Positions 1 to 64,000 of a stretch of 64,000 bases of DNA are shown in pieces. Location: the NCBI GenBank assembly GCA_035697485.1, contig DASSCU010000024.1:1-64000 (forward strand), in the 5' to 3' direction. Below the pieces are notes generated by a model. That model was not told the origin of the DNA, did not search any database, and saw only the letters and a program-made list of their open reading frames with translations. The position numbers and the translations under genes are program-made. Within the stretch, counting starts at the first letter, position 1; every line of letters begins with the position of its first letter. This stretch comes from Actinomycetota bacterium (GTDB lineage: Bacteria > Actinomycetota > UBA4738 > HRBIN12).

Positions 1-146
1 CCGATGCCGGCGAGGTAGTCGATCCGCTCGATCAATCCCGCGAGGTCGCCGTGCCCGTCGTCGTTCCAATCGAGGAAGGTCTCGACGTCGAGGCAGTACA
101 GCACCGCGTTCTTCCACCAGAGGTCGCTCGTGCGCGCCAGCGTCAT
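1..146 (-). CDS. GH13 alpha-amylase/trehalose synthase-like protein, N-terminus only
   Basis: Only the first 48 codons lie in the window; the gene runs off the left edge. The start of the protein has the WWKNAVLYCLDVETF opening followed by an Asp/Asn/Gly-rich DWNDDGHGDLAGL loop, which is how GH13 alpha-amylase-fold enzymes of the trehalose synthase type begin (the calcium-site loop after beta-1). The ATG overlaps the stop of the upstream oxidoreductase gene in an ATGA junction, so the two are translationally coupled. The exact substrate cannot be judged without the catalytic Asp/Glu/Asp residues, which are outside the window. Confidence 0.8.
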   Translation of the reverse strand, partial: MTLARTSDLWWKNAVLYCLDVETFLDWNDDGHGDLAGLIERIDYLAGI

Positions 147-1105
147 GGGGCGACCTCGGGCAGCACGTGCTCACCGAACGCGTCGATGAACCGATCCTGG
201 TCGGTGCCGACGTGGTGCAGGTAGATCGACTCGGGCTCGAGCTCCATGAGCTCGTGGATCCACGCGACGTAGCGTCCGGGATCCGCGGAGACCATCACGG
301 GCCCGCACACGTCGTCGGGGCGCACGAATCGGGTGGCGTCGTCGAACTGTTTCGGCAGCTCCAGGTTCCACGCGAGATCCGATCCGAGCACCCCCGTGCG
401 CCACTGATCGTGGGCGACGGCGATCGCGGTCGCCTCGTCGTCGGCCCACGACAGATGGGCCTGGAAGGCGACCGGCTTGCCGTCACCGCCGGCCTCCCTG
501 AACGCGTCGACGACGGGGCGCAGGGCATGGACGGGCCGCGCGACGGTGATGAGTCCGTCGGCCCACGTGCCGACCACGCGGGCGGTCTCGGCGGAGACGG
601 CCGCCCCGATGAGCGGCGGCGGGGTCTCGGGCAGGCTCCAGACGCGGGCGCGATCCACACGCACGAGACCGTCGTGGGTCACCTCCTCGCCGCGCAGCAA
701 CGCGCGGATCACGTCGACGCATTCCAGCAGCCTGGCGTCCCTCTCGGCTTTCACCGGCCACCGGTCGCCGGTCACGTGCTCGTTCACGGCTTCCCCCGAG
801 CCGAGGGCGGCCCAGAAGCGACCGGGGAACATGTCGGCCAGCGTGGCGATCGCCTGGGCGGTCACGGCGGGGTGGTAGCGCTGCCCCGGGGCGGTCACGA
901 CGCCGAAGGGGAGGTCGGTCGCCTGCAGGGCGGCGCCGAGCCAGGACCACGCGTGGCCGGAGTGACCCTGGCGCTCGCTCCAGGGCGCGAGATGATCCGA
1001 GCACATCGCTGCGCGGAACCCGGCCTGTTGCGCGGCGTTCACCGAGCGCAGCAGCGCGCTCGGTGAGAGCTGCTCGTGGGAGGCATGGAATCCGATCGTG
1101 GCCAT
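143..1105 (-). CDS. luciferase-like flavin-dependent oxidoreductase (TIGR03885-like)
   Basis: A 320-residue luciferase-like monooxygenase fold protein. It opens MATIGFHASHEQLSPSALL and contains the barrel motifs CSDHLAPWSERQGHSG, TAPGQRYHPAV and LGSGEAVNEH typical of LLM-class enzymes that use F420 or FMN. The ASHEQ start resembles the TIGR03885 subfamily described as probable non-F420 flavin oxidoreductases. A longer frame exists upstream, but the ATG at 1105 is preceded by AGGAA at proper spacing and gives the family's usual N-terminus. It is coupled by a 4-bp overlap to a GH13 sugar enzyme downstream; their functional link is unknown to me. Substrate is not predictable from sequence. Confidence 0.85.
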   Translation of the reverse strand: MATIGFHASHEQLSPSALLRSVNAAQQAGFRAAMCSDHLAPWSERQGHSGHAWSWLGAALQATDLPFGVVTAPGQRYHPAVTAQAIATLADMFPGRFWAALGSGEAVNEHVTGDRWPVKAERDARLLECVDVIRALLRGEEVTHDGLVRVDRARVWSLPETPPPLIGAAVSAETARVVGTWADGLITVARPVHALRPVVDAFREAGGDGKPVAFQAHLSWADDEATAIAVAHDQWRTGVLGSDLAWNLELPKQFDDATRFVRPDDVCGPVMVSADPGRYVAWIHELMELEPESIYLHHVGTDQDRFIDAFGEHVLPEVAP

Positions 1106-1194
1106 CGGACCGGTTCCTACCCCGACGCGGGGTCGCGCACGCCTCCCGGGTCCGTGCGTCTCGTGGCGGGTGTTCGCATCGCAGGCTGAGCGCG

Positions 1195-1272
1195 TCAGTC
1201 GTCGCCGAACGCCATGTAGAGCGTGAGCACGCCCACCGTCGTCGCCACCAGAGCAAATGCGATCTGTTCCAT
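1195..1272 (-). CDS. very small putative single-helix membrane protein (25 aa)
   Basis: An ATG-started frame of 25 codons that encodes a hydrophobic stretch (IAFALVATTVGVLTLYMAF) ending in GDD, i.e. one possible transmembrane helix with an acidic tail. It lies just upstream of the luciferase-like gene on the same strand. There is only a weak purine-rich sequence ahead of the ATG. I see the frame and its hydrophobicity; that it is expressed is an inference. It resembles no family I recognise. Confidence 0.35.
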   Translation of the reverse strand: MEQIAFALVATTVGVLTLYMAFGDD

Positions 1273-1395
1273 CGAGTACCACCGCCTACGCCGCACGACT
1301 ACCCCGAGCAAGGTCCAGGGAAACGTCGGTGCGGGCTTCCGGCGGGCACGACGGACGTGACGTCATGTGGTCACGCGTCCGGGAAGCTGGCTGCT

Positions 1396-1623
1396 CTACC
1401 GAGCGACGTGGATGCTGCCGGCTTCCGGCGTGAAGAGACTCTCGTGTCCGTCGTCCCACCTGACCCGATACGACACTCGGATCGAGCCTTCGACGACCTC
1501 CACGACCTCGCCGTCGCGCGGGGGCGTCCCGACGTGTTGGGAGTCGACGACGATGCGATCGCCGGGCTTCGCCCGATCGCTCGTCGCCTCGCTCCGATCG
1601 GCTGACCGTTGCTTCGCTGGCAC
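1396..1623 (-). CDS. DUF1918 domain-containing protein
   Basis: A small soluble protein with the DUF1918 pattern: AKPGDRIVVDSQHVGTPPRDG followed by GEVVEVVEG and YRVRWDDGHESLFTPEAG. DUF1918 proteins are short, actinobacterial and of unknown role; the fold is a small beta-barrel-like domain. The reading frame is open to a GTG at 1632, but the very strong GGAGGAGGTG ribosome-binding site abuts that codon, while the second GTG at 1623 sits six bases behind it, so I choose 1623 (75 aa). The first 20 residues are charged and probably disordered. Confidence 0.85.
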   Translation of the reverse strand: MPAKQRSADRSEATSDRAKPGDRIVVDSQHVGTPPRDGEVVEVVEGSIRVSYRVRWDDGHESLFTPEAGSIHVAR

Positions 1624-1653
1624 TTCCGTCACCTCCTCCCTGGGTTCCGGGAC

Positions 1654-2100
1654 TCACTCCGGTTCGGACGCCGGCTCGAGCTCGAGCGCGACCGAGTTCA
1701 TGCAGTACCGATCGCCGGTGGGTTCGGGGCCGTCGTCGAAGACGTGCCCGAGGTGTCCTCCGCACCGCGCACAGACGACCTCGGTCCGCACCATGCCGAG
1801 ACTGTCGTCGAGGTGCAGCATCACCGCTTCCCGCTCGATCGGTTCCCAGAAGCTCGGCCACCCCGTACCGGACTCGTACTTCGTCTCCGAGCTGAACAAC
1901 GGTGCGGCGCAGCCGGCACAGCGATACACGCCGGGCTCCGTCGACGACGCGTGGACGCCGCTGAACGCCCGCTCGGTGCCCTTGTTGCGGAGCACTTCGA
2001 ACTGCTCGGGCGTGAGACGGCGGCGCCACTCCTCCTCGGCGCGCGGCAAGGACGTCTCGGCCCGCTGCCGGTCCGCCGTGCTCGAGTCGTCGTTCGACAT
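1654..2100 (-). CDS. msrB: peptide-methionine (R)-S-oxide reductase
   Basis: MsrB reduces the R epimer of methionine sulfoxide in proteins, with thioredoxin as the usual electron donor, in the cytoplasm. The 148-residue protein is full length. It has the two zinc-binding pairs C61-x2-C64 (CAGC) and C110-x2-C113 (CARC), the SGTGWPSF motif, GHVFDDGP, and the catalytic Cys133 in RYCMNS. The ATG at 2100 is preceded by TAGCGT seven bases upstream, so the transcript is probably leaderless. Part of an oxidative-damage defence; it appears to be monocistronic. Confidence 0.97.
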   Translation of the reverse strand: MSNDDSSTADRQRAETSLPRAEEEWRRRLTPEQFEVLRNKGTERAFSGVHASSTEPGVYRCAGCAAPLFSSETKYESGTGWPSFWEPIEREAVMLHLDDSLGMVRTEVVCARCGGHLGHVFDDGPEPTGDRYCMNSVALELEPASEPE

Positions 2101-2107
2101 GGCTCCG

Positions 2108-2113
2108 ACGCTA
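2108..2113 (-). promoter_or_regulatory. -10 box (TAGCGT) of msrB, leaderless
   Basis: TAGCGT lies 7 nt before the msrB ATG, fitting the TANNNT -10 pattern repeated ahead of many starts in this window. No clear -35 box is seen. Confidence 0.55.
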
Positions 2114-2141
2114 CAACGACCTTCGCGGTAACGCCTCGTGC

Positions 2142-2384
2142 ATCGAGTCCGCCCCGATCGAGCCGTTCGTGTCGATGATGATGTTCGCCATCGTGTTCGG
2201 CCTGTCCATGGACTACGAGGTGTTCCTGCTGTCTCGGATCCGAGAGGAGTATCTGCGAACCGGGGACAGCAGGCTGTCCGTCGCGGACGGCCTGGCGGCC
2301 ACCGCACGGGTGATCACCGCCGCAGCCGCGATCCTGGTCGTGGTGTTCGGCAGCTTCCTCGGAGAGAGATCCTTGACGCCGTGA
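2142..2384 (+). pseudogene. MMPL/RND-family transporter remnant
   Basis: The frame reads IESAPIEPFVSMMMFAIVFG and then LSMDYEVFLLSRIREEY, VADGLAATARVITAAAA and VVFGSFLGER, which is the conserved transmembrane region of MMPL-family (MmpL-like) RND transporters that normally sits well inside a 700-1000 residue protein. Nothing before codon ~2142 or after the stop at 2384 resembles the rest of the family. It is therefore a decayed internal fragment of about 80 codons. It overlaps the msrB promoter region, so no functional product is expected. Confidence 0.8.
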
Positions 2385-2408
2385 TCCCGAACGGTTGAGA
2401 TGAGTAGG

Positions 2409-3011
2409 TCAGGTCGGCCGGGCATCCCGCGAGATCTCGCTCGGCTCGAATCGGACCGAAACGACCCTGTTTTCATATGGTTTCGTCTCCAACCACCGCA
2501 TGCCTTGCGTGTCGATGTCGGTGAAGAGGCTCCTGCCGTGGCCGAGGAGGCCCGCGCACACCCACAGCCGGTACTCATCGACGAGGCCTTCCGTCATCAG
2601 CGAATGCGCGAGTGAGAGGCTGCCCCAGAGCACCATGTCCTTGCCACTCGTTCGCCTGAGGCGCCTGACCTCCTCGGTCGCGCTGCCGCTCACGACCCGG
2701 GCGGGCTCCCAGGTTCCCCACGGTGCCTGTTCGATACGTCGCGAGAAGACCACCTTGGGCGTCGAGTTCAAGGCGTCCGCGATCCGTTCCGTCTCGGGGG
2801 TCTGGCTCGGCCAGTACTCCGCGAACATCCGGTAGGTGACTGCGCCGAGCAGGATCGTGTCGATCGTCTCGAGGAACCGAAGCTGATCGTCGACGTGCTC
2901 TCCGGCGGTGGGATCGGCCGCCGCGAACTCCGCGATGAAGTCGAGCTCCCCGTTCGGACCTGCGGCGAACCCGTCGATGGTCGTGAACTCCTGGACGATG
3001 ACCTTCCGCAT
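2409..3011 (-). CDS. dihydrofolate reductase family protein (RibD C-terminal-like)
   Basis: A 200-residue member of the DHFR/RibD-C reductase fold. The N-terminus MRKVIVQEFTTIDGFAAGPNG and later TILLGAVTYRMFAEYWP, NSTPKVVFSR and the Gly-containing VLWGSLSLAHSLMTEGLVDE match the stand-alone DHFR-like reductases common in actinobacteria. They are presumed NADPH-dependent, but their substrates are mostly unknown. The ATG at 3011 has the strong site GGGGAGGAGGAG nine bases upstream, which excludes the longer frame. A second, broken paralogue lies at 14193-14773. Confidence 0.85.
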   Translation of the reverse strand: MRKVIVQEFTTIDGFAAGPNGELDFIAEFAAADPTAGEHVDDQLRFLETIDTILLGAVTYRMFAEYWPSQTPETERIADALNSTPKVVFSRRIEQAPWGTWEPARVVSGSATEEVRRLRRTSGKDMVLWGSLSLAHSLMTEGLVDEYRLWVCAGLLGHGRSLFTDIDTQGMRWLETKPYENRVVSVRFEPSEISRDARPT

Positions 3012-3156
3012 CGACGCTCCTCCTCCCCTCAGCATCTGCTCATCGGGCTAGGACATCACGTCCGTCAGGATCGAGCGAGCCCGGCCATTCATGGCGTTGT
3101 GCGTACTAGTTCCTTCGGTCTAGCATCAGTGCACTACGTCGGCGCCGGAGGCCTCG

Positions 3157-4593
3157 ATGGCACGCAGGTTCGTCTCAGGTTCCGCGACGGTCGGTGCCGT
3201 CGCCTCGCTCTCGCTCTCGGTCGCGTTGGCGACCGCGCCGTCGCCGCCGTCCGTTCCCACCGCCGCGCGAGCGGAACGTATGGAGCTTGCCGTTGCGACC
3301 GCCGACCGGCTGCAGGCGCGCGACCAGGCGATCGCCGCCGGCCGGTTCGGCACCCGGCAGCCTGTCGTCAGGGAACCCGCGCCGGGCTGGGAAGGCGAGC
3401 GACTCGTGAGCGGGGTCCGCGACGACTGGGAGCCCGCGGTCGCCACCGACCCCTCGGACCCGTACGTCTACATCCTGACGACCAGGTTCGGCTACCCGAA
3501 GCCGTGCCCCGGCAACTGCCCCATACCGCACATCTCGCTGCACGTGTCGCCGGACGGCGGTCGATCGTGGGATCCCTCGACGCCGTTGTGCGCCTGCAAG
3601 GGCTCGTGGCAGTACGACCCGATCATCGAGGTCGTGCGCGACACGGGAGACGTGTACGCGGTGTACCTGAACGGATTCAACGTCCTGTTCCTCAAGTCCG
3701 ACGATCACGGCGAGACGTGGAGCGATCCGGTCAAGACCTATGGCAACGTCTCGTGGAACGACAAGCCCGCGCTGGCCACGAGCGCCGACGGGCGCCACAT
3801 CTACGTGTCGTGGAACGGGCCCACGGGCGGCGACCCGTGGATCGCGCAGTCGCATGATTTCGGCGAGACGTGGACACAGACGAAGCTCGTCGACGGGCCT
3901 CGGTACTTCTTCGCCTACGACGGCGTCGTGCTCGACGACGGCACCGCGATCCTGACGAACTCGAGCCTCAGCTACACCGGTCCCGGCGGCGCCGCCGAGG
4001 GCGCCGTCAGGCAGCATCTCTTCATCTCGCGGGACCGTGGTCGCACGTGGACGAACGTCGTGGTGGACCGCGTGCAGCTCGGTCCGCCGTGCGTCACCGA
4101 GGGTTGCTACGCCGACTTCCACTCGGGGCATAGCGCGCTCTCGGCCGACGACGACGACGACCTCGTCTACGTCTACGACGGGGCGCTCGTGGCCGGCGGT
4201 CCGCAGCGGGCGTGGGTACGCACCTCCATCGATGGTGGCCGCTCATGGTCCGGGCGCACGGCGTTGTCGAGGCCGGGCACCCACACGACCGGACCGGTCG
4301 TCGAGGCGACGGGCGACGGGGATTTCCGAAGCTGGTTCGTGGAGCAGAACGACACGGGCCGCTGGAACGTGTTCCATCGGCGCTCGACCGACGGTGGGGA
4401 CACGTGGACGCCATCGGTGCTCTTGTCCGACGCGACCTCGGGCGCCGACTACAAGAACGCGGACGGCTTCCTCGAGTTCTACGGCGACTACGGCGGTATC
4501 GCGATCACGAGCAGCGGGAAGACGATCGGCGTCTGGGGCGAGGGCTTCAGCTGGCTCGGCCCGGGAGGGGTCTGGTTCAACATCGGCGCCTGA
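3157..4593 (+). CDS. secreted sialidase-fold protein with Asp-box repeats
   Basis: A 478-residue exported protein. An N-terminal Ala-rich hydrophobic segment (residues ~8-38) looks like a signal peptide. The body carries six Asp boxes (S-x-D-x-G-x-T/S-W): SPDGGRSW, SDDHGETW, SHDFGETW, SRDRGRTW, SIDGGRSW and STDGGDTW, spaced as in a six-bladed BNR/sialidase beta-propeller. I do not see the arginine triad of a true sialidase clearly, so glycosidase activity is not assured. Start is supported by GGAGG upstream; a TAGCAT box lies about 30 bp ahead. It converges on the ABC exporter genes with an 11-bp gap. Confidence 0.8.
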   Translation: MARRFVSGSATVGAVASLSLSVALATAPSPPSVPTAARAERMELAVATADRLQARDQAIAAGRFGTRQPVVREPAPGWEGERLVSGVRDDWEPAVATDPSDPYVYILTTRFGYPKPCPGNCPIPHISLHVSPDGGRSWDPSTPLCACKGSWQYDPIIEVVRDTGDVYAVYLNGFNVLFLKSDDHGETWSDPVKTYGNVSWNDKPALATSADGRHIYVSWNGPTGGDPWIAQSHDFGETWTQTKLVDGPRYFFAYDGVVLDDGTAILTNSSLSYTGPGGAAEGAVRQHLFISRDRGRTWTNVVVDRVQLGPPCVTEGCYADFHSGHSALSADDDDDLVYVYDGALVAGGPQRAWVRTSIDGGRSWSGRTALSRPGTHTTGPVVEATGDGDFRSWFVEQNDTGRWNVFHRRSTDGGDTWTPSVLLSDATSGADYKNADGFLEFYGDYGGIAITSSGKTIGVWGEGFSWLGPGGVWFNIGA

Positions 4594-4604
4594 TGGGCGA
4601 CGGC

Positions 4605-6455
4605 CTACGGCTTCCTCCTCATCGCCGTCGAGATGTCCGAGACGCTGTCGGGATCGATCACGGCCGGAGCTCCGGCGAGCAGCGTCGCGAGAGGCCCGCC
4701 GGCGGCCATGAGGTCGTCGAACGGACCGGCCTCGACGACGCGGCCTTTCTCGAGCACGACCACCCGATCCGCGGTTCGGATCGTCGAGGGACGGTGGGCG
4801 ATCAGCAGCGTCGTGCGGTCCCTCGCGACCGCCGCCATGGCCGCCTGGAGCGCCGCTTCGGTCTCCGCATCGAGGTTGGCGACCGCCTCGTCCATCACGA
4901 GGATCGGCGCGCGGCGCAGGAGCGCCCGCGCGATCGCGAGGCGCTGGCGCTGGCCGCCCGAGATCGACGCGCCGCGCTCGCCGAGGACGGTGTCGTACCT
5001 GTCGGGCAGCCGCTCGATGAACACGTCGGCCTGCGCGAGCGACGCGGCCGCGCGCACCGCCTCGACGCCGGCGTCGGGGTCGCCCAGGCGGAGGTTCTCA
5101 GCGACGCTCGCGTGGAACAGGTAGACGTCTTGCGGCACGACGGCGATCAGCGAGCGCAGGTCGCGCTGGGTGAGATCGCGGACGTCGGTGCCGCCCACCG
5201 TCACCGCGCCCTCGCGCACGTCCCACAGGCGTAACAGCAGGTTGGCGCACGTCGATTTCCCGGCGCCCGAGCGCCCGACGAGCGCGACCCGCTCCCCCGC
5301 CTCGACGGCGAACGCCACGTCGGTGAGCGCGTCGGGCAGGTCCTCGTCGTAGCGGAACGACACGCCCTCGAACGCGACGCGGAGCGGCCGTCCAGCCTCG
5401 GGCCGTCGAGCGGCTGAGGCCGATACGTCGACTCGGTCGGTCACGAGCGGCTGGGCGGCCATCAACGCTTCGATCCGCTCAGCGGCGGCGCTCACCTGGC
5501 CGACCTCGCGGAACGTCCCGGTCAGCGAGGCGAGCGGTGCGAAGGCGCCGGCCGCGAGGATCAGCGCGACCGGGATGGACGCGGCGTCGAACGAGCCGTC
5601 CGTCGCGAGCACGGCGGTCGTCGTGATCACCGTGATCGCCGCGAGCGAAGTGATCGCGTCGGTCGCGGCATGCTCGATCCCGGATCGGCGCCCGTGCGAG
5701 ATGCTCGTGGCGCGGATCCGCTCGTGCTGGCGCTCGATCCGGTCGAGCATGACCTCCTCTCCGCTGGCCGCCAGGACCTCGCGGGTGCCCTGGACGACGT
5801 CGACGACGTTCGCGCCGAGCTGCCCGAGCTCCTCCCGTAGGCGCTCCCCCTCGTCCTGGGCGCGGCCCAGCAACCACGACGGCACGCTCGCGGCCGCGAC
5901 GACGAACGGCAGCACCACGACCGCGAGGATCGGCTCGACGATCCACAGGCCGATCTCGGCGAGCACGGGGATCACGAACGCCACGACGAGCGGCGGGGCA
6001 AGGTGCGACGTGAAGAGCTCGAGCAACTCGACGTCGGCCATCGATGCCCGCGCGACGTCGCCCGAACGACGCGACAGGAAGTACGCGGGCGAGAGGACCC
6101 GGAACCGCTCGTACAGCGCGGTGCGCAGGTCGTCGATCAACCGGAACGACATCACGTGGACGACGACGACCTCGAGCCAGCCGAACAGCGCGATCGGGAC
6201 CGCCAAGATGACGATCACCCACACGAGCGGCCGGAGCTCCGAGGACGGGGAGCCCTCGAGCGCCTCGCCGATCAGCACCGCGCCGGCGACCGCGGCGCCG
6301 AACGTGCAGACGTGCACCATCAGGTTCGTCGCCACCCCGCCGACGAACAGGGCCCGGTACGGGCGCAGCAGCCCCGCGACCGGCCGGAGGCTCCGCACGA
6401 GGCGCCGCACCGGACCCACGTCGCGCACCAGCGCCGGCGTCGCCACGGCACTCAT
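4605..6455 (-). CDS. ABC exporter half-transporter, second subunit (CydC-like)
   Basis: A 616-residue fused permease/ATPase. Six membrane helices fall in residues ~35-320, followed by an ATPase domain with Walker [10 protein letters not shown] (393-401), Q-loop [10 protein letters not shown], signature SISGGQ (~498) and Walker [12 protein letters not shown] (~519). Walker B has VMDEA as expected. The ATG overlaps the stop of the partner gene in ATGA, so the two halves are made together as a heterodimer. Both resemble CydDC-type thiol exporters and lipid/drug ABCB exporters; no cydAB oxidase genes are nearby, so the cargo is open. A long frame reading upstream into the partner is a shadow. Confidence 0.88.
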
Positions 6456-8203
6456 CCGGCGTGCTCCTGTGCCTCGACGAGCCTCGCGTACCGGCCGCCA
6501 CCCGCCACCAGCTCCTCGTGCGTCCCGGCCTCGGCCAACCGCCCGTGGTCGAGCACGAGGATCCGGTCCGCTCCGCGCACCGTCGACAGTCGGTGGGCGA
6601 TGATCACGGTCGTCCTGCCTCGCCGGAGCTCGTCGATCGAGTCCTGGATCCCCACTTCGCTCGAGACGTCGACGTTGGACGTCGCCTCGTCCAGGATCAG
6701 GATCGGGGCGTCCTTCAAGAGGGCGCGCGCGATCGCGATCCGCTGCCGCTCGCCGCCCGACAGGCGGAACCCGCGCTCCCCGACGACGGTGTCCACCCCT
6801 TCGGGCAGCGCCGCGACGAATGCGGAGGCGCCCGCCGACCCGAGCGCGTCGCCCAGGTCGTCTTCGGTGGCGGTGGGCCGCGTCAGCCGGAGGTTCCCGG
6901 CGACCGTCTCGTGGAACAGGAAGGTGTCCTGCGGCACTAGCCCGATCGTGCGCCGGAGCTCCCGCGGATCCACCTCGCGGAGGTCCGCGCCGCCGATCCG
7001 GATCGTCCCGGCCTCCGGATCTGCGAACCGCAGCAGGAGTGAAGCGAGCGTGGTCTTGCCGGCGCCCGACGGCCCGACGATGGCCACCGTCTCGCCGGCC
7101 CCGACCGAGAAGCTCACGTCCTGGAGCGCGGGCGCATCGCCCGGTCGGTAACGGAACGTCACGTCCTCGACGACGATGCCGGCCCCCGCGGGCTCGACCG
7201 GCTCGCGATGCGGCGGCGGTCCCACGGCCGGCTCGGTCTCGAGCACCGCGAACGCGCGCTCGCACTTCGACATGCCCCACACCGCCAGGTGCATCGCCTC
7301 GTTGATCTCGCGGGCGGGCAGGAAGCATTCGCCGGTCAGCAGCAGGATCAGCATCAGCTGCCGCGGGGTGATCGCGCCGTCGGCGAGCCGGAATGCGCCG
7401 GCAGCGAGCGCGACCGCGACGCCGGCGCCGGCGATGAACGCCATGATGCCCCAGAAGACGGCCGACACATTGGTCAGCCGGATCGCCGAGTCGCGCACGT
7501 CGTGGGCACGGCGGAACAGATCCTCACCCCGCCGGCCCGCCGCCCCGAACATCTTCAGGGTCGCCATCCCCTGCAGCCCGTCGACGAACTCCGCGGCGAG
7601 CGGCCGGTAGCTGTCGGACCAGAAGCGCATGTGGGACTCGAGCGCGCGGTACTCGACCGGCGGGATCGCCACGAGCGCCGCGGCGAACAGCGCCACCAGC
7701 ACGCCGACGACCGGGTCGACGATCCAGATCACGACGACGATCGCGACCGCCGAGATCCCCGCGACGATCACCTTCGACAGGAACAGCCGGAAGTACACGT
7801 CGAGCCGCTCCACACCGTCGACGAGCACGGCCTCGAGCTCGCCGCTGCGCTCACTCGTCGCCCAGGCGGGCCCGAGCCTGAGGATCCGGTCGACCAGCCG
7901 ACGCCGCAGGTCCGCTGTGATCCGGACCGAGGCGCCGGCCATCATGCCCTCCTGGAGCGCCGTGCAGACGGCGCGGAAGCCGACCAAGGCAACCGCGAGG
8001 ACGAGCGGCGGCACGACATCGGTCATCGGAGCGCCGTCGAAGACGCGGCCGATCGCAACCGCCAGCGAGACCCCCGTGGCGATCCGAGCGGCGGCGACGC
8101 CGAGCCCCAGCGCGACCGATCCGGTGAGGGTGCGCCGCTCGGTCGACGCCAGCCGCATCAGCCGCCGGTCGAAGGCGCGCGCGGACCGGTGAGTTCCCGC
8201 CAT
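6452..8203 (-). CDS. ABC exporter half-transporter, first subunit (CydD-like)
   Basis: A 583-residue permease/ATPase of the ABCB type: transmembrane domain to about residue 320, then Walker A IVGPSGAGKTT (376-386), Q-loop LVPQDTFLFHE, signature LSGGERQRIA (481-490) and Walker B ILILDEATSNVD (501-512), with a normal H-loop IIAHRLS. It is the first gene of a two-gene operon and forms a heterodimer with the protein from 4605-6455. The ATG at 8203 follows TAAGGT by six bases, indicating a leaderless mRNA. Substrate unknown. Confidence 0.88.
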   Translation of the reverse strand: MAGTHRSARAFDRRLMRLASTERRTLTGSVALGLGVAAARIATGVSLAVAIGRVFDGAPMTDVVPPLVLAVALVGFRAVCTALQEGMMAGASVRITADLRRRLVDRILRLGPAWATSERSGELEAVLVDGVERLDVYFRLFLSKVIVAGISAVAIVVVIWIVDPVVGVLVALFAAALVAIPPVEYRALESHMRFWSDSYRPLAAEFVDGLQGMATLKMFGAAGRRGEDLFRRAHDVRDSAIRLTNVSAVFWGIMAFIAGAGVAVALAAGAFRLADGAITPRQLMLILLLTGECFLPAREINEAMHLAVWGMSKCERAFAVLETEPAVGPPPHREPVEPAGAGIVVEDVTFRYRPGDAPALQDVSFSVGAGETVAIVGPSGAGKTTLASLLLRFADPEAGTIRIGGADLREVDPRELRRTIGLVPQDTFLFHETVAGNLRLTRPTATEDDLGDALGSAGASAFVAALPEGVDTVVGERGFRLSGGERQRIAIARALLKDAPILILDEATSNVDVSSEVGIQDSIDELRRGRTTVIIAHRLSTVRGADRILVLDHGRLAEAGTHEELVAGGGRYARLVEAQEHAG

Positions 8204-8209
8204 GGCGGC

Positions 8210-8215
8210 ACCTTA
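8210..8215 (-). promoter_or_regulatory. -10 box (TAAGGT) of the ABC exporter operon, leaderless
   Basis: TAAGGT is 6 nt before the ATG at 8203, matching the TANNNT spacing seen at other genes here. Confidence 0.55.
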
Positions 8216-8228
8216 GCGTGGGTTCAGA

Positions 8229-8408
8229 TCAGGTCGGAGATGACCCGTCGCCAGTGAGGGACAACGCGGCCTGCACGCCGAAGACGACGCTCACCGCGAT
8301 GACGACCCAGTTGAGGAAGGTGAAGCCATCGTTTGCTCCCTCGATGATCGTGAGGATCCCGATGACGGCGAATGCGATGAGGAACAACCATGCCTTCGTT
8401 CGGTTCAC
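8229..8408 (-). CDS. small two-helix membrane protein (59 aa)
   Basis: A GTG-started frame, MNRTKAWLFLIAFAVIGIL then a short loop and LNWVVIAVSVVFGVQAALSL, i.e. two likely membrane helices with a polar C-terminus. The run GGGGGAGGG stands a few bases before the GTG and can serve as a ribosome-binding site. It precedes the ABC exporter operon by 25 bp on the same strand, but the exporter has its own -10 box. No family recognised; hydrophobic pattern and binding site make it a credible small gene. Confidence 0.6.
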   Translation of the reverse strand: MNRTKAWLFLIAFAVIGILTIIEGANDGFTFLNWVVIAVSVVFGVQAALSLTGDGSSPT

Positions 8409-8705
8409 GTGCCCTCCCCCGGGTCAGGTCGACGACTTCTACCACGAGAGACGCTTCGGGAGTGTCGGTGGCCCCGAGCGACCCCTCACTGTTCACGGCG
8501 AGGCAGCATGGGTATGTCGTCCCTGGAGTCCCGCCGCTCCGGCGGTCACGAGTCCCCACCCTGGGAAGCGCCTCACCATTCGGTGCGGATGACCCGCTCA
8601 CGGCGGCATCGCCTGCCCGCACTCGGCGGAGCGCGAACAGGATCGGCGTGGTAGGTTCGAAAGAACGCTCGCCCGTGCGCTGAGACCTCGGCCGACACCG
8701 ACACG
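8409..8705. other. intergenic stretch without a convincing gene
   Basis: About 300 bases between divergent genes. It holds the start region of the small membrane protein on the minus strand and a TAGGTT box near 8652 that could be a -10 element for the plus-strand gene at 8706. Frames that cross it have no ribosome-binding site and read as GC-rich shadow sequence. Confidence 0.4.
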
Positions 8706-9347
8706 ATGGCCCTCCACGACCTCGCCACGCTCGCCGATGCCCTGACCTTCGCGTTGCTCACGGCGGTCTCGGGCGCGATCGCGTGGGGCGTTTTCAGGGT
8801 CGCGGCACGTCGGTACGGGTTCCGCCGAACCACGAGCACCGTCTCGGCCGCCGCGGTCCTGACCCTCGCCCTGGGCACCATGGCGTTGTGGCCTGCTGCT
8901 CGTGGCGGGACGGAAGGGAACACGGGGGTCGCGATCCCCGACGGATCCGCGCCGGAAGCCCAACGCACGACGACGCCTGCGTTGCCGGCGCCCGAGCCGG
9001 TAGCGCCGCCTTCGACGGAGGAGCGGTTCGTCGACGCGAACTCGGCGCGGGTCGGTCGTGATGGTTCGCAGAACGAAGGCCCGAACCCCCAGCCGACCGA
9101 AGACGCACCGGGCGGCTCAGGCTCCGGGCCCGGAGATCCCGGAACGACCCCCGACCCCCCGCCTTCCCAGACCCCGCCGCCCGACCCCCCGCCGTCACCG
9201 GACGAGGGCGATGACGACGAGGGCGATGACGACGAGGGCGATGACGACGAAGGCGATGACGACGAAGGCGATGACGACGAAGGCGATGACGGGGGCGATG
9301 ACGGGGGCGATGACGAGGGCGAGGGCGAGGGTTGGGCGACCTCGTGA
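8706..9347 (+). CDS. membrane protein with Pro-rich and acidic GDDDE-repeat tail
   Basis: A 213-residue protein in three parts. Residues ~10-65 contain two hydrophobic helices (FALLTAVSGAIAWGVF and AAVLTLALGTMALWP). Residues ~70-165 are Pro/Ala/Gly/Ser-rich and disordered. Residues ~166-208 are an acidic run made from the five-residue unit EGDDD, encoded by a 15-bp tandem repeat. I do not recognise it. The tail could bind calcium or other cations, but that is a guess from charge alone. The start ATG lacks a clear ribosome-binding site; a TAGGTT box is about 50 bp upstream. Composition of the rest matches neighbouring genes. Confidence 0.65.
   Translation: MALHDLATLADALTFALLTAVSGAIAWGVFRVAARRYGFRRTTSTVSAAAVLTLALGTMALWPAARGGTEGNTGVAIPDGSAPEAQRTTTPALPAPEPVAPPSTEERFVDANSARVGRDGSQNEGPNPQPTEDAPGGSGSGPGDPGTTPDPPPSQTPPPDPPPSPDEGDDDEGDDDEGDDDEGDDDEGDDDEGDDGGDDGGDDEGEGEGWATS
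9201..9332 (+). repeat. 15-bp coding tandem repeat (EGDDD units)
   Basis: The unit GAGGGCGATGACGAC recurs five times, with GAG/GAA third-base changes in later copies, then degrades into shorter GGGGGCGATGAC and GAGGGC units. It keeps the reading frame because the unit is a multiple of three, so copy number can vary without breaking the protein. Confidence 0.9.
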
Positions 9348-9427
9348 ACTTCATCGGGTCGGCTTTACAGATCCCGTGACCGAACCGCGGTTGTCGCGTC
9401 ACCGCTCGTAGAACATCTCGCCACGTG

Positions 9428-9433
9428 TACCGT
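9428..9433 (+). promoter_or_regulatory. -10 box (TACCGT), leaderless methyltransferase transcript
   Basis: TACCGT lies 7 nt before the ATG at 9441; no ribosome-binding site is present in the short gap. Confidence 0.55.
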
Positions 9434-9440
9434 GCGCTCG

Positions 9441-10199
9441 ATGGCTGACGACGACGATCAGCTCCCGCTCTACACGGAGCTCGCGCCGTGGTTCCACCTG
9501 CTGACGGCGCCCGAGGACTACGAGCTCGACGCCCGGCACGCGCTCGACGTGCTCACCCAGGCGATCGGCGAGCCGCCGCGAGCGATCCTCGAGCTCGGAT
9601 CGGGAGGCGGCAACAGCGCGTCCCACATGAAGGCGCACGCGACGCTCACGCTCACCGATCTCAGCGAGCAGATGCTCCAGCTCAGCCGCACGATCAACCC
9701 CGAGGTCGAGCACGTGCAGGGCGACATGCGCACGCTCCGCCTCGACGGTCGCGAGTTCGACGCGGTGTTCGTGCACGATGCGATCAGCTACCAGCTCACC
9801 GAGCAGGACCTGCGCGACACGCTCGAGACGGCGTTCGCACACCTGCGGCCTGGTGGCGCGGCGATCTTCGAACCCGACATCACGCGCGAGGCCTATGCGG
9901 ACGCCACGCACCAAGGCGGTCACGACGGCGCCGACGGACGACGGCTCCGCTACCTGCAGTGGCGCAACGATCCGGACCCGAGTGACACCTGGTACGTCGA
10001 CGAGTTCGCGATCCTGCTGCACGAGGCCGACGGCACGAGCCGCATCGCCCACGACACGCACCGGCTCGGCATGTTCCCGCGCGCGACGTGGTTCGAGCTG
10101 CTCGCCGACGTCGGGTTCGTCGACGAGCACGCCGTGCCGAGCCCGTACGAGGACGAGGGGGTCGGTGCCGAGAGCTTCGTCGGCCGGCGCTCCGCCTGA
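9441..10199 (+). CDS. class I SAM-dependent methyltransferase
   Basis: A 252-residue Rossmann-fold methyltransferase. Motif I is ILELGSGGGNSASH (the AdoMet-binding glycine loop), followed by LTLTDLSEQMLQLSR (acidic residue for the ribose), HVQGDMRTLRL, FDAVFVHDAISY and LRPGGAAIF. Its acceptor is unknown; such proteins act on small molecules or serve as generic type-11/25 methyltransferases. The ATG at 9441 is chosen over the upstream GTG at 9432 because the TACCGT box overlaps the latter. Stand-alone gene. Confidence 0.85.
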   Translation: MADDDDQLPLYTELAPWFHLLTAPEDYELDARHALDVLTQAIGEPPRAILELGSGGGNSASHMKAHATLTLTDLSEQMLQLSRTINPEVEHVQGDMRTLRLDGREFDAVFVHDAISYQLTEQDLRDTLETAFAHLRPGGAAIFEPDITREAYADATHQGGHDGADGRRLRYLQWRNDPDPSDTWYVDEFAILLHEADGTSRIAHDTHRLGMFPRATWFELLADVGFVDEHAVPSPYEDEGVGAESFVGRRSA

Positions 10200-10280
10200 T
10201 CGACCCGGCATCGGTTGACCGGTTCCGCCTGGTTCCCCTAGCGTCGGTAGTTCGCCGATCGAGCCTGGGAGGTCAGCACG

Positions 10281-10697
10281 ATGCCGTCTCGTCTCAACCC
10301 GTACATCAACTTCGATGGCAACACCCGCGAGGCGATGGAGTTCTACCGGGACGTGTTCGGGGGTGACCTGGTCATCAATACCTTCGGGGAGTACGGGAAC
10401 CCCGATCCTTCGGTCGCCGACAAGACGATGCACGCGCAGCTCGAGACCGAGCGCGGCTTCACGCTGATGGCGTCGGACGGCCCTCCCGGCAGCGAGCTCA
10501 CGGTCGGGGACAACATCTCGATCTCCCTCAGCGGGGACGACGCTGACGAGCTCCGCGGCTACTGGGACAAGCTGTCCGACGGCGGCACGGTCACGATGCC
10601 CCTCGAGAAGCAGATGTGGGGCGACGAGTTCGGTATGTGCGTCGACCGTTTCGGTCTCTCCTGGATGGTCAACATCGCCGGGTCGCCGCCCTCCTGA
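10281..10697 (+). CDS. VOC-family / PhnB-like glyoxalase-fold protein
   Basis: A 138-residue single-domain protein of the PhnB branch of the vicinal-oxygen-chelate superfamily: LNPYINFDGNTREAMEFYRDVFGG at the N-terminus (cited in two pieces: LNPYINFDGN, REAMEFYRDVFGG), MHAQLETERGFTLMASD in the middle and WGDEFGMCVDRFGLSWMVN at the end. Members bind a metal in some cases but many have no known reaction. GGAGGT eight bases upstream fixes the ATG. Stand-alone gene between two leaderless genes. Confidence 0.85.
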   Translation: MPSRLNPYINFDGNTREAMEFYRDVFGGDLVINTFGEYGNPDPSVADKTMHAQLETERGFTLMASDGPPGSELTVGDNISISLSGDDADELRGYWDKLSDGGTVTMPLEKQMWGDEFGMCVDRFGLSWMVNIAGSPPS

Positions 10698-10750
10698 CCA
10701 GCGATCGCAGACAGGGACCCGGACAATGCTCCGGCGTCTGCCCGGCCGAG

Positions 10751-10756
10751 TACCGT
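10751..10756 (+). promoter_or_regulatory. -10 box (TACCGT), leaderless
   Basis: TACCGT stands 7 nt before the ATG at 10764 and decides that start over the GTG at 10755. Confidence 0.5.
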
Positions 10757-10763
10757 GGAGTGC

Positions 10764-11054
10764 ATGATCACTCGAGACGATCTGGAATCGCTGTCCTCGC
10801 ACCAGCTGCACGACCGAGCCGTCGACATGGGGAAGGCGGAGGGCGACATCGACTGGCTGTGGGGCCTTCTCGGCTCGATCCCCGCTGCGGAGGGGCAGCT
10901 CGGCGAGCTCGACGACTCCGGACTCGACATCTCCCACATCGTCAGCGCGATCAACGGCTACGTCCGCGCCGACCGCTCGACGGAAGAGACGCTGCGTCCG
11001 CAGTACGTCGACTACCTGCTCGAACACCTCGAGACGAGTTGCCACCAGGGCTGA
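10764..11054 (+). CDS. hypothetical protein, 96 aa
   Basis: A small acidic soluble protein (MITRDDLESLSSHQLHDRAV...). It has predicted helical character with many Asp/Glu, no cysteine pairs except one near the end, no membrane segment and no signal peptide. I do not recognise a family. The ATG at 10764 fits a leaderless start behind TACCGT; codon use is like that of neighbours, with G/C at nearly every third position. It converges with the DUF72 gene 18 bp away. Confidence 0.65.
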   Translation: MITRDDLESLSSHQLHDRAVDMGKAEGDIDWLWGLLGSIPAAEGQLGELDDSGLDISHIVSAINGYVRADRSTEETLRPQYVDYLLEHLETSCHQG

Positions 11055-11072
11055 AGGCGGACGTCGTTCCGT

Positions 11073-11849
11073 TCATCCACCACGTCCCGAGAGCTCGATC
11101 GGGGCCATCCGCTCCGCGTCACCCGAGCCCGCCTCCCCACCGATGAGCCGCATGAGCCGCGAGGCGTCGCGAGGGGCGGCGCCTCCAGGGTCGTTGTTGA
11201 AGTAGACGAACACCTCGCGGGCGTCGAGTGATCCGATCCTGCGCGCCCACCGACGGAGCTTCGCGCCGCGGTATGCGGACCCGTACCGGGTTCCCTGATG
11301 GAAGCGGATGTAGCTCCACCCGCCGACGACGTGCAGCGGCACCCGCGCACCCGGTCCGTCGGCGAGCACCCACGCCGCCCCGGCTCCGTCCAGCAGCTCC
11401 AGCACGTCGTCGCCGAGCCAACTCGGGTGCCGGAACTCGAACGCGGCACGCATGCCGGTGGGAAGGATGTCCACGAGCTCGCGGAGCAGCCCCAGATCCT
11501 TCTGGAACGTCGGCGGCTGCTGGAACAGCACGGGTCCGAGCGCAGCGCCGAGACCGCCGGCCCGCTCCCAGAAGCGCTCGAGGGGCTCCCCCGGGTCGCG
11601 GAAACGTCGAAGGTGCGTGAGATACCGGCTCATCTTCACCGCGAAGCGGAAGCCGGTGGGCACCTGTGCGGCCCACCCTTCGAACGTCGATCGCAACGGC
11701 AGCCGGTAGAACGACGCGTTGACCTCGATCGTCGGGAATCGGCGGCTCAGGAACTCAAGCCACGATCGTTGGGGAAGCCCCTCGGGGTAGACGTCGGCCC
11801 GCCAGTCCCGGTAGACCCAGCCACTCGTGCCGACCCAGACCTCGGTCAC
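11073..11849 (-). CDS. DUF72 (YecE-like) TIM-barrel protein
   Basis: A 258-residue DUF72 protein. It shows the family landmarks VGTSGWVYRDWRADVYP, LEFLSRRFPTIEVNASFYR, FRFAVKMSRYLTHLRR, VLFQQPPTFQKD, AAFEFRHPSWL and VFVYFNNDPGGAAPRDA. DUF72 proteins are TIM barrels related to xylose-isomerase-like folds; no reaction has been firmly assigned. The start is a GTG at 11849 with no clear ribosome-binding site. Length matches the family. Confidence 0.93.
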   Translation of the reverse strand: MTEVWVGTSGWVYRDWRADVYPEGLPQRSWLEFLSRRFPTIEVNASFYRLPLRSTFEGWAAQVPTGFRFAVKMSRYLTHLRRFRDPGEPLERFWERAGGLGAALGPVLFQQPPTFQKDLGLLRELVDILPTGMRAAFEFRHPSWLGDDVLELLDGAGAAWVLADGPGARVPLHVVGGWSYIRFHQGTRYGSAYRGAKLRRWARRIGSLDAREVFVYFNNDPGGAAPRDASRLMRLIGGEAGSGDAERMAPIELSGRGG

Positions 11850-12081
11850 TCAACACACCCGGACGTTCTTCATGGTTGCGACATACCCGAGCGAGCGCGT
11901 CTCACTCGGGTGAGCTCGGGTGAGGGTCCTCACCTCGGGCAATGTACGTGACCCAGCCGTCACGCTCGTGCCGACGTCGGCCGGGATCGTCGCCGTCGGC
12001 CCCCCAACCACGGGTCGAACGGCGCCGGTCGCGGGGAGTCGTGTGACTACCGTGAGACCAACGACACAGGAGGGCAGCGAC

Positions 12082-12792
12082 ATGGCCACCACCACCACCA
12101 GAACCAGACCCCAGCGGATCGAGGAGCGCAAACAGCAACCATCGGCACGCGCACAGGATCGTGGACGACGAGCAGCCCGCGAACGCGATCGCCGCACGGC
12201 GGGAGCGCTGCTCGCATCCGCGGGTGCCGCGGTCCTCATGGCGATCATCACGGCCGAGGCTCTGTATCCGGCCCCGTTCAACACCGCTGACAACACGATC
12301 AGCGATCTCGGCGCGACGATCCCTCCGGACAGCGTGATCCTGCAACCGTCGGCGACGATCTTCGACGTCTCGATGATCGTGGTCGGCCTGATGATCGTGG
12401 CCGGCGCGTTCTTCGTGCACCGGGCGTTCGCCCGCAAGGCGGTGACGATCCCGTTGGCGCTCTTCGGCATCGGCGCGATCGGCGTCGGCGCCTTCCCGGG
12501 GAACCACTTGGCGCCCCATCAGCTGTTCGCGATGACGGCGTTCATCAGCGGCGGCGTCGCTGCGGTGCTCGCGGCAAGGGTCCTGGTGGCTCCGCTCCGA
12601 CAGATGTCGGTCGCCATCGGCGTGATCTCGCTCGTGAGCTTCGTCCTGGCCATGTTCATGTTGGAATGGGCTCCGGTGGCGGAGCTCGGCGAAGGTGGGA
12701 TCGAGCGATGGATCGTGTATCCGGCGATCCTTTGGCTCACCGTGTTCGGCGGCGCGCTCATGGGCACGGGAGCGTCGCAGCAGGACGGCTGA
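12082..12792 (+). CDS. DUF998 family membrane protein
   Basis: A 236-residue protein with a 45-residue basic Thr/Arg/Gln-rich cytoplasmic head and about six membrane helices. The motif LYPAPFNTADNTISDLGATIP right after helix 1 and the later FPGNHLAPHQLFAM are DUF998 hallmarks (NxISDLG and the Hxx loop). Function is unknown. ATG at 12082 follows AGGAGGG six bases upstream, so the longer frame starting at 11920 is not used; a TACCGT box near 12046 gives a short leader. Confidence 0.85.
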   Translation: MATTTTRTRPQRIEERKQQPSARAQDRGRRAARERDRRTAGALLASAGAAVLMAIITAEALYPAPFNTADNTISDLGATIPPDSVILQPSATIFDVSMIVVGLMIVAGAFFVHRAFARKAVTIPLALFGIGAIGVGAFPGNHLAPHQLFAMTAFISGGVAAVLAARVLVAPLRQMSVAIGVISLVSFVLAMFMLEWAPVAELGEGGIERWIVYPAILWLTVFGGALMGTGASQQDG

Positions 12793-12874
12793 CCTGGGTT
12801 CCCCTCCTGCGCCGGACCTACTACCCTGACCCCGCGGTGTTTACGCGGAACGCGCGGAGGGAAGGCCGAGGCTC

Positions 12875-13198
12875 ATGGCTTATGTGATCGCTGAGCCGTG
12901 CATCGACGTGAAGGATCGGGCCTGCGTCGATGAGTGCCCCGTGGACTGCATCTACGAGGGCCCCCGCATGCTCTACATCCAACCCGACGAATGCGTGGAC
13001 TGCGATGCGTGCGTGCCGGTGTGTCCCGTGACGGCGATCTTCCCGCAGGACGACGTTCCGTCGGAATGGAAGAGCTTCGCCGAGGTGAACGCCGCATGGT
13101 TCGCCGACGTGACGGGGCTCGGATCCCCAGGAGGGGCCGCACAGGTGGGACCACAACCCACCGATCATCCGACCGTGGCTGCCTGGGAGCCCGCCTGA
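12875..13198 (+). CDS. fdxA: 7Fe ferredoxin, [3Fe-4S][4Fe-4S]
   Basis: A 107-residue small electron carrier. Cysteines 9, 17 and 50 fit the [3Fe-4S] cluster and 21, 40, 43 and 46 the [4Fe-4S] cluster, with Cys25 spare, as in the Azotobacter FdI and mycobacterial FdxA group (VIAEPCIDVKDRACVDECPV, CVDCDACVPVCPV). The C-terminal 40 residues are the usual actinobacterial extension. GGAGGGAAGG upstream supports the ATG. It could feed cytochromes P450 or reductases; no partner is adjacent. It is over 30 kb from the heterocycle operon. Confidence 0.95.
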   Translation: MAYVIAEPCIDVKDRACVDECPVDCIYEGPRMLYIQPDECVDCDACVPVCPVTAIFPQDDVPSEWKSFAEVNAAWFADVTGLGSPGGAAQVGPQPTDHPTVAAWEPA

Positions 13199-13249
13199 CG
13201 CCGGGACGTCATTCATCCCTTCCGGCGCCGCGGCCCGCCGCTCCGCTCC

Positions 13250-14125
13250 CTATGTCGGCGGCACGAACTTGCTCGCCGTGAACACCGCCCCGTGAGGATC
13301 GGTGATGACCGTCATGCGGACCCACGGAGCATCCATGGGTGGCACGAGGACCTTCCCACCGAGTTCGGTCGCGCGGCCGGCGATCGCATCGGCGTCGTCG
13401 ACCGCGAACGTGATGCTCCAGTGCGCCGGGGCCTCGCCGTCGGATCGCTCCTCGGACGATGGAAGGAGCCAGGCGACGGCGTCCGCGAATCCCTCGGGCG
13501 CACCGAGGTCGGCCTGACGCTCCCACAGCGTGGGATCGCGCTCGGCGAGGAAGTCGCCGTACCCGGGCATGCGCCACAGGCCCGAACCACTCCCCTCGTC
13601 ACCGAAGCCGCTCAGCTCCCACCCGAACACCGCGCCGTAGAACGCCTCCGCTCCGTCACGGTCGTTGGTGTTCAGTTCGCTGAAGTTCCACGTTCCGGGC
13701 TCGTTGACGAGCTGCGCGCCCGTCCGGCGTCCGGCTTGCCAGATCGAGAACGTGGCGCCGGACGGATCCGAGCAGACGACACTGCGGCCCGCGTCGCCGA
13801 CATCGACGGGGTCGACGAGCACGCGGCCGCCGACCTCGCTCACCCGCCGTGCGGTCTCATCCGCATCGTCGGTCGCGATGTACGTCATCCATGCCGGGGA
13901 TGAAAGACCCTCCGACATCTCGGAGCCGATGCCGGCGACGGCGCGACCGCGGAGGCGAGCGATGAGAGAGCGAGCCGAGCCGGGGGGCGACTGCTCCTCG
14001 AACCGCCAACCGAACAGACCACCGTAGAAGTCGGCGGCGGCGTCCGGGTCTCGTCGAGCGATATCGATCCAGCAGGGAACGCCGGCTGGGTATCGGTCAC
14101 GCTCGAACGCCTGGGTCTCGCTCAT
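13250..14125 (-). CDS. VOC-family protein with two glyoxalase/bleomycin-resistance domains
   Basis: A 291-residue tandem VOC protein. Domain 1 starts GVPCWIDIARRDPDAAADFY with FYGGLFGWRFEE, domain 2 starts WNFSELNTNDRDGAEAFY with FYGAVFGWELSG; each ends with the usual DPxGAxFxxW/A strand. This two-domain architecture is frequent in actinobacteria (the hydroxylase-27-like VOC group) and lacks assigned reactions. ATG at 14125 with AGGAA upstream; the frame continues upstream but without a better start. Probably a single gene. Confidence 0.88.
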   Translation of the reverse strand: MSETQAFERDRYPAGVPCWIDIARRDPDAAADFYGGLFGWRFEEQSPPGSARSLIARLRGRAVAGIGSEMSEGLSSPAWMTYIATDDADETARRVSEVGGRVLVDPVDVGDAGRSVVCSDPSGATFSIWQAGRRTGAQLVNEPGTWNFSELNTNDRDGAEAFYGAVFGWELSGFGDEGSGSGLWRMPGYGDFLAERDPTLWERQADLGAPEGFADAVAWLLPSSEERSDGEAPAHWSITFAVDDADAIAGRATELGGKVLVPPMDAPWVRMTVITDPHGAVFTASKFVPPT

Positions 14126-14192
14126 GTGCTCATTCCTTTCGGGACGGCGAGACGTACTCGATCGTGAGCCTACCGGCGGTGCCCCACGTCGT

Positions 14193-14773
14193 TCACCGAT
14201 CCGGGTGGTAGGTGAGGAGGATCCCGCCCGTGCTCGTCGGCTTCGAGTCGACCAGACGCAGCCGCCGCAGCACCCCGTCGTCAGCGAACAGGCGCTTGCC
14301 GCCACCGAGGGTCAGCGGGAACACGGCGAGTGCGTACTCGTCGACCAGGTCATGGGCGGTGAGCGTTTGCACGAGCTTCCCGCTCCCGAGCACCGTGATG
14401 GTGCCGCCCTCTTGCGCCTTCAGTTCGGACACCTCGGTGGGGACGTCGCGGATCACGGTCGTGGGCTGCCACGAGGGGTCGCTCGGCGTCGTGGACGCGA
14501 CGTACTTCTGGACGCCGTTCAGATGCTGCGCGAACGGGTCGTCCTTCGGGGCGTTCGGCCAGTAAGCGGCCATCTTCTCGAACGTCATGCGACCGAACAA
14601 CTGCGCGTCGGTGGCAGCCATCCCCTCGGCCGCGGCCTGCCCCATGACCTCGTCGAAGTAGGGCATCTGCCAGCCCCCGTGCTCGAACCCGCCCTCCCGG
14701 TCCTCGTCGGGATGCCCCGGCGCCTGGTACACGCCGTCCACGAGAGGAACTCAACCACCACCAGCTTCCGCAT
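14193..14773 (-). pseudogene. dihydrofolate reductase family protein, frameshifted near N-terminus
   Basis: The ATG at 14773, with AGGAGGCGGGG ahead of it, opens MRKLVVVEFLS, the normal start of this family. The expected continuation (L)DGVYQAPGHPDEDREGGFEH lies one frame over: the codons run TTC CTC TCG then GG AC where TCG CTG GAC would be expected, so one base appears to be missing near 14742. From there to 14193 the frame is intact, with QLFGRMTFEKMAAYWP, GSGKLVQTL and LTLGGGKRLF. Either a genuine frameshift mutation or an assembly error. The body is otherwise undecayed, which favours a recent event or an error. Confidence 0.75.
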
Positions 14774-15178
14774 CGGGCCCCGCCTCCTTCTGGATCATCC
14801 TGCCCGTCAGTCGATCACCGAATGATGCACTTCCGAGGCCGATCGGGGGATGCGAGGTATCACCCCAACACCTGACTACATCCGGCGAGCCGGACGGCCT
14901 ACGGTGGCTCCCTCAGGGTTCTCGTCCCGAAGGGATCTGGTTCAGGCATGGACGACGTCGGAGCCGCGCGTGCAGAGGATGGAACGAGCGGAGCTGCTCC
15001 ACCCGTCTGGCACCGATCCTTCGGGTCTCGTCGGTTCGCTGCCGACGCCCGCGCGCCTCCGCCTCACTCCTCGGGCGATCTTCCTCGATCTCGACGCTCG
15101 GCCTAGCGAAGAGATCGACGTCGGGAGTACGTTGGAACGTGGGTCACCGTACAGCTCAACCCCCGAAGGAGCCGATCG
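14774..15178. other. intergenic stretch, no gene recognised
   Basis: Roughly 400 bases between the divergent DHFR-like and DivIVA-like genes. Frames here lack ribosome-binding sites and match nothing I know. It presumably carries both promoters; I cannot mark a convincing -35/-10 pair. Confidence 0.4.
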
Positions 15179-15844
15179 ATGGGCACACCCCAGACCGATG
15201 TCGACATGTGGTCATCCTCCCCCAGCGCGATCCGGGGGCCGGTCTTCAAGACCACCAGGCGCGGGTACGACCAGACCGAGGTGATGGAGTACATCCGAGA
15301 CCTGACCGCACGCCTCGAGACCGTCGAGAAACAGGCGCGAACACTGCAGGCCGACGTTGAGCGGGCGCGCGAAGACCGGGACGTAGCGTTCGGCGAGCGG
15401 GACGAGGCACTGCGGGGGCGAGCCGGCGACGCCTACGAGCGGACCTCCGCCCGCGTCGCCGAGCTCCTGATGGGGGTCGACCGGGAGGTCGAAAGGATCC
15501 AGGCGGAGGCGCGAGCGGAGGTGGAGCGGATGTTGGCCGACGCCGAGACCGAAGCCTCTCGCATACGGGCGGAGGCAGCGGAACAGCGCCGTGCTGCCGA
15601 TCAAGCGAAGCGCCGGGCCCGGGAAGAGGCCGAGCGCTCCGTCGCCGATCTGACGTCACAGCGCGAACGCATCCTCGAGGAGCTTCGACTCGCAGGCGCC
15701 AGGATGCTCGATGTCATCGCCGGCCTGGAGACACCCACCGAGGACCTCGACACGAGACCGACGGCGAGAGACGACGCTCATGGATCGAAGGGGGAAGCCC
15801 CGCCTGTCGCGATCCCCGACCTCCAGACCGAACGCCCGACGTAG
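15179..15844 (+). CDS. DivIVA-domain coiled-coil protein
   Basis: A 221-residue protein with an N-terminal DivIVA-like motif (FKTTRRGYDQTEVMEYIRDL, residues ~22-42, compare F-x-x-x-x-x-GY-x-x-x-V-x-x-F/Y) followed by a long charged coiled coil to about residue 175 (ERAREDRDVAFGERDEAL, AEARAEVERMLADAETEAS). The C-terminal 40 residues are polar. DivIVA/Wag31 proteins recruit cell-pole and septum factors at curved membrane; this one is shorter and divergent, so a septum or polar-growth role is only likely. AAGGAG eight bases upstream of the ATG. Confidence 0.8.
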   Translation: MGTPQTDVDMWSSSPSAIRGPVFKTTRRGYDQTEVMEYIRDLTARLETVEKQARTLQADVERAREDRDVAFGERDEALRGRAGDAYERTSARVAELLMGVDREVERIQAEARAEVERMLADAETEASRIRAEAAEQRRAADQAKRRAREEAERSVADLTSQRERILEELRLAGARMLDVIAGLETPTEDLDTRPTARDDAHGSKGEAPPVAIPDLQTERPT

Positions 15845-15861
15845 GCGCCTCCATCGGGCGT
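15832..15861. terminator. possible bidirectional hairpin between convergent genes
   Basis: ACGCCCGA (15832-15839) pairs with TCGGGCGT (15854-15861) across a 14-base loop. It spans the end of the DivIVA-like gene and faces the convergent zinc-binding gene. No U-run follows, so it is only a candidate. Confidence 0.35.
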
Positions 15862-15871
15862 CACGCGAGGG

Positions 15872-16093
15872 TCACCGCTGGCCTTCGCGTCGCGTCGCCG
15901 GCCGTCGCCTGAAAGCCTCGACCGCCAACTCGGGGTCGATGCCCCGACGGGCGGCGTCGGCCGCGACCTTGCTGCAATCCTCGCACACCATGGCCTGCTG
16001 AAGGTCGACGAGAGCGTGCCCGTGCGCAAGGCACTCTTCCCCGCCGACGGCGATGGCTACCGTGAAGGTGCGCTCATGTTGTTGCCCGTCCAT
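15872..16093 (-). CDS. small putative zinc-binding protein (73 aa)
   Basis: MDGQQHERTFTVAIAVGGEE followed by CLAHGHALVDLQQAMVCEDC gives a Cys-x3-His and a Cys-x2-Cys pair, enough for one zinc site. The C-terminus is basic. No family recognised. The frame is open further upstream, but the ATG at 16093 begins the part with coherent sequence; its ribosome-binding site is weak. It lies divergent from the GH15 gene and converges with the DivIVA-like gene. Confidence 0.5.
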   Translation of the reverse strand: MDGQQHERTFTVAIAVGGEECLAHGHALVDLQQAMVCEDCSKVAADAARRGIDPELAVEAFRRRPATRREGQR

Positions 16094-16279
16094 GCCGCCT
16101 GATCCTGTCGTGTCCCGTACCCGCGAGCGATCCTGGGGCGCATCAGAGGTATCGGCAGGAGACGGCGAGCTGCGCAGTCGCCCGAACGACGGACCCATCG
16201 GTCGCTCCTCCGGACCCGGTCCACCGCCCAAACGACGGTCACCTGCGCGTCCGGTGGCCGAGACCAACGGGCCGACCCT

Positions 16280-16285
16280 TACCAT
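16280..16285 (+). promoter_or_regulatory. -10 box (TACCAT) of the GH15 gene, leaderless
   Basis: TACCAT is 5 nt before the ATG at 16291, with no ribosome-binding site between them. Confidence 0.5.
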
Positions 16286-16290
16286 TCCGT

Positions 16291-18132
16291 ATGAGCTCCA
16301 CCCCGATCGCGGAGCACGCACTGTTGTCGGATTGTCACTCGGCGGCTTTGACCACGCGGGATGGTTCGATCGACTGGCTGTGCGTGCCGAGGTTCGATTC
16401 GCCGTCGGTCTTCGGCCGACTCATCGGTACCGACGCCGGACATTGGGCCATCACCTCGGTCGAACGAGCCGAGCGGACTCGACGCTACCTCGACGGGACC
16501 ATGGTGCTCGAGACGACGGTTCGAACAGGCACCGGTCTGGCCCGAGTGACCGAGGCGATGGCACTCGATCCTGATGAACTGGGGCACGACCTCGGTCGCG
16601 ACGCGCCGGGCATCGTGGTGCGCGAGATCGAAGGCGTCGAGGGCGCGGTCACGTTCGACATGGAGTTCGCTCCCCGTCCCGACTACGGACGGGTCCGTCC
16701 GCTCCTCGCCGGCGTCGACGGTGGGCTGCTCGTGCGCGGTGGAGCCTGTGTGTTGGCACTGTCGTTCCCGGGGGCGCTGCACCCGGGTGACTCGTCGGTT
16801 TCGGCGCGGATCGTCGTTCGGGCGGGGGAACGGGTCAACGCCGCCCTCCATCACCAGCCCGAGGGTGGACGTCCGACGGTCTTTCAACCCGCCGAGATCA
16901 CCGAGCGGCTCCGCGGCACGATCGCGGCCTGGCAACGCTGGTCTGCCGTGCACCAAGCGTACGAGGGGCCCTCGGCCGACCTTGTCTACCACAGCGGCCG
17001 GGTGCTCCAGGCCCTCATGTACCAGCCGACGGGTGCCATCGTGGCGGCGCCGACGACCTCGCTCCCGGAGCACGTCGGGGGCGACCGCAACTGGGACTAC
17101 CGGTTCGCCTGGGTGCGAGACGCGAGCCTGACCCTCGACGCCCTGTGGGTCGCCGCATGCCCCGACGAGGCACACAAGTTCTTCAGCTGGATGGCAGGAG
17201 CGGTGGCCTCGGGCGTCGATGCCCACGGCGAGCTGCGGGTGATGTTCGGGGTGGGAGAGGAACACGACCTCAGCGAACGCGAGCTTCCGCATCTCGAGGG
17301 ATGGCGTGACAGCCGACCGGTTCGCATCGGCAACGACGCCTGGAGGCAGCGACAGCTGGATGTCTACGGGGAGCTGCTGGGTGCGGCTCACCGCCTCCGT
17401 TCGTACCTCGGCGCCCTCGACCCATCGACGAAGAGATTCCTTCGCGGGGTCGCCGATGTGGCCGCACAGAACTGGCGATCTGTCGACAACGGGATCTGGG
17501 AGGTGCGCGGTGAGCCGCGGCACTTCCTGCATTCCAAGGTGATGTGCTGGGTCGCGCTCGATCGCGCCATCGAGCTCGCACCGACGATCGAAGCCGGCCA
17601 TCGTCTGGACGATTGGACGGCATCACGCGACGAGATCCGTTCGGCGATCCTCCGCGACGGGTGGAACGACGACGCCGGCGCGTTCACGCAGACCTTCGGT
17701 TCCCGCCAGCTCGACGCCTCGAGCCTCGTGATGCCCATCGTCGGGTTCCTCCCTGCCGACGACCCTCGCATGCTGACCACCATCGATGCCATCGAGCGGC
17801 ACCTCACCGATGAGCGCGGCCTCGTCTTGCGGTATCGCGTCGAGGAAGCTGATGACGGCCTCGAGAGCGACGAGGGCTCGTTCCTGCTCTGCACGTTCTG
17901 GCTGGCCGAGGCGCTCGCACTCGGAGGCGAGGTCGAACGAGCTCGAGGCGTGTTCGAACGAGCAGCCGCGTATGCGAACGACGTGGGGCTGATGAGCGAA
18001 GAGGTCGACGGTCAGACCGGAGAGATGCTCGGCAATTTCCCACAGGCATTCAGTCACGTCGGGCTGATCAACGCGGCGTGGGCCATCGCTCAGGCAGAGG
18101 GCGTGGGTTCGAGCGAGCCCAGATCAGGATGA
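16291..18132 (+). CDS. glycoside hydrolase family 15 (trehalase/glucoamylase-like)
   Basis: A 613-residue cytoplasmic enzyme. The N-terminal trehalase-associated beta-sandwich (residues 1-~210, starting IAEHALLSDCHSAALTTRDG) precedes the (alpha/alpha)6 barrel. Barrel motifs are NWDYRFAWVRDAS (first catalytic-site segment), NGIWEVRGEPRHFLHSKVM (general acid Glu region) and LMSEEVDGQTGEMLGNFPQA (general base Glu region), all intact. Members hydrolyse trehalose, glucans or maltodextrins by inversion; the actinobacterial branch includes characterised trehalases. No signal peptide. A GH13 trehalose-synthase-like gene begins at the left edge of the window but is not linked to it. Leaderless start behind TACCAT. 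Confidence 0.92.
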   Translation: MSSTPIAEHALLSDCHSAALTTRDGSIDWLCVPRFDSPSVFGRLIGTDAGHWAITSVERAERTRRYLDGTMVLETTVRTGTGLARVTEAMALDPDELGHDLGRDAPGIVVREIEGVEGAVTFDMEFAPRPDYGRVRPLLAGVDGGLLVRGGACVLALSFPGALHPGDSSVSARIVVRAGERVNAALHHQPEGGRPTVFQPAEITERLRGTIAAWQRWSAVHQAYEGPSADLVYHSGRVLQALMYQPTGAIVAAPTTSLPEHVGGDRNWDYRFAWVRDASLTLDALWVAACPDEAHKFFSWMAGAVASGVDAHGELRVMFGVGEEHDLSERELPHLEGWRDSRPVRIGNDAWRQRQLDVYGELLGAAHRLRSYLGALDPSTKRFLRGVADVAAQNWRSVDNGIWEVRGEPRHFLHSKVMCWVALDRAIELAPTIEAGHRLDDWTASRDEIRSAILRDGWNDDAGAFTQTFGSRQLDASSLVMPIVGFLPADDPRMLTTIDAIERHLTDERGLVLRYRVEEADDGLESDEGSFLLCTFWLAEALALGGEVERARGVFERAAAYANDVGLMSEEVDGQTGEMLGNFPQAFSHVGLINAAWAIAQAEGVGSSEPRSG

Positions 18133-18173
18133 GGGCGACGACCTCGCGGTGGCGGGAGGGGGGTGGTGGGGAT

Positions 18174-18812
18174 ATGCCCGGGTCGGCAGGGTGGCGGGTG
18201 GCTGCGATCGTCGTGCTCGGGCTCTTCCTCCTCGGTCAACTCGTGTTCACCCTGATCGGCTTGCTCGGCTTCGGCTTGGGAGGCGGCAGTGGCCCGGAGA
18301 TCGGGCTCTTCGGGGTCGTTGCGGTCGGTGCGCTCCTGGCACTCCTGTGGCTCTTGACCGCGGTCATCGGCAGGCGCGTCCGACCGGCGACAGCGCTCTT
18401 CGCGCTCGTCGCCCCGGTTCTCGACGTCGCGCTCGCCGTGCTCATCCTCTCCGGCTCGTTGAGGCCCGCATGCACGGAACAGGAGCTGGCGATCATCGCG
18501 GAGGTCCCCACGTTCGCGGGTGCGGAGATGACGTTCGAACACGAGTCCTCGAGCGGTGCCTGCAGCGGCTCGCTCGACGTGACGGCGACGGCCGACGAGG
18601 TCGTGGCGCACTACCGGAACGAGCTCGAAGGGGGCGGTTGGACGGTCGCCATCGACGACGTGCCAACGGAAGCCCCGGAGGGCGAAGTGGTCGACGCGCG
18701 AGAACTCCGGGCCGAGCGTGACGGCGCGGTATTCACCATCGCTCTCGAGTCGTGGTCGGGCCGAACGAGCGCCGCCATCCGAGTCGACGCCTCGGCCGCA
18801 CAGGCGGCGTGA
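18174..18812 (+). CDS. membrane protein with three helices and an exported domain
   Basis: A 212-residue protein. Three hydrophobic helices (VAAIVVLGLFLLGQLVFTLI, LFGVVAVGALLALLWLL, ALFALVAPVLDVALAVLIL) occupy residues ~7-100, followed by a ~110-residue polar domain that starts with RPACTEQELAIIAEVPTF and includes VVAHYRNELEGGGWTVAID, a sequence resembling the small domains that read out as a folded sensor of unknown ligand. I do not recognise a named family. ATG at 18174 sits behind a GGAGGGGGG run; an upstream ATG at 18129 is possible. It overlaps nothing and follows GH15 by 41 bp. Confidence 0.6.
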   Translation: MPGSAGWRVAAIVVLGLFLLGQLVFTLIGLLGFGLGGGSGPEIGLFGVVAVGALLALLWLLTAVIGRRVRPATALFALVAPVLDVALAVLILSGSLRPACTEQELAIIAEVPTFAGAEMTFEHESSSGACSGSLDVTATADEVVAHYRNELEGGGWTVAIDDVPTEAPEGEVVDARELRAERDGAVFTIALESWSGRTSAAIRVDASAAQAA

Positions 18813-18839
18813 GCCTCCTCGGCGCCGCTCGCTCGTTCG

Positions 18840-19460
18840 CTAGTGAACGTCTCGCTCGACGACGCTTCGACGTTCGACGACGTCGGCGGAGTACCCAGCC
18901 GCGATCTCTCGATCGGCTCGCGTATGCATCCGGGTCCCCCAGATCCCGCCGAGCACCGCACCCAGGACCATGAGGACGGCGAACGCGACCGAACTGATGA
19001 TCGCCTCGATCGTCACGTCCTCGCCGGAGAACCAGTTCGGCAGGGAAGCCTTCGCGACGCGCAGGTCGTCGAACAGGTTGTACGTGTTGCCGGCGATCGC
19101 TCCGACAGCCGCGAGCACCACGCCCAGCACGATGAACCACAGGGCGACCATGAACCCGTTCAGCGCGCCGTTGTATCGCGCCATACGGCCGGCGGCCCAG
19201 CCCCCCAGCAGGAAGGCGAGGAAGATCACCACGCCCGCGGTGATCAGCGCCCCGAGCGACAGCTCTTCCTCGTTGCCCTCGACCCCGGTCTGGAAGGCGA
19301 TGGCCCCGATCGCCGCGGAGGCGAGCCCGGCGAGCAGGAGGAGCGCCGCCAAGGCGACGAGCATCCCCGCGAGGCTCGCCGGCAGATCCTTGCCGCCGAA
19401 CCGCTCTCGAGCTGCATCCACGCCACCGATATCGCGGCGGTCACGTTCGAGATCGGACAT
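18840..19460 (-). CDS. hypothetical four-helix membrane protein
   Basis: A 206-residue protein with a polar N-terminus (MSDLERDRRDIGGVDAARER) and four hydrophobic segments: LAGMLVALAALLLLAGLASA, LITAGVVIFLAFLLGGWAAG, FMVALWFIVLGVVLAAVGAI and IISSVAFAVLMVLGAVLGGI. The GGWAAGRMARYNGALNG loop between helices 2 and 3 is characteristic of a group of actinobacterial TIGR04086/YrzE-like small membrane proteins, function unknown. AAAGGA eight bases before the ATG at 19460. The C-terminus is charged and cytoplasmic. Confidence 0.75.
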   Translation of the reverse strand: MSDLERDRRDIGGVDAARERFGGKDLPASLAGMLVALAALLLLAGLASAAIGAIAFQTGVEGNEEELSLGALITAGVVIFLAFLLGGWAAGRMARYNGALNGFMVALWFIVLGVVLAAVGAIAGNTYNLFDDLRVAKASLPNWFSGEDVTIEAIISSVAFAVLMVLGAVLGGIWGTRMHTRADREIAAGYSADVVERRSVVERDVH

Positions 19461-19798
19461 CGTCCCGTCCTTTCGGTCTTCGTTCCTGGCCGTGCGGCCG
19501 CCAGATGTCCTACCCGCGGATATCAAAGCTCAATCCGCGCGCGACGGTGGGACTCGCCCACGTTCGTCGCTGCGCCTTGAGCGCTGCTGCCCCGCAAGGA
19601 CGAAAACGATTCGAGCGCAAGAGCCGAGGGCGCGCCGCGGTGTGGGGAGAACTTCCGACTCGCGCATGACGGCGCACCGCGCTACCGTCCGACGGGTCGG
19701 CACCTGTCGCGATTCGCGCGAAGTGACTGACCCCGGCGGCCCGCCTCCTGGGCCTTCTTGCTCCCTCGGATCGCTGATCCAGCGAACGGAGGAGCACC
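19461..19798. other. intergenic stretch, promoters only
   Basis: About 340 bases between divergent genes. I see no gene. A TACCGT at about 19682 could be the -10 box of the haloperoxidase-like gene, giving a leader of roughly 110 bases. Confidence 0.35.
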
Positions 19799-21172
19799 AT
19801 GAGGAGTCGCACGATCCTCGCGATCGTCGCGGTGACGATCGCGGCAGCGTTCCCAGCATGGACGACGGCAGCGGCCCCGCTTCGGCTCCTCGGCTCGCCT
19901 CGCCAAGGATCGACAGCCGATGCGGTCATCACCTGGAATGAGAATGCCGGACAGGCAGCGATCGCGGCGTGCATCGCTCCTACCGGCAACCCGCTCCACG
20001 AGTCGCGCATGTACGCCATGATGCATGTGGCGATCCATGACGCCCTGAATGCGATCGACCGACGATCTCAGCCATACGCGTTCCGTGGTGGTACGAACCG
20101 TCCGGTGTCTCCCAACGCCGCAGTCGCCACGGCCGCGCGAGATGTCCTCGTTCCCCTCTTGAGCGAACTCCCTGACCCGTTCCCTCAGGAGTGCATCGAC
20201 GCGGGCGTCGCGAGCGTGGAAGCGGACTATGCGGCCGCGCTCGACGCTATCCCGGATGGGGCGGCCAAGAGCAGGGGAATGAGGAAGGGGGCAAAGGCAG
20301 CCGCGGCCATCCTCTCGCTCCGAGCCTCGGACGGGTCAGACACTCCGCTGTTGGACACCGCGTATCCTCAGGGCACCGATCCCGGCGAGTACCGGTTCAC
20401 GCCCGGAACCCCGTTCGCCTTCGCTCCCGGCTGGGCCGACGTGACCCCGTTCGTGCTGCGAGAGAGCTCGCAGTTCCGCCCGAGTGCGCCGTACCGAGTG
20501 ACCAGCGAGGGATACACGAAGGACTTCCGTCAGGTGAAGCGGCTCGGTGGCGACAACACCTCCACACCCAGCGACCGCACAGCCGCGCAGACCGAGATCG
20601 CCTTGTTCTGGGTCGAGAGTTCACCGTTGCAGTGGAACCGGATCGCCAGAACCGTGTCCGCCGACAGGGACCTCGACCTGTGGGAGAACGCGCGACTGTT
20701 CGGTCTGCTCAACCTCGCCATGGCCGATGGCTACATCGGCTCCTTCGAGACCAAGTACCTCTACAACTTCTGGCGTCCCGTCACGGCGATCCGAAACGCC
20801 GATACCGACGGCAACCCCAACACCAACGTCGACGCGGACTGGACCCCGCTGGTGCAGACTCCTCCCATCCCTGATTACGACTCGGCACACAGTGTCGAAG
20901 GCGGTGCAGCGGCCCAGGTCCTCCGTCGGTTCTTCGGGACCGACGAGATCAACTTCGAGACCTGCAGCTTGACGCTTCCTGCCGGAAGCACGTGCGATGA
21001 CATGGCGTCGGTGACGCGTTCGTATTCGAGCTTCTCCGAGGCAGCGGACGAGAACGCGTTCGCCCGCGTCCTGGTGGGTTTCCATTTCCGGAAGGCGTGC
21101 CAGGTGGGCGTCCAGCACGGCCGCGAGATCGCCGACCGCGCTTTCAGGCTGTTCTTGCGTCCCGTCCACTAA
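19799..21172 (+). CDS. secreted vanadium-dependent haloperoxidase / PAP2-like protein
   Basis: A 457-residue exported protein with a signal peptide (ILAIVAVTIAAAFPAWTTAAA). The fold is that of vanadium haloperoxidases, with the anion-binding residues in order: Lys and Arg of ETKYLYNFWRPVTAIR (about 318 and 325), the Ser-x-His motif as DSAHS (about 362-364, Ala replacing the usual Gly) and Arg/His in VGFHFRKACQVGVQHGREI. The SAH variant is found in bacterial homologues, and the reaction may be haloperoxidation or phosphatase-like. GGAGGAG five bases before the ATG. Its stop overlaps that of the convergent lipoprotein gene. Confidence 0.85.
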   Translation: MRSRTILAIVAVTIAAAFPAWTTAAAPLRLLGSPRQGSTADAVITWNENAGQAAIAACIAPTGNPLHESRMYAMMHVAIHDALNAIDRRSQPYAFRGGTNRPVSPNAAVATAARDVLVPLLSELPDPFPQECIDAGVASVEADYAAALDAIPDGAAKSRGMRKGAKAAAAILSLRASDGSDTPLLDTAYPQGTDPGEYRFTPGTPFAFAPGWADVTPFVLRESSQFRPSAPYRVTSEGYTKDFRQVKRLGGDNTSTPSDRTAAQTEIALFWVESSPLQWNRIARTVSADRDLDLWENARLFGLLNLAMADGYIGSFETKYLYNFWRPVTAIRNADTDGNPNTNVDADWTPLVQTPPIPDYDSAHSVEGGAAAQVLRRFFGTDEINFETCSLTLPAGSTCDDMASVTRSYSSFSEAADENAFARVLVGFHFRKACQVGVQHGREIADRAFRLFLRPVH

Positions 21173-21555
21173 CACCCGTCTCCGAGGCACTCCTCCTGGA
21201 AGACCTCGTCGCCGTCGGCGGTGCCCACGAACGAGCCGCGCACCGCGTTGCCGATCTCCGCCGACCCCGTCGTCGCCTCGCCTTCCAGCACGAGCTCCTC
21301 ACCCTCGGTCGACGATCCGGTGCATCGCACCTCGATGCGCTCCGCGCCCCCACTGGACGAGGCCTCGCAGTCGAGGGTCCCGTCCACCTCGAAGCTCTCG
21401 CGCTCGAAGGCTCCGGCACCCGCGGCGGCGGCGATGTTGCGAACCACCGCCTCGGTGCCCTGGTCGACGAGGTCACCTCGCTGATCCTCGGTGCACGAGA
21501 TGCCGGCGAACCCCAACAGCACGACGGCAGACACGACAGTCACCCGTCCGATCAC
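21169..21555 (-). CDS. DUF4333-like lipoprotein
   Basis: A 128-residue protein with an N-terminal hydrophobic segment ending FAGISC, a plausible but non-ideal lipobox (Gly at -3), then a mature domain with VDGTLDCEASSSGGAERIEV and CTGSSTEGEELVL that matches the Cys-pair layout of DUF4333 proteins (small exported beta domain of unknown role). I place the start at GTG 21555, where GGAGA lies nine bases upstream. It follows ku by 128 bp on the same strand and could be the last gene of that operon. Confidence 0.6.
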   Translation of the reverse strand: MIGRVTVVSAVVLLGFAGISCTEDQRGDLVDQGTEAVVRNIAAAAGAGAFERESFEVDGTLDCEASSSGGAERIEVRCTGSSTEGEELVLEGEATTGSAEIGNAVRGSFVGTADGDEVFQEECLGDGC

Positions 21556-21683
21556 GAGTCCATCTCCATCCCTCTCGCCCTCCAGGTTGTCGATGTGGCC
21601 ATACCCAGATGGGTCGCGGCTCACTCGGACCAGAGGATCCCGCCGCGACCAGGACCGCCATGGGCGAAGGATGAGATGACGAC

Positions 21684-22634
21684 TCAACCCGTGTGCCCGT
21701 GCGAACGCCCGCCGCCCAGGCGCGCCTGTTTCGCGTCTTCCACGCTGCGCTTGAGCGCCTCCATCAGCTCCTCGACCCGTGAGGGCGGAGATGTCGTATC
21801 CGTCTCGGTCTCAGCCGTCTCGACAGGCGCCTTCTCCGCGATGAGGCGCAGGAGCTCGTCGCGGTACTCGTCGGCATACCGATCCGGATCCCACGACGTC
21901 GCGAGCATCTCGACGAGCTGCTCCGCCAGGCGCAGCTCTCGTTCCGAGACCTCCCCGTCGAGGGGTGACAGCACCTCTGCCGGCGCTCGCACCTCGTCAC
22001 CGAAGTAGAGCGTCTCGAGCACGAGCGCTTCCTCGGTGGAACGCACCGCGACGAGGTGTGGCTTGGTTCTGAGCACGAAGCGGCCGATGCCGACGCGCTC
22101 GGTCCGTTCGAGCGCGAGCTGCAGCAGTCGGTACGGCTTCGAGGCGTCTCGACGAGGAGCGAGGAAGTAGCTCTTTTCGAAGAACACGGGATCGATCGCC
22201 TCGAGCTCGACGAAGTCCTCGAGTTCGATCGTCGAGCTCCTCGATGGACGGACCTGCTCGATCTCCTCCTGCTCGAGCATCGCGAACCGTCCAGGTTCCA
22301 CCTCGTAGCCACGGACGAGTTCGCCGTAGGCGAGCTCACGGTCCGATCGTTCGGCCTCGGCACCCGTGGCCGGGGAGACGTCTCCTCGCGACCCAGCGAC
22401 TCCTGGCATCGGGACGTCCGCGCCGCCCGCCTCGACGTCCACGAGCCCGCCTTCCGGTGGCAGAGCGCCGGTCCCGGAGAGCGGCTCCTCCGCGAATCTG
22501 CGGTAGCGGACCCGGCGACCCTCTCGATCGAAGAGGTGGAAGCGGACATCTTTCGGACTCGTCGCGGGATAGAGGGCCACGGGGATCGACACCAATCCGA
22601 ACGAGAGGGTCCCGGTCCACACGGCTCGAGGCAT
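21684..22634 (-). CDS. ku: Ku protein (non-homologous end joining)
   Basis: Bacterial Ku binds DNA ends as a homodimer ring and recruits ligase D. The 316-residue protein starts MPRAVWTGTLSFGLVSIPV and carries SPKDVRFH, LVRGYEVEPGRFAML, DPVFFEKSYFLAP, PYRLLQLALE, IGRFVLRTKPHL and ALVLETLYFGDEV, all core features. Between residues ~50 and 98 there is an unusual Gly/Ala/Glu-rich insertion (PLSGTGALPPEGGLVDVEAG and on) where standard Ku has a short VC/DGEEV loop. The C-terminus is Lys/Arg-poor. It begins 9 bp after the kinase stop, so it is likely co-transcribed with the two-component system. No ligD lies in the window. Confidence 0.93.
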   Translation of the reverse strand: MPRAVWTGTLSFGLVSIPVALYPATSPKDVRFHLFDREGRRVRYRRFAEEPLSGTGALPPEGGLVDVEAGGADVPMPGVAGSRGDVSPATGAEAERSDRELAYGELVRGYEVEPGRFAMLEQEEIEQVRPSRSSTIELEDFVELEAIDPVFFEKSYFLAPRRDASKPYRLLQLALERTERVGIGRFVLRTKPHLVAVRSTEEALVLETLYFGDEVRAPAEVLSPLDGEVSERELRLAEQLVEMLATSWDPDRYADEYRDELLRLIAEKAPVETAETETDTTSPPSRVEELMEALKRSVEDAKQARLGGGRSHGHTG

Positions 22635-22643
22635 GTCCGACCC

Positions 22644-23840
22644 TTACCCTCCCCCGGTTCTGCCCACGCCGTCATGAACGACGGGAAGGGTGAAGCTGAT
22701 CGTCGTTCCTGGCGAACCTTCCCTCGCGTTGTCCGAGGCCACGGAGATCGTGCCCCCATGCGCCTGCACCAGACCGCGAGCGATCGCCAAGCCGAGACCG
22801 GTGCCGCCGGAATCGGACGTCTTGACGAAGCGGTCGAAGACGACGGGCAGCATCTCGTCGGCGATCCCGGTTCCGGTGTCGGCGACGCGAAACATGATCG
22901 CCGCGGCGTCGCCGAGCGATGCCTGAGACGCTGCAACCTCGATGCGTCCTCCTCGCGGCGTGTGTCGTAGCGCGTTCTGCAGCACGTTCGAGAGCACCTC
23001 GCCGATCCGTAGAGCATCGACCTCGATCGTCGGCAGGTCGCCCGGGATGTGTGACACGAGCGCGACCCCGCGCTCCTCAGCCTCACCGATGAACGATGCC
23101 ATCGCATCATCGATCAGCGCGCGAGGCGCGATCGACTCTCGGTGGAGCACGAGTGCGCCGGCCTCGGCTGTCGACAGCGTGCGGAGATCGTCCAACAACC
23201 TCCCGAGGACGTCGGTCTCGGCGAGCACGGTGCGCAGGTGATGCGGATCCGCCGGATAGAGGCCGTCGAGCATCGCCTCGACGTTGCCGCGGATCACGGC
23301 CAGCGGGGTCCGCAGCTCGTGCGCGAGGTCGGCGAGCAGCTCACGACGCCGCTCCTCATCGGTTTCCAGACGCCCGGCCATGCGATTGAACGCCTCCGCG
23401 AGCTGTCGATCGTCTCTCCCGCCCCGAACCTCGACCCGAGCGGAGAGATCGCCGTCCGCGACGCTGCCCACGGCCTCCATCACGTCGCCGACCGGACCGG
23501 CCGTCCGGCGCACCCCGCGCATCACGAAGACGAACGCGACGACCAGCCCCACCAGCACGAAGAGCGGGAAGGGGAAGAACGCCGGAGGCCCGTCTCCCTG
23601 CCCCCGATCCCACCCCCCGCCGAAGATCCATCCGAGCACCCAGCCGGAGACGACCAAGAGCAGCACGAGCGCTCCGACACCGATCAGCACCCGTCGCACG
23701 AATCTCCGGCGCATGCCACCCCACGATCCCCACCCCCCGTGCGGTGGGAACGGCTCTCCCTCGGGCCACCAGGGTGGCCGTCCGCCGCCCCACGGCGGCT
23801 CGCCTGCGCCGCCGCGTCGCCCGCTGTGACGCTCACCCAT
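22644..23840 (-). CDS. sensor histidine kinase (HAMP-HisKA-HATPase)
   Basis: A 398-residue membrane kinase. The first 43 residues are Gly/Trp/Pro-rich (GEPPWGGGRPPWWPEGEPF), then two helices (VLIGVGALVLLLVVSGWVLG and FPLFVLVGLVVAFVFVM) with almost no external loop between them, a HAMP domain (~110-160), HisKA with phospho-acceptor His174 in LADLAHELRTPL, and an ATPase with N box NVLQNALRHT, G1 VADTGTGI, F box FDRFVK and G2 GGTGLGLAIA. The signal is likely sensed in the membrane or by a partner, perhaps the Gly/Trp-rich protein two genes upstream. Its start overlaps the regulator stop by 8 bp. Confidence 0.93.
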   Translation of the reverse strand: MGERHSGRRGGAGEPPWGGGRPPWWPEGEPFPPHGGWGSWGGMRRRFVRRVLIGVGALVLLLVVSGWVLGWIFGGGWDRGQGDGPPAFFPFPLFVLVGLVVAFVFVMRGVRRTAGPVGDVMEAVGSVADGDLSARVEVRGGRDDRQLAEAFNRMAGRLETDEERRRELLADLAHELRTPLAVIRGNVEAMLDGLYPADPHHLRTVLAETDVLGRLLDDLRTLSTAEAGALVLHRESIAPRALIDDAMASFIGEAEERGVALVSHIPGDLPTIEVDALRIGEVLSNVLQNALRHTPRGGRIEVAASQASLGDAAAIMFRVADTGTGIADEMLPVVFDRFVKTSDSGGTGLGLAIARGLVQAHGGTISVASDNAREGSPGTTISFTLPVVHDGVGRTGGG

Positions 23841-24519
23841 CGGCGAACCGGTATCCGATGCCGTGCACGGTGAGCACGTAGCGCGGCTTTCTCGTGTCGG
23901 GCTCGATCTTGCGGCGAAGGTTCTTCACGTGCGCATCGATCGCCCGCTCGTACGACTCGATCGCCATGCCATGGATCGCATCGAGGAGCTGGCCGCGGGT
24001 GAACACGCGTCCCGGTTCGCGCGCGAGGGTCACCAGCAGGTCGAACTCCGTCGGCGTGAGCTCGACCGCCTCGCCCCCGACCGCCACTCGCATCCGCATC
24101 AGGTCGACCTCGAGATCGCCCACGCGCAGCAGCTCGGCCTTCGTGCCGGTGACGGGGTCCGTTCGGCGCAGGACCGCCCTGACGCGAGCCACGAGCTCCT
24201 TCGGGCTGAAGGGCTTCACCACGTAGTCGTCGGCCCCCAGCTCCAGCCCCGCGATGCGATCGGACTCCTCGCCGCGGGCCGTCACCATCACGATCGGCAC
24301 CGAGGAGCTCCGCCGAAGCTCGCGGGCGACGTCGAGCCCGTCGATGCTCGGGAGCCCCAGGTCCAGCACGACGAGATCCGGCCTCTCGCCCCGCGCCGCG
24401 GCGAGCGCAGCCGAGCCGTCGGCGACCAGCGTCACGCGGAACCCGGCGTCCTCGAGGTAGTCGCGCACGAGGCGCGAGATCTTCATCTCATCGTCGACGA
24501 CCAGGATGTGGCGGGGCAC
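23833..24519 (-). CDS. OmpR/PhoB-family response regulator
   Basis: A 228-residue regulator. The receiver domain has the acidic pair DDE (9-11), phospho-acceptor Asp53 in VVLDLGLPSIDG, Thr80 and Lys102 (DDYVVKPFSP). The C-terminal winged helix (about 125-228) has ELTPTEFDLLVTLAREPGRV and the YERAIDAHVKNLRRKIEP recognition helix, ending YRFADG. The GTG at 24519 has AGGAGGA upstream, so the longer frame is not the gene. It is co-transcribed with the kinase (8-bp overlap) and Ku. Targets unknown; promoters of this operon and of 25102 are plausible. Confidence 0.94.
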   Translation of the reverse strand: MPRHILVVDDEMKISRLVRDYLEDAGFRVTLVADGSAALAAARGERPDLVVLDLGLPSIDGLDVARELRRSSSVPIVMVTARGEESDRIAGLELGADDYVVKPFSPKELVARVRAVLRRTDPVTGTKAELLRVGDLEVDLMRMRVAVGGEAVELTPTEFDLLVTLAREPGRVFTRGQLLDAIHGMAIESYERAIDAHVKNLRRKIEPDTRKPRYVLTVHGIGYRFADG

Positions 24520-24570
24520 GGCGTCGTCCTCCTGTGGGACGGTGCTCAGTCTGACATCGAACGCGAGGCG

Positions 24571-24599
24571 GGAGCGGAGCCGTGTCCGGCCTCCGCTCC
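24571..24599 (-). terminator. hairpin between the Gly/Trp-rich gene and the response regulator
   Basis: GGAGCGGAG (24571-24579) and CTCCGCTCC (24591-24599) form a perfect 9-bp stem with an 11-base loop. On the minus strand it follows the upstream gene by about 40 bases and precedes the regulator gene; it could attenuate read-through. No U-run. Confidence 0.35.
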
Positions 24600-24637
24600 G
24601 GGGCGCCTTCCTCGCGTTCGTGAGAGCCGTCGAGCGA

Positions 24638-25102
24638 TCAGGCGGCCGCCGTCGGGGACGGCGGCGCCTCCGGGTCGGGCCGAGACGCGCTCCCGCCCGA
24701 CTCGTGCATCTCCCTGTGCCAGGCCTCCGCCCTCGAGCGCCATTCGTCACGCGGACCGCCCGGCCCCCAACCGCCGGGGCCGTCTTGGGGTCCCCAACCA
24801 CGGCCGGGCCCCCAACCGCCGCCACGCCACACGAGGGCGCGTACGAGCAGGATCACCCCGATCACGAACAAGGGGAAGAGCAGGAACCCGAAGGGGAAGA
24901 ACCCGCCGTGACCCCAGCCCCCGTAACCGAAGCCGGGACCGACCACGCGAACGACGTCGGAGCCGTCGGGCGCCGTTGTCTCGAGCGTTTGGATCTGTTG
25001 CGCCACACCGTGAGCTTCGCCGGCGTTGTACGCGCCGACCGCGATGCCGACCCCGGCCAGCACGATCAATGCCGCCGCGAGGATCATCGTTCCTCGTCTC
25101 AT
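24638..25102 (-). CDS. Gly/Trp-rich small membrane protein upstream of the two-component system
   Basis: A 154-residue protein. It has a signal-anchor helix (MILAAALIVLAGVGIAVGAY), a short external segment containing VVRVVGPGFGYGGWGHGGFF, a second helix (FGFLLFPLFVIGVILLVRAL) and a cytoplasmic tail rich in Gly, Trp and Pro (WGPGRGWGPQDGPGGWGPGG). The end (RSRAEAWHREMHESG) resembles the helix of small SHOCT-like tails. GGAGGAGGTC eight bases before the ATG at 25102. It reads in the same direction as the response regulator 118 bp downstream; the kinase shares its Gly/Trp-rich style, so the two may interact. No named family. Confidence 0.7.
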   Translation of the reverse strand: MRRGTMILAAALIVLAGVGIAVGAYNAGEAHGVAQQIQTLETTAPDGSDVVRVVGPGFGYGGWGHGGFFPFGFLLFPLFVIGVILLVRALVWRGGGWGPGRGWGPQDGPGGWGPGGPRDEWRSRAEAWHREMHESGGSASRPDPEAPPSPTAAA

Positions 25103-25317
25103 CGTTCCGACCTCCTCCGCGGGCTGATCGTGCGTCGCTGCCCGCACCCCCGATGCTGGCGCCGGCGTGTGAATCTCGCGTGAAGGCGGTGGGGAGGAAT
25201 CGCGACCCGTCCGACGTGCCCCGCGGGAGGACTCGGCCGTCGGGAATGGTGACGTCCGGCGATGAGTTTCGCCCTCTGAACCCGTCCGCACCGACGACGG
25301 CATCCGGAGGGCCCTCC

Positions 25318-26601
25318 GTGTTCACCTCGAATCGCCCGATCCCACCGGCGACCCCGGCGTCGGTGCAGCGCACGTACCTCGTGCTCCTGCTCGGCAACAC
25401 GCTTGCGGCCTCGCTTATCTGGGGGATCAACACGATCTTCCTGCTCGATGCGGGACTGTCGAACACACAGGCCTTCACGGCGAACGCGTTCTTCACCGCT
25501 GGGATGGTCCTGTTCGAGGTGCCGACCGGCGTGATCGCCGACACGGTCGGCCGCCGTGCCTCGTACCTGCTGGGATCGCTGACGCTTGCCGCGTCGACGC
25601 TGCTCTACGTGTTGCTCTGGCAGATCGAGGCGCCGTTCTGGCAGTGGGCCGTGGTCTCCCTGCTGATCGGCCTGGGGTTCACGTTCTTCTCAGGTGCGGT
25701 CGAGGCATGGGTCGTCGACGCGATGACGGCGACCGGCTATACGGGCACGATGGAGTCGGTCTTCGGACGCGGTCAGATCGTGAGCGGCGTCGCGATGCTC
25801 GTCGGCTCCGTCGCCGGCGGATTCATCGCCCAGCAGATCGGGCTCGGTGTGCCGTTCGTCCTGCGCGGGCTGGTCTTGTTCGCGATGTTCGCGGTGGCGT
25901 TCCGGTTGATGCACGACGTGGGATTCACACCGCACACGCGAGGACGTCTGGTCCCGGAGATCCGCAGGATCGTCGCGGCCTCGGTCGACCACGGGCTGCG
26001 CGTGCCGGCGATACGGTGGCTGATGCTCGAGAACCTCTTCACGGGTGGCGTCGCGTTCTACGCCTTCTACGCGCTACAGCCCTACTTGCTCGAGCTCTAC
26101 GGTGATCCCGAGGCGTACCAGATCGCCGGGCTCGCCGCCGCGATCGTCGCAGGGGCACAGATCCTCGGCGGAGCCGTCGCTCCCCGATACGGCCGGTTGT
26201 TCCGCCGGCGGACGTCGGCGTTGCTCCTGTCGGTCGCCGCGGGCACGGCCTCGTTGGCGCTGATCGGCGTCGTCCGATCGTTCTGGGGCGTGGTCGCGCT
26301 GATCGTCGTGTGGGCATTGACGTTCGCGGCGTCGTTCCCGATCCGGCAGAGCTACATGAACGCGCTGATCCCGTCGAGCGAACGCGCCACGATCCTGTCG
26401 TTCGACTCCCTGATGGACTCGGCGGGCGGCGTGTGGGCGCAGCCGATGCTGGGTCGCGCCGCCGACGTGTGGGGATACGCGTCGTCCTACCTCATCGCCT
26501 CGGCGATCTCTTCGCTCGCGATCCCGTTCATCGCGCTTTCCCGCCGCGAGCGCGCAGAGGCCGACGTGTACACGGAGGCCGATCCAGCCACATCGGGCTG
26601 A
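25318..26601 (+). CDS. MFS transporter
   Basis: A 427-residue permease with 12 likely helices. Signature loops include GVIADTVGRRASYLLG after helix 2, a MFS motif A variant, and a matching basic loop in the second half (APRYGRLFRRRTSALL). It resembles the group of small-molecule exporters with LLGNTLAASLIWGINTIFLLD at helix 1. The GTG at 25318 follows GGAGGG by six bases, so I prefer it over the ATG at 25246, which has no binding site. A much longer frame upstream is antisense to the two-component genes and is not coding. Substrate unknown. Confidence 0.85.
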   Translation: MFTSNRPIPPATPASVQRTYLVLLLGNTLAASLIWGINTIFLLDAGLSNTQAFTANAFFTAGMVLFEVPTGVIADTVGRRASYLLGSLTLAASTLLYVLLWQIEAPFWQWAVVSLLIGLGFTFFSGAVEAWVVDAMTATGYTGTMESVFGRGQIVSGVAMLVGSVAGGFIAQQIGLGVPFVLRGLVLFAMFAVAFRLMHDVGFTPHTRGRLVPEIRRIVAASVDHGLRVPAIRWLMLENLFTGGVAFYAFYALQPYLLELYGDPEAYQIAGLAAAIVAGAQILGGAVAPRYGRLFRRRTSALLLSVAAGTASLALIGVVRSFWGVVALIVVWALTFAASFPIRQSYMNALIPSSERATILSFDSLMDSAGGVWAQPMLGRAADVWGYASSYLIASAISSLAIPFIALSRRERAEADVYTEADPATSG

Positions 26602-26694
26602 TCGGCGCAGCGGGGGGACCGTCGCCACGGCGGAGGAAGGACGGTCGGGCCCGCCAGGAGCATCCGGACTCAGGTCACTCGGGTCTCGCGGAGG

Positions 26695-26820
26695 TCAAGC
26701 CGAAGGCTTCAGCGGTCCCGAGGCGCGGAGAGCTGTGTAGGCGATCGTGGCGATCGACCACACGATCAAGAGCAGTGGCGCTGCGAGGCCGGCAGGAAGG
26801 TGCGGGAGCGAGAGTTCCAC
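26695..26820 (-). CDS. putative small single-helix membrane protein (41 aa)
   Basis: A GTG frame reading MELSLPHLPAGLAAPLLLIV then WSIATIAYTALRASGPLKPS, one hydrophobic helix with a short basic tail. A TACTCT box lies 8 bases before the GTG, slightly wider than the usual leaderless spacing here. It is downstream of the HD protein on the same strand. Expression is unproven; no family recognised. Confidence 0.35.
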   Translation of the reverse strand: MELSLPHLPAGLAAPLLLIVWSIATIAYTALRASGPLKPSA

Positions 26821-26910
26821 GGAATGCAAGAGTAGGAACGGGCTCGCACCCGCTGAAGGGTCTCCTTCCCGACGTCAAGTGCGGCAGTGCCCGCTGCGCC
26901 CGATGCCCGA

Positions 26911-27471
26911 TCACAGGTCGATCTGTGGAGCGACCTCCTGCAGCCCTTCGATCGAGACCGCGAGGAACTCGTCCAGCGGCAGGCCGATGCTCGGCTCCAC
27001 GCCAGTGACCTCGTCGCGGTTCACGCCCGGCGCGAACGATCGCTCCTTGAGCTTCTTCTTCACGCTCGAGACCTTCATGCCGGCAGAACGCTCGGGGCGG
27101 ACGAGCGCCGACGCGACGAGCAGGCCGGCGACCGCGTCGGCATGGACGATCGCCGTCGACATCCGGTCGGAGCGGTACTCATCGTAGGCGTGGGCGAGGA
27201 CGCCGTTCACGACGCGCTCGTCGACGCCGGCCTCGCGGAGCCAGCCGGCGGCCAAGCGGGCGTGCTGCGCGCCGTCGTCACCGGTGTGGTCCTGATCGAG
27301 GTCGTGGAAGAGACCGGTGAGGCCCCACAGGTCCTGGTCTTCGTCGAACCGGCCAGCGAGCGAGCGCATCACGCCCTCGACCGAGACTAGGTGTCGGTAG
27401 GTCGTCTCCTTGAGGCACCGCTCGCGGGCGAACGCGTGGGCGGTCTCGCGGTCCATCAGCTCGTCGGTCAC
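26911..27471 (-). CDS. HD-domain (HDIG-type) phosphohydrolase-like protein
   Basis: A 186-residue soluble protein of the HD superfamily: HLVSVEGVMRSLAGRF carries the first His, GLFHDLDQDHTGD the HD pair, and LAHAYDEYRS the following His region, the pattern of the HDIG hydrolases found beside nucleotide enzymes. The start is taken as GTG at 27471 because TATCAT is six bases ahead, as at other leaderless genes; an ATG at 27456 would give a slightly shorter form. Substrate not known. Likely metal dependent. Confidence 0.8.
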   Translation of the reverse strand: MTDELMDRETAHAFARERCLKETTYRHLVSVEGVMRSLAGRFDEDQDLWGLTGLFHDLDQDHTGDDGAQHARLAAGWLREAGVDERVVNGVLAHAYDEYRSDRMSTAIVHADAVAGLLVASALVRPERSAGMKVSSVKKKLKERSFAPGVNRDEVTGVEPSIGLPLDEFLAVSIEGLQEVAPQIDL

Positions 27472-27477
27472 GACTGG

Positions 27478-27483
27478 ATGATA
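27478..27483 (-). promoter_or_regulatory. -10 box (TATCAT) of the HD gene, leaderless
   Basis: TATCAT is 6 nt before the GTG at 27471 and decides that start. Confidence 0.5.
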
Positions 27484-27593
27484 GGCAGCTCGGAGCCGAG
27501 GCGAAGCCGTCCCGTCACTCCCGACAGGGGCCTGGCCACCCGACCGCGATGACACAGCGCATAAGATGAAGTTGGGCAAGCCGGAGGCGACGC

Positions 27594-27974
27594 ATGACGA
27601 CCGTTCGAGAGGTCATGAGCACCGATCTGGTCACGGTGAAGCCCTCGACGATGACGGTCGAGGCCGTCGGGGCCATGGGGAAGGCGGGGGTTGGTTCCGT
27701 CCTCGTGGTCGAGGACGATGCGTTGCTGGGCATCTTCACCGAACGGGACGTCCTCCGTGCGTTCGATCAGATGCATGCCGACCCCGCTCGCGTCTCTCCT
27801 ATCTCGAAGGGCATGACCAGGGAGCCGCAGACCATCGACCCCGATGCCACCGTGGGTGAGGCGATGGACCGGATGCTCGACGGAGGCTTCCGGCATCTCC
27901 CGGTGATCGACGGCGACTCTCTCGTCGGCATCGTCTCCATGCGCGACCTCGCACGGAGCATCTCGAAGGCTTGA
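27594..27974 (+). CDS. tandem CBS-domain protein
   Basis: A 126-residue protein made only of a CBS pair. CBS1 has VREVMSTDLVTVKPSTMTVE, GVGSVLVVEDDALLGIFTERD; CBS2 has GMTREPQTIDPDATVGEA and GGFRHLPVIDGDSLVGIVSMRDL. Free CBS pairs bind adenosyl ligands (AMP, ATP or SAM) and may regulate partner proteins. A TAAGAT box lies about 25 bp upstream and GGAGG seven bases before the ATG. Stand-alone gene, divergent from the HD gene. Confidence 0.93.
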   Translation: MTTVREVMSTDLVTVKPSTMTVEAVGAMGKAGVGSVLVVEDDALLGIFTERDVLRAFDQMHADPARVSPISKGMTREPQTIDPDATVGEAMDRMLDGGFRHLPVIDGDSLVGIVSMRDLARSISKA

Positions 27975-28153
27975 GCGGAGCGGGTGCGCCCGGTGATCCT
28001 GGCAGCCCAGGTCGACGTCGCCTCACTCGCCGACGTGATCCGTTCCAGGAAGCCGCCGGTCCAAGAGTCCTAATCACAACCGGGTATCGGGGGGTCGGGA
28101 AACCGGTCGTCGGCCCGATGCCAGCGGGTGCGTCGTTCGGCACACTGGCGTCC

Positions 28154-28342
28154 ATGAGCGACCCGGTCCCCTTCTGTGAGCAGTGCGGCCGGCCCGGACC
28201 GTCGCTGTCGGGCATGCACGTGGGCGACGACGGCACCGTGCGATGGACGCTCTACCGGTGCGGCCACGTGATCACCCACGTCGTCCTCGACGACGCACCG
28301 CAGCCCGGACCGCAGCCGGAACCGCAGCCGCTCGGCTCCTAG
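28154..28342 (+). CDS. small putative zinc-ribbon protein with Pro-rich tail (62 aa)
   Basis: MSDPVPFCEQCGRPGPSLSG contains a Cys-x2-Cys knuckle; the partner CGH is found in YRCGHVITHVVL, so one zinc site is possible. The tail (APQPGPQPEPQPLGS) is Pro/Gln/Glu-rich. No family recognised. The frame continues upstream, but the ATG at 28154 begins the Cys-containing part; there is no strong binding site. Function unknown. Confidence 0.5.
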   Translation: MSDPVPFCEQCGRPGPSLSGMHVGDDGTVRWTLYRCGHVITHVVLDDAPQPGPQPEPQPLGS

Positions 28343-28353
28343 GCCGGCGGCCC

Positions 28354-28539
28354 TCAGGCGCCGAGGTTCTTGAAGACCTCGTAGACCATGAAGGCGGGCC
28401 AGAAGAGTCCCGCGATGAAGGCGAGCACGTACTCCCAGAACTGGTCGGCCGCCTGCCAGTAGTAGACGAACGCACCGAAGATGCCGAGGCCGTAGATCGC
28501 GCCTCCGCCTGCCGCCGCCCCTGCGTTGCTGTTGCCCAT
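28354..28539 (-). CDS. small membrane protein (61 aa)
   Basis: A 61-residue protein: MGNSNAGAAAGGGAIYGLGI, a Gly/Ala-rich amphipathic start, then FGAFVYYWQAADQFWEYVLA and FIAGLFWPAFMVYEVFKNLG, two aromatic-rich hydrophobic segments. AAAGGTGGG lies just upstream of the ATG at 28539. No named family that I can assign. Divergent from the multicopper oxidase gene. Confidence 0.7.
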   Translation of the reverse strand: MGNSNAGAAAGGGAIYGLGIFGAFVYYWQAADQFWEYVLAFIAGLFWPAFMVYEVFKNLGA

Positions 28540-28685
28540 GGCTACCCACCTTTCCCGTCGGCGGGCCGATCGGGATCCGCCGGAACCGATGATGGCACAC
28601 GGACGAGCGGTCTTTCCGCATCGGCGGTGCGCGGAACGGGTTGACCGAACGCCACCGGATTCGGCACCCTCGTCGCGTGGAGGGG

Positions 28686-30336
28686 ATGCAGCACCACACG
28701 GCGACGCAGGCGGGCCCGTTCTCTCGGGACACGTCCGGGCTGCCGACGGCACACGAGACCGAGAGCGTCCGGCTGGCCGACGGGGACGAGCTCGACCTCA
28801 CGATCGCGCCGGTCGCGAATCGGATCGGCGACGACCTGGTCCGGATGCTGGCCTACAACGGCTCGATCCCGGGACCGAGCCTGCGGGTGCGGCAGGGCGA
28901 CGAGATCGTCGTACACGTGACGAACGATGCCGACGTCGAGGCGACCGTGCACTGGCACGGGCTGCGGCTCGAGAACCGCTACGACGGCGTGCCCCACGAC
29001 ACCCAGAAGCCGATCCCCATCGGGGGGAACTTCACCTACCGCGTGCGGTTCCCCGACGAGGGCCTGTACTGGTACCACCCGCACATCCGCGAGGACTCCA
29101 CGCAGGACTCGGGGCTGTACGGGACGATCGTCGTGGAGCCGAGCGACCCCGACTACTGGCCGCCGTGCGATCGCGAGGTCGTGCTCACGGTCGACGACGT
29201 GCTGATGGAGGACGGACGGCTCGCCCCGTACGACCAGGCCGGCCCCGATCACACGGCCATGGGGCGGTTCGGCAACGTGCTGCTCGTCGCCGGACTTCCG
29301 GACTGGCGCATGGAGGTCGCTCGAGGCGAGGTCGTGCGCCTGTTCCTCGTCAATACGGCCAACACGAGGGTCTTCAACGTCGGCGTGTCGGGCGCACGCA
29401 TGAAGCTGGTGGGGGGCGACAGCGGTCGCTACGAACGGGAGACGTTCATCGAGGAGACGCTGATCGCCCCCTCCGAACGGGCGATCGTCGACGTGCTCTT
29501 CGACCGCTCAGGTGAGGTGGTGCTCGAGCACCGCACGCCCGATCGCACGGACGAGTTGGGCCGCATCACGGTCGGCGAGGGAACCCCGACGCCCGCCGCC
29601 GGCGCCTTCGACACGCTCCGCCGCGCCCCCGAGCTCGAGGCGGAGCGCGCCCCGGCTACAGCACGACCTCGAGCGAGAGCCCGACAAGACCCTCGCGCTC
29701 GTCGCCGAGATGGACATGGTGGCGACGCCCCGTGCCGCGTCCGACGAGGGGCCACGTTTCGCATGCCCGATGGACCCCCAGGTCGTGAGCCTCGAACCGG
29801 ACCGCTGCCCGATCTGCGGCATGAAGCTGCTGCCGATCGAGTTCGTGCCGGCGGCGCTCGAGCTCCTAGAGACGGGGTCGGGCGGCGGCCACCCCGCCGA
29901 CGACGATGCGCACGCCGATCACTCGGAAGGAAGCATCGAGTGGGAAGACACGATGGAGGAGATCAACCGCTCGACGGACCCGTCCAACATGCGATGGGTG
30001 CTCGAGGACCGCGCGACGGGCAAGCGCAACGCCGGGATCGACTGGGCGTTCACGGTCGGCGACCGCGTCAAGATCCGTCTCGAGAACGAGATGGACTCGG
30101 ACCACCCGATGCACCACCCCTTCCACATCCACGGTGCGGGGCGGTTCCTCGTGGTCTCGCGCGGAGGCGTGACCGAGCCGAACCTGGTCTGGAAGGACAC
30201 GGTGCTGATCAAGACCGGCGAAACGGTCGACATCGTGCTCGATGTGTCGAATCCGGGGCTCTGGATGGCCCACTGTCACATCGCGGAGCACGCCGAGAGC
30301 GGCATGATGTTCAGCTTCGACGTGGCGAGGAGGTAG
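28686..30336 (+). CDS. multicopper oxidase with embedded heavy-metal-binding domain; frameshifted as read
   Basis: Cupredoxin domain 1 carries HWHG (EATVHWHGLRLENRYDGVPH) and YWYHPH (type 2/3 copper ligands), domain 2 lacks copper ligands, and domain 3 ends with HPMHHPFHIHG and HCHIAEHAESGMM, supplying type 1 and trinuclear ligands. Between domains 2 and 3 lies FACPMDPQVV...CPICGMKLLP (29758-29845), a heavy-metal-binding domain with CP and CPICGM motifs. The first part (to ~29650) and the rest are in different frames; a one-base excess in the CCCC run at 29650-29653 would join them, giving a smooth LEAERA/RLQHDLEREPDK junction. Either a real frameshift or a homopolymer error. Likely periplasm/cell-surface or cytosolic copper oxidase; no Tat signal seen. 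Start uncertain (ATG 28686 or GTG 28677). Confidence 0.85.
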
Positions 30337-30339
30337 CGC

Positions 30340-30489
30340 ATGGCGATGGTGACGGACCCGGTCTGCGGCATGAGGATCGACGACGACGACGCGGCGGCGA
30401 CCGCCGAGCACGACGGCGTGACGTACTACTTCTGCTCGCAGGCCTGCCACGACGCCTTCGTCGCGGACCCAGCCTCGTATGCCCGATGA
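30340..30489 (+). CDS. YHS-domain protein (49 aa)
   Basis: A complete stand-alone YHS domain: MVTDPVCGMRIDDDDAAATA followed by YYFCSQACHDAFVADPASYA. The Cys pair and CxxxC-type knuckle bind heavy metals, and such domains accompany copper ATPases and copper oxidases. It starts 3 bp after the multicopper oxidase stop with AGGAGG directly upstream, and its end overlaps the next gene by 11 bp, so the three form an operon. Too short for most gene callers. Confidence 0.9.
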   Translation: MAMVTDPVCGMRIDDDDAAATAEHDGVTYYFCSQACHDAFVADPASYAR

Positions 30490-31702
30490 CCTCCTGACGG
30501 AGGTCGAGCTCGCCGAGCGTGGCGGCACGACGGTCGGGCGTATCCGGGAGTTGGTCGACCTCGGCATCGTGCGGCCCGACAACGGCATGTTCCGCCGGCG
30601 GGACGTGATGGTGGTCCGCGTCGTGGAGACGCTCGAGGCGAAGGGCATCGACGCGGGCTCGGTCGCGGTCGCGGCCGCCTCGGGCGATCTCACGCTCGGC
30701 TACCTCGAGAGCGCCGGACGCCGGCACCCGCGGTCCGACACCACGTACGAGCGGCTCGCCGTGGACATCGGCATCGACGTCGAGATGCTCGAGCGCACCT
30801 ACGTCGCGTTCGGGCTTCCCGCTCCGGCACCCGACGAGCACGTCCGCTCGGAGGACCTCGAGGTGCTGCGGATGCTGCCCGTGCTCATCTCGGCCGGGGT
30901 GCCCGAGGGCGAGGTGCTGCGTCTGGCCCGGGTCTGGGGCGATGCCGCGCGGAAGGTCGCGCAGTACCTGACGCACTACATGCACCACGCGATCGAGGAG
31001 CAGTACCGGCGTCGTGGCCTGCGGGACAACGAGGCGTTCGAGGCCGCCCTCGCCGAGGTGGGCCTGCGCGCGGGACGCTCGGGCGAGGACATGCTCTCCT
31101 GGCTGTTCCGACGCCACTCCGAGACGTTCATGACCGAGCATCAGTTCGAGCACGTCGAGATGGCGCTCGAGCAGGCGGGTGTGCGGTTGCGGCCCGCGAA
31201 GACCGTCGGCGCGATCGTTTTCGCCGACCTGACCGGGTACACGCGGCTCACGGAGGAGGCGGGCGACGAGGTGGCGGCCGCCATCTCCGTGAAGCTCGCG
31301 GCGCTCGTGAAGGAGGTCGCGGTGCACCATGACGGCGAGGTCGTGAAGATGCTGGGCGACGGCGTGTGCTTCCACTTCCGCGACCCGCGCGACGCGGTGC
31401 TCGCGTCGCTCGAGATCGTGCGGAGCGTCGGCCCTCGCGGCCTGCCCCCCGCGCACATCGGGGTGAACGCGGGGCCGGTGATCTACGACGAGGGGGACTA
31501 CTTCGGCCGCACGGTGAACATCGCCGCGCGCATCGCGTCGGAGGCCGGGCCCGAGGAGGTGCTCGTGGGCGAGGCGGTCCTCGCCACCGGCGGTTCCGAC
31601 GGGGTGAGCTTCGAGGAGCGAGGCGCGGCCGATCTCAAGGGCATCGCCGACCCGGTTCCGCTGTACCGCGCCGTCACGGCGGAAGGTCTCGGCCGAGGCT
31701 GA
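30479..31702 (+). CDS. class III adenylate/guanylate cyclase with N-terminal regulatory domain
   Basis: A 407-residue cytoplasmic cyclase. Residues 1-~235 are the helical adenylate-cyclase regulatory domain (Ad_Cy_reg type, ELAERGGTTVGRIRELVDLG start, lipid/pH-sensing in mycobacterial Rv1264). The catalytic domain (~240-400) has both metal Asp residues (Asp250 in VFADLTGYTR, Asp294 in KMLGDGVCF), Lys290 for adenine recognition and the transition-state pair Asn347/Arg350 (VNIAAR). It should therefore be active, most likely making cAMP. It overlaps the YHS gene by 11 bp, tying it to the copper genes. Confidence 0.92.
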   Translation: MPDDLLTEVELAERGGTTVGRIRELVDLGIVRPDNGMFRRRDVMVVRVVETLEAKGIDAGSVAVAAASGDLTLGYLESAGRRHPRSDTTYERLAVDIGIDVEMLERTYVAFGLPAPAPDEHVRSEDLEVLRMLPVLISAGVPEGEVLRLARVWGDAARKVAQYLTHYMHHAIEEQYRRRGLRDNEAFEAALAEVGLRAGRSGEDMLSWLFRRHSETFMTEHQFEHVEMALEQAGVRLRPAKTVGAIVFADLTGYTRLTEEAGDEVAAAISVKLAALVKEVAVHHDGEVVKMLGDGVCFHFRDPRDAVLASLEIVRSVGPRGLPPAHIGVNAGPVIYDEGDYFGRTVNIAARIASEAGPEEVLVGEAVLATGGSDGVSFEERGAADLKGIADPVPLYRAVTAEGLGRG

Positions 31703-31756
31703 GTTCCCCGCCGTTCACGGGACTTTCGCCCGTGTGGCATCGACTCCCCCTGTCGC

Positions 31757-32935
31757 ATGCTCGAAGTGCGGGCGAACCTGATGCCTCGGGAGGGTGGCGT
31801 GCAACGACGACACGACCTCGACTGGCTCCGGGTGATCGCGGTCTTCTTGTTGCTGCCGTTCCACTCCGCGCGCGTGTTCGATCCGTTCGAGGACTTCTAC
31901 GTGCACTCGGCCGAGACGAGCGAGGCGCTGTTCTGGTCGGTGATCGCGTTCATCGCCGTGTGGCAGATGGAGCTGTTGTTCGTGCTCGCGGGCGCGGCAT
32001 CGTGGTACGCGTTCGGTCGCCGAACCGCCCACGAGTACCGCCGCGAGCGCGTGAAGCGGCTGCTCGTGCCGTTCCTGTTCGGGCTGGTCGTGATCGTGCC
32101 GATCCAGTCCTACCTGGCGATCGTCTGGCGCGACGGCGGCGGGTCGATCCCCGCCTTCACCGCCGATTACTGGACGATGCACCGGGAGTTCGGCGGCTAC
32201 GACGGCGGGTTCACGCCCGGCCACCTGTGGTTCATCCTCTACCTGTTCCTGTACTCGATGGTGGCGGCGCCGCTGTTCGCCCGCTGGCGTGCGCGAACCG
32301 GGCCGCGACGGTGGGTGCTCTGGTACCTGGCCCTGATGCCGCTCGTGCTGTACATCGGCGACGCGGTGCCGTGGCCCGAGGACGGCCCGCAGAACCTCTT
32401 CTACTCGTTCGCGCTGTTCGTCGGAGGATTCCTGCTCGTGTCGGAGCCGCGGCTGGAGGCCGCGATCGACGACGCCTGGCGGTGGCTGACGCCGGTCGCC
32501 GGGGCGTTGATCGCGGGGCAGCTGTGGCTCTGGATCTCGGGGACCGGCGAGCGGTGGGACACGGGCGCGACGTCGGTCGTGCTCGACCTCTGGTCCGCGA
32601 CCGTCACCTGGGTGAGTGTGCTCGCGCTGCTCGCCCTGGGGAAGCGTTACCTCTCGTTCGAGACCGCGTTCCTGCGCTGGGGGAACGAGGCCGCCTACCC
32701 GATCTACCTGCTGCACCAGAGCGTGATCATCGTGGTCGCGTGGTCGGCGTTGACCGCGTTCGCGCTGCCGGCGCTGCCGGGGTTCATGGTGGTGTCCGTG
32801 GGCTCGCTGCTCACGACCGTCGCGCTCTACGAGCTCGTCGTGAAGCGCACGAACCTCACGCGGTTCCTCTTCGGCATGAAGCCGCTCGCGCGCCTGCCGC
32901 GTGAACACCGGGCCCACGTCCCCGCCGTCAGGTGA
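31757..32935 (+). CDS. acyltransferase 3 family membrane protein
   Basis: A 392-residue integral membrane acyltransferase. It begins with RRHDLDWLRVIAVFLLLPFH (acyltransferase-3 helix 1 with the catalytic-region His and Arg) and shows FLLPFHSARV, FVLAGAASWYAFGRR, RERVKRLLVPFLFGLVV, HLWFILYLFLYS and the C-terminal YPIYLLHQSVIIV, typical of AT3 proteins (about ten helices). These transfer acetyl or longer acyl groups to sugars, peptidoglycan or lipids. ATG 31757 or 31781. Follows the cyclase by 54 bp. Confidence 0.88.
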   Translation: MLEVRANLMPREGGVQRRHDLDWLRVIAVFLLLPFHSARVFDPFEDFYVHSAETSEALFWSVIAFIAVWQMELLFVLAGAASWYAFGRRTAHEYRRERVKRLLVPFLFGLVVIVPIQSYLAIVWRDGGGSIPAFTADYWTMHREFGGYDGGFTPGHLWFILYLFLYSMVAAPLFARWRARTGPRRWVLWYLALMPLVLYIGDAVPWPEDGPQNLFYSFALFVGGFLLVSEPRLEAAIDDAWRWLTPVAGALIAGQLWLWISGTGERWDTGATSVVLDLWSATVTWVSVLALLALGKRYLSFETAFLRWGNEAAYPIYLLHQSVIIVVAWSALTAFALPALPGFMVVSVGSLLTTVALYELVVKRTNLTRFLFGMKPLARLPREHRAHVPAVR

Positions 32936-33011
32936 GCGGCGAACGATCGCGCTTGCGCCCGAGGCCCGCCCTCCGGGACGATGGCGGCGCTGTCGGCCTG
33001 AGGGGGTCCTG

Positions 33012-33845
33012 ATGCAAAGGAAGCTGATCGCGTTCATCGCCATGCTGTCGCTCGTCGTCGGTGGCTACGTTGCGGGCCAGGCGGGAGCTCGCAGGGGTGG
33101 CGACGACTCCACGACGCTGCCGGGCTTCAGCCGGGTCGTGAGTCTCAGCCACACGAACTCGCCGGCTCGGACGCCGCTGTTCCCGGGCGACCCGGCGTTC
33201 ACGCTCACCACGGTGGCGACCGTCGAGGACGACGGCTTCTACATGCAGTACGTGCGCGAGGGTGAGCACACGGGCACGCACTACAGCGCCCCGTGCCACT
33301 TCCGAGACGGGAAGGCGTGCGCCGAGGATCTCGACGCCGCCGACTACGTGCTGCCGGCGGTGGTCGTCGACGTGCGGACCGAGGTCGCCGCCGACGCCGG
33401 TCACGTCGTCACGAAGGCCGACCTGCAGGATTGGGAAACCGCGCACGGGGAGATGCCCCCGGGCGCCGCGGTGATCCTCTGGACGGGGTGCGACGAGTTC
33501 TGGGGTCCCGAGCTCACGAAGGACGAGCCCACGTACTACAACTGCGGGCAGGCGGGCGCGAAGTTCAGTCAGCCCGGTTTCTCGAAGGCCGCCGTCCGGT
33601 GGCTGATCGAGACCGGCGTGCTGGCGAAGCGCGGCGCCCTCGGTACCGACACGTTCGGCCCCGACCCGTCCGCCGACGCGAGCTTCTCCGAGTCCTTCCT
33701 CACGCTGAACCGGCATCGGTTCACGCTGGAGAACCTCACCAACCTCGGCGAGATGCCCGCGACCGGCGGATGGATCGTGATCGGCGGTCCGGCGAACCGC
33801 CACGGATCAGGTGCGGCGAGCACGGTGTTCGGCCTGGTCCCCTGA
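33012..33845 (+). CDS. cyclase-family (kynurenine formamidase-like) hydrolase, exported
   Basis: A 277-residue protein with an N-terminal hydrophobic segment (LIAFIAMLSLVVGGYVAGQA) that could be a signal peptide or anchor, then the metal-dependent cyclase fold. The signature HTGTHYSAPCHF (residues 86-97) matches H-x-G-T-H-x-D-x-P-x-H except that the metal-ligand-position Asp is Ser92. Further motifs: AVILWTGCDEFW, GTDTFGPDP, LTNLGEMPATGGWIVIGG. It is likely a hydrolase acting on an amide, lactone or cyclised carboxylate; the substitution leaves activity open. GAGGGGG lies ahead of the ATG. Confidence 0.78.
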   Translation: MQRKLIAFIAMLSLVVGGYVAGQAGARRGGDDSTTLPGFSRVVSLSHTNSPARTPLFPGDPAFTLTTVATVEDDGFYMQYVREGEHTGTHYSAPCHFRDGKACAEDLDAADYVLPAVVVDVRTEVAADAGHVVTKADLQDWETAHGEMPPGAAVILWTGCDEFWGPELTKDEPTYYNCGQAGAKFSQPGFSKAAVRWLIETGVLAKRGALGTDTFGPDPSADASFSESFLTLNRHRFTLENLTNLGEMPATGGWIVIGGPANRHGSGAASTVFGLVP

Positions 33846-33851
33846 CGGGCG

Positions 33852-34115
33852 TCAGATCGAACGGTGCTCTTCCTCGTACTCGTAGCGCCCGCCGTCGATG
33901 CCGTCAGCACGACGGACGGTCGTGGACCGGTTGCCCATGAACGTCAGCACGAGTCCGATGACGGCGGTGACGACTCCCACCCAGAACAGGATGAGGCCGG
34001 CCGCATTGATGTCGAAGCCGTCGGCCTTGGCCGTCACGGCCCAGTACATGATCGCGCCCACGACGCCCAGCACGATGCCGAGCACCAGGATGCTGGTTCC
34101 GGTGGTACGACTCAT
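33852..34115 (-). CDS. small two-helix membrane protein (87 aa)
   Basis: Two hydrophobic segments (ILVLGIVLGVVGAIMYWAVT and LILFWVGVVTAVIGLVLTFM) and a charged tail with RYEYEEEHRSI. It resembles the DUF6458-type small membrane proteins of actinobacteria, but I am not sure. AAGGAGG stands seven bases before the ATG. Divergent from the cupin gene and convergent with the cyclase-family gene. Confidence 0.75.
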   Translation of the reverse strand: MSRTTGTSILVLGIVLGVVGAIMYWAVTAKADGFDINAAGLILFWVGVVTAVIGLVLTFMGNRSTTVRRADGIDGGRYEYEEEHRSI

Positions 34116-34209
34116 CTGGTCCTCCTTCCGAGGTCTGGACGAGGTCTACCCCGGAAGGAGGGCGCCAAACTCGAAGCAACGACGAGGCGAGAGAGGAAGG
34201 AGGATCGTG

Positions 34210-34596
34210 ATGAGCCAGCAGCAGCGCCGAGTCGTGGTCGTTCCCGTCGACGATCGCGTGGTCGGACCGGCGACCCCCGGGATCGAGCGCCAGCAAGCGC
34301 TCGCGACCGAGGGGTTGTGGGCGGGTTTCGTGCGGACCCGGCCCGGCATGATGTCGGGTTGGCATCACCACGGCGAGTTCGATACCGCTGTCTACGTGCT
34401 GTCGGGTGCGATGCGGTTCGAGTGGGGCTCAGCCGACGACGACGTCGCGGACGCCGGTCCCGGCGACTTCGTGCTGGTGCCGAAGCGGGTTGTGCACCGC
34501 GAGAGCAACCAGTCGGAAGGTCTCTGCGATGCGATCGTCGTGCGCGCGGGCCAAGGGTCGTCGTCGTTCAACGTCGAGGGCCCCGACGCGAGCTGA
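34210..34596 (+). CDS. cupin-domain protein
   Basis: A 128-residue single cupin. The barrel motifs are GWHHHGEFDTAVYVLSGAMR (two metal-ligand His then Glu/Asp) and DFVLVPKRVVHRESNQS (third His). AAGGAGG is six bases before the ATG at 34210. A metal-binding small-molecule enzyme or sensor; substrate unknown. Stand-alone. Confidence 0.88.
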   Translation: MSQQQRRVVVVPVDDRVVGPATPGIERQQALATEGLWAGFVRTRPGMMSGWHHHGEFDTAVYVLSGAMRFEWGSADDDVADAGPGDFVLVPKRVVHRESNQSEGLCDAIVVRAGQGSSSFNVEGPDAS

Positions 34597-34608
34597 CGAT
34601 CGGGAGTC

Positions 34609-34848
34609 CTACGAGGCGGCGATAGCGCGACGACGCGCCAGGAACAACGCGACGAGGCCGACCACGACCAGCGCGAGAGCGACGATCGCAGCGGTGGCGG
34701 TGTCGCCACCCGTGAAGGCCGCACCCCCACCTACGCCCTCGACCACGTTCTCGGGCGGAGGCGCTTCCGTGTAGTCGGCGAGGGCGGTGCCGGCGAACGT
34801 GGACACGAAGGCCATCGCGCCGACCAGAACCGCGGCCAATCTCTTCAT
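34609..34848 (-). CDS. exported small protein with C-terminal membrane anchor (79 aa)
   Basis: A signal peptide (MKRLAAVLVGAMAFVSTFAG then TALAD), a 30-residue external segment with EAPPPENVVEGVGGGAA, and a C-terminal helix followed by RRR (ALALVVVGLVALFLARRR), i.e. a tail like that of cell-wall-anchored proteins but with no LPxTG motif. AGGGGAG is upstream of the ATG. No family recognised. Confidence 0.7.
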   Translation of the reverse strand: MKRLAAVLVGAMAFVSTFAGTALADYTEAPPPENVVEGVGGGAAFTGGDTATAAIVALALVVVGLVALFLARRRAIAAS

Positions 34849-35107
34849 CGAACTCCCCTTCCATCGGGGCACGGACACGGGCGCCGTGTCGATATACCCC
34901 GAGCGTAAGTGGTGTCGCGTCACCGGGCCGCGGGGCGAAGGTCCCGACGGGAGCGGGACGTCGGAGTGCCTCGCCCACGGGCCGAAGGCACGGTCGGTGC
35001 CATGTCCGCACCTGATCTGTCAGGAAGCCGACCGCGTCGTGTCGCTCAGGAGACAGCGGATACGACGCTCCGGTGCGACGGTGGCGTCCACGACACCGGA
35101 GGGAGCC

Positions 35108-35347
35108 ATGGGCCGCGAGAGCTCACGAGGTCGATCTGATGACGACCTCCACCCGAACCCGCCGACGATCCGTTGGACGAGCGCCGACCTGGAGAACGCG
35201 CCCGAGTACGTCCAGACGGCGTCGGAGGTCGGGTGGGCGATGCGGGAGAACGCGCTCGCCAAGGTGGCGCGTCGCGCCGCACATCGGCGGGGCGAGTTTC
35301 GATGGTACGAGTTCCGCGCGCGCCGCCGACACACGCGGTCGCGCTGA
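35108..35347 (+). CDS. small basic hypothetical protein (79 aa)
   Basis: MGRESSRGRSDDDLHPNPPT opens a short frame with central WTSADLENAPEYVQTASEVG and a strongly basic end (KVARRAAHRRGEFRWYEFRA then RRRHTRSR). GGAGGG five bases before the ATG argues that it is a real gene. The charged C-terminus could bind nucleic acid; that is inference. Family unknown. Confidence 0.6.
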   Translation: MGRESSRGRSDDDLHPNPPTIRWTSADLENAPEYVQTASEVGWAMRENALAKVARRAAHRRGEFRWYEFRARRRHTRSR

Positions 35348-35361
35348 ACGACCTCCACTCC

Positions 35362-38300
35362 TCATGAGGATCGGGCGACGGCCAGTTCGAGGAGCGAGTC
35401 GACCTCGGGGAGGTGCAGCTCGGCCTTGAGCGACGAGAAGACCGCCCGCGCCTCACGAAGCACCGTCAGCGACCCCGGATCGCCCATCGCGACGAGGCAC
35501 CGACCTCTCCCGAGTAGCGATTGGGCTCGTTCGGGCACCGAGAACGTCCTCCAGCCTTCTTCCGCCATCGCGTAGAGCTCCTCGGCTCGGTCGAGCTCGC
35601 CGAGTGCTTCCGCGAGCTGCGCATCGACCATCTCGAGGGAGATGCGGCGCAGCGGCATCGGGGATTCCGGGATGCCGGTCATGAGCTGCTGCGCGAACTC
35701 GACACTCACCGCACCCATCGCTACCCGCGTGATCTCAGGGAAGAAGGCCATGTTGTTGAAATCCTCACGCATGTGCGGGTAGGCCTCGAGCTCGTGGAGC
35801 GCCTCGGCGGCACGATCGACATCTCCGGTCGCGAGCGCGACCTCGGCGACGACGGCCAACTCGACCACGGGCCACGGTGCATCGAACTCCTTCGTCGCCT
35901 GCTGGATGGCCAGGCTGAGTTCGGACGCGCGTGCGAGATCGCCATGCCACGTGGATACTTCGCACGCCAATACCTGACACACGAGGCGGACTTGGGCGGC
36001 GATATCCTGGCGATCTTCGGCGAGGTAGACGGTCGTCGCCTCCAACATCTCGGCCCACCGTCCCAGGTGGAAGAGAGCCTCGGATCGAGCTCCCACCTCG
36101 AGGAACTCGGTCATCATCTGCATCCCGCTCCGTCGAGCGAGGGCAGCGCCGAGCTCGATCTCGGAGAGGGCCTCGGCCGGACCCGAGGATCCCTGGAGCA
36201 CCGTTGCGAGCTGATTGCGTCCCATGGCCGCAACGTTGACCGATCCCTGATCGATGGCGAGTTCGATGCCTTGATGGATGTCATCGATCCCGCCCATGTC
36301 ACCGCTCCAGCAACGCGCCCCGCCGCGCTGGATCCTGGCCCACGGATGGTTCGGCAGGCCGAGCTCCTGGGCGAGGGCGAGCGACCGATCGGCCCAGTCG
36401 ATCGCCTCGGCGTACTGGCCCGCTGAGGACACCCAGTTCGCCCGCAATGCGTAGGCGCTGACCAGTTCCTCCCCACGTGGAAGTCGCTCGAGCTCCGCGA
36501 CAGCCTCATCGAGCAGGCGCCAATCGGTGTCCCCTGGCGCGATCGTCGTCCAGACGACGGCGAGCATCACCTTCGCATCGGCGGCTCGGGCCGGCCTGCC
36601 GGCTGCCAGCAGGGCGGGGATCGCCTCCTCGAGGAGCTCCCGGGACCGCCCGAAGTGACCACGGGACCACTCCACCCCGGCGAGATCGCGGAGGATCTCG
36701 GCACGGACCGGGTCACCTTCGGGGGCGAGTCCGAGCGCCCGCTCGTACATTGCCTGCGCTTGCGACGCCTCGAGGCCCCTCGCGCGATCGCCCGCGAGGA
36801 CCAGGAAACGCAGCGCCTGTCGCTCCAAGCCCGACACCTCCCCGCCCGAGGCGCGCGTGAGCTCCAACGCTTCGAACCAGTGGTAGGCGAGCACGTCCGC
36901 GAGGTCCTCCACGCGCGCGCCGGCGCGCGCCTCGAGCCATCGCGCCACGGCGGTGTGCTTCTGGCCCCTGGCGGCCCGCGGGATCTGGGCGTAGGCGGCG
37001 TCGCGCACGAGCATGTGCCAGAAGGTGTATTCGCGCTCACCCTCCATCGACAACGTTCGCGAGGGGCGGAGGTACTGCTTCCTGGTGAGCTCGTGGAGGG
37101 CCTCGCGCACGTCAAGGCCATCGCGATCGCCCATCGCCTCGAGCGCCCCCGGCCAGAAGACCTTCCCGACGACCGAGGCATCGTGCAGAAGTCCCTTCCG
37201 ATCCGGCGTCAGCGTGTCGAGCCGCGCCGAGATGATCCCGTGGATGCCTTCGGGGATCGCGACCTCGGCATCCTCGGCCAGCTCCCAGGTCTCCCCACGA
37301 GCCACCAGCAGGCCGCGGTCACGCAACATCCGGACGAACTCTTCGGCGTAGAGCGGGTTCCCTCCGGCCGCCTCCACGATCGGACGCCGTACTTCGGCCG
37401 ACGGGAGGGTCGACCCGAGGAGTTCGCCGACCAGCATCGCCGTCTCCTCTCCGGAGAGGGGCGCCAGATCCACGACGGTCGCGTTGCGGAGCTCGCCGGC
37501 CCAGTGCTGGTTGCGCTCGGCGAACTCCGGACGCGCCGTGCAGACGAGGACCATCGGCACGGCCTCCGAGCGGCCCGCCACATGCTCCACGAACTCGAGG
37601 AGCGCGGGATCTGCCCAGTGGAGGTCCTCGAACACGAAGACGGCCCCACCGTGTTGGGCGAGTACCTCGAGGAATCGACCCCACGCGGTGAACGACTCCT
37701 CGCGTTCGGCGGTACTCGGCGGCTCGACTCCGACGAGCGGAGTGAGGCGGGCCTTGACCCACCCGAGCTCCTCGGACTCGAAGGGCAAGCCCTTGAGCGA
37801 GCGGTCGAGCTTCGTCTCCGCCTGTTCGGGCGAGTCGGAATCGAGGACCCCCGCCTCGGCCTTCACGATCTCGCCGAGGGCCCAGAACGCGATGCCCTCG
37901 CCGTAGGGCAGGCACCGTCCCCGGCGCCAGACCACGGTCCCGTCTCGCGCATCGACGAGGTGGGACAGCTCGTGGACCATGCGGCTCTTGCCGACACCCG
38001 GTTCGCCGACGATCGTGACGAGTTGGCGAGATCGCTGGCGGATCGCCTCGTCCAGCAGGTCCCCGAGCATCGCGCGTTCGGCATCTCGTCCGACGAGCGC
38101 GACCTCGTGTCGGCGCGTGATGTCGGTTCCGAACCGAGCACGAGCGGCGAGCGCCCTCCAGGCCGGCACGCGTCGGGCCTTGTTCTTGGCCGCGATCGCC
38201 TCGAGCGGCTCGTAGTCGAAGACGTCGCTCGTCGACAGATAGGTGGTCTCGCCGACCGCGATGCCGCCGATGGGCGCTCCGGTTTGCAGACGAGCGGCGG

Positions 38301-38784
38301 TGTTCACGACGTCGCCCGTGACGATGCCCTCCCCTCGCTCCGGGCGGGCTTCGAGCGCGACCACGACCTCGCCCGTATTGATCCCGACCCGAACCGAGAG
38401 GTCCGTTCCCCGGTCTCGGTTGAGTTGCTCGATCGCCTCGAGGATCCGTAGCCCCGCGTGGACCGCTCGCTCCGGATCGTCGTCGTGAGAGCTCGGCGCA
38501 CCGAACACCGCCATGACGGCGTCCCCGATGAACTTCTCGACGGTCCCTCCGTACGACTCGATGTCCTTGCGGAGCACCTCGTAGTAGGGCCGCACGATCG
38601 CGCGGACGTCCTCGGGGTCGGCGAGCTCCGAGCGCGACGTGAAGCCGACCAGGTCGCAGAACAGGACCGTCACGACCTTCCGCTCTTCGGCGGACGCAAG
38701 GGGTTCGGCGAGCCGGGAGCCACACCCGTTGCAGAACTTCGAGTGCTCAGGGTTCCGGTTCCCGCACGCCATGCAGGTCGGCAT
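35362..38784 (-). CDS. zinc-ribbon / class III cyclase / AAA ATPase / TPR regulator
   Basis: A 1140-residue multidomain protein. Residues 1-25 form a zinc ribbon (C4-x2-C7, C18-x2-C21). The cyclase domain (~35-200) has metal ligands Asp44 (VLFCDLVGFTS) and Asp88 (FIGDAVMAVFG), Lys84, and Asn161/Arg165 (VNTAAR), so it is potentially active. An AAA/STAND-type ATPase follows with Walker A VGEPGVGKS (259-267) and Walker B VFVFEDLHWAD (~395). The C-terminal half is helical TPR-like. Proteins of this design are common in actinobacteria, proposed to couple ligand or protein sensing to cyclic nucleotide synthesis. Leaderless start (TACGCT) at 38784. Confidence 0.9.
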   Translation of the reverse strand: MPTCMACGNRNPEHSKFCNGCGSRLAEPLASAEERKVVTVLFCDLVGFTSRSELADPEDVRAIVRPYYEVLRKDIESYGGTVEKFIGDAVMAVFGAPSSHDDDPERAVHAGLRILEAIEQLNRDRGTDLSVRVGINTGEVVVALEARPERGEGIVTGDVVNTAARLQTGAPIGGIAVGETTYLSTSDVFDYEPLEAIAAKNKARRVPAWRALAARARFGTDITRRHEVALVGRDAERAMLGDLLDEAIRQRSRQLVTIVGEPGVGKSRMVHELSHLVDARDGTVVWRRGRCLPYGEGIAFWALGEIVKAEAGVLDSDSPEQAETKLDRSLKGLPFESEELGWVKARLTPLVGVEPPSTAEREESFTAWGRFLEVLAQHGGAVFVFEDLHWADPALLEFVEHVAGRSEAVPMVLVCTARPEFAERNQHWAGELRNATVVDLAPLSGEETAMLVGELLGSTLPSAEVRRPIVEAAGGNPLYAEEFVRMLRDRGLLVARGETWELAEDAEVAIPEGIHGIISARLDTLTPDRKGLLHDASVVGKVFWPGALEAMGDRDGLDVREALHELTRKQYLRPSRTLSMEGEREYTFWHMLVRDAAYAQIPRAARGQKHTAVARWLEARAGARVEDLADVLAYHWFEALELTRASGGEVSGLERQALRFLVLAGDRARGLEASQAQAMYERALGLAPEGDPVRAEILRDLAGVEWSRGHFGRSRELLEEAIPALLAAGRPARAADAKVMLAVVWTTIAPGDTDWRLLDEAVAELERLPRGEELVSAYALRANWVSSAGQYAEAIDWADRSLALAQELGLPNHPWARIQRGGARCWSGDMGGIDDIHQGIELAIDQGSVNVAAMGRNQLATVLQGSSGPAEALSEIELGAALARRSGMQMMTEFLEVGARSEALFHLGRWAEMLEATTVYLAEDRQDIAAQVRLVCQVLACEVSTWHGDLARASELSLAIQQATKEFDAPWPVVELAVVAEVALATGDVDRAAEALHELEAYPHMREDFNNMAFFPEITRVAMGAVSVEFAQQLMTGIPESPMPLRRISLEMVDAQLAEALGELDRAEELYAMAEEGWRTFSVPERAQSLLGRGRCLVAMGDPGSLTVLREARAVFSSLKAELHLPEVDSLLELAVARSS

Positions 38785-38790
38785 GCATCG

Positions 38791-38796
38791 AGCGTA
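38791..38796 (-). promoter_or_regulatory. -10 box (TACGCT) of the large cyclase gene, leaderless
   Basis: TACGCT is 6 nt before the ATG at 38784, supporting that start over a longer upstream frame. Confidence 0.5.
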
Positions 38797-38868
38797 TGCC
38801 TCGCCCGGGAACCGCGCTCGAACCGTGCACCCTCGACGCAGCGCATCGGCCACCGGTCGCGTTCGCGC

Positions 38869-39633
38869 ATGGACGATCTCGATCGCTTCCTCGCGCTCGA
38901 GACACGCCGGCTCTCGCTCATCAGCACCCGCGTGGAGCCGTTCGACGCGGGCACCGCGTACTTCGACGACGCCTATCCGGAGCGGTTCGTCTCCAACCTG
39001 CTCGTCGTCGATGACGCAGGCGGCATCTCGGGCGACGAACTGATCGGGATGGCGGACGACATCCTGGGTCGGTCAGGATCGCTCCATCGCTTCGTGAAGG
39101 TCCTGGATGACGGGGCTCGACACCTGGCCCCGACGTTCCGCGACGCGGGGTACGAGCCCGGGCGCATCGTCGGCATGGTCCTTCGAAGGCCGCCGGATCG
39201 TCCCGCGGGCCTCGAGGTCGAGGAGTGTTCGTTCGACGCCGTCCTGCCGCTCACCGAAGAGATCTATCGGAGGGAACTGCCGTCGGCACCCGAGACCGCG
39301 GCCCGGTTCGTCGAACAACACGCGGCGTGGGATCGCATCCTCGGCACACGACGCTTCGTCGCTCGGATCGACGGAAGCCCGGCCGGGCAGTGCGAGCTGT
39401 ACCTGATCGGCCCCGGCGCGCTCGTCGAATTCGTCGACACCCTGCAGGAGTACCGGGGGCGAGGGGTGGCACGGGCCGTCGTGCTCGCGGCGGCCGAGGC
39501 GGCGAGACGAGCGGGCGCGGAGCGGATCTTCATCGGCGCGGAAGAGGACGACTGGCCGAAGTCCCTGTACGAACGTCTCGGGTTCGACCACATCGGCGGG
39601 ACGTGGGAGTTCATGCGCCGACCCGGCGTCTAG
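38869..39633 (+). CDS. GNAT-family N-acetyltransferase
   Basis: A 254-residue protein with the GNAT fold in its second half: EEIYRRELPS, PAGQCELYLIGPGALVEFVD, then the acetyl-CoA loop VDTLQEYRGRGVARAVVLAA (R-G-x-G-x-A) and LYERLGFDHIGGTWEFMR. The N-terminal half is a partly degenerate copy. Substrate unknown. Its stop overlaps that of the convergent methyltransferase gene by 3 bp. No ribosome-binding site or -10 box is obvious at the ATG at 38869. Confidence 0.82.
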   Translation: MDDLDRFLALETRRLSLISTRVEPFDAGTAYFDDAYPERFVSNLLVVDDAGGISGDELIGMADDILGRSGSLHRFVKVLDDGARHLAPTFRDAGYEPGRIVGMVLRRPPDRPAGLEVEECSFDAVLPLTEEIYRRELPSAPETAARFVEQHAAWDRILGTRRFVARIDGSPAGQCELYLIGPGALVEFVDTLQEYRGRGVARAVVLAAAEAARRAGAERIFIGAEEDDWPKSLYERLGFDHIGGTWEFMRRPGV

Positions 39634-40085
39634 AGCCAGGGGATCTTCACGCCGGCACGGTACGCATCCCAGTCGGCGCCGAAGGCCTCCGCCAGCTGCG
39701 CCTCTTCCTCGGGGGCGTACCGTCGGCACGCGACGTACAGCACGATGCCGATGGCCGCCCCCAGCCACGTGTTCAGCAGGAAGCCGGCCCACGGGATCAC
39801 GAGGAGCGCCACGCTCGTGTAGATCGGGTGCTTCACCCATGCGAACGGCCCCGTCGTGATCAGCTCGCCTCGGGGCACCTTGGTCAGGATCAGCATCGCC
39901 GACCACAGCCAGATCGCGACGCCGGGGATGAGCACCGCGATCGAGACCGTCCTCAGCGCATCGGACGGGCCGCCGACTTCGAAGATCGACGGGAACGCGA
40001 TGTTCAGGATCACACCGACGATCACGACCGGCATCGTCGCCAGTATGATCTTGTCGCCGCTGCCGACGAGTTCCTTGAGCGTCAC
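39630..40085 (-). CDS. isoprenylcysteine carboxyl methyltransferase-like membrane protein
   Basis: A 151-residue integral membrane methyltransferase of the ICMT/PEMT group: helices at the N-terminus, then RGELITTGPFAWVKHPIYTS and the C-terminal ARRYAPEEEAQLAEAFGADW containing the conserved E-E motif that binds AdoMet. The substrate (protein or lipid) is not known. The GTG overlaps the flavodoxin stop in a GTGA junction, so both are made together. It contains about four helices and lacks a typical ribosome-binding site. Confidence 0.85.
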   Translation of the reverse strand: MTLKELVGSGDKIILATMPVVIVGVILNIAFPSIFEVGGPSDALRTVSIAVLIPGVAIWLWSAMLILTKVPRGELITTGPFAWVKHPIYTSVALLVIPWAGFLLNTWLGAAIGIVLYVACRRYAPEEEAQLAEAFGADWDAYRAGVKIPWL

Positions 40086-40570
40086 GCTCGATCGGCGACG
40101 GTCAGCCGGTCCGCGAACGCCTCGACCTTCTGCTGCCATCCTTCCTCCAGCGGTCCCTTGATGTCGGTCACGTAAACCCTGTCCTCGCCCACCGAGACCA
40201 GGCCCTTGCGCTGCAGCAGCTCGTGCATGATCGGCCGGACCCGTTGGTACGTGCAGATCTCCTCCTCGGTGGGCATGCGGCCGGTCTTCTTGTCGGGTTG
40301 CGGCGCCATCTCGGTGGTGAGAAGCGCATACCTCGCGCCGGAGGGCAGGCGCAGGTCCTTCAGGAAGCGGCGCATCGAGCGGATCGGCTTGCCCATACGG
40401 CCGGGCGAGCTGAACACGTACAGGTCGGCCGGTGAGAGTTCCTTCGGATTCACGTCTGCGATGTGATGGACATCGACCGTCGCGCCCCGGGTCGTCATGC
40501 GCTCCTTGAATCCCTCGGCGGCCGTGGCCCCGTTGCCGTACTTCGAAGCGTGCATGTACTCGATCTTCAC
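40082..40570 (-). CDS. flavodoxin-like domain protein
   Basis: A 162-residue flavodoxin-fold protein: VKIEYMHASKYGNGATAAEG is the FMN phosphate-binding loop (T/S-x-x-GxT type), with DLYVFSSPGRMGKPIRSM and ALLTTEMAPQPDKK as the ring-binding loops. Such short flavodoxins reduce quinones or act as electron carriers. GGAAGGGGGGAA before the GTG at 40570 fixes the start; the longer frame is not needed. Coupled by a 4-bp overlap to the ICMT-like gene. How the two cooperate is unclear. Confidence 0.85.
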   Translation of the reverse strand: MKIEYMHASKYGNGATAAEGFKERMTTRGATVDVHHIADVNPKELSPADLYVFSSPGRMGKPIRSMRRFLKDLRLPSGARYALLTTEMAPQPDKKTGRMPTEEEICTYQRVRPIMHELLQRKGLVSVGEDRVYVTDIKGPLEEGWQQKVEAFADRLTVADRA

Positions 40571-40709
40571 GACGTTCCCCCCTTCCGCTCGAGGGCGGTC
40601 GAAGACCCTCACCCTCACGGTGGCAGGGCGCGGGGTGCGGCACCTAGGGCCTTCGGACCTCCATCGGCCGGACGTTCCGCGAGGGGGCAGCGTGCCCCCG
40701 GCGGCCGGA

Positions 40710-42368
40710 TCAGGCCTTCGGTCGGGTGCGGCGGCGTTCCTCAGAGATCGCGTGTGCGGCGCTCGCGGCCTGGGGAAGCCCGGTCACCGTGGCGAGGAAC
40801 TCCTCCTGGTCCAGAGCCCACACGGCGCCGTCGCTCGTGGCGCGCACGGTGGCGGTGCGCGGCACGTCGTGCAGCAGCGCGATCTCGCCGAAGTAGTCGC
40901 CCTCGACGGCGGTGGCGATCGCCTCGCCGTCGCGGACGATCTCGAACGACCCGGCATCGACCGCGTAGAAGCGGTCCCCGATGTCGCCCTGGCGGATCAC
41001 CTCGGTTCCCGAGGGCACCCTGATCAGGTCGAGCTGCCGGGCGATGCGCTCGAGATCCAGCGGTGGCAGCGGCGCGAACATCGGGATCCGGCGCAGCAGC
41101 GCCAGCTGGCGCTCGGGCACCACGGTGCGCTCGTCGATGCGACGCAGCCCGGGGAGTGTCGCGAGCGCGGCCACGAGCATCACTCCGCCGCAGGCGGCGA
41201 ATGCAGGCCCGAGCCCGAGCCATCGCTCGAGCAGGGGTGCGGCCGCGGCACCCGCACCGTACCCGAGGAGCCAGAGCGCCTCGACCGCGCCGAACACGCG
41301 TGTGAGCACGTCGCCGCGCACGGTGCGCTGCAACAGCGTGCGGCAGAGAACGTCCATCAGCGTGATCGCCGATCCGTACACGATCGAGGCGATCGTGACG
41401 ACGAGCACCGTGGCCGTCACGCCGTAGAGCACCGCGCTCACCGTGAACCACGCGGCCGAAAGCACGATCGCCAATGCGAGACGCCGCCGGGCCGCGAGCA
41501 CGACCGATGCGGCGGCGCCCACGAGGAGCCCGACGCTGATCATCGTCGTCACGTAGCCCACGCCCGGATCGCCGAGCGCGAGCTCCTCGAGCGCGAGCGG
41601 CACCGTGAGCACACCGACCGCCCCCACCGTCGCGGTGAGCACCGCGGTGATCGCAACGGGCGGTCGCGCGTCGGGCGACCGCACCACCGTCGTGAGGCCG
41701 TGCCACGCGTCGGTGAGCAGGGACCAGGGCCGGAACGCCTCTCGAGCACGTGCATCAGTTGGGGCGTGCACCCCGAGCGTGGTCACGACCGCGAGGAAGA
41801 GCGAGAGGGCGGCGAGCCCGTACACGGCGCCGGCGCCCGAGACCGCGAGCATCACTGTGGAGGCGATCGATCCGATCGTGCCCCCGACGCCTTCCATCAG
41901 CGACGAGACGGAGTTGGCGGCGGCGAGCTCCTCAGGCGTGCGGGCGAGCCCAGGCAGCAGCGCGTGGTGGTTCGGCCGGCCGGTCGTGTACGTGATCGCC
42001 GCGAGCGTTGCGAGCCCGTACACGAGAACAGCGGCGGCGTCGGTGGCGATCGCGATGCCGACCGCGGCGGTCGTGACCGCCTGGGCGAGGTACCCGAACC
42101 GCACGACCCGCTCCTTCGGGAACCGATCGCCGAGCGAGGCCACCAGCGGGGCGAGGATGCCGGCGGGCACCATCAGCAAGATCGTGACGAACCCGGCTGC
42201 CCGCGTGCCCCCACGATCGAACGCGTAGACGAGGATCGCCACCCACATCGCGGGTTCCGCGACGTTGAACAACAGGAACGCCAGCTCCATGCGGGTGATG
42301 GGCCTGTTCCCGAGCACGCCCCTGAGGGCGCGGAGCGGCGGACCGAGGTGCGCGAGCAGCCGGTTCAC
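40710..42368 (-). CDS. MFS transporter fused to a cyclic-nucleotide-binding domain
   Basis: A 552-residue fusion. Residues 1-~415 are an MFS permease (12 helices, SLGDRFPKERVVRFGYLAQA loop after helix 2). Residues ~425-540 are a CAP-family cNMP domain with the phosphate-binding cassette GDYFGEIALLHDVPRTATVR, retaining the Glu and Arg that bind the cyclic phosphate, so it should bind cAMP. The soluble domain is joined to the last helix by a linker. A class III cyclase is encoded within 10 kb. The GTG at 42368 follows TACCCT by six bases (leaderless). Substrate unknown. Confidence 0.9.
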   Translation of the reverse strand: MNRLLAHLGPPLRALRGVLGNRPITRMELAFLLFNVAEPAMWVAILVYAFDRGGTRAAGFVTILLMVPAGILAPLVASLGDRFPKERVVRFGYLAQAVTTAAVGIAIATDAAAVLVYGLATLAAITYTTGRPNHHALLPGLARTPEELAAANSVSSLMEGVGGTIGSIASTVMLAVSGAGAVYGLAALSLFLAVVTTLGVHAPTDARAREAFRPWSLLTDAWHGLTTVVRSPDARPPVAITAVLTATVGAVGVLTVPLALEELALGDPGVGYVTTMISVGLLVGAAASVVLAARRRLALAIVLSAAWFTVSAVLYGVTATVLVVTIASIVYGSAITLMDVLCRTLLQRTVRGDVLTRVFGAVEALWLLGYGAGAAAAPLLERWLGLGPAFAACGGVMLVAALATLPGLRRIDERTVVPERQLALLRRIPMFAPLPPLDLERIARQLDLIRVPSGTEVIRQGDIGDRFYAVDAGSFEIVRDGEAIATAVEGDYFGEIALLHDVPRTATVRATSDGAVWALDQEEFLATVTGLPQAASAAHAISEERRRTRPKA

Positions 42369-42374
42369 GCACGG

Positions 42375-42380
42375 AGGGTA
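42375..42380 (-). promoter_or_regulatory. -10 box (TACCCT) of the MFS-cNMP gene, leaderless
   Basis: TACCCT is 6 nt before the GTG at 42368. Confidence 0.5.
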
Positions 42381-42426
42381 CGCGTCGGCGAACTCGGCTC
42401 GCAGCCGCGGGTCGGGGGCGGGATCG

Positions 42427-42558
42427 TCAATTCCCCGGCGACACGCAGACGTTGAGCAGCGCGGTCAGCAGGATCGAGGCGACGACCGAGATCACGATCA
42501 TCGTGAGGCAGCCCAGCCCCCCTCCGAGGGGGCGGATGTCCCAGCGGCCGATGCGCAT
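42427..42558 (-). CDS. small membrane protein (43 aa)
   Basis: MRIGRWDIRPLGGGLGCLTM followed by IVISVVASILLTALLNVCVS: a polar N-terminus and one hydrophobic helix. AGAGGAGG lies about nine bases before the ATG, the strongest evidence that this short frame is translated. Positioned upstream of the MFS-cNMP gene on the same strand. No recognised family. Confidence 0.6.
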   Translation of the reverse strand: MRIGRWDIRPLGGGLGCLTMIVISVVASILLTALLNVCVSPGN

Positions 42559-42750
42559 GCTGCGGGCCTCCTCTCAGCTGATGCCCTGCGACATCGGTAT
42601 CACGTGATGCGGCTCGGGGTCGCACCTTGCCTCCGCAACTCGGCAGGGACCTCCGGAGTGGTACCTGCGACGGAACACGGAGGTCCTTGCCGAGTCGCCG
42701 GACGGAACCCATAGCCACCCGGCCGGAACGGGAGAGCGCCGTCCGCGGCG

Positions 42751-42858
42751 GCCGAGCGGGTCTTCGTCGGCGGCTACACCGACCTGTGGCGCCACGACGA
42801 CTTCACGACGATCGCCTACGCCGCGTCGCAGGGAGACGCAGAAGGGCCGGGACCCTGA
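42751..42858 (+). pseudogene. short remnant resembling SBBP/beta-propeller repeat
   Basis: In frame: AERVFVGGYTDLWRHDDFTT then IAYAASQGD and a stop at 42856. The pattern V-F-V-x-G-Y-x-D ... D-F/Y-x-T-x-A-Y-x-A recalls repeat units of bacterial SBBP/WD-like propellers (V-F-V-T-G-Y-S ... D-Y-A-T-I-A-Y-D). Nothing around it continues the fold, so it is a likely fragment. Recognition is by pattern only and could be chance. Confidence 0.25.
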
Positions 42859-42869
42859 GGTCCCGGCCC
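42844..42869. terminator. perfect 11-bp stem hairpin (terminator-like)
   Basis: GGGCCGGGACC (42844-42854), loop CTGA, GGTCCCGGCCC (42859-42869): a fully paired stem. On the minus strand the hairpin is followed by TTCTGCG, on the plus strand by GTTCCG, so a short U tract exists only on the minus side. It would end a minus-strand transcript coming from the region of the tiny ORF, or work on both strands. Confidence 0.6.
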
Positions 42870-43021
42870 GTTCCGTCGCTGCTTCCCCTCGAGCGCTCCC
42901 CGCCTCTGACGAGGCTTCGTCCGGTCGACCAGGCCGGAACCCGAAGGGTCGGTGAGCTGGTGTGGATTTGCCGGTCGCCCGGCATGCGGGCGGGAGGTGA
43001 TCCCGGCCCGCGAGGGACGGC

Positions 43022-43063
43022 TCAGCAGCCAGTCACCTCGAGGGTCTCGAGCTGTTCATGCAA
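43022..43063 (-). CDS. tiny ORF (13 codons) with strong ribosome-binding site
   Basis: A TTG at 43063 begins MHEQLETLEVTGC and stops at TGA 43022. Upstream is AAGGAGGTG, a near-perfect anti-SD match, with seven bases of spacing. The peptide is 13 residues, acidic with a C-terminal Cys. An ATG four bases further on would give MNSSRPSR instead, with 11-base spacing. Possible leader peptide or short signalling peptide; equally it may be a chance site. Nothing downstream before the hairpin at 42844 looks coding. Confidence 0.25.
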   Translation of the reverse strand: MHEQLETLEVTGC

Positions 43064-43100
43064 GCTGGACCACCTCCTTCCTCTCGTACCGCACATCGTG

Positions 43101-43129
43101 CCGCAGGCCTCGCGTTATGGCAATGACGT
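43101..43129 (-). promoter_or_regulatory. possible promoter for the 43.0 kb minus-strand transcript
   Basis: TTGCCA (one change from TTGACA) is followed after 17 bases by CACGAT, half matching TATAAT, about 22 bases upstream of the AAGGAGGTG site. Spacing is ideal; the -10 match is weak. Confidence 0.25.
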
Positions 43130-43162
43130 CGACCCACTCGCTTGACGCCGAGGGCCGAAGCG

Positions 43163-44299
43163 TCAGGCGCCGAACCAGCGCGCTCGTCGGTCGGCACCGA
43201 ACGCCGCCTTCTCGGCGGCTGTCGCCGCGGTCGGAGCGGTGAACGCCGTGATCGGGTGGCCCGGCGTCGAGAAGAAGTCGACGTCGATGCGGGCGACCTC
43301 GTCGTCACCGAACTCGATCCAGCACGCGCCGGTGCCGTCGAAGCCGGCGGGCTCGTCCCACCCGCGGATGCGTGCGATCAGCTGGTCGGCAACCACGCGG
43401 GCCGCGCGCTCGGCGAAGACGCCGGCCCTGGGCGTGCCCACGCTCGTCACATCGCCCACCGCGTACACGCCGGGGAAGCGGGTCGCGAGCGTTCCCTTGT
43501 CCACGGGGATCCAGCCGTCCTCCGTCATGCCCGACGCCTCGACCACCGCGGGCGCCCGGTGCACCGGGACGCCGAGGAAGAGGTCGTAGGGCAGGCGCGT
43601 GCCGTCGTCGAGCACGGCCTCGTGCGTGGCCTGGTCGAGCGATGCGACCTTCCGGTCGGGCACGAACTCGATGCCGCGCTCGGCGAACCTCGCGAGGATC
43701 GCCTCCGAGGTCTCGGGCGCGGGTGGGATCGGCCTGCCGAACGGCATCACGACCTGGATCCGGACGTCGTGGCGGACTCCGCGCTCGCGTGCGTACTCGT
43801 CGAGAAGCAGCGCCGCCTCACTCGGCGCCGGCGGGCATTTGAACGAGGGTCCGCAGACGCCCACGATCGCCGTGCCCGACCGGAACGACGGGAGCACCTC
43901 GCGCAGAGCCTCGGCTCCCGTGAACGAGTAGAACTCGTTCCCGGCTTCGGTGAGTCCCGGTGTGGCCGGGAGGTCGTAGTCGGCGCCGAGCGCCACCACC
44001 ACCACGTCGGCCTCATAGGTGTCGAGGTCGGTCACGATCCGACGGGCCTCGGGGTCGATCGCGGTGACGGTCTCCTGCCGGAATCGCACGCGCGGCGTGG
44101 TGATGTCCCCGTACCGGAGACGGACCGCGTCCGGAGCGCGGGTACCGAACATCACGTCGAGCTTGGAGAAGCCGAAGACGAACGCGTCGGCCCGGTCGAT
44201 CAGGGTGACGTCGACCTGGTCGCCGAGCTCCTCCGACAGCCGAGTGGACAGTTCCAGGCCACCGAAGCCGGCCCCGAGGACGAGCACAGAAGTGGACAT
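43163..44299 (-). CDS. FAD/NAD(P)-dependent oxidoreductase, sulfide:quinone reductase-like
   Basis: A 378-residue flavoprotein. The N-terminal FAD Rossmann motif is VLVLGAGFGGLELSTRL, the second motif YAVGDVTSVGTPRAGVFAER. The segment CGPSFKCPPAPSEAALLLDE holds the Cys positions used in sulfide:quinone reductases and flavocytochrome c sulfide dehydrogenases. It may reduce a quinone with a low-potential donor, or handle sulfur. It has its own leaderless start (TATCCT six bases ahead) and lies 22 bp after the cupin, so it is both linked to and partly independent of the operon. Confidence 0.85.
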   Translation of the reverse strand: MSTSVLVLGAGFGGLELSTRLSEELGDQVDVTLIDRADAFVFGFSKLDVMFGTRAPDAVRLRYGDITTPRVRFRQETVTAIDPEARRIVTDLDTYEADVVVVALGADYDLPATPGLTEAGNEFYSFTGAEALREVLPSFRSGTAIVGVCGPSFKCPPAPSEAALLLDEYARERGVRHDVRIQVVMPFGRPIPPAPETSEAILARFAERGIEFVPDRKVASLDQATHEAVLDDGTRLPYDLFLGVPVHRAPAVVEASGMTEDGWIPVDKGTLATRFPGVYAVGDVTSVGTPRAGVFAERAARVVADQLIARIRGWDEPAGFDGTGACWIEFGDDEVARIDVDFFSTPGHPITAFTAPTAATAAEKAAFGADRRARWFGA

Positions 44300-44305
44300 G
44301 CCCAG

Positions 44306-44311
44306 AGGATA
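44306..44311 (-). promoter_or_regulatory. -10 box (TATCCT), leaderless flavoprotein transcript
   Basis: TATCCT is 6 nt before the ATG at 44299, giving the last gene of the cluster its own promoter. Confidence 0.5.
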
Positions 44312-44321
44312 GGCCGACGGA

Positions 44322-44705
44322 TCAGAACCCCTCGTCGAACTCCTCGTCGGTCACGGGCTCGCCCCACTCGACCGCGCCGGCGGTCACCGCCACGTGCACC
44401 ATCGGCGCCGTGCGCGATCCCCCGTGGAAGTGCCACTCGTCGGGACCGACGTGGATCACGTCGCCCGGTTCGAGCGCGTGGCCCGCCTCGCCGCGCGTGC
44501 GCACGCGGCCGCGTCCGCTGATCGCGTAGAGGAACTGCCCGGCGGGGTGGCGGTGCCAGCGCGTGCGGGCATCGGGTGCGAAGTGCACGACTCCGACGGT
44601 CGTGCCGGCCCCGTCGCCGAGCGCCGATCGGATCCACACCTCGCCGGTGAACCGGGCCTCGTCGCCCCGTTCGAACGTGCCGTCGATCGCCGGTGCGACA
44701 TCCAT
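44322..44705 (-). CDS. cupin-domain protein
   Basis: A 127-residue cupin with ARTRWHRHPAGQFLYAISGR (His-x-His and Gln) and EPGDVIHVGPDEWHFHGGSR (second His pair), so metal binding is likely. The ATG is 19 bp downstream of the enamidase stop with GAGGAGG upstream. It may isomerise or hydrate a product of the ring-opening pathway, or be a regulator; sequence does not decide. Confidence 0.85.
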   Translation of the reverse strand: MDVAPAIDGTFERGDEARFTGEVWIRSALGDGAGTTVGVVHFAPDARTRWHRHPAGQFLYAISGRGRVRTRGEAGHALEPGDVIHVGPDEWHFHGGSRTAPMVHVAVTAGAVEWGEPVTDEEFDEGF

Positions 44706-44724
44706 CGCTGCCTCCTCTTCCGAT

Positions 44725-45888
44725 CTAGCTCGTGAACACCACCGGTCGCATCGCCGGCGGTGTGTTGCGGCTCTTCGTGAAGCGCGGGACCCCGTCGATG
44801 ACCGACGTGACGACTGCGGGCGTGTCCCCGATCCCGAGGGCGTCGAGCGCGTCGTCGGCCTGCGAGCCGAGCGGGGCGTCCATCACGAGCAGGTCGGCCT
44901 CCCGACCCGCCGCGACGACGCCGGTGTCGAGGCCGTGCAGGGATGCGACGTTCCCCGTGGCGGCGGCGACCGCCACCGCCGGCTCCACCCCGCCGAGCGA
45001 GGCCACCCACGAGATCGCCCTGAGCATGCCGAGCGGCTGCACGCCGGATCCAGCGGGGCTGTCGGTGCCGATCACGAGGCGGTCGAGCTCCGACCGGCTC
45101 GCGACGAGGGCCGCGGCCTCCCCGGCGGCCTTCACGTTCCCGTTGTGAACCACCTCGACCCGCGACGAGGTCTCCGCCAGGATGCGTTCGACGTGGTCGA
45201 GCGGCAAGGCGGTGGGTCCTCCGTTCACGTGGCCGGCCACGTCGGGCTGCACCGCCACCACGAAGTCGGCACCGACGATGCCGCTGCCGGGGATCGACGC
45301 GCCGCCGGTGTGCACCATGACGCGCATGCCGTGCGCCTGCGCCCAGCGGGTCATCCGGGCGGCCTCGTCGGGATCCTTCACGCCCGAGATGCCGATCTCG
45401 CCGACGAGGTCGACGCCGGCGGCGGCCATCTCCGCGAAGTCGTCCTCGGTCAGTCCCGGTTCCAGCAGCACGGCCCCCGCGTGCACCTTCACCCCCGAGG
45501 GCCGGAGCTTCGCGAACGCGTTGTGGGCGAGGATCGCGAGGGCCTTCACGCTCGCCGGATCGGTCGGACGCCCTGGCGTGTGCGGCTCCCCGGCCGAGAT
45601 CATCGTCGTCGTGCCGCCGTGCAGGTAGGAGTCGATGAACCCGACCTGGGTCTGTCGCGGCGTGAAGTCGCCGAGCACCGGGTGCGTGTGATCGTCGCAG
45701 AGGCCCGGGGTGACGGTCGCGCCGGCGGCGTCGATCACCGTCGAGATGCCCGAGGGGTCGGCGCCGGCCTCGGCGCCGACGAACTCGATCACGCCGCCGC
45801 GCACGACGACCGTGTCGCCCTCGGCGATCGGGGCCGCCACGTCGCCGCTCACGATCGTGCCGGCGTTGCGGATCACCAGGTCGCTCAC
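44725..45888 (-). CDS. enamidase-like amidohydrolase (metal-dependent)
   Basis: A 387-residue amidohydrolase-superfamily protein. The metal site begins GLCDDHTHPVLGDFTP (HxH), with GEIGISGVKD in the position of the bridging ligand region, HTGGASIP and TDSPAGSG containing the later His and Asp. In Eubacterium barkeri nicotinate fermentation, enamidase opens 1,4,5,6-tetrahydro-6-oxonicotinate to 2-formylglutarate, and this protein resembles that group. The GTG overlaps the upstream stop in GTGA. It sits directly after the reductase-like and accessory genes, the order expected for hydroxylase, reductase, hydrolase. Assignment to this exact substrate is inference. Confidence 0.75.
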   Translation of the reverse strand: MSDLVIRNAGTIVSGDVAAPIAEGDTVVVRGGVIEFVGAEAGADPSGISTVIDAAGATVTPGLCDDHTHPVLGDFTPRQTQVGFIDSYLHGGTTTMISAGEPHTPGRPTDPASVKALAILAHNAFAKLRPSGVKVHAGAVLLEPGLTEDDFAEMAAAGVDLVGEIGISGVKDPDEAARMTRWAQAHGMRVMVHTGGASIPGSGIVGADFVVAVQPDVAGHVNGGPTALPLDHVERILAETSSRVEVVHNGNVKAAGEAAALVASRSELDRLVIGTDSPAGSGVQPLGMLRAISWVASLGGVEPAVAVAAATGNVASLHGLDTGVVAAGREADLLVMDAPLGSQADDALDALGIGDTPAVVTSVIDGVPRFTKSRNTPPAMRPVVFTS

Positions 45889-46463
45889 CGCAGGCCGTCT
45901 TCCCCCGCGATCTCCGAGACCTGCAGCCCTCCGACCCGCGGCAGCGGGCGTCCTCCGTCGGTGACGGCGACGGCGATCACCAGCTCGTCGTCGGCCGGCG
46001 CATCGACGATGCGCAGCTCGACGGCGTCGAAGTGGCTGCGCACGAACGCCGCGTCCTTGTAGTGGAGCGGCACGTCGAGCGTGACCCCGGGACCTCCCCG
46101 CTTCTTCGACGACGGGATGATCGCCTTCCCCCCGCCGCACGCGTCACGCAGCGGCGCCCCGAACTCCGGGTGCAGGAAGGCGGCCACGTGCTCGAGCTCA
46201 CCCTTCATGCCCGCGATGCCGCCCTTCCCGTAGCTGTGCACCGGACGGCCGGCGAGCTGCTCGACCGCGGTGACGGAGAGCAGCCGCGAGAGCTCGACGC
46301 TGTCGGCAATCATCTCTCCGAGGTCCTCGACGTAGCGGCCGGCGAACGGGTTCTGCAGCACGGCGGCGGTGACGACCCGGCGGATCGGCGGGTCGACCGC
46401 CTGCCCGACCTCGCGCCGCACGTCCTCGACGATCGAGACGACCTTCCGGATGTCCGTCGCCAT
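45885..46463 (-). CDS. AA_synth (DUF1185) family protein
   Basis: A 192-residue protein of the 'amino acid synthesis' family: IRKVVSIVEDVRREVGQ, RVVTAAVLQNPFAGRYVEDL, YGKGGIAGMKGELEHVAAFL, GKAIIPSSKKRGGPGVTLDV and VPLHYKDAAFVRSHFDAVEL. Biochemical function is unproven; members occur in clusters for N-heterocycle breakdown beside 6-hydroxynicotinate reductase and UPF0280. ATG at 46463 overlaps the previous stop (TGATG); GTG at 46466 is also possible. Its stop overlaps the enamidase start. Confidence 0.85.
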   Translation of the reverse strand: MATDIRKVVSIVEDVRREVGQAVDPPIRRVVTAAVLQNPFAGRYVEDLGEMIADSVELSRLLSVTAVEQLAGRPVHSYGKGGIAGMKGELEHVAAFLHPEFGAPLRDACGGGKAIIPSSKKRGGPGVTLDVPLHYKDAAFVRSHFDAVELRIVDAPADDELVIAVAVTDGGRPLPRVGGLQVSEIAGEDGLR

Positions 46464-47323
46464 CACCCCCCGACGGCGGACGCTAGCACGGGGGTCGCGA
46501 CGGTCGCGACCCGGTCGCCGAGGCAGAGCACCGCGGCGGCGATCAAGCCCCCGGCCCGCATCCGCTCGGCCTCGGTGCCGCCCGCGCGCAGGGCGCGGGC
46601 GACTTCGGCGTCGGTGAGCGCGCCCACCTCCGCCGTCACCATGGTCGAGCCGAGGTCGGTGTCCGGTTCCAGCTCGTTCGCGGGCACGCGCCGGATCGAC
46701 CGGTGCCCGGGCAGATCGACCGCGTTGGCGATCAGGGTCGCGGCGGCGTCGGCCCGGGCCGCGGTGTCGGCCAGGACCGTCACGGCGTCGGCGATGCCGA
46801 GCGAGAAGCTCCGGCCGTGACGCCCGCTCGTCGCGACCCCGCGCACGGGATCGTCGTGGCGCACCGTGGCCTTGCCCAGCAGCGCCGGCCGGTCCGGCAC
46901 CGGCACGAGCCCCACGTCGAGGGTCTCGCCGGGCGTCAGGAACAGGGCGATGTCGCCGCCGTCGTTCACGAAGGCGCGGCGCAGCTCGCCGCCGCTCACC
47001 ATCACCGCGCAGATCTCGTCGGCGACGGCCCCCGCGACGGCCGCCATCGGCGTGATGAACCGATCGCCGAACGGGCGAACGGCCGCGGCCATGCGCCTCG
47101 CCACCCGGCCTGTGAGCGCCTCGCCCTCGCCGAGCGGTCGGCGCAGGGTGGGCAGCTCGGCGACCAGCTCGTCAAGCAGCGGCTGGAACCGCTCCCAGGC
47201 GCGCCGGTAGGCGTCGGCCACCTCGACCGGTGGACCCCACGCCTCGACGATCAGGTCGATCGGGCCGTGCTGCAGGTGCAGGCGCGACCCGTCGGGCGTC
47301 GTCGCCGCGACCGGCCCGCTCAT
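46463..47323 (-). CDS. UPF0280 family protein (ApbE-like fold)
   Basis: A 286-residue UPF0280 member: HLQHGPIDLIVEAWGPPVEV at the N-terminus, RFITPMAAVAGAVADEICAV, RRAFVNDGGDIALFLTPGE and RGVATSGRHGRSFSLGIADA later, the motifs shared with the ApbE flavin transferase fold. The NDGGDIAL segment corresponds to the metal/FAD region of ApbE. Its function is unknown, but its place between the Fe-S reductase-like and AA_synth genes suggests cofactor assembly or catalysis for the pathway. Start ATGA overlap with the reductase stop. Confidence 0.85.
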   Translation of the reverse strand: MSGPVAATTPDGSRLHLQHGPIDLIVEAWGPPVEVADAYRRAWERFQPLLDELVAELPTLRRPLGEGEALTGRVARRMAAAVRPFGDRFITPMAAVAGAVADEICAVMVSGGELRRAFVNDGGDIALFLTPGETLDVGLVPVPDRPALLGKATVRHDDPVRGVATSGRHGRSFSLGIADAVTVLADTAARADAAATLIANAVDLPGHRSIRRVPANELEPDTDLGSTMVTAEVGALTDAEVARALRAGGTEAERMRAGGLIAAAVLCLGDRVATVATPVLASAVGG

Positions 47324-48738
47324 GCGCGACGCACGTCCGGTCGCGCGAGCACGTCGTCCAGGGTGACGATCGCGTCCATGTGTCCGCCGAGCGCCGCGTA
47401 GGCGTCGCGGCGCATCGTGAACTCGAGCGGGGCGACCACCGCGGGCGTGGGCACGTAGCCGAACGCGCCCGGCGGCACGAGCGTCACGTCGACCATGAAC
47501 GTGATGCCGCCCCCCGGCCAGACGTAGACGGGCGCCCCCCCGCACGTGACCCTCGTGATCGTCTGACGAACCGCGCGGGTAAGAGCCACGGGGTTCTCCG
47601 TGGCGCCGGCCCGCAGCGAGCCGCCTGCACCCGCGATGAACAAGACGGACGTCAGAGCCGGTTCGCAGTTCTCCGTGATGCGCTCGACCGACCGGCGCAG
47701 ATCGTCCGGGAGCGGCGCCGGCACGGGCCGCAACTCGTCGTCGAGCACGAAGTACGCGTGGTGCTCGCCCGTCGTCCCGATCATCAGCACCGTGAGGCCC
47801 GGCCGGGCCACCTCGGGGTCGAACTCGTCGAGGATCGTGAGCGGATCCTCGATGTCGGTGCCGCCCCACCCGGTGCCGGGCTTGGCCACGTTGAAGTAGC
47901 GGCCGGGCGTCGACCGGCGTCCCTTGACCGTGATGCCGGTCGCGGGGATGTCGAGGTAGCGCCCCGCCTGGTGCTCGGAGAGCACGCCGGTGATGTGGTC
48001 GTCGAGGACCACCACCTCGTCGACGTGCTCGTACCACTGCTGCGCGAACATGCCGATCGTCGCCGAGCCGCACCCCACCCGCATGCGTTCCTCCACGACG
48101 CCGTTGATGACCGGCGGCTCACCTGCCCGCAGCACGAGGTCGGACCCTTCGTCGACCGAGAGCTCGACCGGCTCGCGGCTGCAGAGCGCGAGCAGCGTCT
48201 GCATCGTCGCCATGCCCTCGCGTTTGGTGCCACCGGTGAGGTGGTTCACGCCGCCGAGCGAGAGCATCTGCGACCCGTACTGACCGGTCGTGACGTGGCC
48301 GACGGCCTCCCCGCGAGCACGCACGAGCCGGCGCTCGGCACCCACGTGGCGATCGGTGTCGATCTTCACGTCGACGCCGCAGTAGCTGAAGATCGCCTCG
48401 GTCACGACCGTCACCGTGTCGACCCCTGCGACGCTCGACGACACGATGAACGGCGCCGGCTTGTAGTCGGGATACGTCGTGCCCGATCCGGCGCCGGTCA
48501 CGACCACGTCGCCGGTCTCGACGAGCTCGCCGTCCCAGTCGGACTCGCGGGCGGCGAACGGCACCAGGGCGCCGCCCCGTTCCTGCGTGCGCTCGAGCAC
48601 CAGCAGCGGGTCGAGCCGCGCGAGCACCCCGTCGACGTTGCCGTAGCGATCGCACGAGCCGGCGCGCCCGGGCTTGATCACGCACCGGATCGGGCAGGCG
48701 TCACAGACGACGGTGTCGTGGGCCGGCTCGGCGGTCAT
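47320..48738 (-). CDS. 6-hydroxynicotinate reductase-like iron-sulfur protein
   Basis: A 472-residue protein resembling 6-hydroxynicotinate reductase (Hnr) of E. barkeri. The N-terminus carries a four-Cys cluster: VCDACPIRC (12, 15, 19) and SCDRYG (29). Further motifs: SSSVAGVDTVTVVTEAIFSY, GSQMLSLGGVNHLTGGTKRE, KPGTGWGGTDIEDPL and FIAGAGGSLRAGATENPVAL. Hnr reduces the pyridine ring with ferredoxin-type electrons, a step unexpected in an ordinary aerobic actinomycete. The start lies at the junction with the molybdenum hydroxylase gene, and the stop overlaps UPF0280. Substrate is inferred from resemblance and neighbours. Confidence 0.72.
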   Translation of the reverse strand: MTAEPAHDTVVCDACPIRCVIKPGRAGSCDRYGNVDGVLARLDPLLVLERTQERGGALVPFAARESDWDGELVETGDVVVTGAGSGTTYPDYKPAPFIVSSSVAGVDTVTVVTEAIFSYCGVDVKIDTDRHVGAERRLVRARGEAVGHVTTGQYGSQMLSLGGVNHLTGGTKREGMATMQTLLALCSREPVELSVDEGSDLVLRAGEPPVINGVVEERMRVGCGSATIGMFAQQWYEHVDEVVVLDDHITGVLSEHQAGRYLDIPATGITVKGRRSTPGRYFNVAKPGTGWGGTDIEDPLTILDEFDPEVARPGLTVLMIGTTGEHHAYFVLDDELRPVPAPLPDDLRRSVERITENCEPALTSVLFIAGAGGSLRAGATENPVALTRAVRQTITRVTCGGAPVYVWPGGGITFMVDVTLVPPGAFGYVPTPAVVAPLEFTMRRDAYAALGGHMDAIVTLDDVLARPDVRRA

Positions 48739-51476
48739 CGCGAGACGCCTCCCTGCGCGATCGCGGCGAGCACGCGATCTGGCGTCGCCGGCAGCCGACG
48801 CACCCCCGCGCCCACCGCGTCACGGATCGCGTTGAGGATCGCGGGGGCGGTCGGGATCAGCGTGTGCTCGCCGATGCCCTTCGCGCCGTACGGCCCGGCA
48901 GGGTCGCCGGACTCCACGAGGATGCTCATGACCTCGGGCACGTCGCCGATCGTGGGGATCAAGTAGTCGTGCAGGTTCTCGTTCCCGCCGGGAACGTACT
49001 CCTCCATCAGCGCCATGCCGACGCCCTGGGCGATGCCGCCCTCGATCTGGCCCTCGACGAGCGTCGGGTTCACCGCCCGCCCGACGTCGTGGGCCGCCGT
49101 GATGCGGCGCAGATGCACCGTGCCGAGCTCGAGGTCGACGTCGAGCTCGGCGAGGTGCGCGCCGTACCCGAACTGCGCGTAGGGGTCGCCCTGGCCGTCG
49201 GCGTCGAGGACCGTGGTCGGCGGGTCGTAGGTCTCGCTCGCGACCGCCACCAGACCGTCGGCGTCGGCGTCGAGCGAGGCGAGATCCATGGTCGTCATCG
49301 CCCCGCGATCGTGCACGACCAGGCGGGGACCGTCGAGCTCGAGGTGGGCCTCGTCGGTGGCGCCCGCGAGCACCAGCAGTCGCTCCCGGAGCGCCGTCGC
49401 CGCCATGAACGTCGCGTTCCCCGACACGAACGTCTGCCTCGACGCGGAGCTCTTCCCCGCGTCGGGCGTCGAATCGGTGTCGGCGCCGAGCGTGACGATG
49501 CTCGAGATATCGATGCCGAGCGCGTCGGCGCAGATCTGCGTCATGACCGTGTTGGCGCCCTGCCCCATGTCGATCGCACCCTGGAAGAGCGCTACGCGCC
49601 CGTCGCTACGGAGCCCGACCTTGATCGTCGAGGGGTTCGCGAGCGCCGTGTTCCCGCAGCCGTACCACATGCCGGCGAGCCCGACGCCGCGCCGGGCCGA
49701 CGATGGCGAGGCATTCGCCTCGGTCGCCTCCGCGACGGCCCGTTCCCGGTGCGGCCGCAGGGCCTCGAGGCACTCTCGGTAGCCGACGCCCGACGCGAAG
49801 ACCTGACCGGTGACCGTCGGCACCCCTTCGGTGAGCGCGTTGCGGTACCGGAACTCGAGTCGATCGATGCCGAGCGCATCGGCGAGCTCGTCGAACAGGC
49901 ACTCCTGGGCGACGGTCGACTGTGGCACGCCGAACCCGCGGAACGCGCCCGCCGGCGGCCCGTTCGTGTGCACGGCGACGGTCCGCGCACGATACGCGTC
50001 GTAGACGTAGGGGCCGCCGGCGTGCACCGGCACGCGGTTGGCGACGGTCGGCCCCCACGACGCGTACGCGCCGGTGTCGAACTCGCCCGTGAAGTCCAGC
50101 GCCCTCAGGCGTCCGTCGCGCGTCGCGCCGACGCGAACGCGCAGCCGCGAGGGATGCCGCTTCGTGGTCGACATCATCGACTCGGGGCGGGTGTAGGCGA
50201 GCCGCACCGGACGGCCCAGCTTCCACGCGGCGAGCGCGAGGAACGGCTGCACCGAGAGGTCGAGCTTGCTGCCGAACCCGCCGCCGACCGCGGTGGGCTT
50301 GATCCGCACCGCGCCGTCGGGGAGCCCGAGGATCGCCTCGAGCTCGGCACGGTCCATGTGCGGGGATTGCGTCGTCGCCTGCACCTCGACCCGGTCCCCG
50401 ACGCGCTCGGCGTACCCGGCCTCGGGCTCGATGTAGGCGTGCTCGATGAAGACGGTCTCGAACACGCCCTCGACCTCGACGTCCGCCGACGCGAGCGCGG
50501 CGTCGACGTCGCCGCGACGCACGTTGCCGCGCACGAGCACGTTCCGGTCGCGCTCGTCGTGCATCCTCGGCGCGTCGGAAGCCTGCGCGTCGTCGATCGA
50601 CAGCAGGGGCGGCAGCTCGTGCCAGGTGACCGGGAACGACGAGAGATCCTGGGCCGCCATCGCCGCCGGCTCGCCGACGACCATCGCGACCGCTTCGCCG
50701 CGGAACCGCACCGCGCCCTCGGCGAACACCGGCTGGTCCGCGGTCGCCGGGATCACGCCGAACCGGTTGCGGCCGTCGATGTCGGCCGCGGTCAGCACCG
50801 CCTCGACGCCCGGCGTGGCGTCGGCGTAGGCCGCCAGGTCGCCGAGGGTGAAGCTCGCCCGATGGTAGGGCGAGCGCACGACGCGGATCGCGAGTGCCCC
50901 GTCGGGCGCCTCGTCGGCGCCGAAGATGTCGATGCCGCGCACCTTGCGGTCGCCGTCGACCCGCCACACACGCTGCCCCACGGCCTTGCCGACCGGAGGG
51001 GACGGCGCCTCGGAAGGCTCGTCCACCCGGGCACCGATCACGGCCGCGACGATCTTCCGGTAGCCGGTGCACCGGCAGAGCACACCCCCGAGGGCGTCCA
51101 TCACCTGCGACTCGGAGGGGCTCGGCGTCGCCCGCAGCAGTGCCGCCGACGCGACCAGCATCCCCGGCGTGCAGATGCCGCACTGCGCGCCGCCGTGGGC
51201 GTGGAACGCCCACTGGAGGACCTCGATCTCGCCGCTCGCGTCGAGCCCCTCGAGGGTGTCGACGTGCCGACCCTCGAGGCTTCCCACCGACGTCATGCAG
51301 GCGGCGACCGGAGCGCCGTCGACGAGCACCGTGCACGCGCCGCAGTCGCCGGCATCGCACCCCACCTTCGTCGCCGTGAGTCCGAGGTCGTCACGCAGCG
51401 CCTCGCTCAGGCGGCGCGCGGACCGCTCGAGCGTCACCGAGGATGCGTTCACGGTGAACGTGGTGGACCCGCTCAC
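48735..51476 (-). CDS. xanthine dehydrogenase-family molybdoenzyme, fused [2Fe-2S] and molybdopterin subunits
   Basis: A 913-residue fusion. Residues ~1-155 are the 2Fe-2S subunit: VGCDAGDCGACTVLVDG (plant-type cluster) and QCGICTPGM with VLCRCTGYRK (alpha-helical cluster). Residues ~160-913 are the molybdopterin subunit: GGGFGSKLD, AGAFRGFGVPQST, MGQGANTVMTQICADALG and the catalytic Glu in GAKGIGEHTLIPTAPA. Family enzymes hydroxylate N-heterocycles next to nitrogen using water; in the nicotinate pathway this makes 6-hydroxynicotinate. GTG start overlaps the FAD subunit stop (GTGA). The fusion of small and large subunits is less common than separate genes. Confidence 0.92.
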   Translation of the reverse strand: MSGSTTFTVNASSVTLERSARRLSEALRDDLGLTATKVGCDAGDCGACTVLVDGAPVAACMTSVGSLEGRHVDTLEGLDASGEIEVLQWAFHAHGGAQCGICTPGMLVASAALLRATPSPSESQVMDALGGVLCRCTGYRKIVAAVIGARVDEPSEAPSPPVGKAVGQRVWRVDGDRKVRGIDIFGADEAPDGALAIRVVRSPYHRASFTLGDLAAYADATPGVEAVLTAADIDGRNRFGVIPATADQPVFAEGAVRFRGEAVAMVVGEPAAMAAQDLSSFPVTWHELPPLLSIDDAQASDAPRMHDERDRNVLVRGNVRRGDVDAALASADVEVEGVFETVFIEHAYIEPEAGYAERVGDRVEVQATTQSPHMDRAELEAILGLPDGAVRIKPTAVGGGFGSKLDLSVQPFLALAAWKLGRPVRLAYTRPESMMSTTKRHPSRLRVRVGATRDGRLRALDFTGEFDTGAYASWGPTVANRVPVHAGGPYVYDAYRARTVAVHTNGPPAGAFRGFGVPQSTVAQECLFDELADALGIDRLEFRYRNALTEGVPTVTGQVFASGVGYRECLEALRPHRERAVAEATEANASPSSARRGVGLAGMWYGCGNTALANPSTIKVGLRSDGRVALFQGAIDMGQGANTVMTQICADALGIDISSIVTLGADTDSTPDAGKSSASRQTFVSGNATFMAATALRERLLVLAGATDEAHLELDGPRLVVHDRGAMTTMDLASLDADADGLVAVASETYDPPTTVLDADGQGDPYAQFGYGAHLAELDVDLELGTVHLRRITAAHDVGRAVNPTLVEGQIEGGIAQGVGMALMEEYVPGGNENLHDYLIPTIGDVPEVMSILVESGDPAGPYGAKGIGEHTLIPTAPAILNAIRDAVGAGVRRLPATPDRVLAAIAQGGVSR

Positions 51477-52312
51477 CGGTCGTCTCCACAGCTCGCGATC
51501 ACGCGACGCACGAGCACCGAGGCTGCCGCCCGCCGGTAGTCGGCCGGCGCGCGGACGTCGTCGATCGGGTCGAGGGCCTCGACGTGCCGGACGACCGTCG
51601 CCATGTCGACGTCGGCCGGCGCCCGGCCCACGAGCTCCGACTCGAGCGACCGCAGCCGCTGCGCCACCGGCGAGCACGCCCCCACGGCCACCCGGGCCTC
51701 GGCGATGGCGCCGTTCGCGTCGGGGAGGACGACGGCCGACACCATCACGACCGAGATCACGAGGTAGCGCCGCAGGCCCAGCTTGAAAAAGGCCGAACGC
51801 GCGCCGTCGGCCACGCGGGGGACGACCACGGCGGTCAGCAGCTCGTCGGGGCCGAGCGCCGTCTGCCGATAGCCGGTGAGGAACGACTCGAGCGCGAGCG
51901 ATCGGGTGCCGCTCGCCGAGGTCAGGTCCACCGACGCGTCGAGGGTGAGCAGCGCGGGGACGCCGTCGGCGGCCGGCGAGGCGTTGCACAGGTTGCCGCC
52001 GATCGTGCCCGCCTGTTGCACCTGGACGGCGCCGACCTCGCGCGCGGCGGCCCGGAGGCCGTCGAACGCCGGTGGCAGCGCGGCGGCGGCCACGTCGGCC
52101 CAGCGCGTGAGGGCACCGAGGCGGACGCCGCCGGGCGTCTCGACGATGCCTCGCAGGTCGGTGAGCCCGCCGATGTCGACCACACGCTCAGGCATGGGCC
52201 GTCCGACGTGCTGCGGGTACAGGTCGGTCCCTCCGGCCAGCACCGTGTAGCCCGCGCCCCGCATCTCGAGGGCGGCGGCGAGATCGGCCGGCACCACGTA
52301 GTCCACGGGCAT
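51473..52312 (-). CDS. FAD-binding subunit of xanthine dehydrogenase-family enzyme
   Basis: A 279-residue FAD subunit: VLAGGTDLYPQHVGRPMPER and VQVQQAGTIGGNLCNASPAA are the two FAD-binding loops, followed by the CO_deh_flav_C domain with FFKLGLRRYLVISVV and VAVGACSPVAQRLRSLE. It passes electrons from the 2Fe-2S clusters to its acceptor. First gene of the six-gene coupled operon; AGGGGAG is ahead of its ATG and TAAGCT about 15 bases further upstream could be the operon -10 box. Confidence 0.93.
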   Translation of the reverse strand: MPVDYVVPADLAAALEMRGAGYTVLAGGTDLYPQHVGRPMPERVVDIGGLTDLRGIVETPGGVRLGALTRWADVAAAALPPAFDGLRAAAREVGAVQVQQAGTIGGNLCNASPAADGVPALLTLDASVDLTSASGTRSLALESFLTGYRQTALGPDELLTAVVVPRVADGARSAFFKLGLRRYLVISVVMVSAVVLPDANGAIAEARVAVGACSPVAQRLRSLESELVGRAPADVDMATVVRHVEALDPIDDVRAPADYRRAAASVLVRRVIASCGDDR

Positions 52313-52326
52313 CGCTCCCCTCGCGG

Positions 52327-52332
52327 AGCTTA
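52327..52332 (-). promoter_or_regulatory. possible -10 box (TAAGCT) of the heterocycle operon
   Basis: TAAGCT is followed by a short leader of about 14 bases containing AGGGGAG and then the ATG at 52312. It would allow expression independent of the HD-GYP/LuxR gene upstream. Confidence 0.35.
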
Positions 52333-52376
52333 CCCAGCGGGAGTCAGGTGAGGACGTGCTCTCGATGAGGGATCCG

Positions 52377-53927
52377 TCAGTCCCAGAGCAGGCCGTGCTG
52401 CATCGCGAACATCGCCGCGGCTGCCCGCGTCGAGACGCCGATCTTCCCGTAGATGTGCTGCACGTGGTGCTCGGCCGTGCGCGGCGAGATCACGAGCGCC
52501 TGGGCGACCCCTCGGTTGGACTCGCCACGCGCCACCAGTCGCAGCACCTCGACCTCGCGATCCGACAATCCCGCCGGCCAGGTGTGCTGCCTCACCGGGC
52601 GTGAGCGTCCGGCCGCGGCGAGCACCGCCTCCACGCATTCGGAGTCGAAACGGCCCTCCAGCAGCTGCGAAGACACGACGTCGGCGGCCCGTTCGGGATC
52701 CAAGGCCGCGCGATAGGGGCGCGGCTGCGTCATCGCCTGGAACGCGTCGGCGACCGCGATCACCCGGGCGGCCGGGGGCGTGTCCGCGGCCGTGGCCCCG
52801 CGATGGTAGCCCGAGCCGTCCAGCCGCTCGTGGTGCATCGAGGCCGGGCGAGCGAGCGGCTCGAGCGAGCTCGAGCGCATCAGGATGCGTTCGGTGTGGT
52901 AGGGGTGCAGCCGGACACGCTCCCACTCGGTCGTGCTCAGCGGACCACGCTTCTCCCAGACGACGGCGCCGACCGCGGTACGACCGAGATCGTGCAACAG
53001 CCCTGCGAGGCGCACCGAGCCGGGATCGGGCAATCCGAGGCGTTCGGCCGCGCTCGCGGCGAGGCCCGCGACTCCCGAGGAATGCCCCAGGGTGACCGTG
53101 GACCTGAGGTCGACCATGTCGGCGAACGCCTCGGCCACGTGTTCGAGCCGGCCGGCTTCCACCGTGCGCACGGGCGTCGGCTCGGCGTCGAGCACCGCCG
53201 TCCACGGATCCTCGTCGTCGAGACGCTCCAGCATCTTCGGGCCGATCGCCCGGAAGGCCTCGACCGCCGCCGGGTCGAACATGCCGCCCGAGCGACGATC
53301 CATCATGGCGAGCGCCCCGTCGACCCCCCCGAGCCGATGGAAGATGACAGCCTGGGTCGCAGGCTCGGCGACGCGGGCCGCGAAGGCGATGTCCTCGCCG
53401 GCGAGCCCCTGTGGTGCGCCCTTGCCGTCCCAGCGCTCGATCGTTTGGTACAGGGCCTGCGTGACGTCCTCGCCGAGGTGCAGCCGCTCGGACATCTGGG
53501 TCGCCACCTCGCAGATCGCCTGGAAGATCGCCATCGTCTCGGCCCGACCCGTGGCGGTGCGGACCACGTGGCCCGTCCGCCGCAGTCCGGTGCCGCGGCC
53601 GACCGCACTCAGGAACGCGAGCAGTTCCCGCGGGTCGGCGTCGTCGGTCCGCTCGGCCAGCGGACGCATGGCGAGGTCGTCGCCGAAGAGCCTGGTTTCC
53701 TCGTGTGACGTGGCCGTGCAGCCGAGGTGCTTCAGCAACGTCGTGTAGTAGACGCATGCGACGTCGGCGTCGGACGCGTCGAGGTGCCGGGCCATCGCGG
53801 TCGCCAGCACGCATGCGCGGACCGCCTTCTCCGGCGGCTGGCCCATCGCCAGGTCCGTCGTGAGGGAGAGGGCCGCGAGCAGGTCCGCGAGACGGAGCGC
53901 GTCCGGCACGTCGACCCAGCATGGCAC
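52377..53927 (-). CDS. tandem HD-GYP protein with C-terminal LuxR helix-turn-helix
   Basis: A 516-residue protein. The second HD-GYP domain (about 265-420) keeps HD at 312-313 (LAGLLHDLGRTAVG) and HHERLDGSGYHRG at 365-377, with His in place of the Pro of GYP. An N-terminal copy (residues ~20-200) has decayed motifs (YYTTLLKHLGC, ERWDGKGAPQGLAGED). Residues ~450-516 are a LuxR-type DNA-binding domain (LSDREVEVLRLVARGESNRG). It may couple cyclic-dinucleotide hydrolysis or binding to transcription. It reads toward the heterocycle operon 64 bp downstream and is a good candidate for its regulator. GTG start with AAGGGG. Confidence 0.88.
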   Translation of the reverse strand: MPCWVDVPDALRLADLLAALSLTTDLAMGQPPEKAVRACVLATAMARHLDASDADVACVYYTTLLKHLGCTATSHEETRLFGDDLAMRPLAERTDDADPRELLAFLSAVGRGTGLRRTGHVVRTATGRAETMAIFQAICEVATQMSERLHLGEDVTQALYQTIERWDGKGAPQGLAGEDIAFAARVAEPATQAVIFHRLGGVDGALAMMDRRSGGMFDPAAVEAFRAIGPKMLERLDDEDPWTAVLDAEPTPVRTVEAGRLEHVAEAFADMVDLRSTVTLGHSSGVAGLAASAAERLGLPDPGSVRLAGLLHDLGRTAVGAVVWEKRGPLSTTEWERVRLHPYHTERILMRSSSLEPLARPASMHHERLDGSGYHRGATAADTPPAARVIAVADAFQAMTQPRPYRAALDPERAADVVSSQLLEGRFDSECVEAVLAAAGRSRPVRQHTWPAGLSDREVEVLRLVARGESNRGVAQALVISPRTAEHHVQHIYGKIGVSTRAAAAMFAMQHGLLWD

Positions 53928-54024
53928 CCGGACCCCTTCGAGCCAAGATGGGCAGTCCTACCGATGCGCCGGCGTGCGTGCGTGCCTGACCCTCGGGACA
54001 CGGAAGCCACGAGGAGGTCCCGAG

Positions 54025-55239
54025 ATGGCACAGACCGTGAGCGCCGCGTCGAGCGAGACAACCACGGCGGCGGCCCGCCCAACCCTGTTCACGCGCTCCT
54101 TCGTCATCGTGGCGTTGGCCGAACTCGCCTACTTCACGGCCGACGGCATGCTGTTGCCGGCTCTGCCCCGTTACGTCGAGGGGCCCCTCGGCAGCGGCAA
54201 CATCGCGGTCGGGCTGGTAGTCGGCGCGTTCAGCCTGTCGGCCTTCTTCCTGCGTCCGTGGGCCGGTGGGGTCGCCGATCGCCGAGGGCGACGCCTGCTG
54301 ATGGTGGCCGGCGCGTCCTTGTTCGCCGTGTCGGTCGCCGGCTACTTCTTCGCGACGTCGGTCGAGGTGCTGGTGGCCATGCGGCTGCTGACCGGGGCCG
54401 GCGAGGCGCTGTTCTTCGTCGCCGCGCTCGCCGCGAACGTGGATCTGGCCCCCCCGGAGCGCCGCGGCGAGGCGTTCAGCTTCGCCTCGCTCGCGCTGTA
54501 CATCGGCCTCGGAGCGGGACCGTTCATCAGCGAGGCAGCGATCGAGACCCTCGGCTTCGACGCGGTCTGGATGGGTGCGATCGGCCTCGCTGCGGTCGCG
54601 GTCGGGCTCGCACTCCTGCTCCCCGCGATGACGCCCAGCGACAGCGGCGCCCTCGAGCGGCACCGGCTGATCCACCCGGCGGGGCTGCTGCCCGGCGTCG
54701 TGCTCGCCGCGACGATCTGGGGCATGGCGGGGTTCCTGACGTTCGTGCCCCTGTACGCGCTCGACCTCGGCATGAGCGGCGCGGGACTGGTGCTCGGACT
54801 CTTCTCGGGCATCGTCGTGGTGATCCGCAGCATCGGCGCGCGCATCCCCGACCGGCTCGGCGCGGCGCGCTGTACCCGGAGTTCCCTGGTGCTGACGGCG
54901 TTCGGCCTGGCCACGATCGGCATGTGGCAGGCGCCCACCGGACTCGTCGCCGGCGCGGCGATCCTCGGCGTCGGCATCGCGCTGTTCACCCCGGCGCTCT
55001 TCGCGCTCGCCGTGGAAGGGATCGCCGAGAACGAACGGGGCGCGGTGATGGGCACGACGAGCGCGTTCCTCGACGTCGGGTTCGGCCTCGGCCCCGCGAC
55101 GCTCGGCTTCGTCGCCGCCGCGTTCGGCCGGAGCGGCACGTTCATCGCCGGTTCGATCGTGGCCGTCGCGGGACTGGCGGTCGTGGTCTCGACCAACCTG
55201 GGGAGGAGTGCCTCTAGCATGCGCGGGTGCGCATCCTGA
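54025..55239 (+). CDS. MFS transporter
   Basis: A 404-residue permease with 12 helices. Motif A is AGGVADRRGRRLLMVAGASL between helices 2 and 3; helix 1 has IVALAELAYFTADGMLLPAL and helix 5 GAGEALFFVAALAANVDLAP. It resembles the DHA-type drug exporters and cyanate/nitrate-like MFS groups. GAGGAGG eight bases before the ATG at 54025. Its end overlaps the glycosyltransferase gene by 13 bp. Substrate unknown; divergent from the HD-GYP/LuxR gene. Confidence 0.87.
   Translation: MAQTVSAASSETTTAAARPTLFTRSFVIVALAELAYFTADGMLLPALPRYVEGPLGSGNIAVGLVVGAFSLSAFFLRPWAGGVADRRGRRLLMVAGASLFAVSVAGYFFATSVEVLVAMRLLTGAGEALFFVAALAANVDLAPPERRGEAFSFASLALYIGLGAGPFISEAAIETLGFDAVWMGAIGLAAVAVGLALLLPAMTPSDSGALERHRLIHPAGLLPGVVLAATIWGMAGFLTFVPLYALDLGMSGAGLVLGLFSGIVVVIRSIGARIPDRLGAARCTRSSLVLTAFGLATIGMWQAPTGLVAGAAILGVGIALFTPALFALAVEGIAENERGAVMGTTSAFLDVGFGLGPATLGFVAAAFGRSGTFIAGSIVAVAGLAVVVSTNLGRSASSMRGCAS
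55215..55220 (+). promoter_or_regulatory. -10 box (TAGCAT) of the glycosyltransferase gene, leaderless
   Basis: TAGCAT lies 6 nt before the GTG at 55227, inside the 3' end of the MFS gene. Confidence 0.5.
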
Positions 55240-56747
55240 TCTGGCACGGCTGGTTGCTCGAGGGTTCCGGATCGAACGTCGTCACTGCCCGCACCGCGGA
55301 AGCGTGGCGGGCAGCCGGCCACGACGTCGTGCTCCTGTGCCAGGAGCGTCACCCCGAGCGCCACCCGTGGATCGATGCCGACGGCCTGATCGACGGGGGC
55401 GGCCCGAGCGAGCTGACGGAGCGTGGCTCGACCCCCGGCGCGGATGTCGGGCGATGCGCACTGCTGCGACCGGTGATCGGGGCGATGCTGCCGGTCTTCG
55501 TCGTCGACCGCTACGAAGGGTTCGACGACGTGCGCCGGTTCCCCGACCTGTCGGACGAGGAGCTCGAGCGCTATCTGCGGGCGAACGTCGATGCGCTGCG
55601 GGCCGCTGCCGAGTGGCAGGGCAGCGAGATCGTCGTGACGGGCCACGCGATCCCGGGAGCCGCGATCGGGCGTCGGGCGCTGGGGGCCGGGCGCTACTTG
55701 GCCAAGATCCACGGCAGTGACCTCGAGTACGCGGTCCGCTTGCAGGATCGCTACCGCGATCTGGCCGGGGAGGGGCTCGGCGCCGCCCGGGCGGTGCTCG
55801 GATCCGGCAGCGAGGTGCTCGAGCGATGTGCCGGCCTCGTCCCAGAGATGCGCGACCTCGGTCGCGTCGTCGCGCCCGGGGTCGACGTGGACGCCTTCCG
55901 GCCTCGCCCTCGCGTCGAGGCGCTGGTCGACGTCGCCGGCCGGCTCGCACGCGACCCCGACACGGCCCGCGGCCGGCCCTCGGTCACCGACGCGCTGGTC
56001 GAGGGGGCGCTCGAGGGGAGGGACGCGGCGGCGCTCGATGCGATCGCGGGAACGTACGACCAGGCCGTGCCCGAGCCCGATGCGGCTGCACGGCTGCGCG
56101 AGCTCGCCGACGGCGACACGCCGATCGTCGGCTACCTGGGGAAGCTGATCCCGCAGAAGGGCGTCGAGCTCGCACTCTGTGCGCATCGGGGGTTGGCGCA
56201 CGACACCGAGATGCTGGTCGTCGGCTTCGGCTCTCACCGGGAGTGGCTGGCGGCCCTCGTGAGCGCGCTTGGCCGGGACGACCGGGCGGCGCTCGGGTGG
56301 TTGCGCGATGTCGGCGGCATGCCGCTCGGCGACACGCGCCCTGCGGTCGAAGGCGCCCATCGAGCGGTGACCTTCACCGGGCGGCTCGATCATCGGTACG
56401 CCCCCGATGCTCTCGCCGCGATGGACGTGATGGTGGTGCCGTCGATCCTGCACGAGGCGTTCGGCATGGTGGCCGCCGAGGCGGCCGCGGCGGGCGCCCT
56501 CCCGATCGTCGCCCGACACTCCGGCCTCGCCGAGGTAGCCGGGGCACTCGAGTCCGCGGTCGGGCGTCCGGGGATGTTCTCGTTCGATCCGGACGAGGAC
56601 GCGGTCGACATGCTCGCGACGAGCATCGATGGGATCCTGGCGTTGCCTTCCGAGGAACGAGACGAGCTGCGCCGAGACGTGAGCGCGTTCGTCAGGCGCG
56701 AGTGGACGTGGCAGCAGACCGCCGACAGGATCCTCGCCGCCTGGTGA
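55227..56747 (+). CDS. family 4 glycosyltransferase
   Basis: A 506-residue GT-B enzyme. The N-terminal Rossmann begins MRILIWHGWLLEGSGSNVVT (nucleotide-sugar acceptor side). The C-terminal domain has GYLGKLIPQKGVELALCAHR, VTFTGRLDHRYAPDALAAMD and the E-x7-E motif EAFGMVAAEAAAAGALPIVA, a GT4 signature. A longer insertion between the domains (residues ~180-290) is unusual. Acceptor unknown; it likely makes a glycolipid, sugar or cell-wall glycan. Overlaps the preceding MFS gene by 13 bp and has its own -10 box. Confidence 0.88.
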   Translation: MRILIWHGWLLEGSGSNVVTARTAEAWRAAGHDVVLLCQERHPERHPWIDADGLIDGGGPSELTERGSTPGADVGRCALLRPVIGAMLPVFVVDRYEGFDDVRRFPDLSDEELERYLRANVDALRAAAEWQGSEIVVTGHAIPGAAIGRRALGAGRYLAKIHGSDLEYAVRLQDRYRDLAGEGLGAARAVLGSGSEVLERCAGLVPEMRDLGRVVAPGVDVDAFRPRPRVEALVDVAGRLARDPDTARGRPSVTDALVEGALEGRDAAALDAIAGTYDQAVPEPDAAARLRELADGDTPIVGYLGKLIPQKGVELALCAHRGLAHDTEMLVVGFGSHREWLAALVSALGRDDRAALGWLRDVGGMPLGDTRPAVEGAHRAVTFTGRLDHRYAPDALAAMDVMVVPSILHEAFGMVAAEAAAAGALPIVARHSGLAEVAGALESAVGRPGMFSFDPDEDAVDMLATSIDGILALPSEERDELRRDVSAFVRREWTWQQTADRILAAW

Positions 56748-56828
56748 GTCCCGCCCTTTGCCCTCTAGCGCAACCGACCCCGGCGGCGTTAGGGTCGTTC
56801 CGGCAGGCGTGCGCACGCCGCGGCGGGG

Positions 56829-59000
56829 GTGCCGGTGGCCGAAGAACGACGAACGGTGGAGATGCTTGCCACGCTCGCCGGCGGTCTCGTGATCGGGGCC
56901 GTCGAGGTCGTCCTGGCGATCTCGTTCGCCGCCCTCGTGTACGGCGGGTATCTTTCCTACTACCTGTCCCGAGGCATCGGCCTCTACCTCGTCGCGGCGG
57001 CGGTGACGCTCGCGATCCTCGCCTGGCGAGCGGGACAGCGCGGCGTCGTCGGCAGTGTGCAGGACGCGGCAGCGGCGGTGCTCGCGGTCGTCGCCACCAC
57101 CACGGCCCTCGACGCGTTCGGGAGCCTCGACCGTGCCTTCCTCACCGTTGTCGCCGCCACCCTGGTCGTGACGCTCGCGACGGGCATCACGTTCGCGCTG
57201 CTCGGCGTGTTCCGTCTCGGCAACCTCGTGCGGTACGTGCCCTACCCGGTCGTGGGCGGCTTCCTCGCCGGCACCGGCTGGCTGCTCTTCAAGGGCGGCA
57301 TCGGTGTCGCGGCGAGCGTGCAGCCGTACATGCGCACGATCAAGGACCTCACGCGGCAGGAGGACCTGACCCGGTGGATACCCGCGCTCGTCTTCGGCAT
57401 CGTGCTCCTCGTCGTGACGAGGGTCGTGAACCGGCCGCTCGTGATCCCGGCGGTGATCGGCCTCGGGCTCGCGTTGTTCGCGGTCGGCGTCGTCGTGACG
57501 GGCTCCTCGATCGAGGAGCTGGAGGAGGGGCTCTGGCTCCTCGGACCGTTCCCCGCGGGTGAGCTGTGGGAACCGGGCACCGTGCAGGAAGCCTTGACGG
57601 AGGCCGACTGGTCGGCGGTGCTCGGACAGATCGCCGGCATCGCCACCGCGATCTTCGTCGCCGTGATCGCCTGTCTGTTCAACGTGAGCGGCATCGAGCT
57701 GATCCGGCACACCGACCTCGACACGAACAGGGAGCTCCGCGACGCCGGCATCGTGAACGTCGCTTCGGGCGCGTTCGGCGGCATCCCGGGGTACCACGCG
57801 TTGAGCCTGACGGCGCTCGCGGAGCAGATGGGCGTCAACGCGCGGCTCGCCGGCTTGGTGGCGGCGCTCCTGCCGCTGTCCGCGGTGATCTTCGGGGCGG
57901 CGCTGATCGAGCTGATCCCACGCCTGATCGTGGGTGGCGTGCTCGTGTTCGTCGGGCTCGCCTTCATCGTCGAGTGGGTCTGGGACAAGCGACGGTCCCT
58001 GCCGATCACCGAGTACCTGGTCGTGCTCATCATCCTCGCGACGATCATCGTCCGGGGCCTGCTGCCCGGGGTCGCAGTCGGCCTCGTGCTCGCGGTCGTG
58101 CTGTTCGCGGTGAACTACAGCCGGCTCGAGCAGGTGACGGAGGTGGAGTTCGGCGAGACGTACCGCAGCAACGTGGACCGTCCGCTCGGCGAGCGGGAGG
58201 CGCTTCGGTCGCTCAGTGACCGCGTGCAGATCCTGCGGGTCCACGGGTTCGTGTTCTTCGGCACATCGAGCGGCCTGCTCGAACGCATCCGCAAGCGGGT
58301 GGAAGCCGGAGGGCTGCGATTCCTGCTGATCGATCTGCGGAGCGTGACCGGCATGGATTCGTCGGCGGTCATGTCGTTCCGCAAGGTCGCGCAGCTCGCC
58401 GAGGCGAACGGGTTCGAGCTGGTGCTGACCGGGGGACCGCAGGAGGTGGCGGGTCGGCCGGAGCGCGGTGGGGTCGTCGCCGCCGAGGGGGTCGTCCGCT
58501 TCGAGCCGGATCTCGATCGTGGACTCCAGCGATGCGAGGACGTCCTGCTCAGGGAGGCCGAAGGGCAGGCCGGGGGCGCGGCCGAGCGGGCCGAGGCCCT
58601 CGCCCGCCTCCCGCAGGGATTGAGCACGTACCTCGAACGCATGCCACTCCCCGAGGGCACCACGTTGATCCGGCAGGCCGACCCACCCGACGACGTGTTC
58701 GTGCTGGAGTCGGGACGACTGAGCGTCGAGATGGTGACGCCAGAAGGCACACGCCTGCGTCTGCGCGCAGTCCGTCCGGGCGTCGTGGTCGGGGAGATCG
58801 CGATGTACACAGGCGTGCCGCGAACGGCCGACGTGCTCGCCGAGACGCCGAGCGTGGTCCTGCGCCTCAGCAAGACGTCGATCGAGCGACTGGAGGCCGA
58901 GGAACCGGAGCTGGCCGCGGCGCTGCACCGGTGGCTCGCGACGACGCTGGCGGAACGCCTGAGCGATACGTTGCGCTCCTTCGACGCCCTGCTCGACTGA
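56829..59000 (+). CDS. SulP-family transporter with STAS and cyclic-nucleotide-binding domains
   Basis: A 723-residue protein. Residues ~1-430 are the SulP membrane part (VPYPVVGGFLAGTGWLLFKG, NVSGIELIRHTDLDTNRELR, GGIPGYHALSLTALAEQMGV). Residues ~450-560 are a STAS domain (LLIDLRSVTGMDSSAVMSF with the phosphorylatable Ser). Residues ~590-715 are a cNMP domain with a near-complete cassette GEIAMYTGVPRTADV retaining Arg. SulP proteins carry sulfate, bicarbonate or other anions. A cAMP-binding tail on a SulP protein is uncommon. The start is GTG 56829 or 56835. Confidence 0.9.
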   Translation: MPVAEERRTVEMLATLAGGLVIGAVEVVLAISFAALVYGGYLSYYLSRGIGLYLVAAAVTLAILAWRAGQRGVVGSVQDAAAAVLAVVATTTALDAFGSLDRAFLTVVAATLVVTLATGITFALLGVFRLGNLVRYVPYPVVGGFLAGTGWLLFKGGIGVAASVQPYMRTIKDLTRQEDLTRWIPALVFGIVLLVVTRVVNRPLVIPAVIGLGLALFAVGVVVTGSSIEELEEGLWLLGPFPAGELWEPGTVQEALTEADWSAVLGQIAGIATAIFVAVIACLFNVSGIELIRHTDLDTNRELRDAGIVNVASGAFGGIPGYHALSLTALAEQMGVNARLAGLVAALLPLSAVIFGAALIELIPRLIVGGVLVFVGLAFIVEWVWDKRRSLPITEYLVVLIILATIIVRGLLPGVAVGLVLAVVLFAVNYSRLEQVTEVEFGETYRSNVDRPLGEREALRSLSDRVQILRVHGFVFFGTSSGLLERIRKRVEAGGLRFLLIDLRSVTGMDSSAVMSFRKVAQLAEANGFELVLTGGPQEVAGRPERGGVVAAEGVVRFEPDLDRGLQRCEDVLLREAEGQAGGAAERAEALARLPQGLSTYLERMPLPEGTTLIRQADPPDDVFVLESGRLSVEMVTPEGTRLRLRAVRPGVVVGEIAMYTGVPRTADVLAETPSVVLRLSKTSIERLEAEEPELAAALHRWLATTLAERLSDTLRSFDALLD

Positions 59001-59031
59001 CGGGTCCGACCTCGATGTCCGCGGGGCTGGG

Positions 59032-59037
59032 TACCGT
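59032..59037 (+). promoter_or_regulatory. -10 box (TACCGT) of the RecQ-like gene, leaderless
   Basis: TACCGT stands 6 nt before the ATG at 59044. Confidence 0.5.
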
Positions 59038-59043
59038 TCGTGG

Positions 59044-61116
59044 ATGACCGCGACCTCCACGCCGCTCGATCACCTACACCACATGCTCGGCCCCGACGCG
59101 TCGTTCCGGCCGGGTCAGCTCGAGACGATCGACGCGGTCGCGCGCGACCGGGGGCGGGTGCTGCTCGTGCAGCGCACCGGGGGGGGGACGTCGGCCGTCT
59201 ACTTCATCGCGACGAAGCTGCTACGCGAGCAGGGTGCCGGTCCGACGCTGCTCGTCTCCCCCCTGCTCGCGTTGATGCGCAACCAGATCGAGATGGCCGG
59301 ACGCATCGGGGTCCGCGCAGAGTCGATCAACTCCACGAACCCCGAGGAGTTCGAGCCGATCGCCGAGCGCCTCGTGAACGACGAGATCGACCTGCTGCTC
59401 GTCTCGCCCGAGCGCTTCGCGAACGAGCGGTTCCGCGACCGCATGCTCAGCGTGATCGCGCGCACGGTCGGCCTGCTCGTGGTCGACGAGGCGCACTGCA
59501 TCAGCGACTGGGGCCACGACTTCCGGCCGGACTACCGGCGCATCGTGCGCGTGCTCGAAGCGCTGCCGCCCGACGTGCCGGTGCTCTGCACCACCGCGAC
59601 CGCGAACGATCGCGTGATCTCCGACATAACGGATCAGCTCGGCGACCGCCTCCAGACGTTCCGAGGCTCACTCGATCGAGAGAGCCTCGCGCTCGCCGTC
59701 GCCGACGTACCGAGCCAGGCCGAGCGCCTCGCGTGGTTGGCGGAGGCGCTTCCCACGCTGGAGGGGTCGGGCATCGTCTACGTGCTGACGATCGCCGACG
59801 GTGAGCGGGTGGCCGCGTTCCTGCGCCGGCAGGGCGTCGAGGCAGAGGCCTACAGCGGCGCCACCGAGAACGACGACCGGGTGCGGCTCGAGCAAGCGCT
59901 GCTCGCGAACGAGCTGAAGGCGCTCGTCGCCACGAGCGCGCTCGGCATGGGGTTCGACAAGCCCGACCTCGGCTTCGTGATCCACTACCAGAGCCCCGGA
60001 TCCCCGATCGCCTACTACCAGCAGGTGGGGCGCGCCGGGCGCGCGCTCGATCACGCGCCGGCGGTGCTGCTCTGCGGAATCGAGGACCGCGAGATCCAGG
60101 ACTACTTCATCGAGACGGCGTTCCCCCCGCGCGATCAGGCCGAGCGCATCGTCGAGCTGCTCGCCGACGCCGTGGAGCCGATGTCGCTCAACGACCTCAT
60201 GGCGACCGTCAACGTCCGCCGGGGGCGGTTGGAGTCGATGCTGAAGGTGCTCGAGGTGGAGGGAGCCGTGGCGCGCGAGCGCGGCGGGTACGTGCGCACT
60301 TCTGAGACCTGGACCTACCCGGGCGAGCGCGTCGAGCACATCACCGAGCTGCGCCGTCACGAGCAGGAGGCGATGCGCCGGTACGCCCACCACGACGGAT
60401 GCCTGATGGAGTTCTTGCGCCACGAGCTCGACGACCCGGGCGCGGAACCATGCGGAAGGTGCATGTGGTGCACGTCGGCGCCCCTGGTGGTCGATCCCTC
60501 GCCCGACGCGCGAGCGGCCGCCCGTGAGCACCTGCGCGGCTTCGACCTGTTCGTGGAACCGCGGAAGCAGTGGCCGTCGGGGCTCATGGCGGTCGGGCTG
60601 CCGAAGGGACGGATCGCCGAGGATGATCGGCCCCTCGTCGGCCGGGCGCTCTCGGTCGTGGGCGACGGCGGCTGGGGCCGGCTCGTGGCCGCCGGGCGCG
60701 GCGAGGACGAGCGCTTCGCCGACGAGCTGGTGGCCGCGAGCGCGGCGTTGATCGCCGACCGCTGGCGGCCCGAGCCCGCCCCCACCTGGGTGACGTGCGT
60801 GCCGTCGATGACCCATCCCGACCTCGTGGCGGACTTCGCGAAGCGGCTGGCCGAGGCGCTCGGGCTCCCGCCGCACCAGGTAGTGCGCAAGGTCGCAGAG
60901 AACCAGCCACAGGCGGCGATGCGCAACAGCGCACAGCAGGTGCGCAACGTTTGGGATGCGTTCGAGGTGGACGGCGACGTTCCGCAGGGTCCGGTGCTGC
61001 TCGTCGACGATCTCGCCGACTCCAAGTGGACGCTCACGGTGATCGCGCGTGCCCTGCGCCTGGCCGGAAGCGGCCCGGTGCACCCGTTCGTGCTCGCATC
61101 GGCGATCGCCGGCTGA
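59044..61116 (+). CDS. RecQ-family helicase fused to a phosphoribosyltransferase domain
   Basis: A 690-residue protein. Motif 0 FRPGQLETI, DEAHCISDWGHDFRPDY, QVGRAGRALDHA and a zinc-binding segment with CGRCMWC are RecQ features. The P-loop reads VQRTGGGTSAVY (residues 42-53); the family normally has GWGKS, so the ATP-binding Lys is Thr49 here, in a region of a ten-base G run. The C-terminal ~180 residues resemble a phosphoribosyltransferase-like domain with VLLVDDLADSKWTLTVIARA, as in ComF-type PRT. The helicase/PRT pairing is known in actinobacteria but unexplained. Either the P-loop is altered for real or by assembly. Confidence 0.88.
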   Translation: MTATSTPLDHLHHMLGPDASFRPGQLETIDAVARDRGRVLLVQRTGGGTSAVYFIATKLLREQGAGPTLLVSPLLALMRNQIEMAGRIGVRAESINSTNPEEFEPIAERLVNDEIDLLLVSPERFANERFRDRMLSVIARTVGLLVVDEAHCISDWGHDFRPDYRRIVRVLEALPPDVPVLCTTATANDRVISDITDQLGDRLQTFRGSLDRESLALAVADVPSQAERLAWLAEALPTLEGSGIVYVLTIADGERVAAFLRRQGVEAEAYSGATENDDRVRLEQALLANELKALVATSALGMGFDKPDLGFVIHYQSPGSPIAYYQQVGRAGRALDHAPAVLLCGIEDREIQDYFIETAFPPRDQAERIVELLADAVEPMSLNDLMATVNVRRGRLESMLKVLEVEGAVARERGGYVRTSETWTYPGERVEHITELRRHEQEAMRRYAHHDGCLMEFLRHELDDPGAEPCGRCMWCTSAPLVVDPSPDARAAAREHLRGFDLFVEPRKQWPSGLMAVGLPKGRIAEDDRPLVGRALSVVGDGGWGRLVAAGRGEDERFADELVAASAALIADRWRPEPAPTWVTCVPSMTHPDLVADFAKRLAEALGLPPHQVVRKVAENQPQAAMRNSAQQVRNVWDAFEVDGDVPQGPVLLVDDLADSKWTLTVIARALRLAGSGPVHPFVLASAIAG

Positions 61117-61155
61117 CCCAACGGCCCTCCGGAGCATCGAGTCTCGGGACTGGCG

Positions 61156-61161
61156 TACTGT
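61156..61161 (+). promoter_or_regulatory. -10 box (TACTGT) of the cyclase-like/ATPase gene, leaderless
   Basis: TACTGT is 7 nt before the second ATG at 61169 and 4 nt before the first at 61166, which favours 61169 as the start. Confidence 0.45.
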
Positions 61162-61168
61162 TCCGATG

Positions 61169-63805
61169 ATGCGCGACCTGCCCACCGGCACGGTGACGTT
61201 CCTGTTCACCGATATCGAGGGCTCGACCCGACTGCTGCAGGACCTCGGGCGCGACGGCTTCGTACGCGTGCTGGATCAGCATGCCGAGATCGTGCGAACG
61301 GCGATCGCCGCGCACGGTGGGGTCGAGATCCGCACCGAGGGCGACTCGTTCTTCGTGACGTTCTCGTCCGTGGAAGCCGCTGTCCGTGCGGCCGTCGCCG
61401 CCCAGCGCGGGCTCGCGGCGCATCCGTGGGACGACGGATCCGTCATCCGGGTCCGGATCGGCGTGCACACAGGCGAGGGCACGCTGGGTGGTGACGACTA
61501 CGTCGGGATCGACGTGCACAAGGCTGCCCGCATCGCCGCCAGCGGGCACGGAGGGCAGATCGTACTGTCGGAGGCCACGCGGACGCTCCTGGCCGACCGG
61601 TTGCCCGAAGGGGTCGCGGTCCGCGACCTGGGACCGCATCGGCTGAAGGACTTCGATCGCGAGGAGCCACTGCACGACCTCGTGATCGAGGGTCTCGAGG
61701 TCGACTTCCCGCCGCTCACGACGGCACGTGGGCGCCGGACGAACCTGCCCGCCCCCAGGACCTCGTTCGTGGGACGCGGCTCCGCGATCTCGGAGGTCGG
61801 CGCGATGCTCGACGAGGCGCGACTCGTGACCTTGACAGGCCCCGGCGGCACCGGGAAGACCCGGCTCGCGCTCGAGGTCGCGGCGACACGCCTCGATCAG
61901 CATGAGGAGGTCACGTTCGTCGACCTCAGCGCCGTCGACGACCCTGCACGCGTCGTGCCGGCGATCGCTGCGGCACTCCGCCTGCGGGCGACGCCGGGTG
62001 TCGACCCCCTCCAGGCGTTGCACGAACGGCTCGGCCGGGGGAACCCGCTTCTCGTGCTCGACAACCTGGAGCAGCTCGCATCCGAGGGAGCCTCGTTCGT
62101 CGGAGACCTCCTCGACGACGTGCTCGCACTCACGGTGCTCGCCACCAGCCGCATCACGCTGCACGTGGTGGGTGAGCAGGAGTATCAGGTGCCGCCGCTC
62201 GCGCTCCCCCGCGACTTGGACGACCTCGACGTGTCCGACATCGCATCGTCGGAGGCGGTGCACCTCTTCGTGGAGCGCGCCGGGGCATCCCGGCGGGGAT
62301 TCCAGGTGACCGACGGGAACGCTGCCGCCGTGGCCGAGATCGTCGCCCGGCTCGACGGCCTGCCGCTCGCCCTCGAGCTGGCGGCGAGCCGCATGCGCGT
62401 GCTCGACCCTGCGTCGTTGGCCGGGCGACTCGAGCGAAGGCTGCCGCTGCTCACGGACGGACCGCGCGACGCACCCGAGCGCCAGCGCACCCTCGAGGAC
62501 ACGATCCGATGGAGCGAGGAGGCGCTGCCCGACGATGCCCGCCGCATGTTCGCACGCCTCGCCGTGTTCCCCGGAGGATGCACGGTCGATGCCACGGAAG
62601 CCGTCTGCGGCGACGACCTCGACGTGCTGGACGCGCTCGGAACGCTCGTGGATCACAGCCTGATCCGACGCTCTGACGCGTCGGACGGATCGGTCAGGTT
62701 CTCGATGCTCGAGACGATCCGTGAGTACGCCCAGACACGGCTCTCGGCGCTCGATGCCGGCGAGCGGTCCTCGATCGAGCGGCGGCAGGCCGAGTATGTG
62801 CGGGAGCTCGCCGAGCGCGCCGAGCCCCACCTCACGGGGCAGCAACAGCTTCGGTGGTTCGAGACGCTCGACCTCGAGCTCCAGAACATCCGGGCCGCGC
62901 TCGACCGAGCGGAACGCTCCACGGAGCCGGAGGACGTCGCGACCGGACTGCGCACGGCCGCCGCGCTCTGGCGCTACTGGCAGCGGCGGGGCCACTTCGC
63001 CGAAGGACGGGCGAGGCTCGAACGGTTGCTCTCGCTGCCGCCCGCGCAGGCGCGAAATGCCCCGCGTGCGCTCGCGCTCGGGGCGATCGGCAGCATCGAC
63101 TACTGGCTCAAGAACTACGACACGATGCGAGCCGCGTACGAGGAGGCCGCCGACATCGCTCGGGGCCTGGAGGACCGTCGGCTCCTCACCCGAGCCTTGG
63201 TCAACCTGACGTTCGTGCCTGTGGTCTCGGGGCACCCCGAGGAAGGGTTGCAGCTGCTGGAGGACTGCTTCGAGGTCGCCGAGCCGGACGACCTGCCGAT
63301 GCAGGCAGAGCTGTGGGCCGGCGTCGGGTTCGGTCAGCTTTTCGCAGGCAACGCGGCAGGCGCGATCGAACCGATCGAGCGGAGCATCTCGCTCTACCGC
63401 GAGGTCGGCGAGCAGTTGTTGCTGTGCGAGGCCTTGATCACGCTCGCAGGGACCTACGTGTTCCTCGACCACATCGACCAGGGCGTTGCGTACCTCGCCG
63501 AGGCGACGGCGATCGCGTCCGCTTCGGGGAACCCGATCCTGCTGGTGACCGTCCTCGGGCCTCACGCCCTGCTGGCGAACCTCACGGGACGGCCCGAGCG
63601 AGCCGCGACCCTGGCCGGCGCGTCGAGCCGGCTCGAACGCGAATACGACGTGAACTTCCCCGAGGTGGGGCTCGCGTTCTTCGGCGACCCCGCAGAGGTG
63701 GCGCGCGCCGCCCTCGGCGAGGAGGGGTTCGAACGCGCATGGTCCGCCGGGCAGACGATGACGCTCACCCAGATGATCGAACTGCTCGAGAACGAGACCG
63801 CCTGA
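61169..63805 (+). CDS. degenerate cyclase / AAA ATPase / TPR regulator
   Basis: An 878-residue protein that opens LPTGTVTFLFTDIEGSTRLL, a cyclase-like domain with both metal Asp residues (in FTDIEGS and EGDSFF). The adenine Lys is Arg, and the transition-state Asn is His (VGIDVHKAARI), so it probably lacks cyclase activity and may only sense. An ATPase follows (LTGPGGTGKTRLALEV Walker A; LLVLDNLEQL Walker B) and then a TPR-like C-terminus. Proteins of this type are common in actinobacteria and often regulate transcription, sometimes with a DNA-binding domain; no such domain is seen here. Confidence 0.88.
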   Translation: MRDLPTGTVTFLFTDIEGSTRLLQDLGRDGFVRVLDQHAEIVRTAIAAHGGVEIRTEGDSFFVTFSSVEAAVRAAVAAQRGLAAHPWDDGSVIRVRIGVHTGEGTLGGDDYVGIDVHKAARIAASGHGGQIVLSEATRTLLADRLPEGVAVRDLGPHRLKDFDREEPLHDLVIEGLEVDFPPLTTARGRRTNLPAPRTSFVGRGSAISEVGAMLDEARLVTLTGPGGTGKTRLALEVAATRLDQHEEVTFVDLSAVDDPARVVPAIAAALRLRATPGVDPLQALHERLGRGNPLLVLDNLEQLASEGASFVGDLLDDVLALTVLATSRITLHVVGEQEYQVPPLALPRDLDDLDVSDIASSEAVHLFVERAGASRRGFQVTDGNAAAVAEIVARLDGLPLALELAASRMRVLDPASLAGRLERRLPLLTDGPRDAPERQRTLEDTIRWSEEALPDDARRMFARLAVFPGGCTVDATEAVCGDDLDVLDALGTLVDHSLIRRSDASDGSVRFSMLETIREYAQTRLSALDAGERSSIERRQAEYVRELAERAEPHLTGQQQLRWFETLDLELQNIRAALDRAERSTEPEDVATGLRTAAALWRYWQRRGHFAEGRARLERLLSLPPAQARNAPRALALGAIGSIDYWLKNYDTMRAAYEEAADIARGLEDRRLLTRALVNLTFVPVVSGHPEEGLQLLEDCFEVAEPDDLPMQAELWAGVGFGQLFAGNAAGAIEPIERSISLYREVGEQLLLCEALITLAGTYVFLDHIDQGVAYLAEATAIASASGNPILLVTVLGPHALLANLTGRPERAATLAGASSRLEREYDVNFPEVGLAFFGDPAEVARAALGEEGFERAWSAGQTMTLTQMIELLENETA

Positions 63806-63847
63806 TTCCCTCGGGACGAGCGCCGGCATCCCGCCGGGCCTCGCGTC

Positions 63848-64000
63848 CTAGGGACGCAGGACCACGATCGACGTGCCGTTGGAGTCCCCGTCGGCATCGT
63901 GGTTCGCCGACCCGTCGTACGGAAGCTGCCCCACCAGCCCGAGCACGGTGGCCGTGACCTTCGCCTTGCTCGTCTGGTAACGCTTCGAGACCGAGCACCG
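63848..64000 (-). CDS. C-terminus of an unidentified protein (partial)
   Basis: The last 50 codons of a gene that extends past the right edge. They read CSVSKRYQTSKAKVTATVLG then LVGQLPYDGSANHDADGDSN and end GTSIVVLRP. The Asp/Asn/Gly-rich stretch could be a metal-binding loop of an exported protein. No family can be assigned from this part. It converges with the cyclase-like/ATPase gene with a 42-bp gap. Confidence 0.6.
   Translation of the reverse strand, partial: RCSVSKRYQTSKAKVTATVLGLVGQLPYDGSANHDADGDSNGTSIVVLRP

Follow-up and report, generated by a model that had tools for sequence, protein, structure and literature searches.

A minus-strand operon of an actinobacterial genome is likely to encode the upper steps of a reductive route for breaking down nicotinate, in a combined explanation that takes in, besides the core enzymes, roles for a UPF0280 protein, an AA_synth protein and a flavoprotein. 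The operon lies in a stretch of 64,000 nucleotides (contig DASSCU010000024.1 of assembly GCA_035697485.1), referred to here as the window. Its UPF0280 and AA_synth proteins belong to two separate pairs, the former going with the 6-hydroxynicotinate reductase, Hnr, and the latter with the enamidase. Operons of this kind are already known, and the testable part is the roles of these two proteins; the present example extends a pathway known from clostridia and many proteobacteria to an actinobacterial lineage.

Organization of the operon

All eight reading frames were confirmed on the minus strand and are free of internal stops, and the gene of a regulator lies upstream of them. In the direction of transcription the genes are as follows.

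52377–53927, minus strand: HD-GYP/LuxR-type regulator (HD_5 and GerE domains), 64 bp upstream of the operon
51473–52312, minus strand: putative FAD subunit of nicotinate dehydrogenase (PF00941, 1.2e-40; PF03450, 7.4e-12), with 66–71% identity in sister genomes
48735–51476, minus strand: putative fused 2Fe-2S/molybdopterin subunit of nicotinate dehydrogenase, 913 aa (Fer2, Fer2_2, MoCoBD_1, MoCoBD_2)
47320–48738, minus strand: putative 6-hydroxynicotinate reductase Hnr, 472 aa (homology to plasmid-borne and clostridial Hnr)
46463–47323, minus strand: UPF0280/COG2122 protein, 286 aa, proposed Hnr maturation factor (NF003322, 388 bits; ApbE fold; located 3' of Hnr)
45885–46466, minus strand: AA_synth protein (PF06684, 7e-67; DUF1185), 193 aa, proposed ring-opening partner (pairing with the enamidase)
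44725–45888, minus strand: putative enamidase, 387 aa (PDB 2VUN, E = 2e-125, 52% identity; Amidohydro_1)
44322–44705, minus strand: cupin (PF07883, Cupin_2) of the same transcription unit
43163–44299, minus strand: SQR-like FAD/NAD(P) flavoprotein, possible electron supply (PF07992, Pyr_redox_2, 1e-22; type III SQR below cut-off)

The five junctions among the first six genes (52312 to 44725) are 4-base ATGA/GTGA overlaps, and gaps of 19 and 22 bp precede the cupin and flavoprotein genes, which confirms the stop/start overlaps and the close spacing given in a preliminary description of this DNA. The domain assignments of that description agree with Pfam as well (FAD_binding_5; Fer2, Fer2_2 and both MoCo domains in one chain; PF06684; Amidohydro_1; Cupin_2; Pyr_redox_2), and the HMM scores of the two proteins to which it gave no biochemical role are well above the cut-offs of their families (UPF0280, 388.2 bits against NF003322 with a curated cut-off of 290; AA_synth, 224.7 bits against PF06684 with a cut-off of 27). 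It had further suggested that the gene order be compared in other genomes. The order of the six genes is kept at 66–80% identity in L142, which represents another genus of the host's family, and the order of the first five (FAD, fused Mo, Hnr, UPF0280, AA_synth) is identical in Fuscovulum (L009) and Sulfitobacter (L012), so that the arrangement is not due to chance. The cupin gene is inverted in the sister genome L142, still adjacent to the operon, and a cupin is also found near AA_synth and enamidase in the Chloroflexota loci L017 and L018. In another sister genome, L144, a homologue of the flavoprotein with 69% identity is encoded near the operon.

Three enzymes of a putative nicotinate pathway

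The operon had been read as hydroxylating, reducing and opening nicotinate or a related ring, and each of the three core enzymes speaks for this. The FAD, two [2Fe-2S] and MoCo domains of a molybdenum hydroxylase are encoded together, as judged by Pfam, and among solved enzymes compared over the same 415 residues in the Mo domain, the nicotinate dehydrogenase of Eubacterium barkeri scores highest (280 bits), followed by 4-hydroxybenzoyl-CoA reductase (166), aldehyde oxidoreductase (154), xanthine dehydrogenase (137) and CO dehydrogenase (110 bits). Grouping with CO dehydrogenases or aldehyde oxidases, the result named in the preliminary description as speaking against its reading, did not appear, and with nicotinate dehydrogenase this far ahead of aldehyde oxidoreductase and CO dehydrogenase both identities are ruled out. 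Whereas the MoCo part of the E. barkeri enzyme is divided between two subunits (3HRD chains A and B), here it is a single chain joined to the 2Fe-2S domain; because aerobic relatives are also fused, the fused chain marks a subtype and not a function. It scores above 900 bits in 18 Hnr loci, a count that includes the window itself and the copy from its own genome (L001).

The identity of the enamidase to the E. barkeri enzyme 2VUN (52%) extends over 379 aa, and the residues of the metal centre (HxH, Glu, His, His, Asp) are invariant. Hnr shares 60–66% identity with plasmid-encoded Hnr proteins from Pseudomonadota, many of them annotated as 6-hydroxynicotinate reductase, and 60–69% with those of aerobic Pseudomonadota and Acidobacteriota. 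Its identity to Hnr of Bacillota, including that of the clostridial locus L015 with its complete nicotinate-fermentation cluster, is 43%; full-length homology was judged against the plasmid-borne and L015 proteins. In a quick tree, Hnr of the window groups with the proteins of Pseudomonadota and Acidobacteriota, away from clostridial Hnr, whose branches are long.

Judged by these sequence comparisons, the operon very probably encodes a three-step pathway from nicotinate. In the first step, the FAD and fused 2Fe-2S/Mo subunits would hydroxylate nicotinate to 6-hydroxynicotinate, which Hnr, an Fe-S flavoenzyme, would then reduce to 1,4,5,6-tetrahydro-6-oxonicotinate, and in the third step the enamidase would hydrolyse this product to 2-formylglutarate and ammonia. 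Electrons would probably reach Hnr via the linked SQR-like flavoprotein, as a counterpart of the proteobacterial ferredoxin-NADP reductase. The product would leave the operon and be metabolised by enzymes encoded elsewhere; a scan of the genes surrounding the operon showed none for the downstream metabolism of 2-formylglutarate.

Conserved features of Hnr

Hnr matches no Pfam family, and its AlphaFold model (pLDDT 84.6) gave no significant fold match in the PDB; weak matches to the barrel of the glycine-cleavage T-protein were considered and set aside as not significant. Seven cysteines (C12, C15, C19, C29, C120, C223 and C358) are nearly invariant in the family, and conservation singles out two stretches of the chain.

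48652–48705, minus strand: Hnr residues 12–29, CxxCxxxC-x9-C, probable Fe-S ligands, conserved in 53–55 of 56 Hnr sequences
48442–48498, minus strand: Hnr residues 81–99, TxxGxxTTYPDYKPAPFIV, nearly invariant loop and candidate site of flavin attachment or binding

The E. barkeri reductase reportedly carries covalently bound flavin together with Fe-S clusters (Alhapel et al. 2006). The loop at residues 81–99 appears to be the best candidate for the flavin site in Hnr. It reads [AS][GST]T[TSN]YP across the family, and the strict target motif of ApbE, [ST]GA[TS], was not found in Hnr at the family level; residues 51–90 of the model, which overlap the loop, are of low confidence.

UPF0280 is paired with Hnr

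Genome contigs were scanned with an enamidase alignment, yielding 80 named loci, and collection in this manner biases the set towards AA_synth–enamidase pairs. In 53 of the 55 loci that could be tested, the gene of UPF0280 follows that of Hnr on the same strand at a distance of at most 400 bp. In the other two, L025 and L028, the map likewise places the two genes side by side, and these exceptions are probably artefacts of frame overlap. Of 30 whole genomes with enamidase, 19 contained Hnr, and exactly these contained UPF0280 as well; the other 11 had neither, bar one partial match (E 6e-4). Across 397 genomes of the phylum, the COG2122 family is bimodal, with four strong members of the Hnr type and roughly 85 weaker ones. 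Convincing Hnr is rare in this sample, occurring in four genomes, and these are exactly the four with the strong UPF0280 form (E below 1e-98). The presence of Hnr changes only three times on the enamidase tree, with two independent pairs on supported branches, and no significance level is given for the co-occurrence because there are only two to three independent pairs. The link between Hnr and UPF0280 is one of guilt by association, in which adjacency kept across phyla weighs more than co-occurrence.

The AlphaFold model of UPF0280 (pLDDT 94) matched in Foldseek only DVU1097, a UPF0280/COG2122 relative, and about 40 chains of ApbE FMN transferases (E down to 1.5e-5 for ApbE), with the next match at E 0.28. 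Comparison of the UPF0280 and ApbE profiles aligned the central region (P 4e-5, probability 70%), where the Mg-ligand region and the ATS and GGD segments are kept in UPF0280. The Mg-ligand positions correspond to a short stretch that is strongly conserved.

46736–46750, minus strand: UPF0280 residues 192–196 (DAAAT), at the Mg-ligand positions of ApbE (DxxxT), from conservation

Among UPF0280 proteins of the Hnr type, D192 is found in 43 of 43 and T196 in 42 of 43 sequences, and in COG2122 proteins of the homocysteine type the same positions are kept in 26 of 26 and 25 of 26. UPF0280 therefore has the fold and the Mg-ligand positions in common with the ApbE FAD:protein FMN transferase (PF02424), but the DxGGxxKG and HxIDPxTG motifs of true ApbE are absent from it. 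Since these motifs and any match to PF02424 are missing, we do not class it as an ApbE, and the homology of COG2122 does not seem to extend into the flavin-binding region of ApbE (PMC5764234). The host also has an ordinary ApbE.

We lean towards UPF0280 being a maturation factor of some kind for Hnr. As an obligate partner with the ApbE fold, it could load the flavin of Hnr or attach it covalently; the role of a flavin installer suggests itself because an ApbE-fold protein is strictly tied to an enzyme reported to have covalent flavin. That maturation proceeds by flavin transfer in particular is a possibility, if a doubtful one.

Possible, and likewise doubtful, is that UPF0280 does not transfer flavin but serves Hnr in sulfur trafficking or Fe-S maturation, as proposed for MA1715, a COG2122 protein of Methanosarcina that has been called a sulfur-trafficking protein (PMC12068725). 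In Desulfovibrio, COG2122 is required together with DUF39 and a NIL/ferredoxin protein for homocysteine synthesis, and its cofitness with DUF39 reaches r = 0.98 (PMC5764234). A sulfur-related role would also fit the absence from UPF0280 of parts of the ApbE catalytic region, and the single invariant Cys, just before TS[SA]G, that all 26 homocysteine-type COG2122 sequences share. This residue, however, is as a rule missing from Hnr-type UPF0280, in which no Cys column exceeds 44% and some members contain 0–1 Cys (L015 may be an exception), and sulfur relay by this Cys is therefore unlikely as the function shared by the two types, whereas the ApbE-like core can be shared. What both branches keep are positions of the ApbE fold, namely NGGD, TSxG and DxxxT, the last being the Mg ligands.

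The homocysteine system of Methanosarcina and Desulfovibrio thus resembles the Hnr pair in using the same protein family with the same core residues, each tied to one reductive partner, but its partner DUF39 has no sequence similarity to Hnr. Kinship of Hnr with DUF39/HcyBio, which would have explained the common UPF0280 partner, was rejected at the level of sequence profiles (hhalign probability 0.2%; of the four DUF39 rows compared, one came from an incorrectly chosen frame). Of the 41 relatives in which DUF39 was sought, exactly the four that have it also have the weaker form of UPF0280, bar one marginal match (E 1.6e-5). A bolder proposition, which we regard as rather unlikely, makes UPF0280/COG2122 a divergent flavin installer of the ApbE type with one branch for Hnr and the other for DUF39/COG1900 (the sulfurtransferase in homocysteine synthesis), both targets being covalent or specially loaded Fe-S flavoproteins, and at the same time makes AA_synth a second enzyme for opening the enamide ring, not described before and wrongly named for the transporter genes beside it. 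Through the link of UPF0280 to a reductase reported to have covalent flavin, the need for COG2122 in homocysteine synthesis becomes directly testable, and as the same family serves DUF39/COG1900, one test could settle two open questions.

AA_synth is paired with the enamidase

AA_synth was found in 28 of the 30 enamidase genomes, including nine of the 11 without Hnr, and in most of these nine its gene is beside or near that of the enamidase. Such neighbourhoods without Hnr are found in Chloroflexota, Bacillota, Acidimicrobiaceae and Ancylobacter. The protein of the window keeps E89, E91, H92, H98, H144, R172 and R176, the Glu/His/Arg set of the crystal structures. We tentatively place AA_synth at the ring-opening step, where it might assist or finish ring opening or deamination. 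A relationship to cyanuric acid hydrolase/barbiturase (PF09663) was also considered and rejected, as there is no profile similarity (hhalign probability 0.3%).

By its Pfam name, AA_synth would act in regulation or in amino-acid synthesis and have no part in ring opening, a role that we judge improbable. The name goes back to a chorismate-mutase-like fold and to adjacent genes of branched-chain amino-acid transporters (PMC2954203), and both can be held in favour of such a role. The same type of transporter, however, lies inside the Hnr/AA_synth clusters of Fuscovulum and Sulfitobacter, so that the name probably reflects genes of substrate uptake, and AA_synth pairs with the enamidase in Pseudomonadota, Bacillota, Chloroflexota and Actinomycetota alike. 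Two copies of AA_synth are encoded in 34 of 56 Hnr loci, and the duplicates share E89, E91, H92, H98, K80, K120, K121, S118, H144, R142, R172 and R176.

Relation to known nicotinate clusters

The host is likely to respire oxygen, since its genome contains two heme-copper oxidase genes, and to have called it a probable aerobe was fair. The view that the operon is unusual did not hold up: a fused Mo subunit, an aerobic host and a lack of downstream genes are all seen again in dozens of Pseudomonadota, and a description of the cluster was published in 2012. It is present in Bradyrhizobiaceae SG-6C, an organism able to grow on both nicotinate and 6-hydroxynicotinate (PMC3511419). Two genes of the published cluster are most likely those of UPF0280 and AA_synth, to judge from Bradyrhizobium loci. 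With the aerobic proteobacterial cluster (Azorhizobium caulinodans, Bradyrhizobium and Sulfitobacter, among others; PMC3511419), in which enamidase is encoded nearby, the operon has the order of the first five genes in common. It differs in its actinobacterial host, in having the enamidase gene joined directly to the operon, in having one copy of AA_synth instead of the usual two, and in having a cupin and the SQR-like flavoprotein in place of ferredoxin-NADP reductase and an ABC transporter.

With the E. barkeri cluster (ndhFSLM, hnr, ena and downstream genes) the first three enzymes are common by best homology, whereas the operon is without adjacent genes for 2-formylglutarate processing and its host respires oxygen. 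The clostridial relative L015 has, by domain content, an E. barkeri-type set comprising a HIBADH-type dehydrogenase, a B12 mutase, a PrpF isomerase, MutL, a lyase of the isocitrate-lyase type (ICL/PEP mutase) and a dehydratase of the serine-dehydratase type (SDH_alpha). To these it adds enamidase, Hnr, UPF0280 and AA_synth, and the last two are therefore part of the fermentative pathway too.

That the same enzymes act on another pyridine or N-heterocycle, such as a substituted nicotinate, is quite improbable. In its favour, substrates change easily within the family of Mo hydroxylases, the similarity of the Mo subunit to the E. barkeri enzyme is no more than moderate (280 bits over 415 aa), and related Hnr loci have different Mo enzymes, with HyuAB hydrolases replacing the nearby enamidase. 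Against it, the three core enzymes independently indicate the nicotinate pathway, and the contexts of L015 and of the nicotinate-growing SG-6C are both nicotinate pathways. In L143, one of the Hnr genomes of the phylum, AA_synth is followed by a HIBADH-type dehydrogenase, by family the next step of the E. barkeri pathway.

Related gene clusters in other genomes

UPF0280 and AA_synth, separated by a sigma-54 regulator, both lie within a nicotinate fermentation cluster of the Eubacterium barkeri type in a Clostridiales Family XIII MAG (L015:1-17187). At three other loci (L008, L010, L013), Hnr-UPF0280-AA_synth clusters include genes for HyuA/HyuB-type hydantoinase/oxoprolinase proteins and no enamidase was found nearby; it is possible that these proteins substitute for the ring-opening enzyme. 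Enamidase and AA_synth also occur together in Chloroflexota (L017, L018, L145), where their neighbours encode an SDR, an epimerase, an isochorismatase-family protein and transporters of the oligopeptide type; these genomes have no Hnr. These loci probably represent another enamide-forming pathway.

A soil Bacillota MAG (G397) carries two Hnr-UPF0280 copies, which occupy different clusters (L014 and L116); this suggests either two substrates or redundancy. With regard to the COG2122 family itself, the cysteine preceding the TS[SA]G motif is invariant in the homocysteine-type proteins (loci L152-L177), whereas Hnr-type UPF0280 as a rule lacks it.

Genes outside the operon

Sharing its strand and located 64 bp upstream, the following gene may encode a regulator of the nicotinate operon:

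52377-53927, minus: HD-GYP domain protein with a LuxR-type helix-turn-helix at its C-terminal end

Elsewhere, the 64-kb window holds three genes with an adenylate/guanylate-cyclase domain, two of them with AAA/TPR-type domains, and a transporter gene:

30479-31702, plus: adenylate/guanylate-cyclase-domain gene
35362-38853, minus: adenylate/guanylate-cyclase-domain gene
61049-63805, plus: adenylate/guanylate-cyclase-domain gene
40710-42368: cNMP-binding MFS transporter
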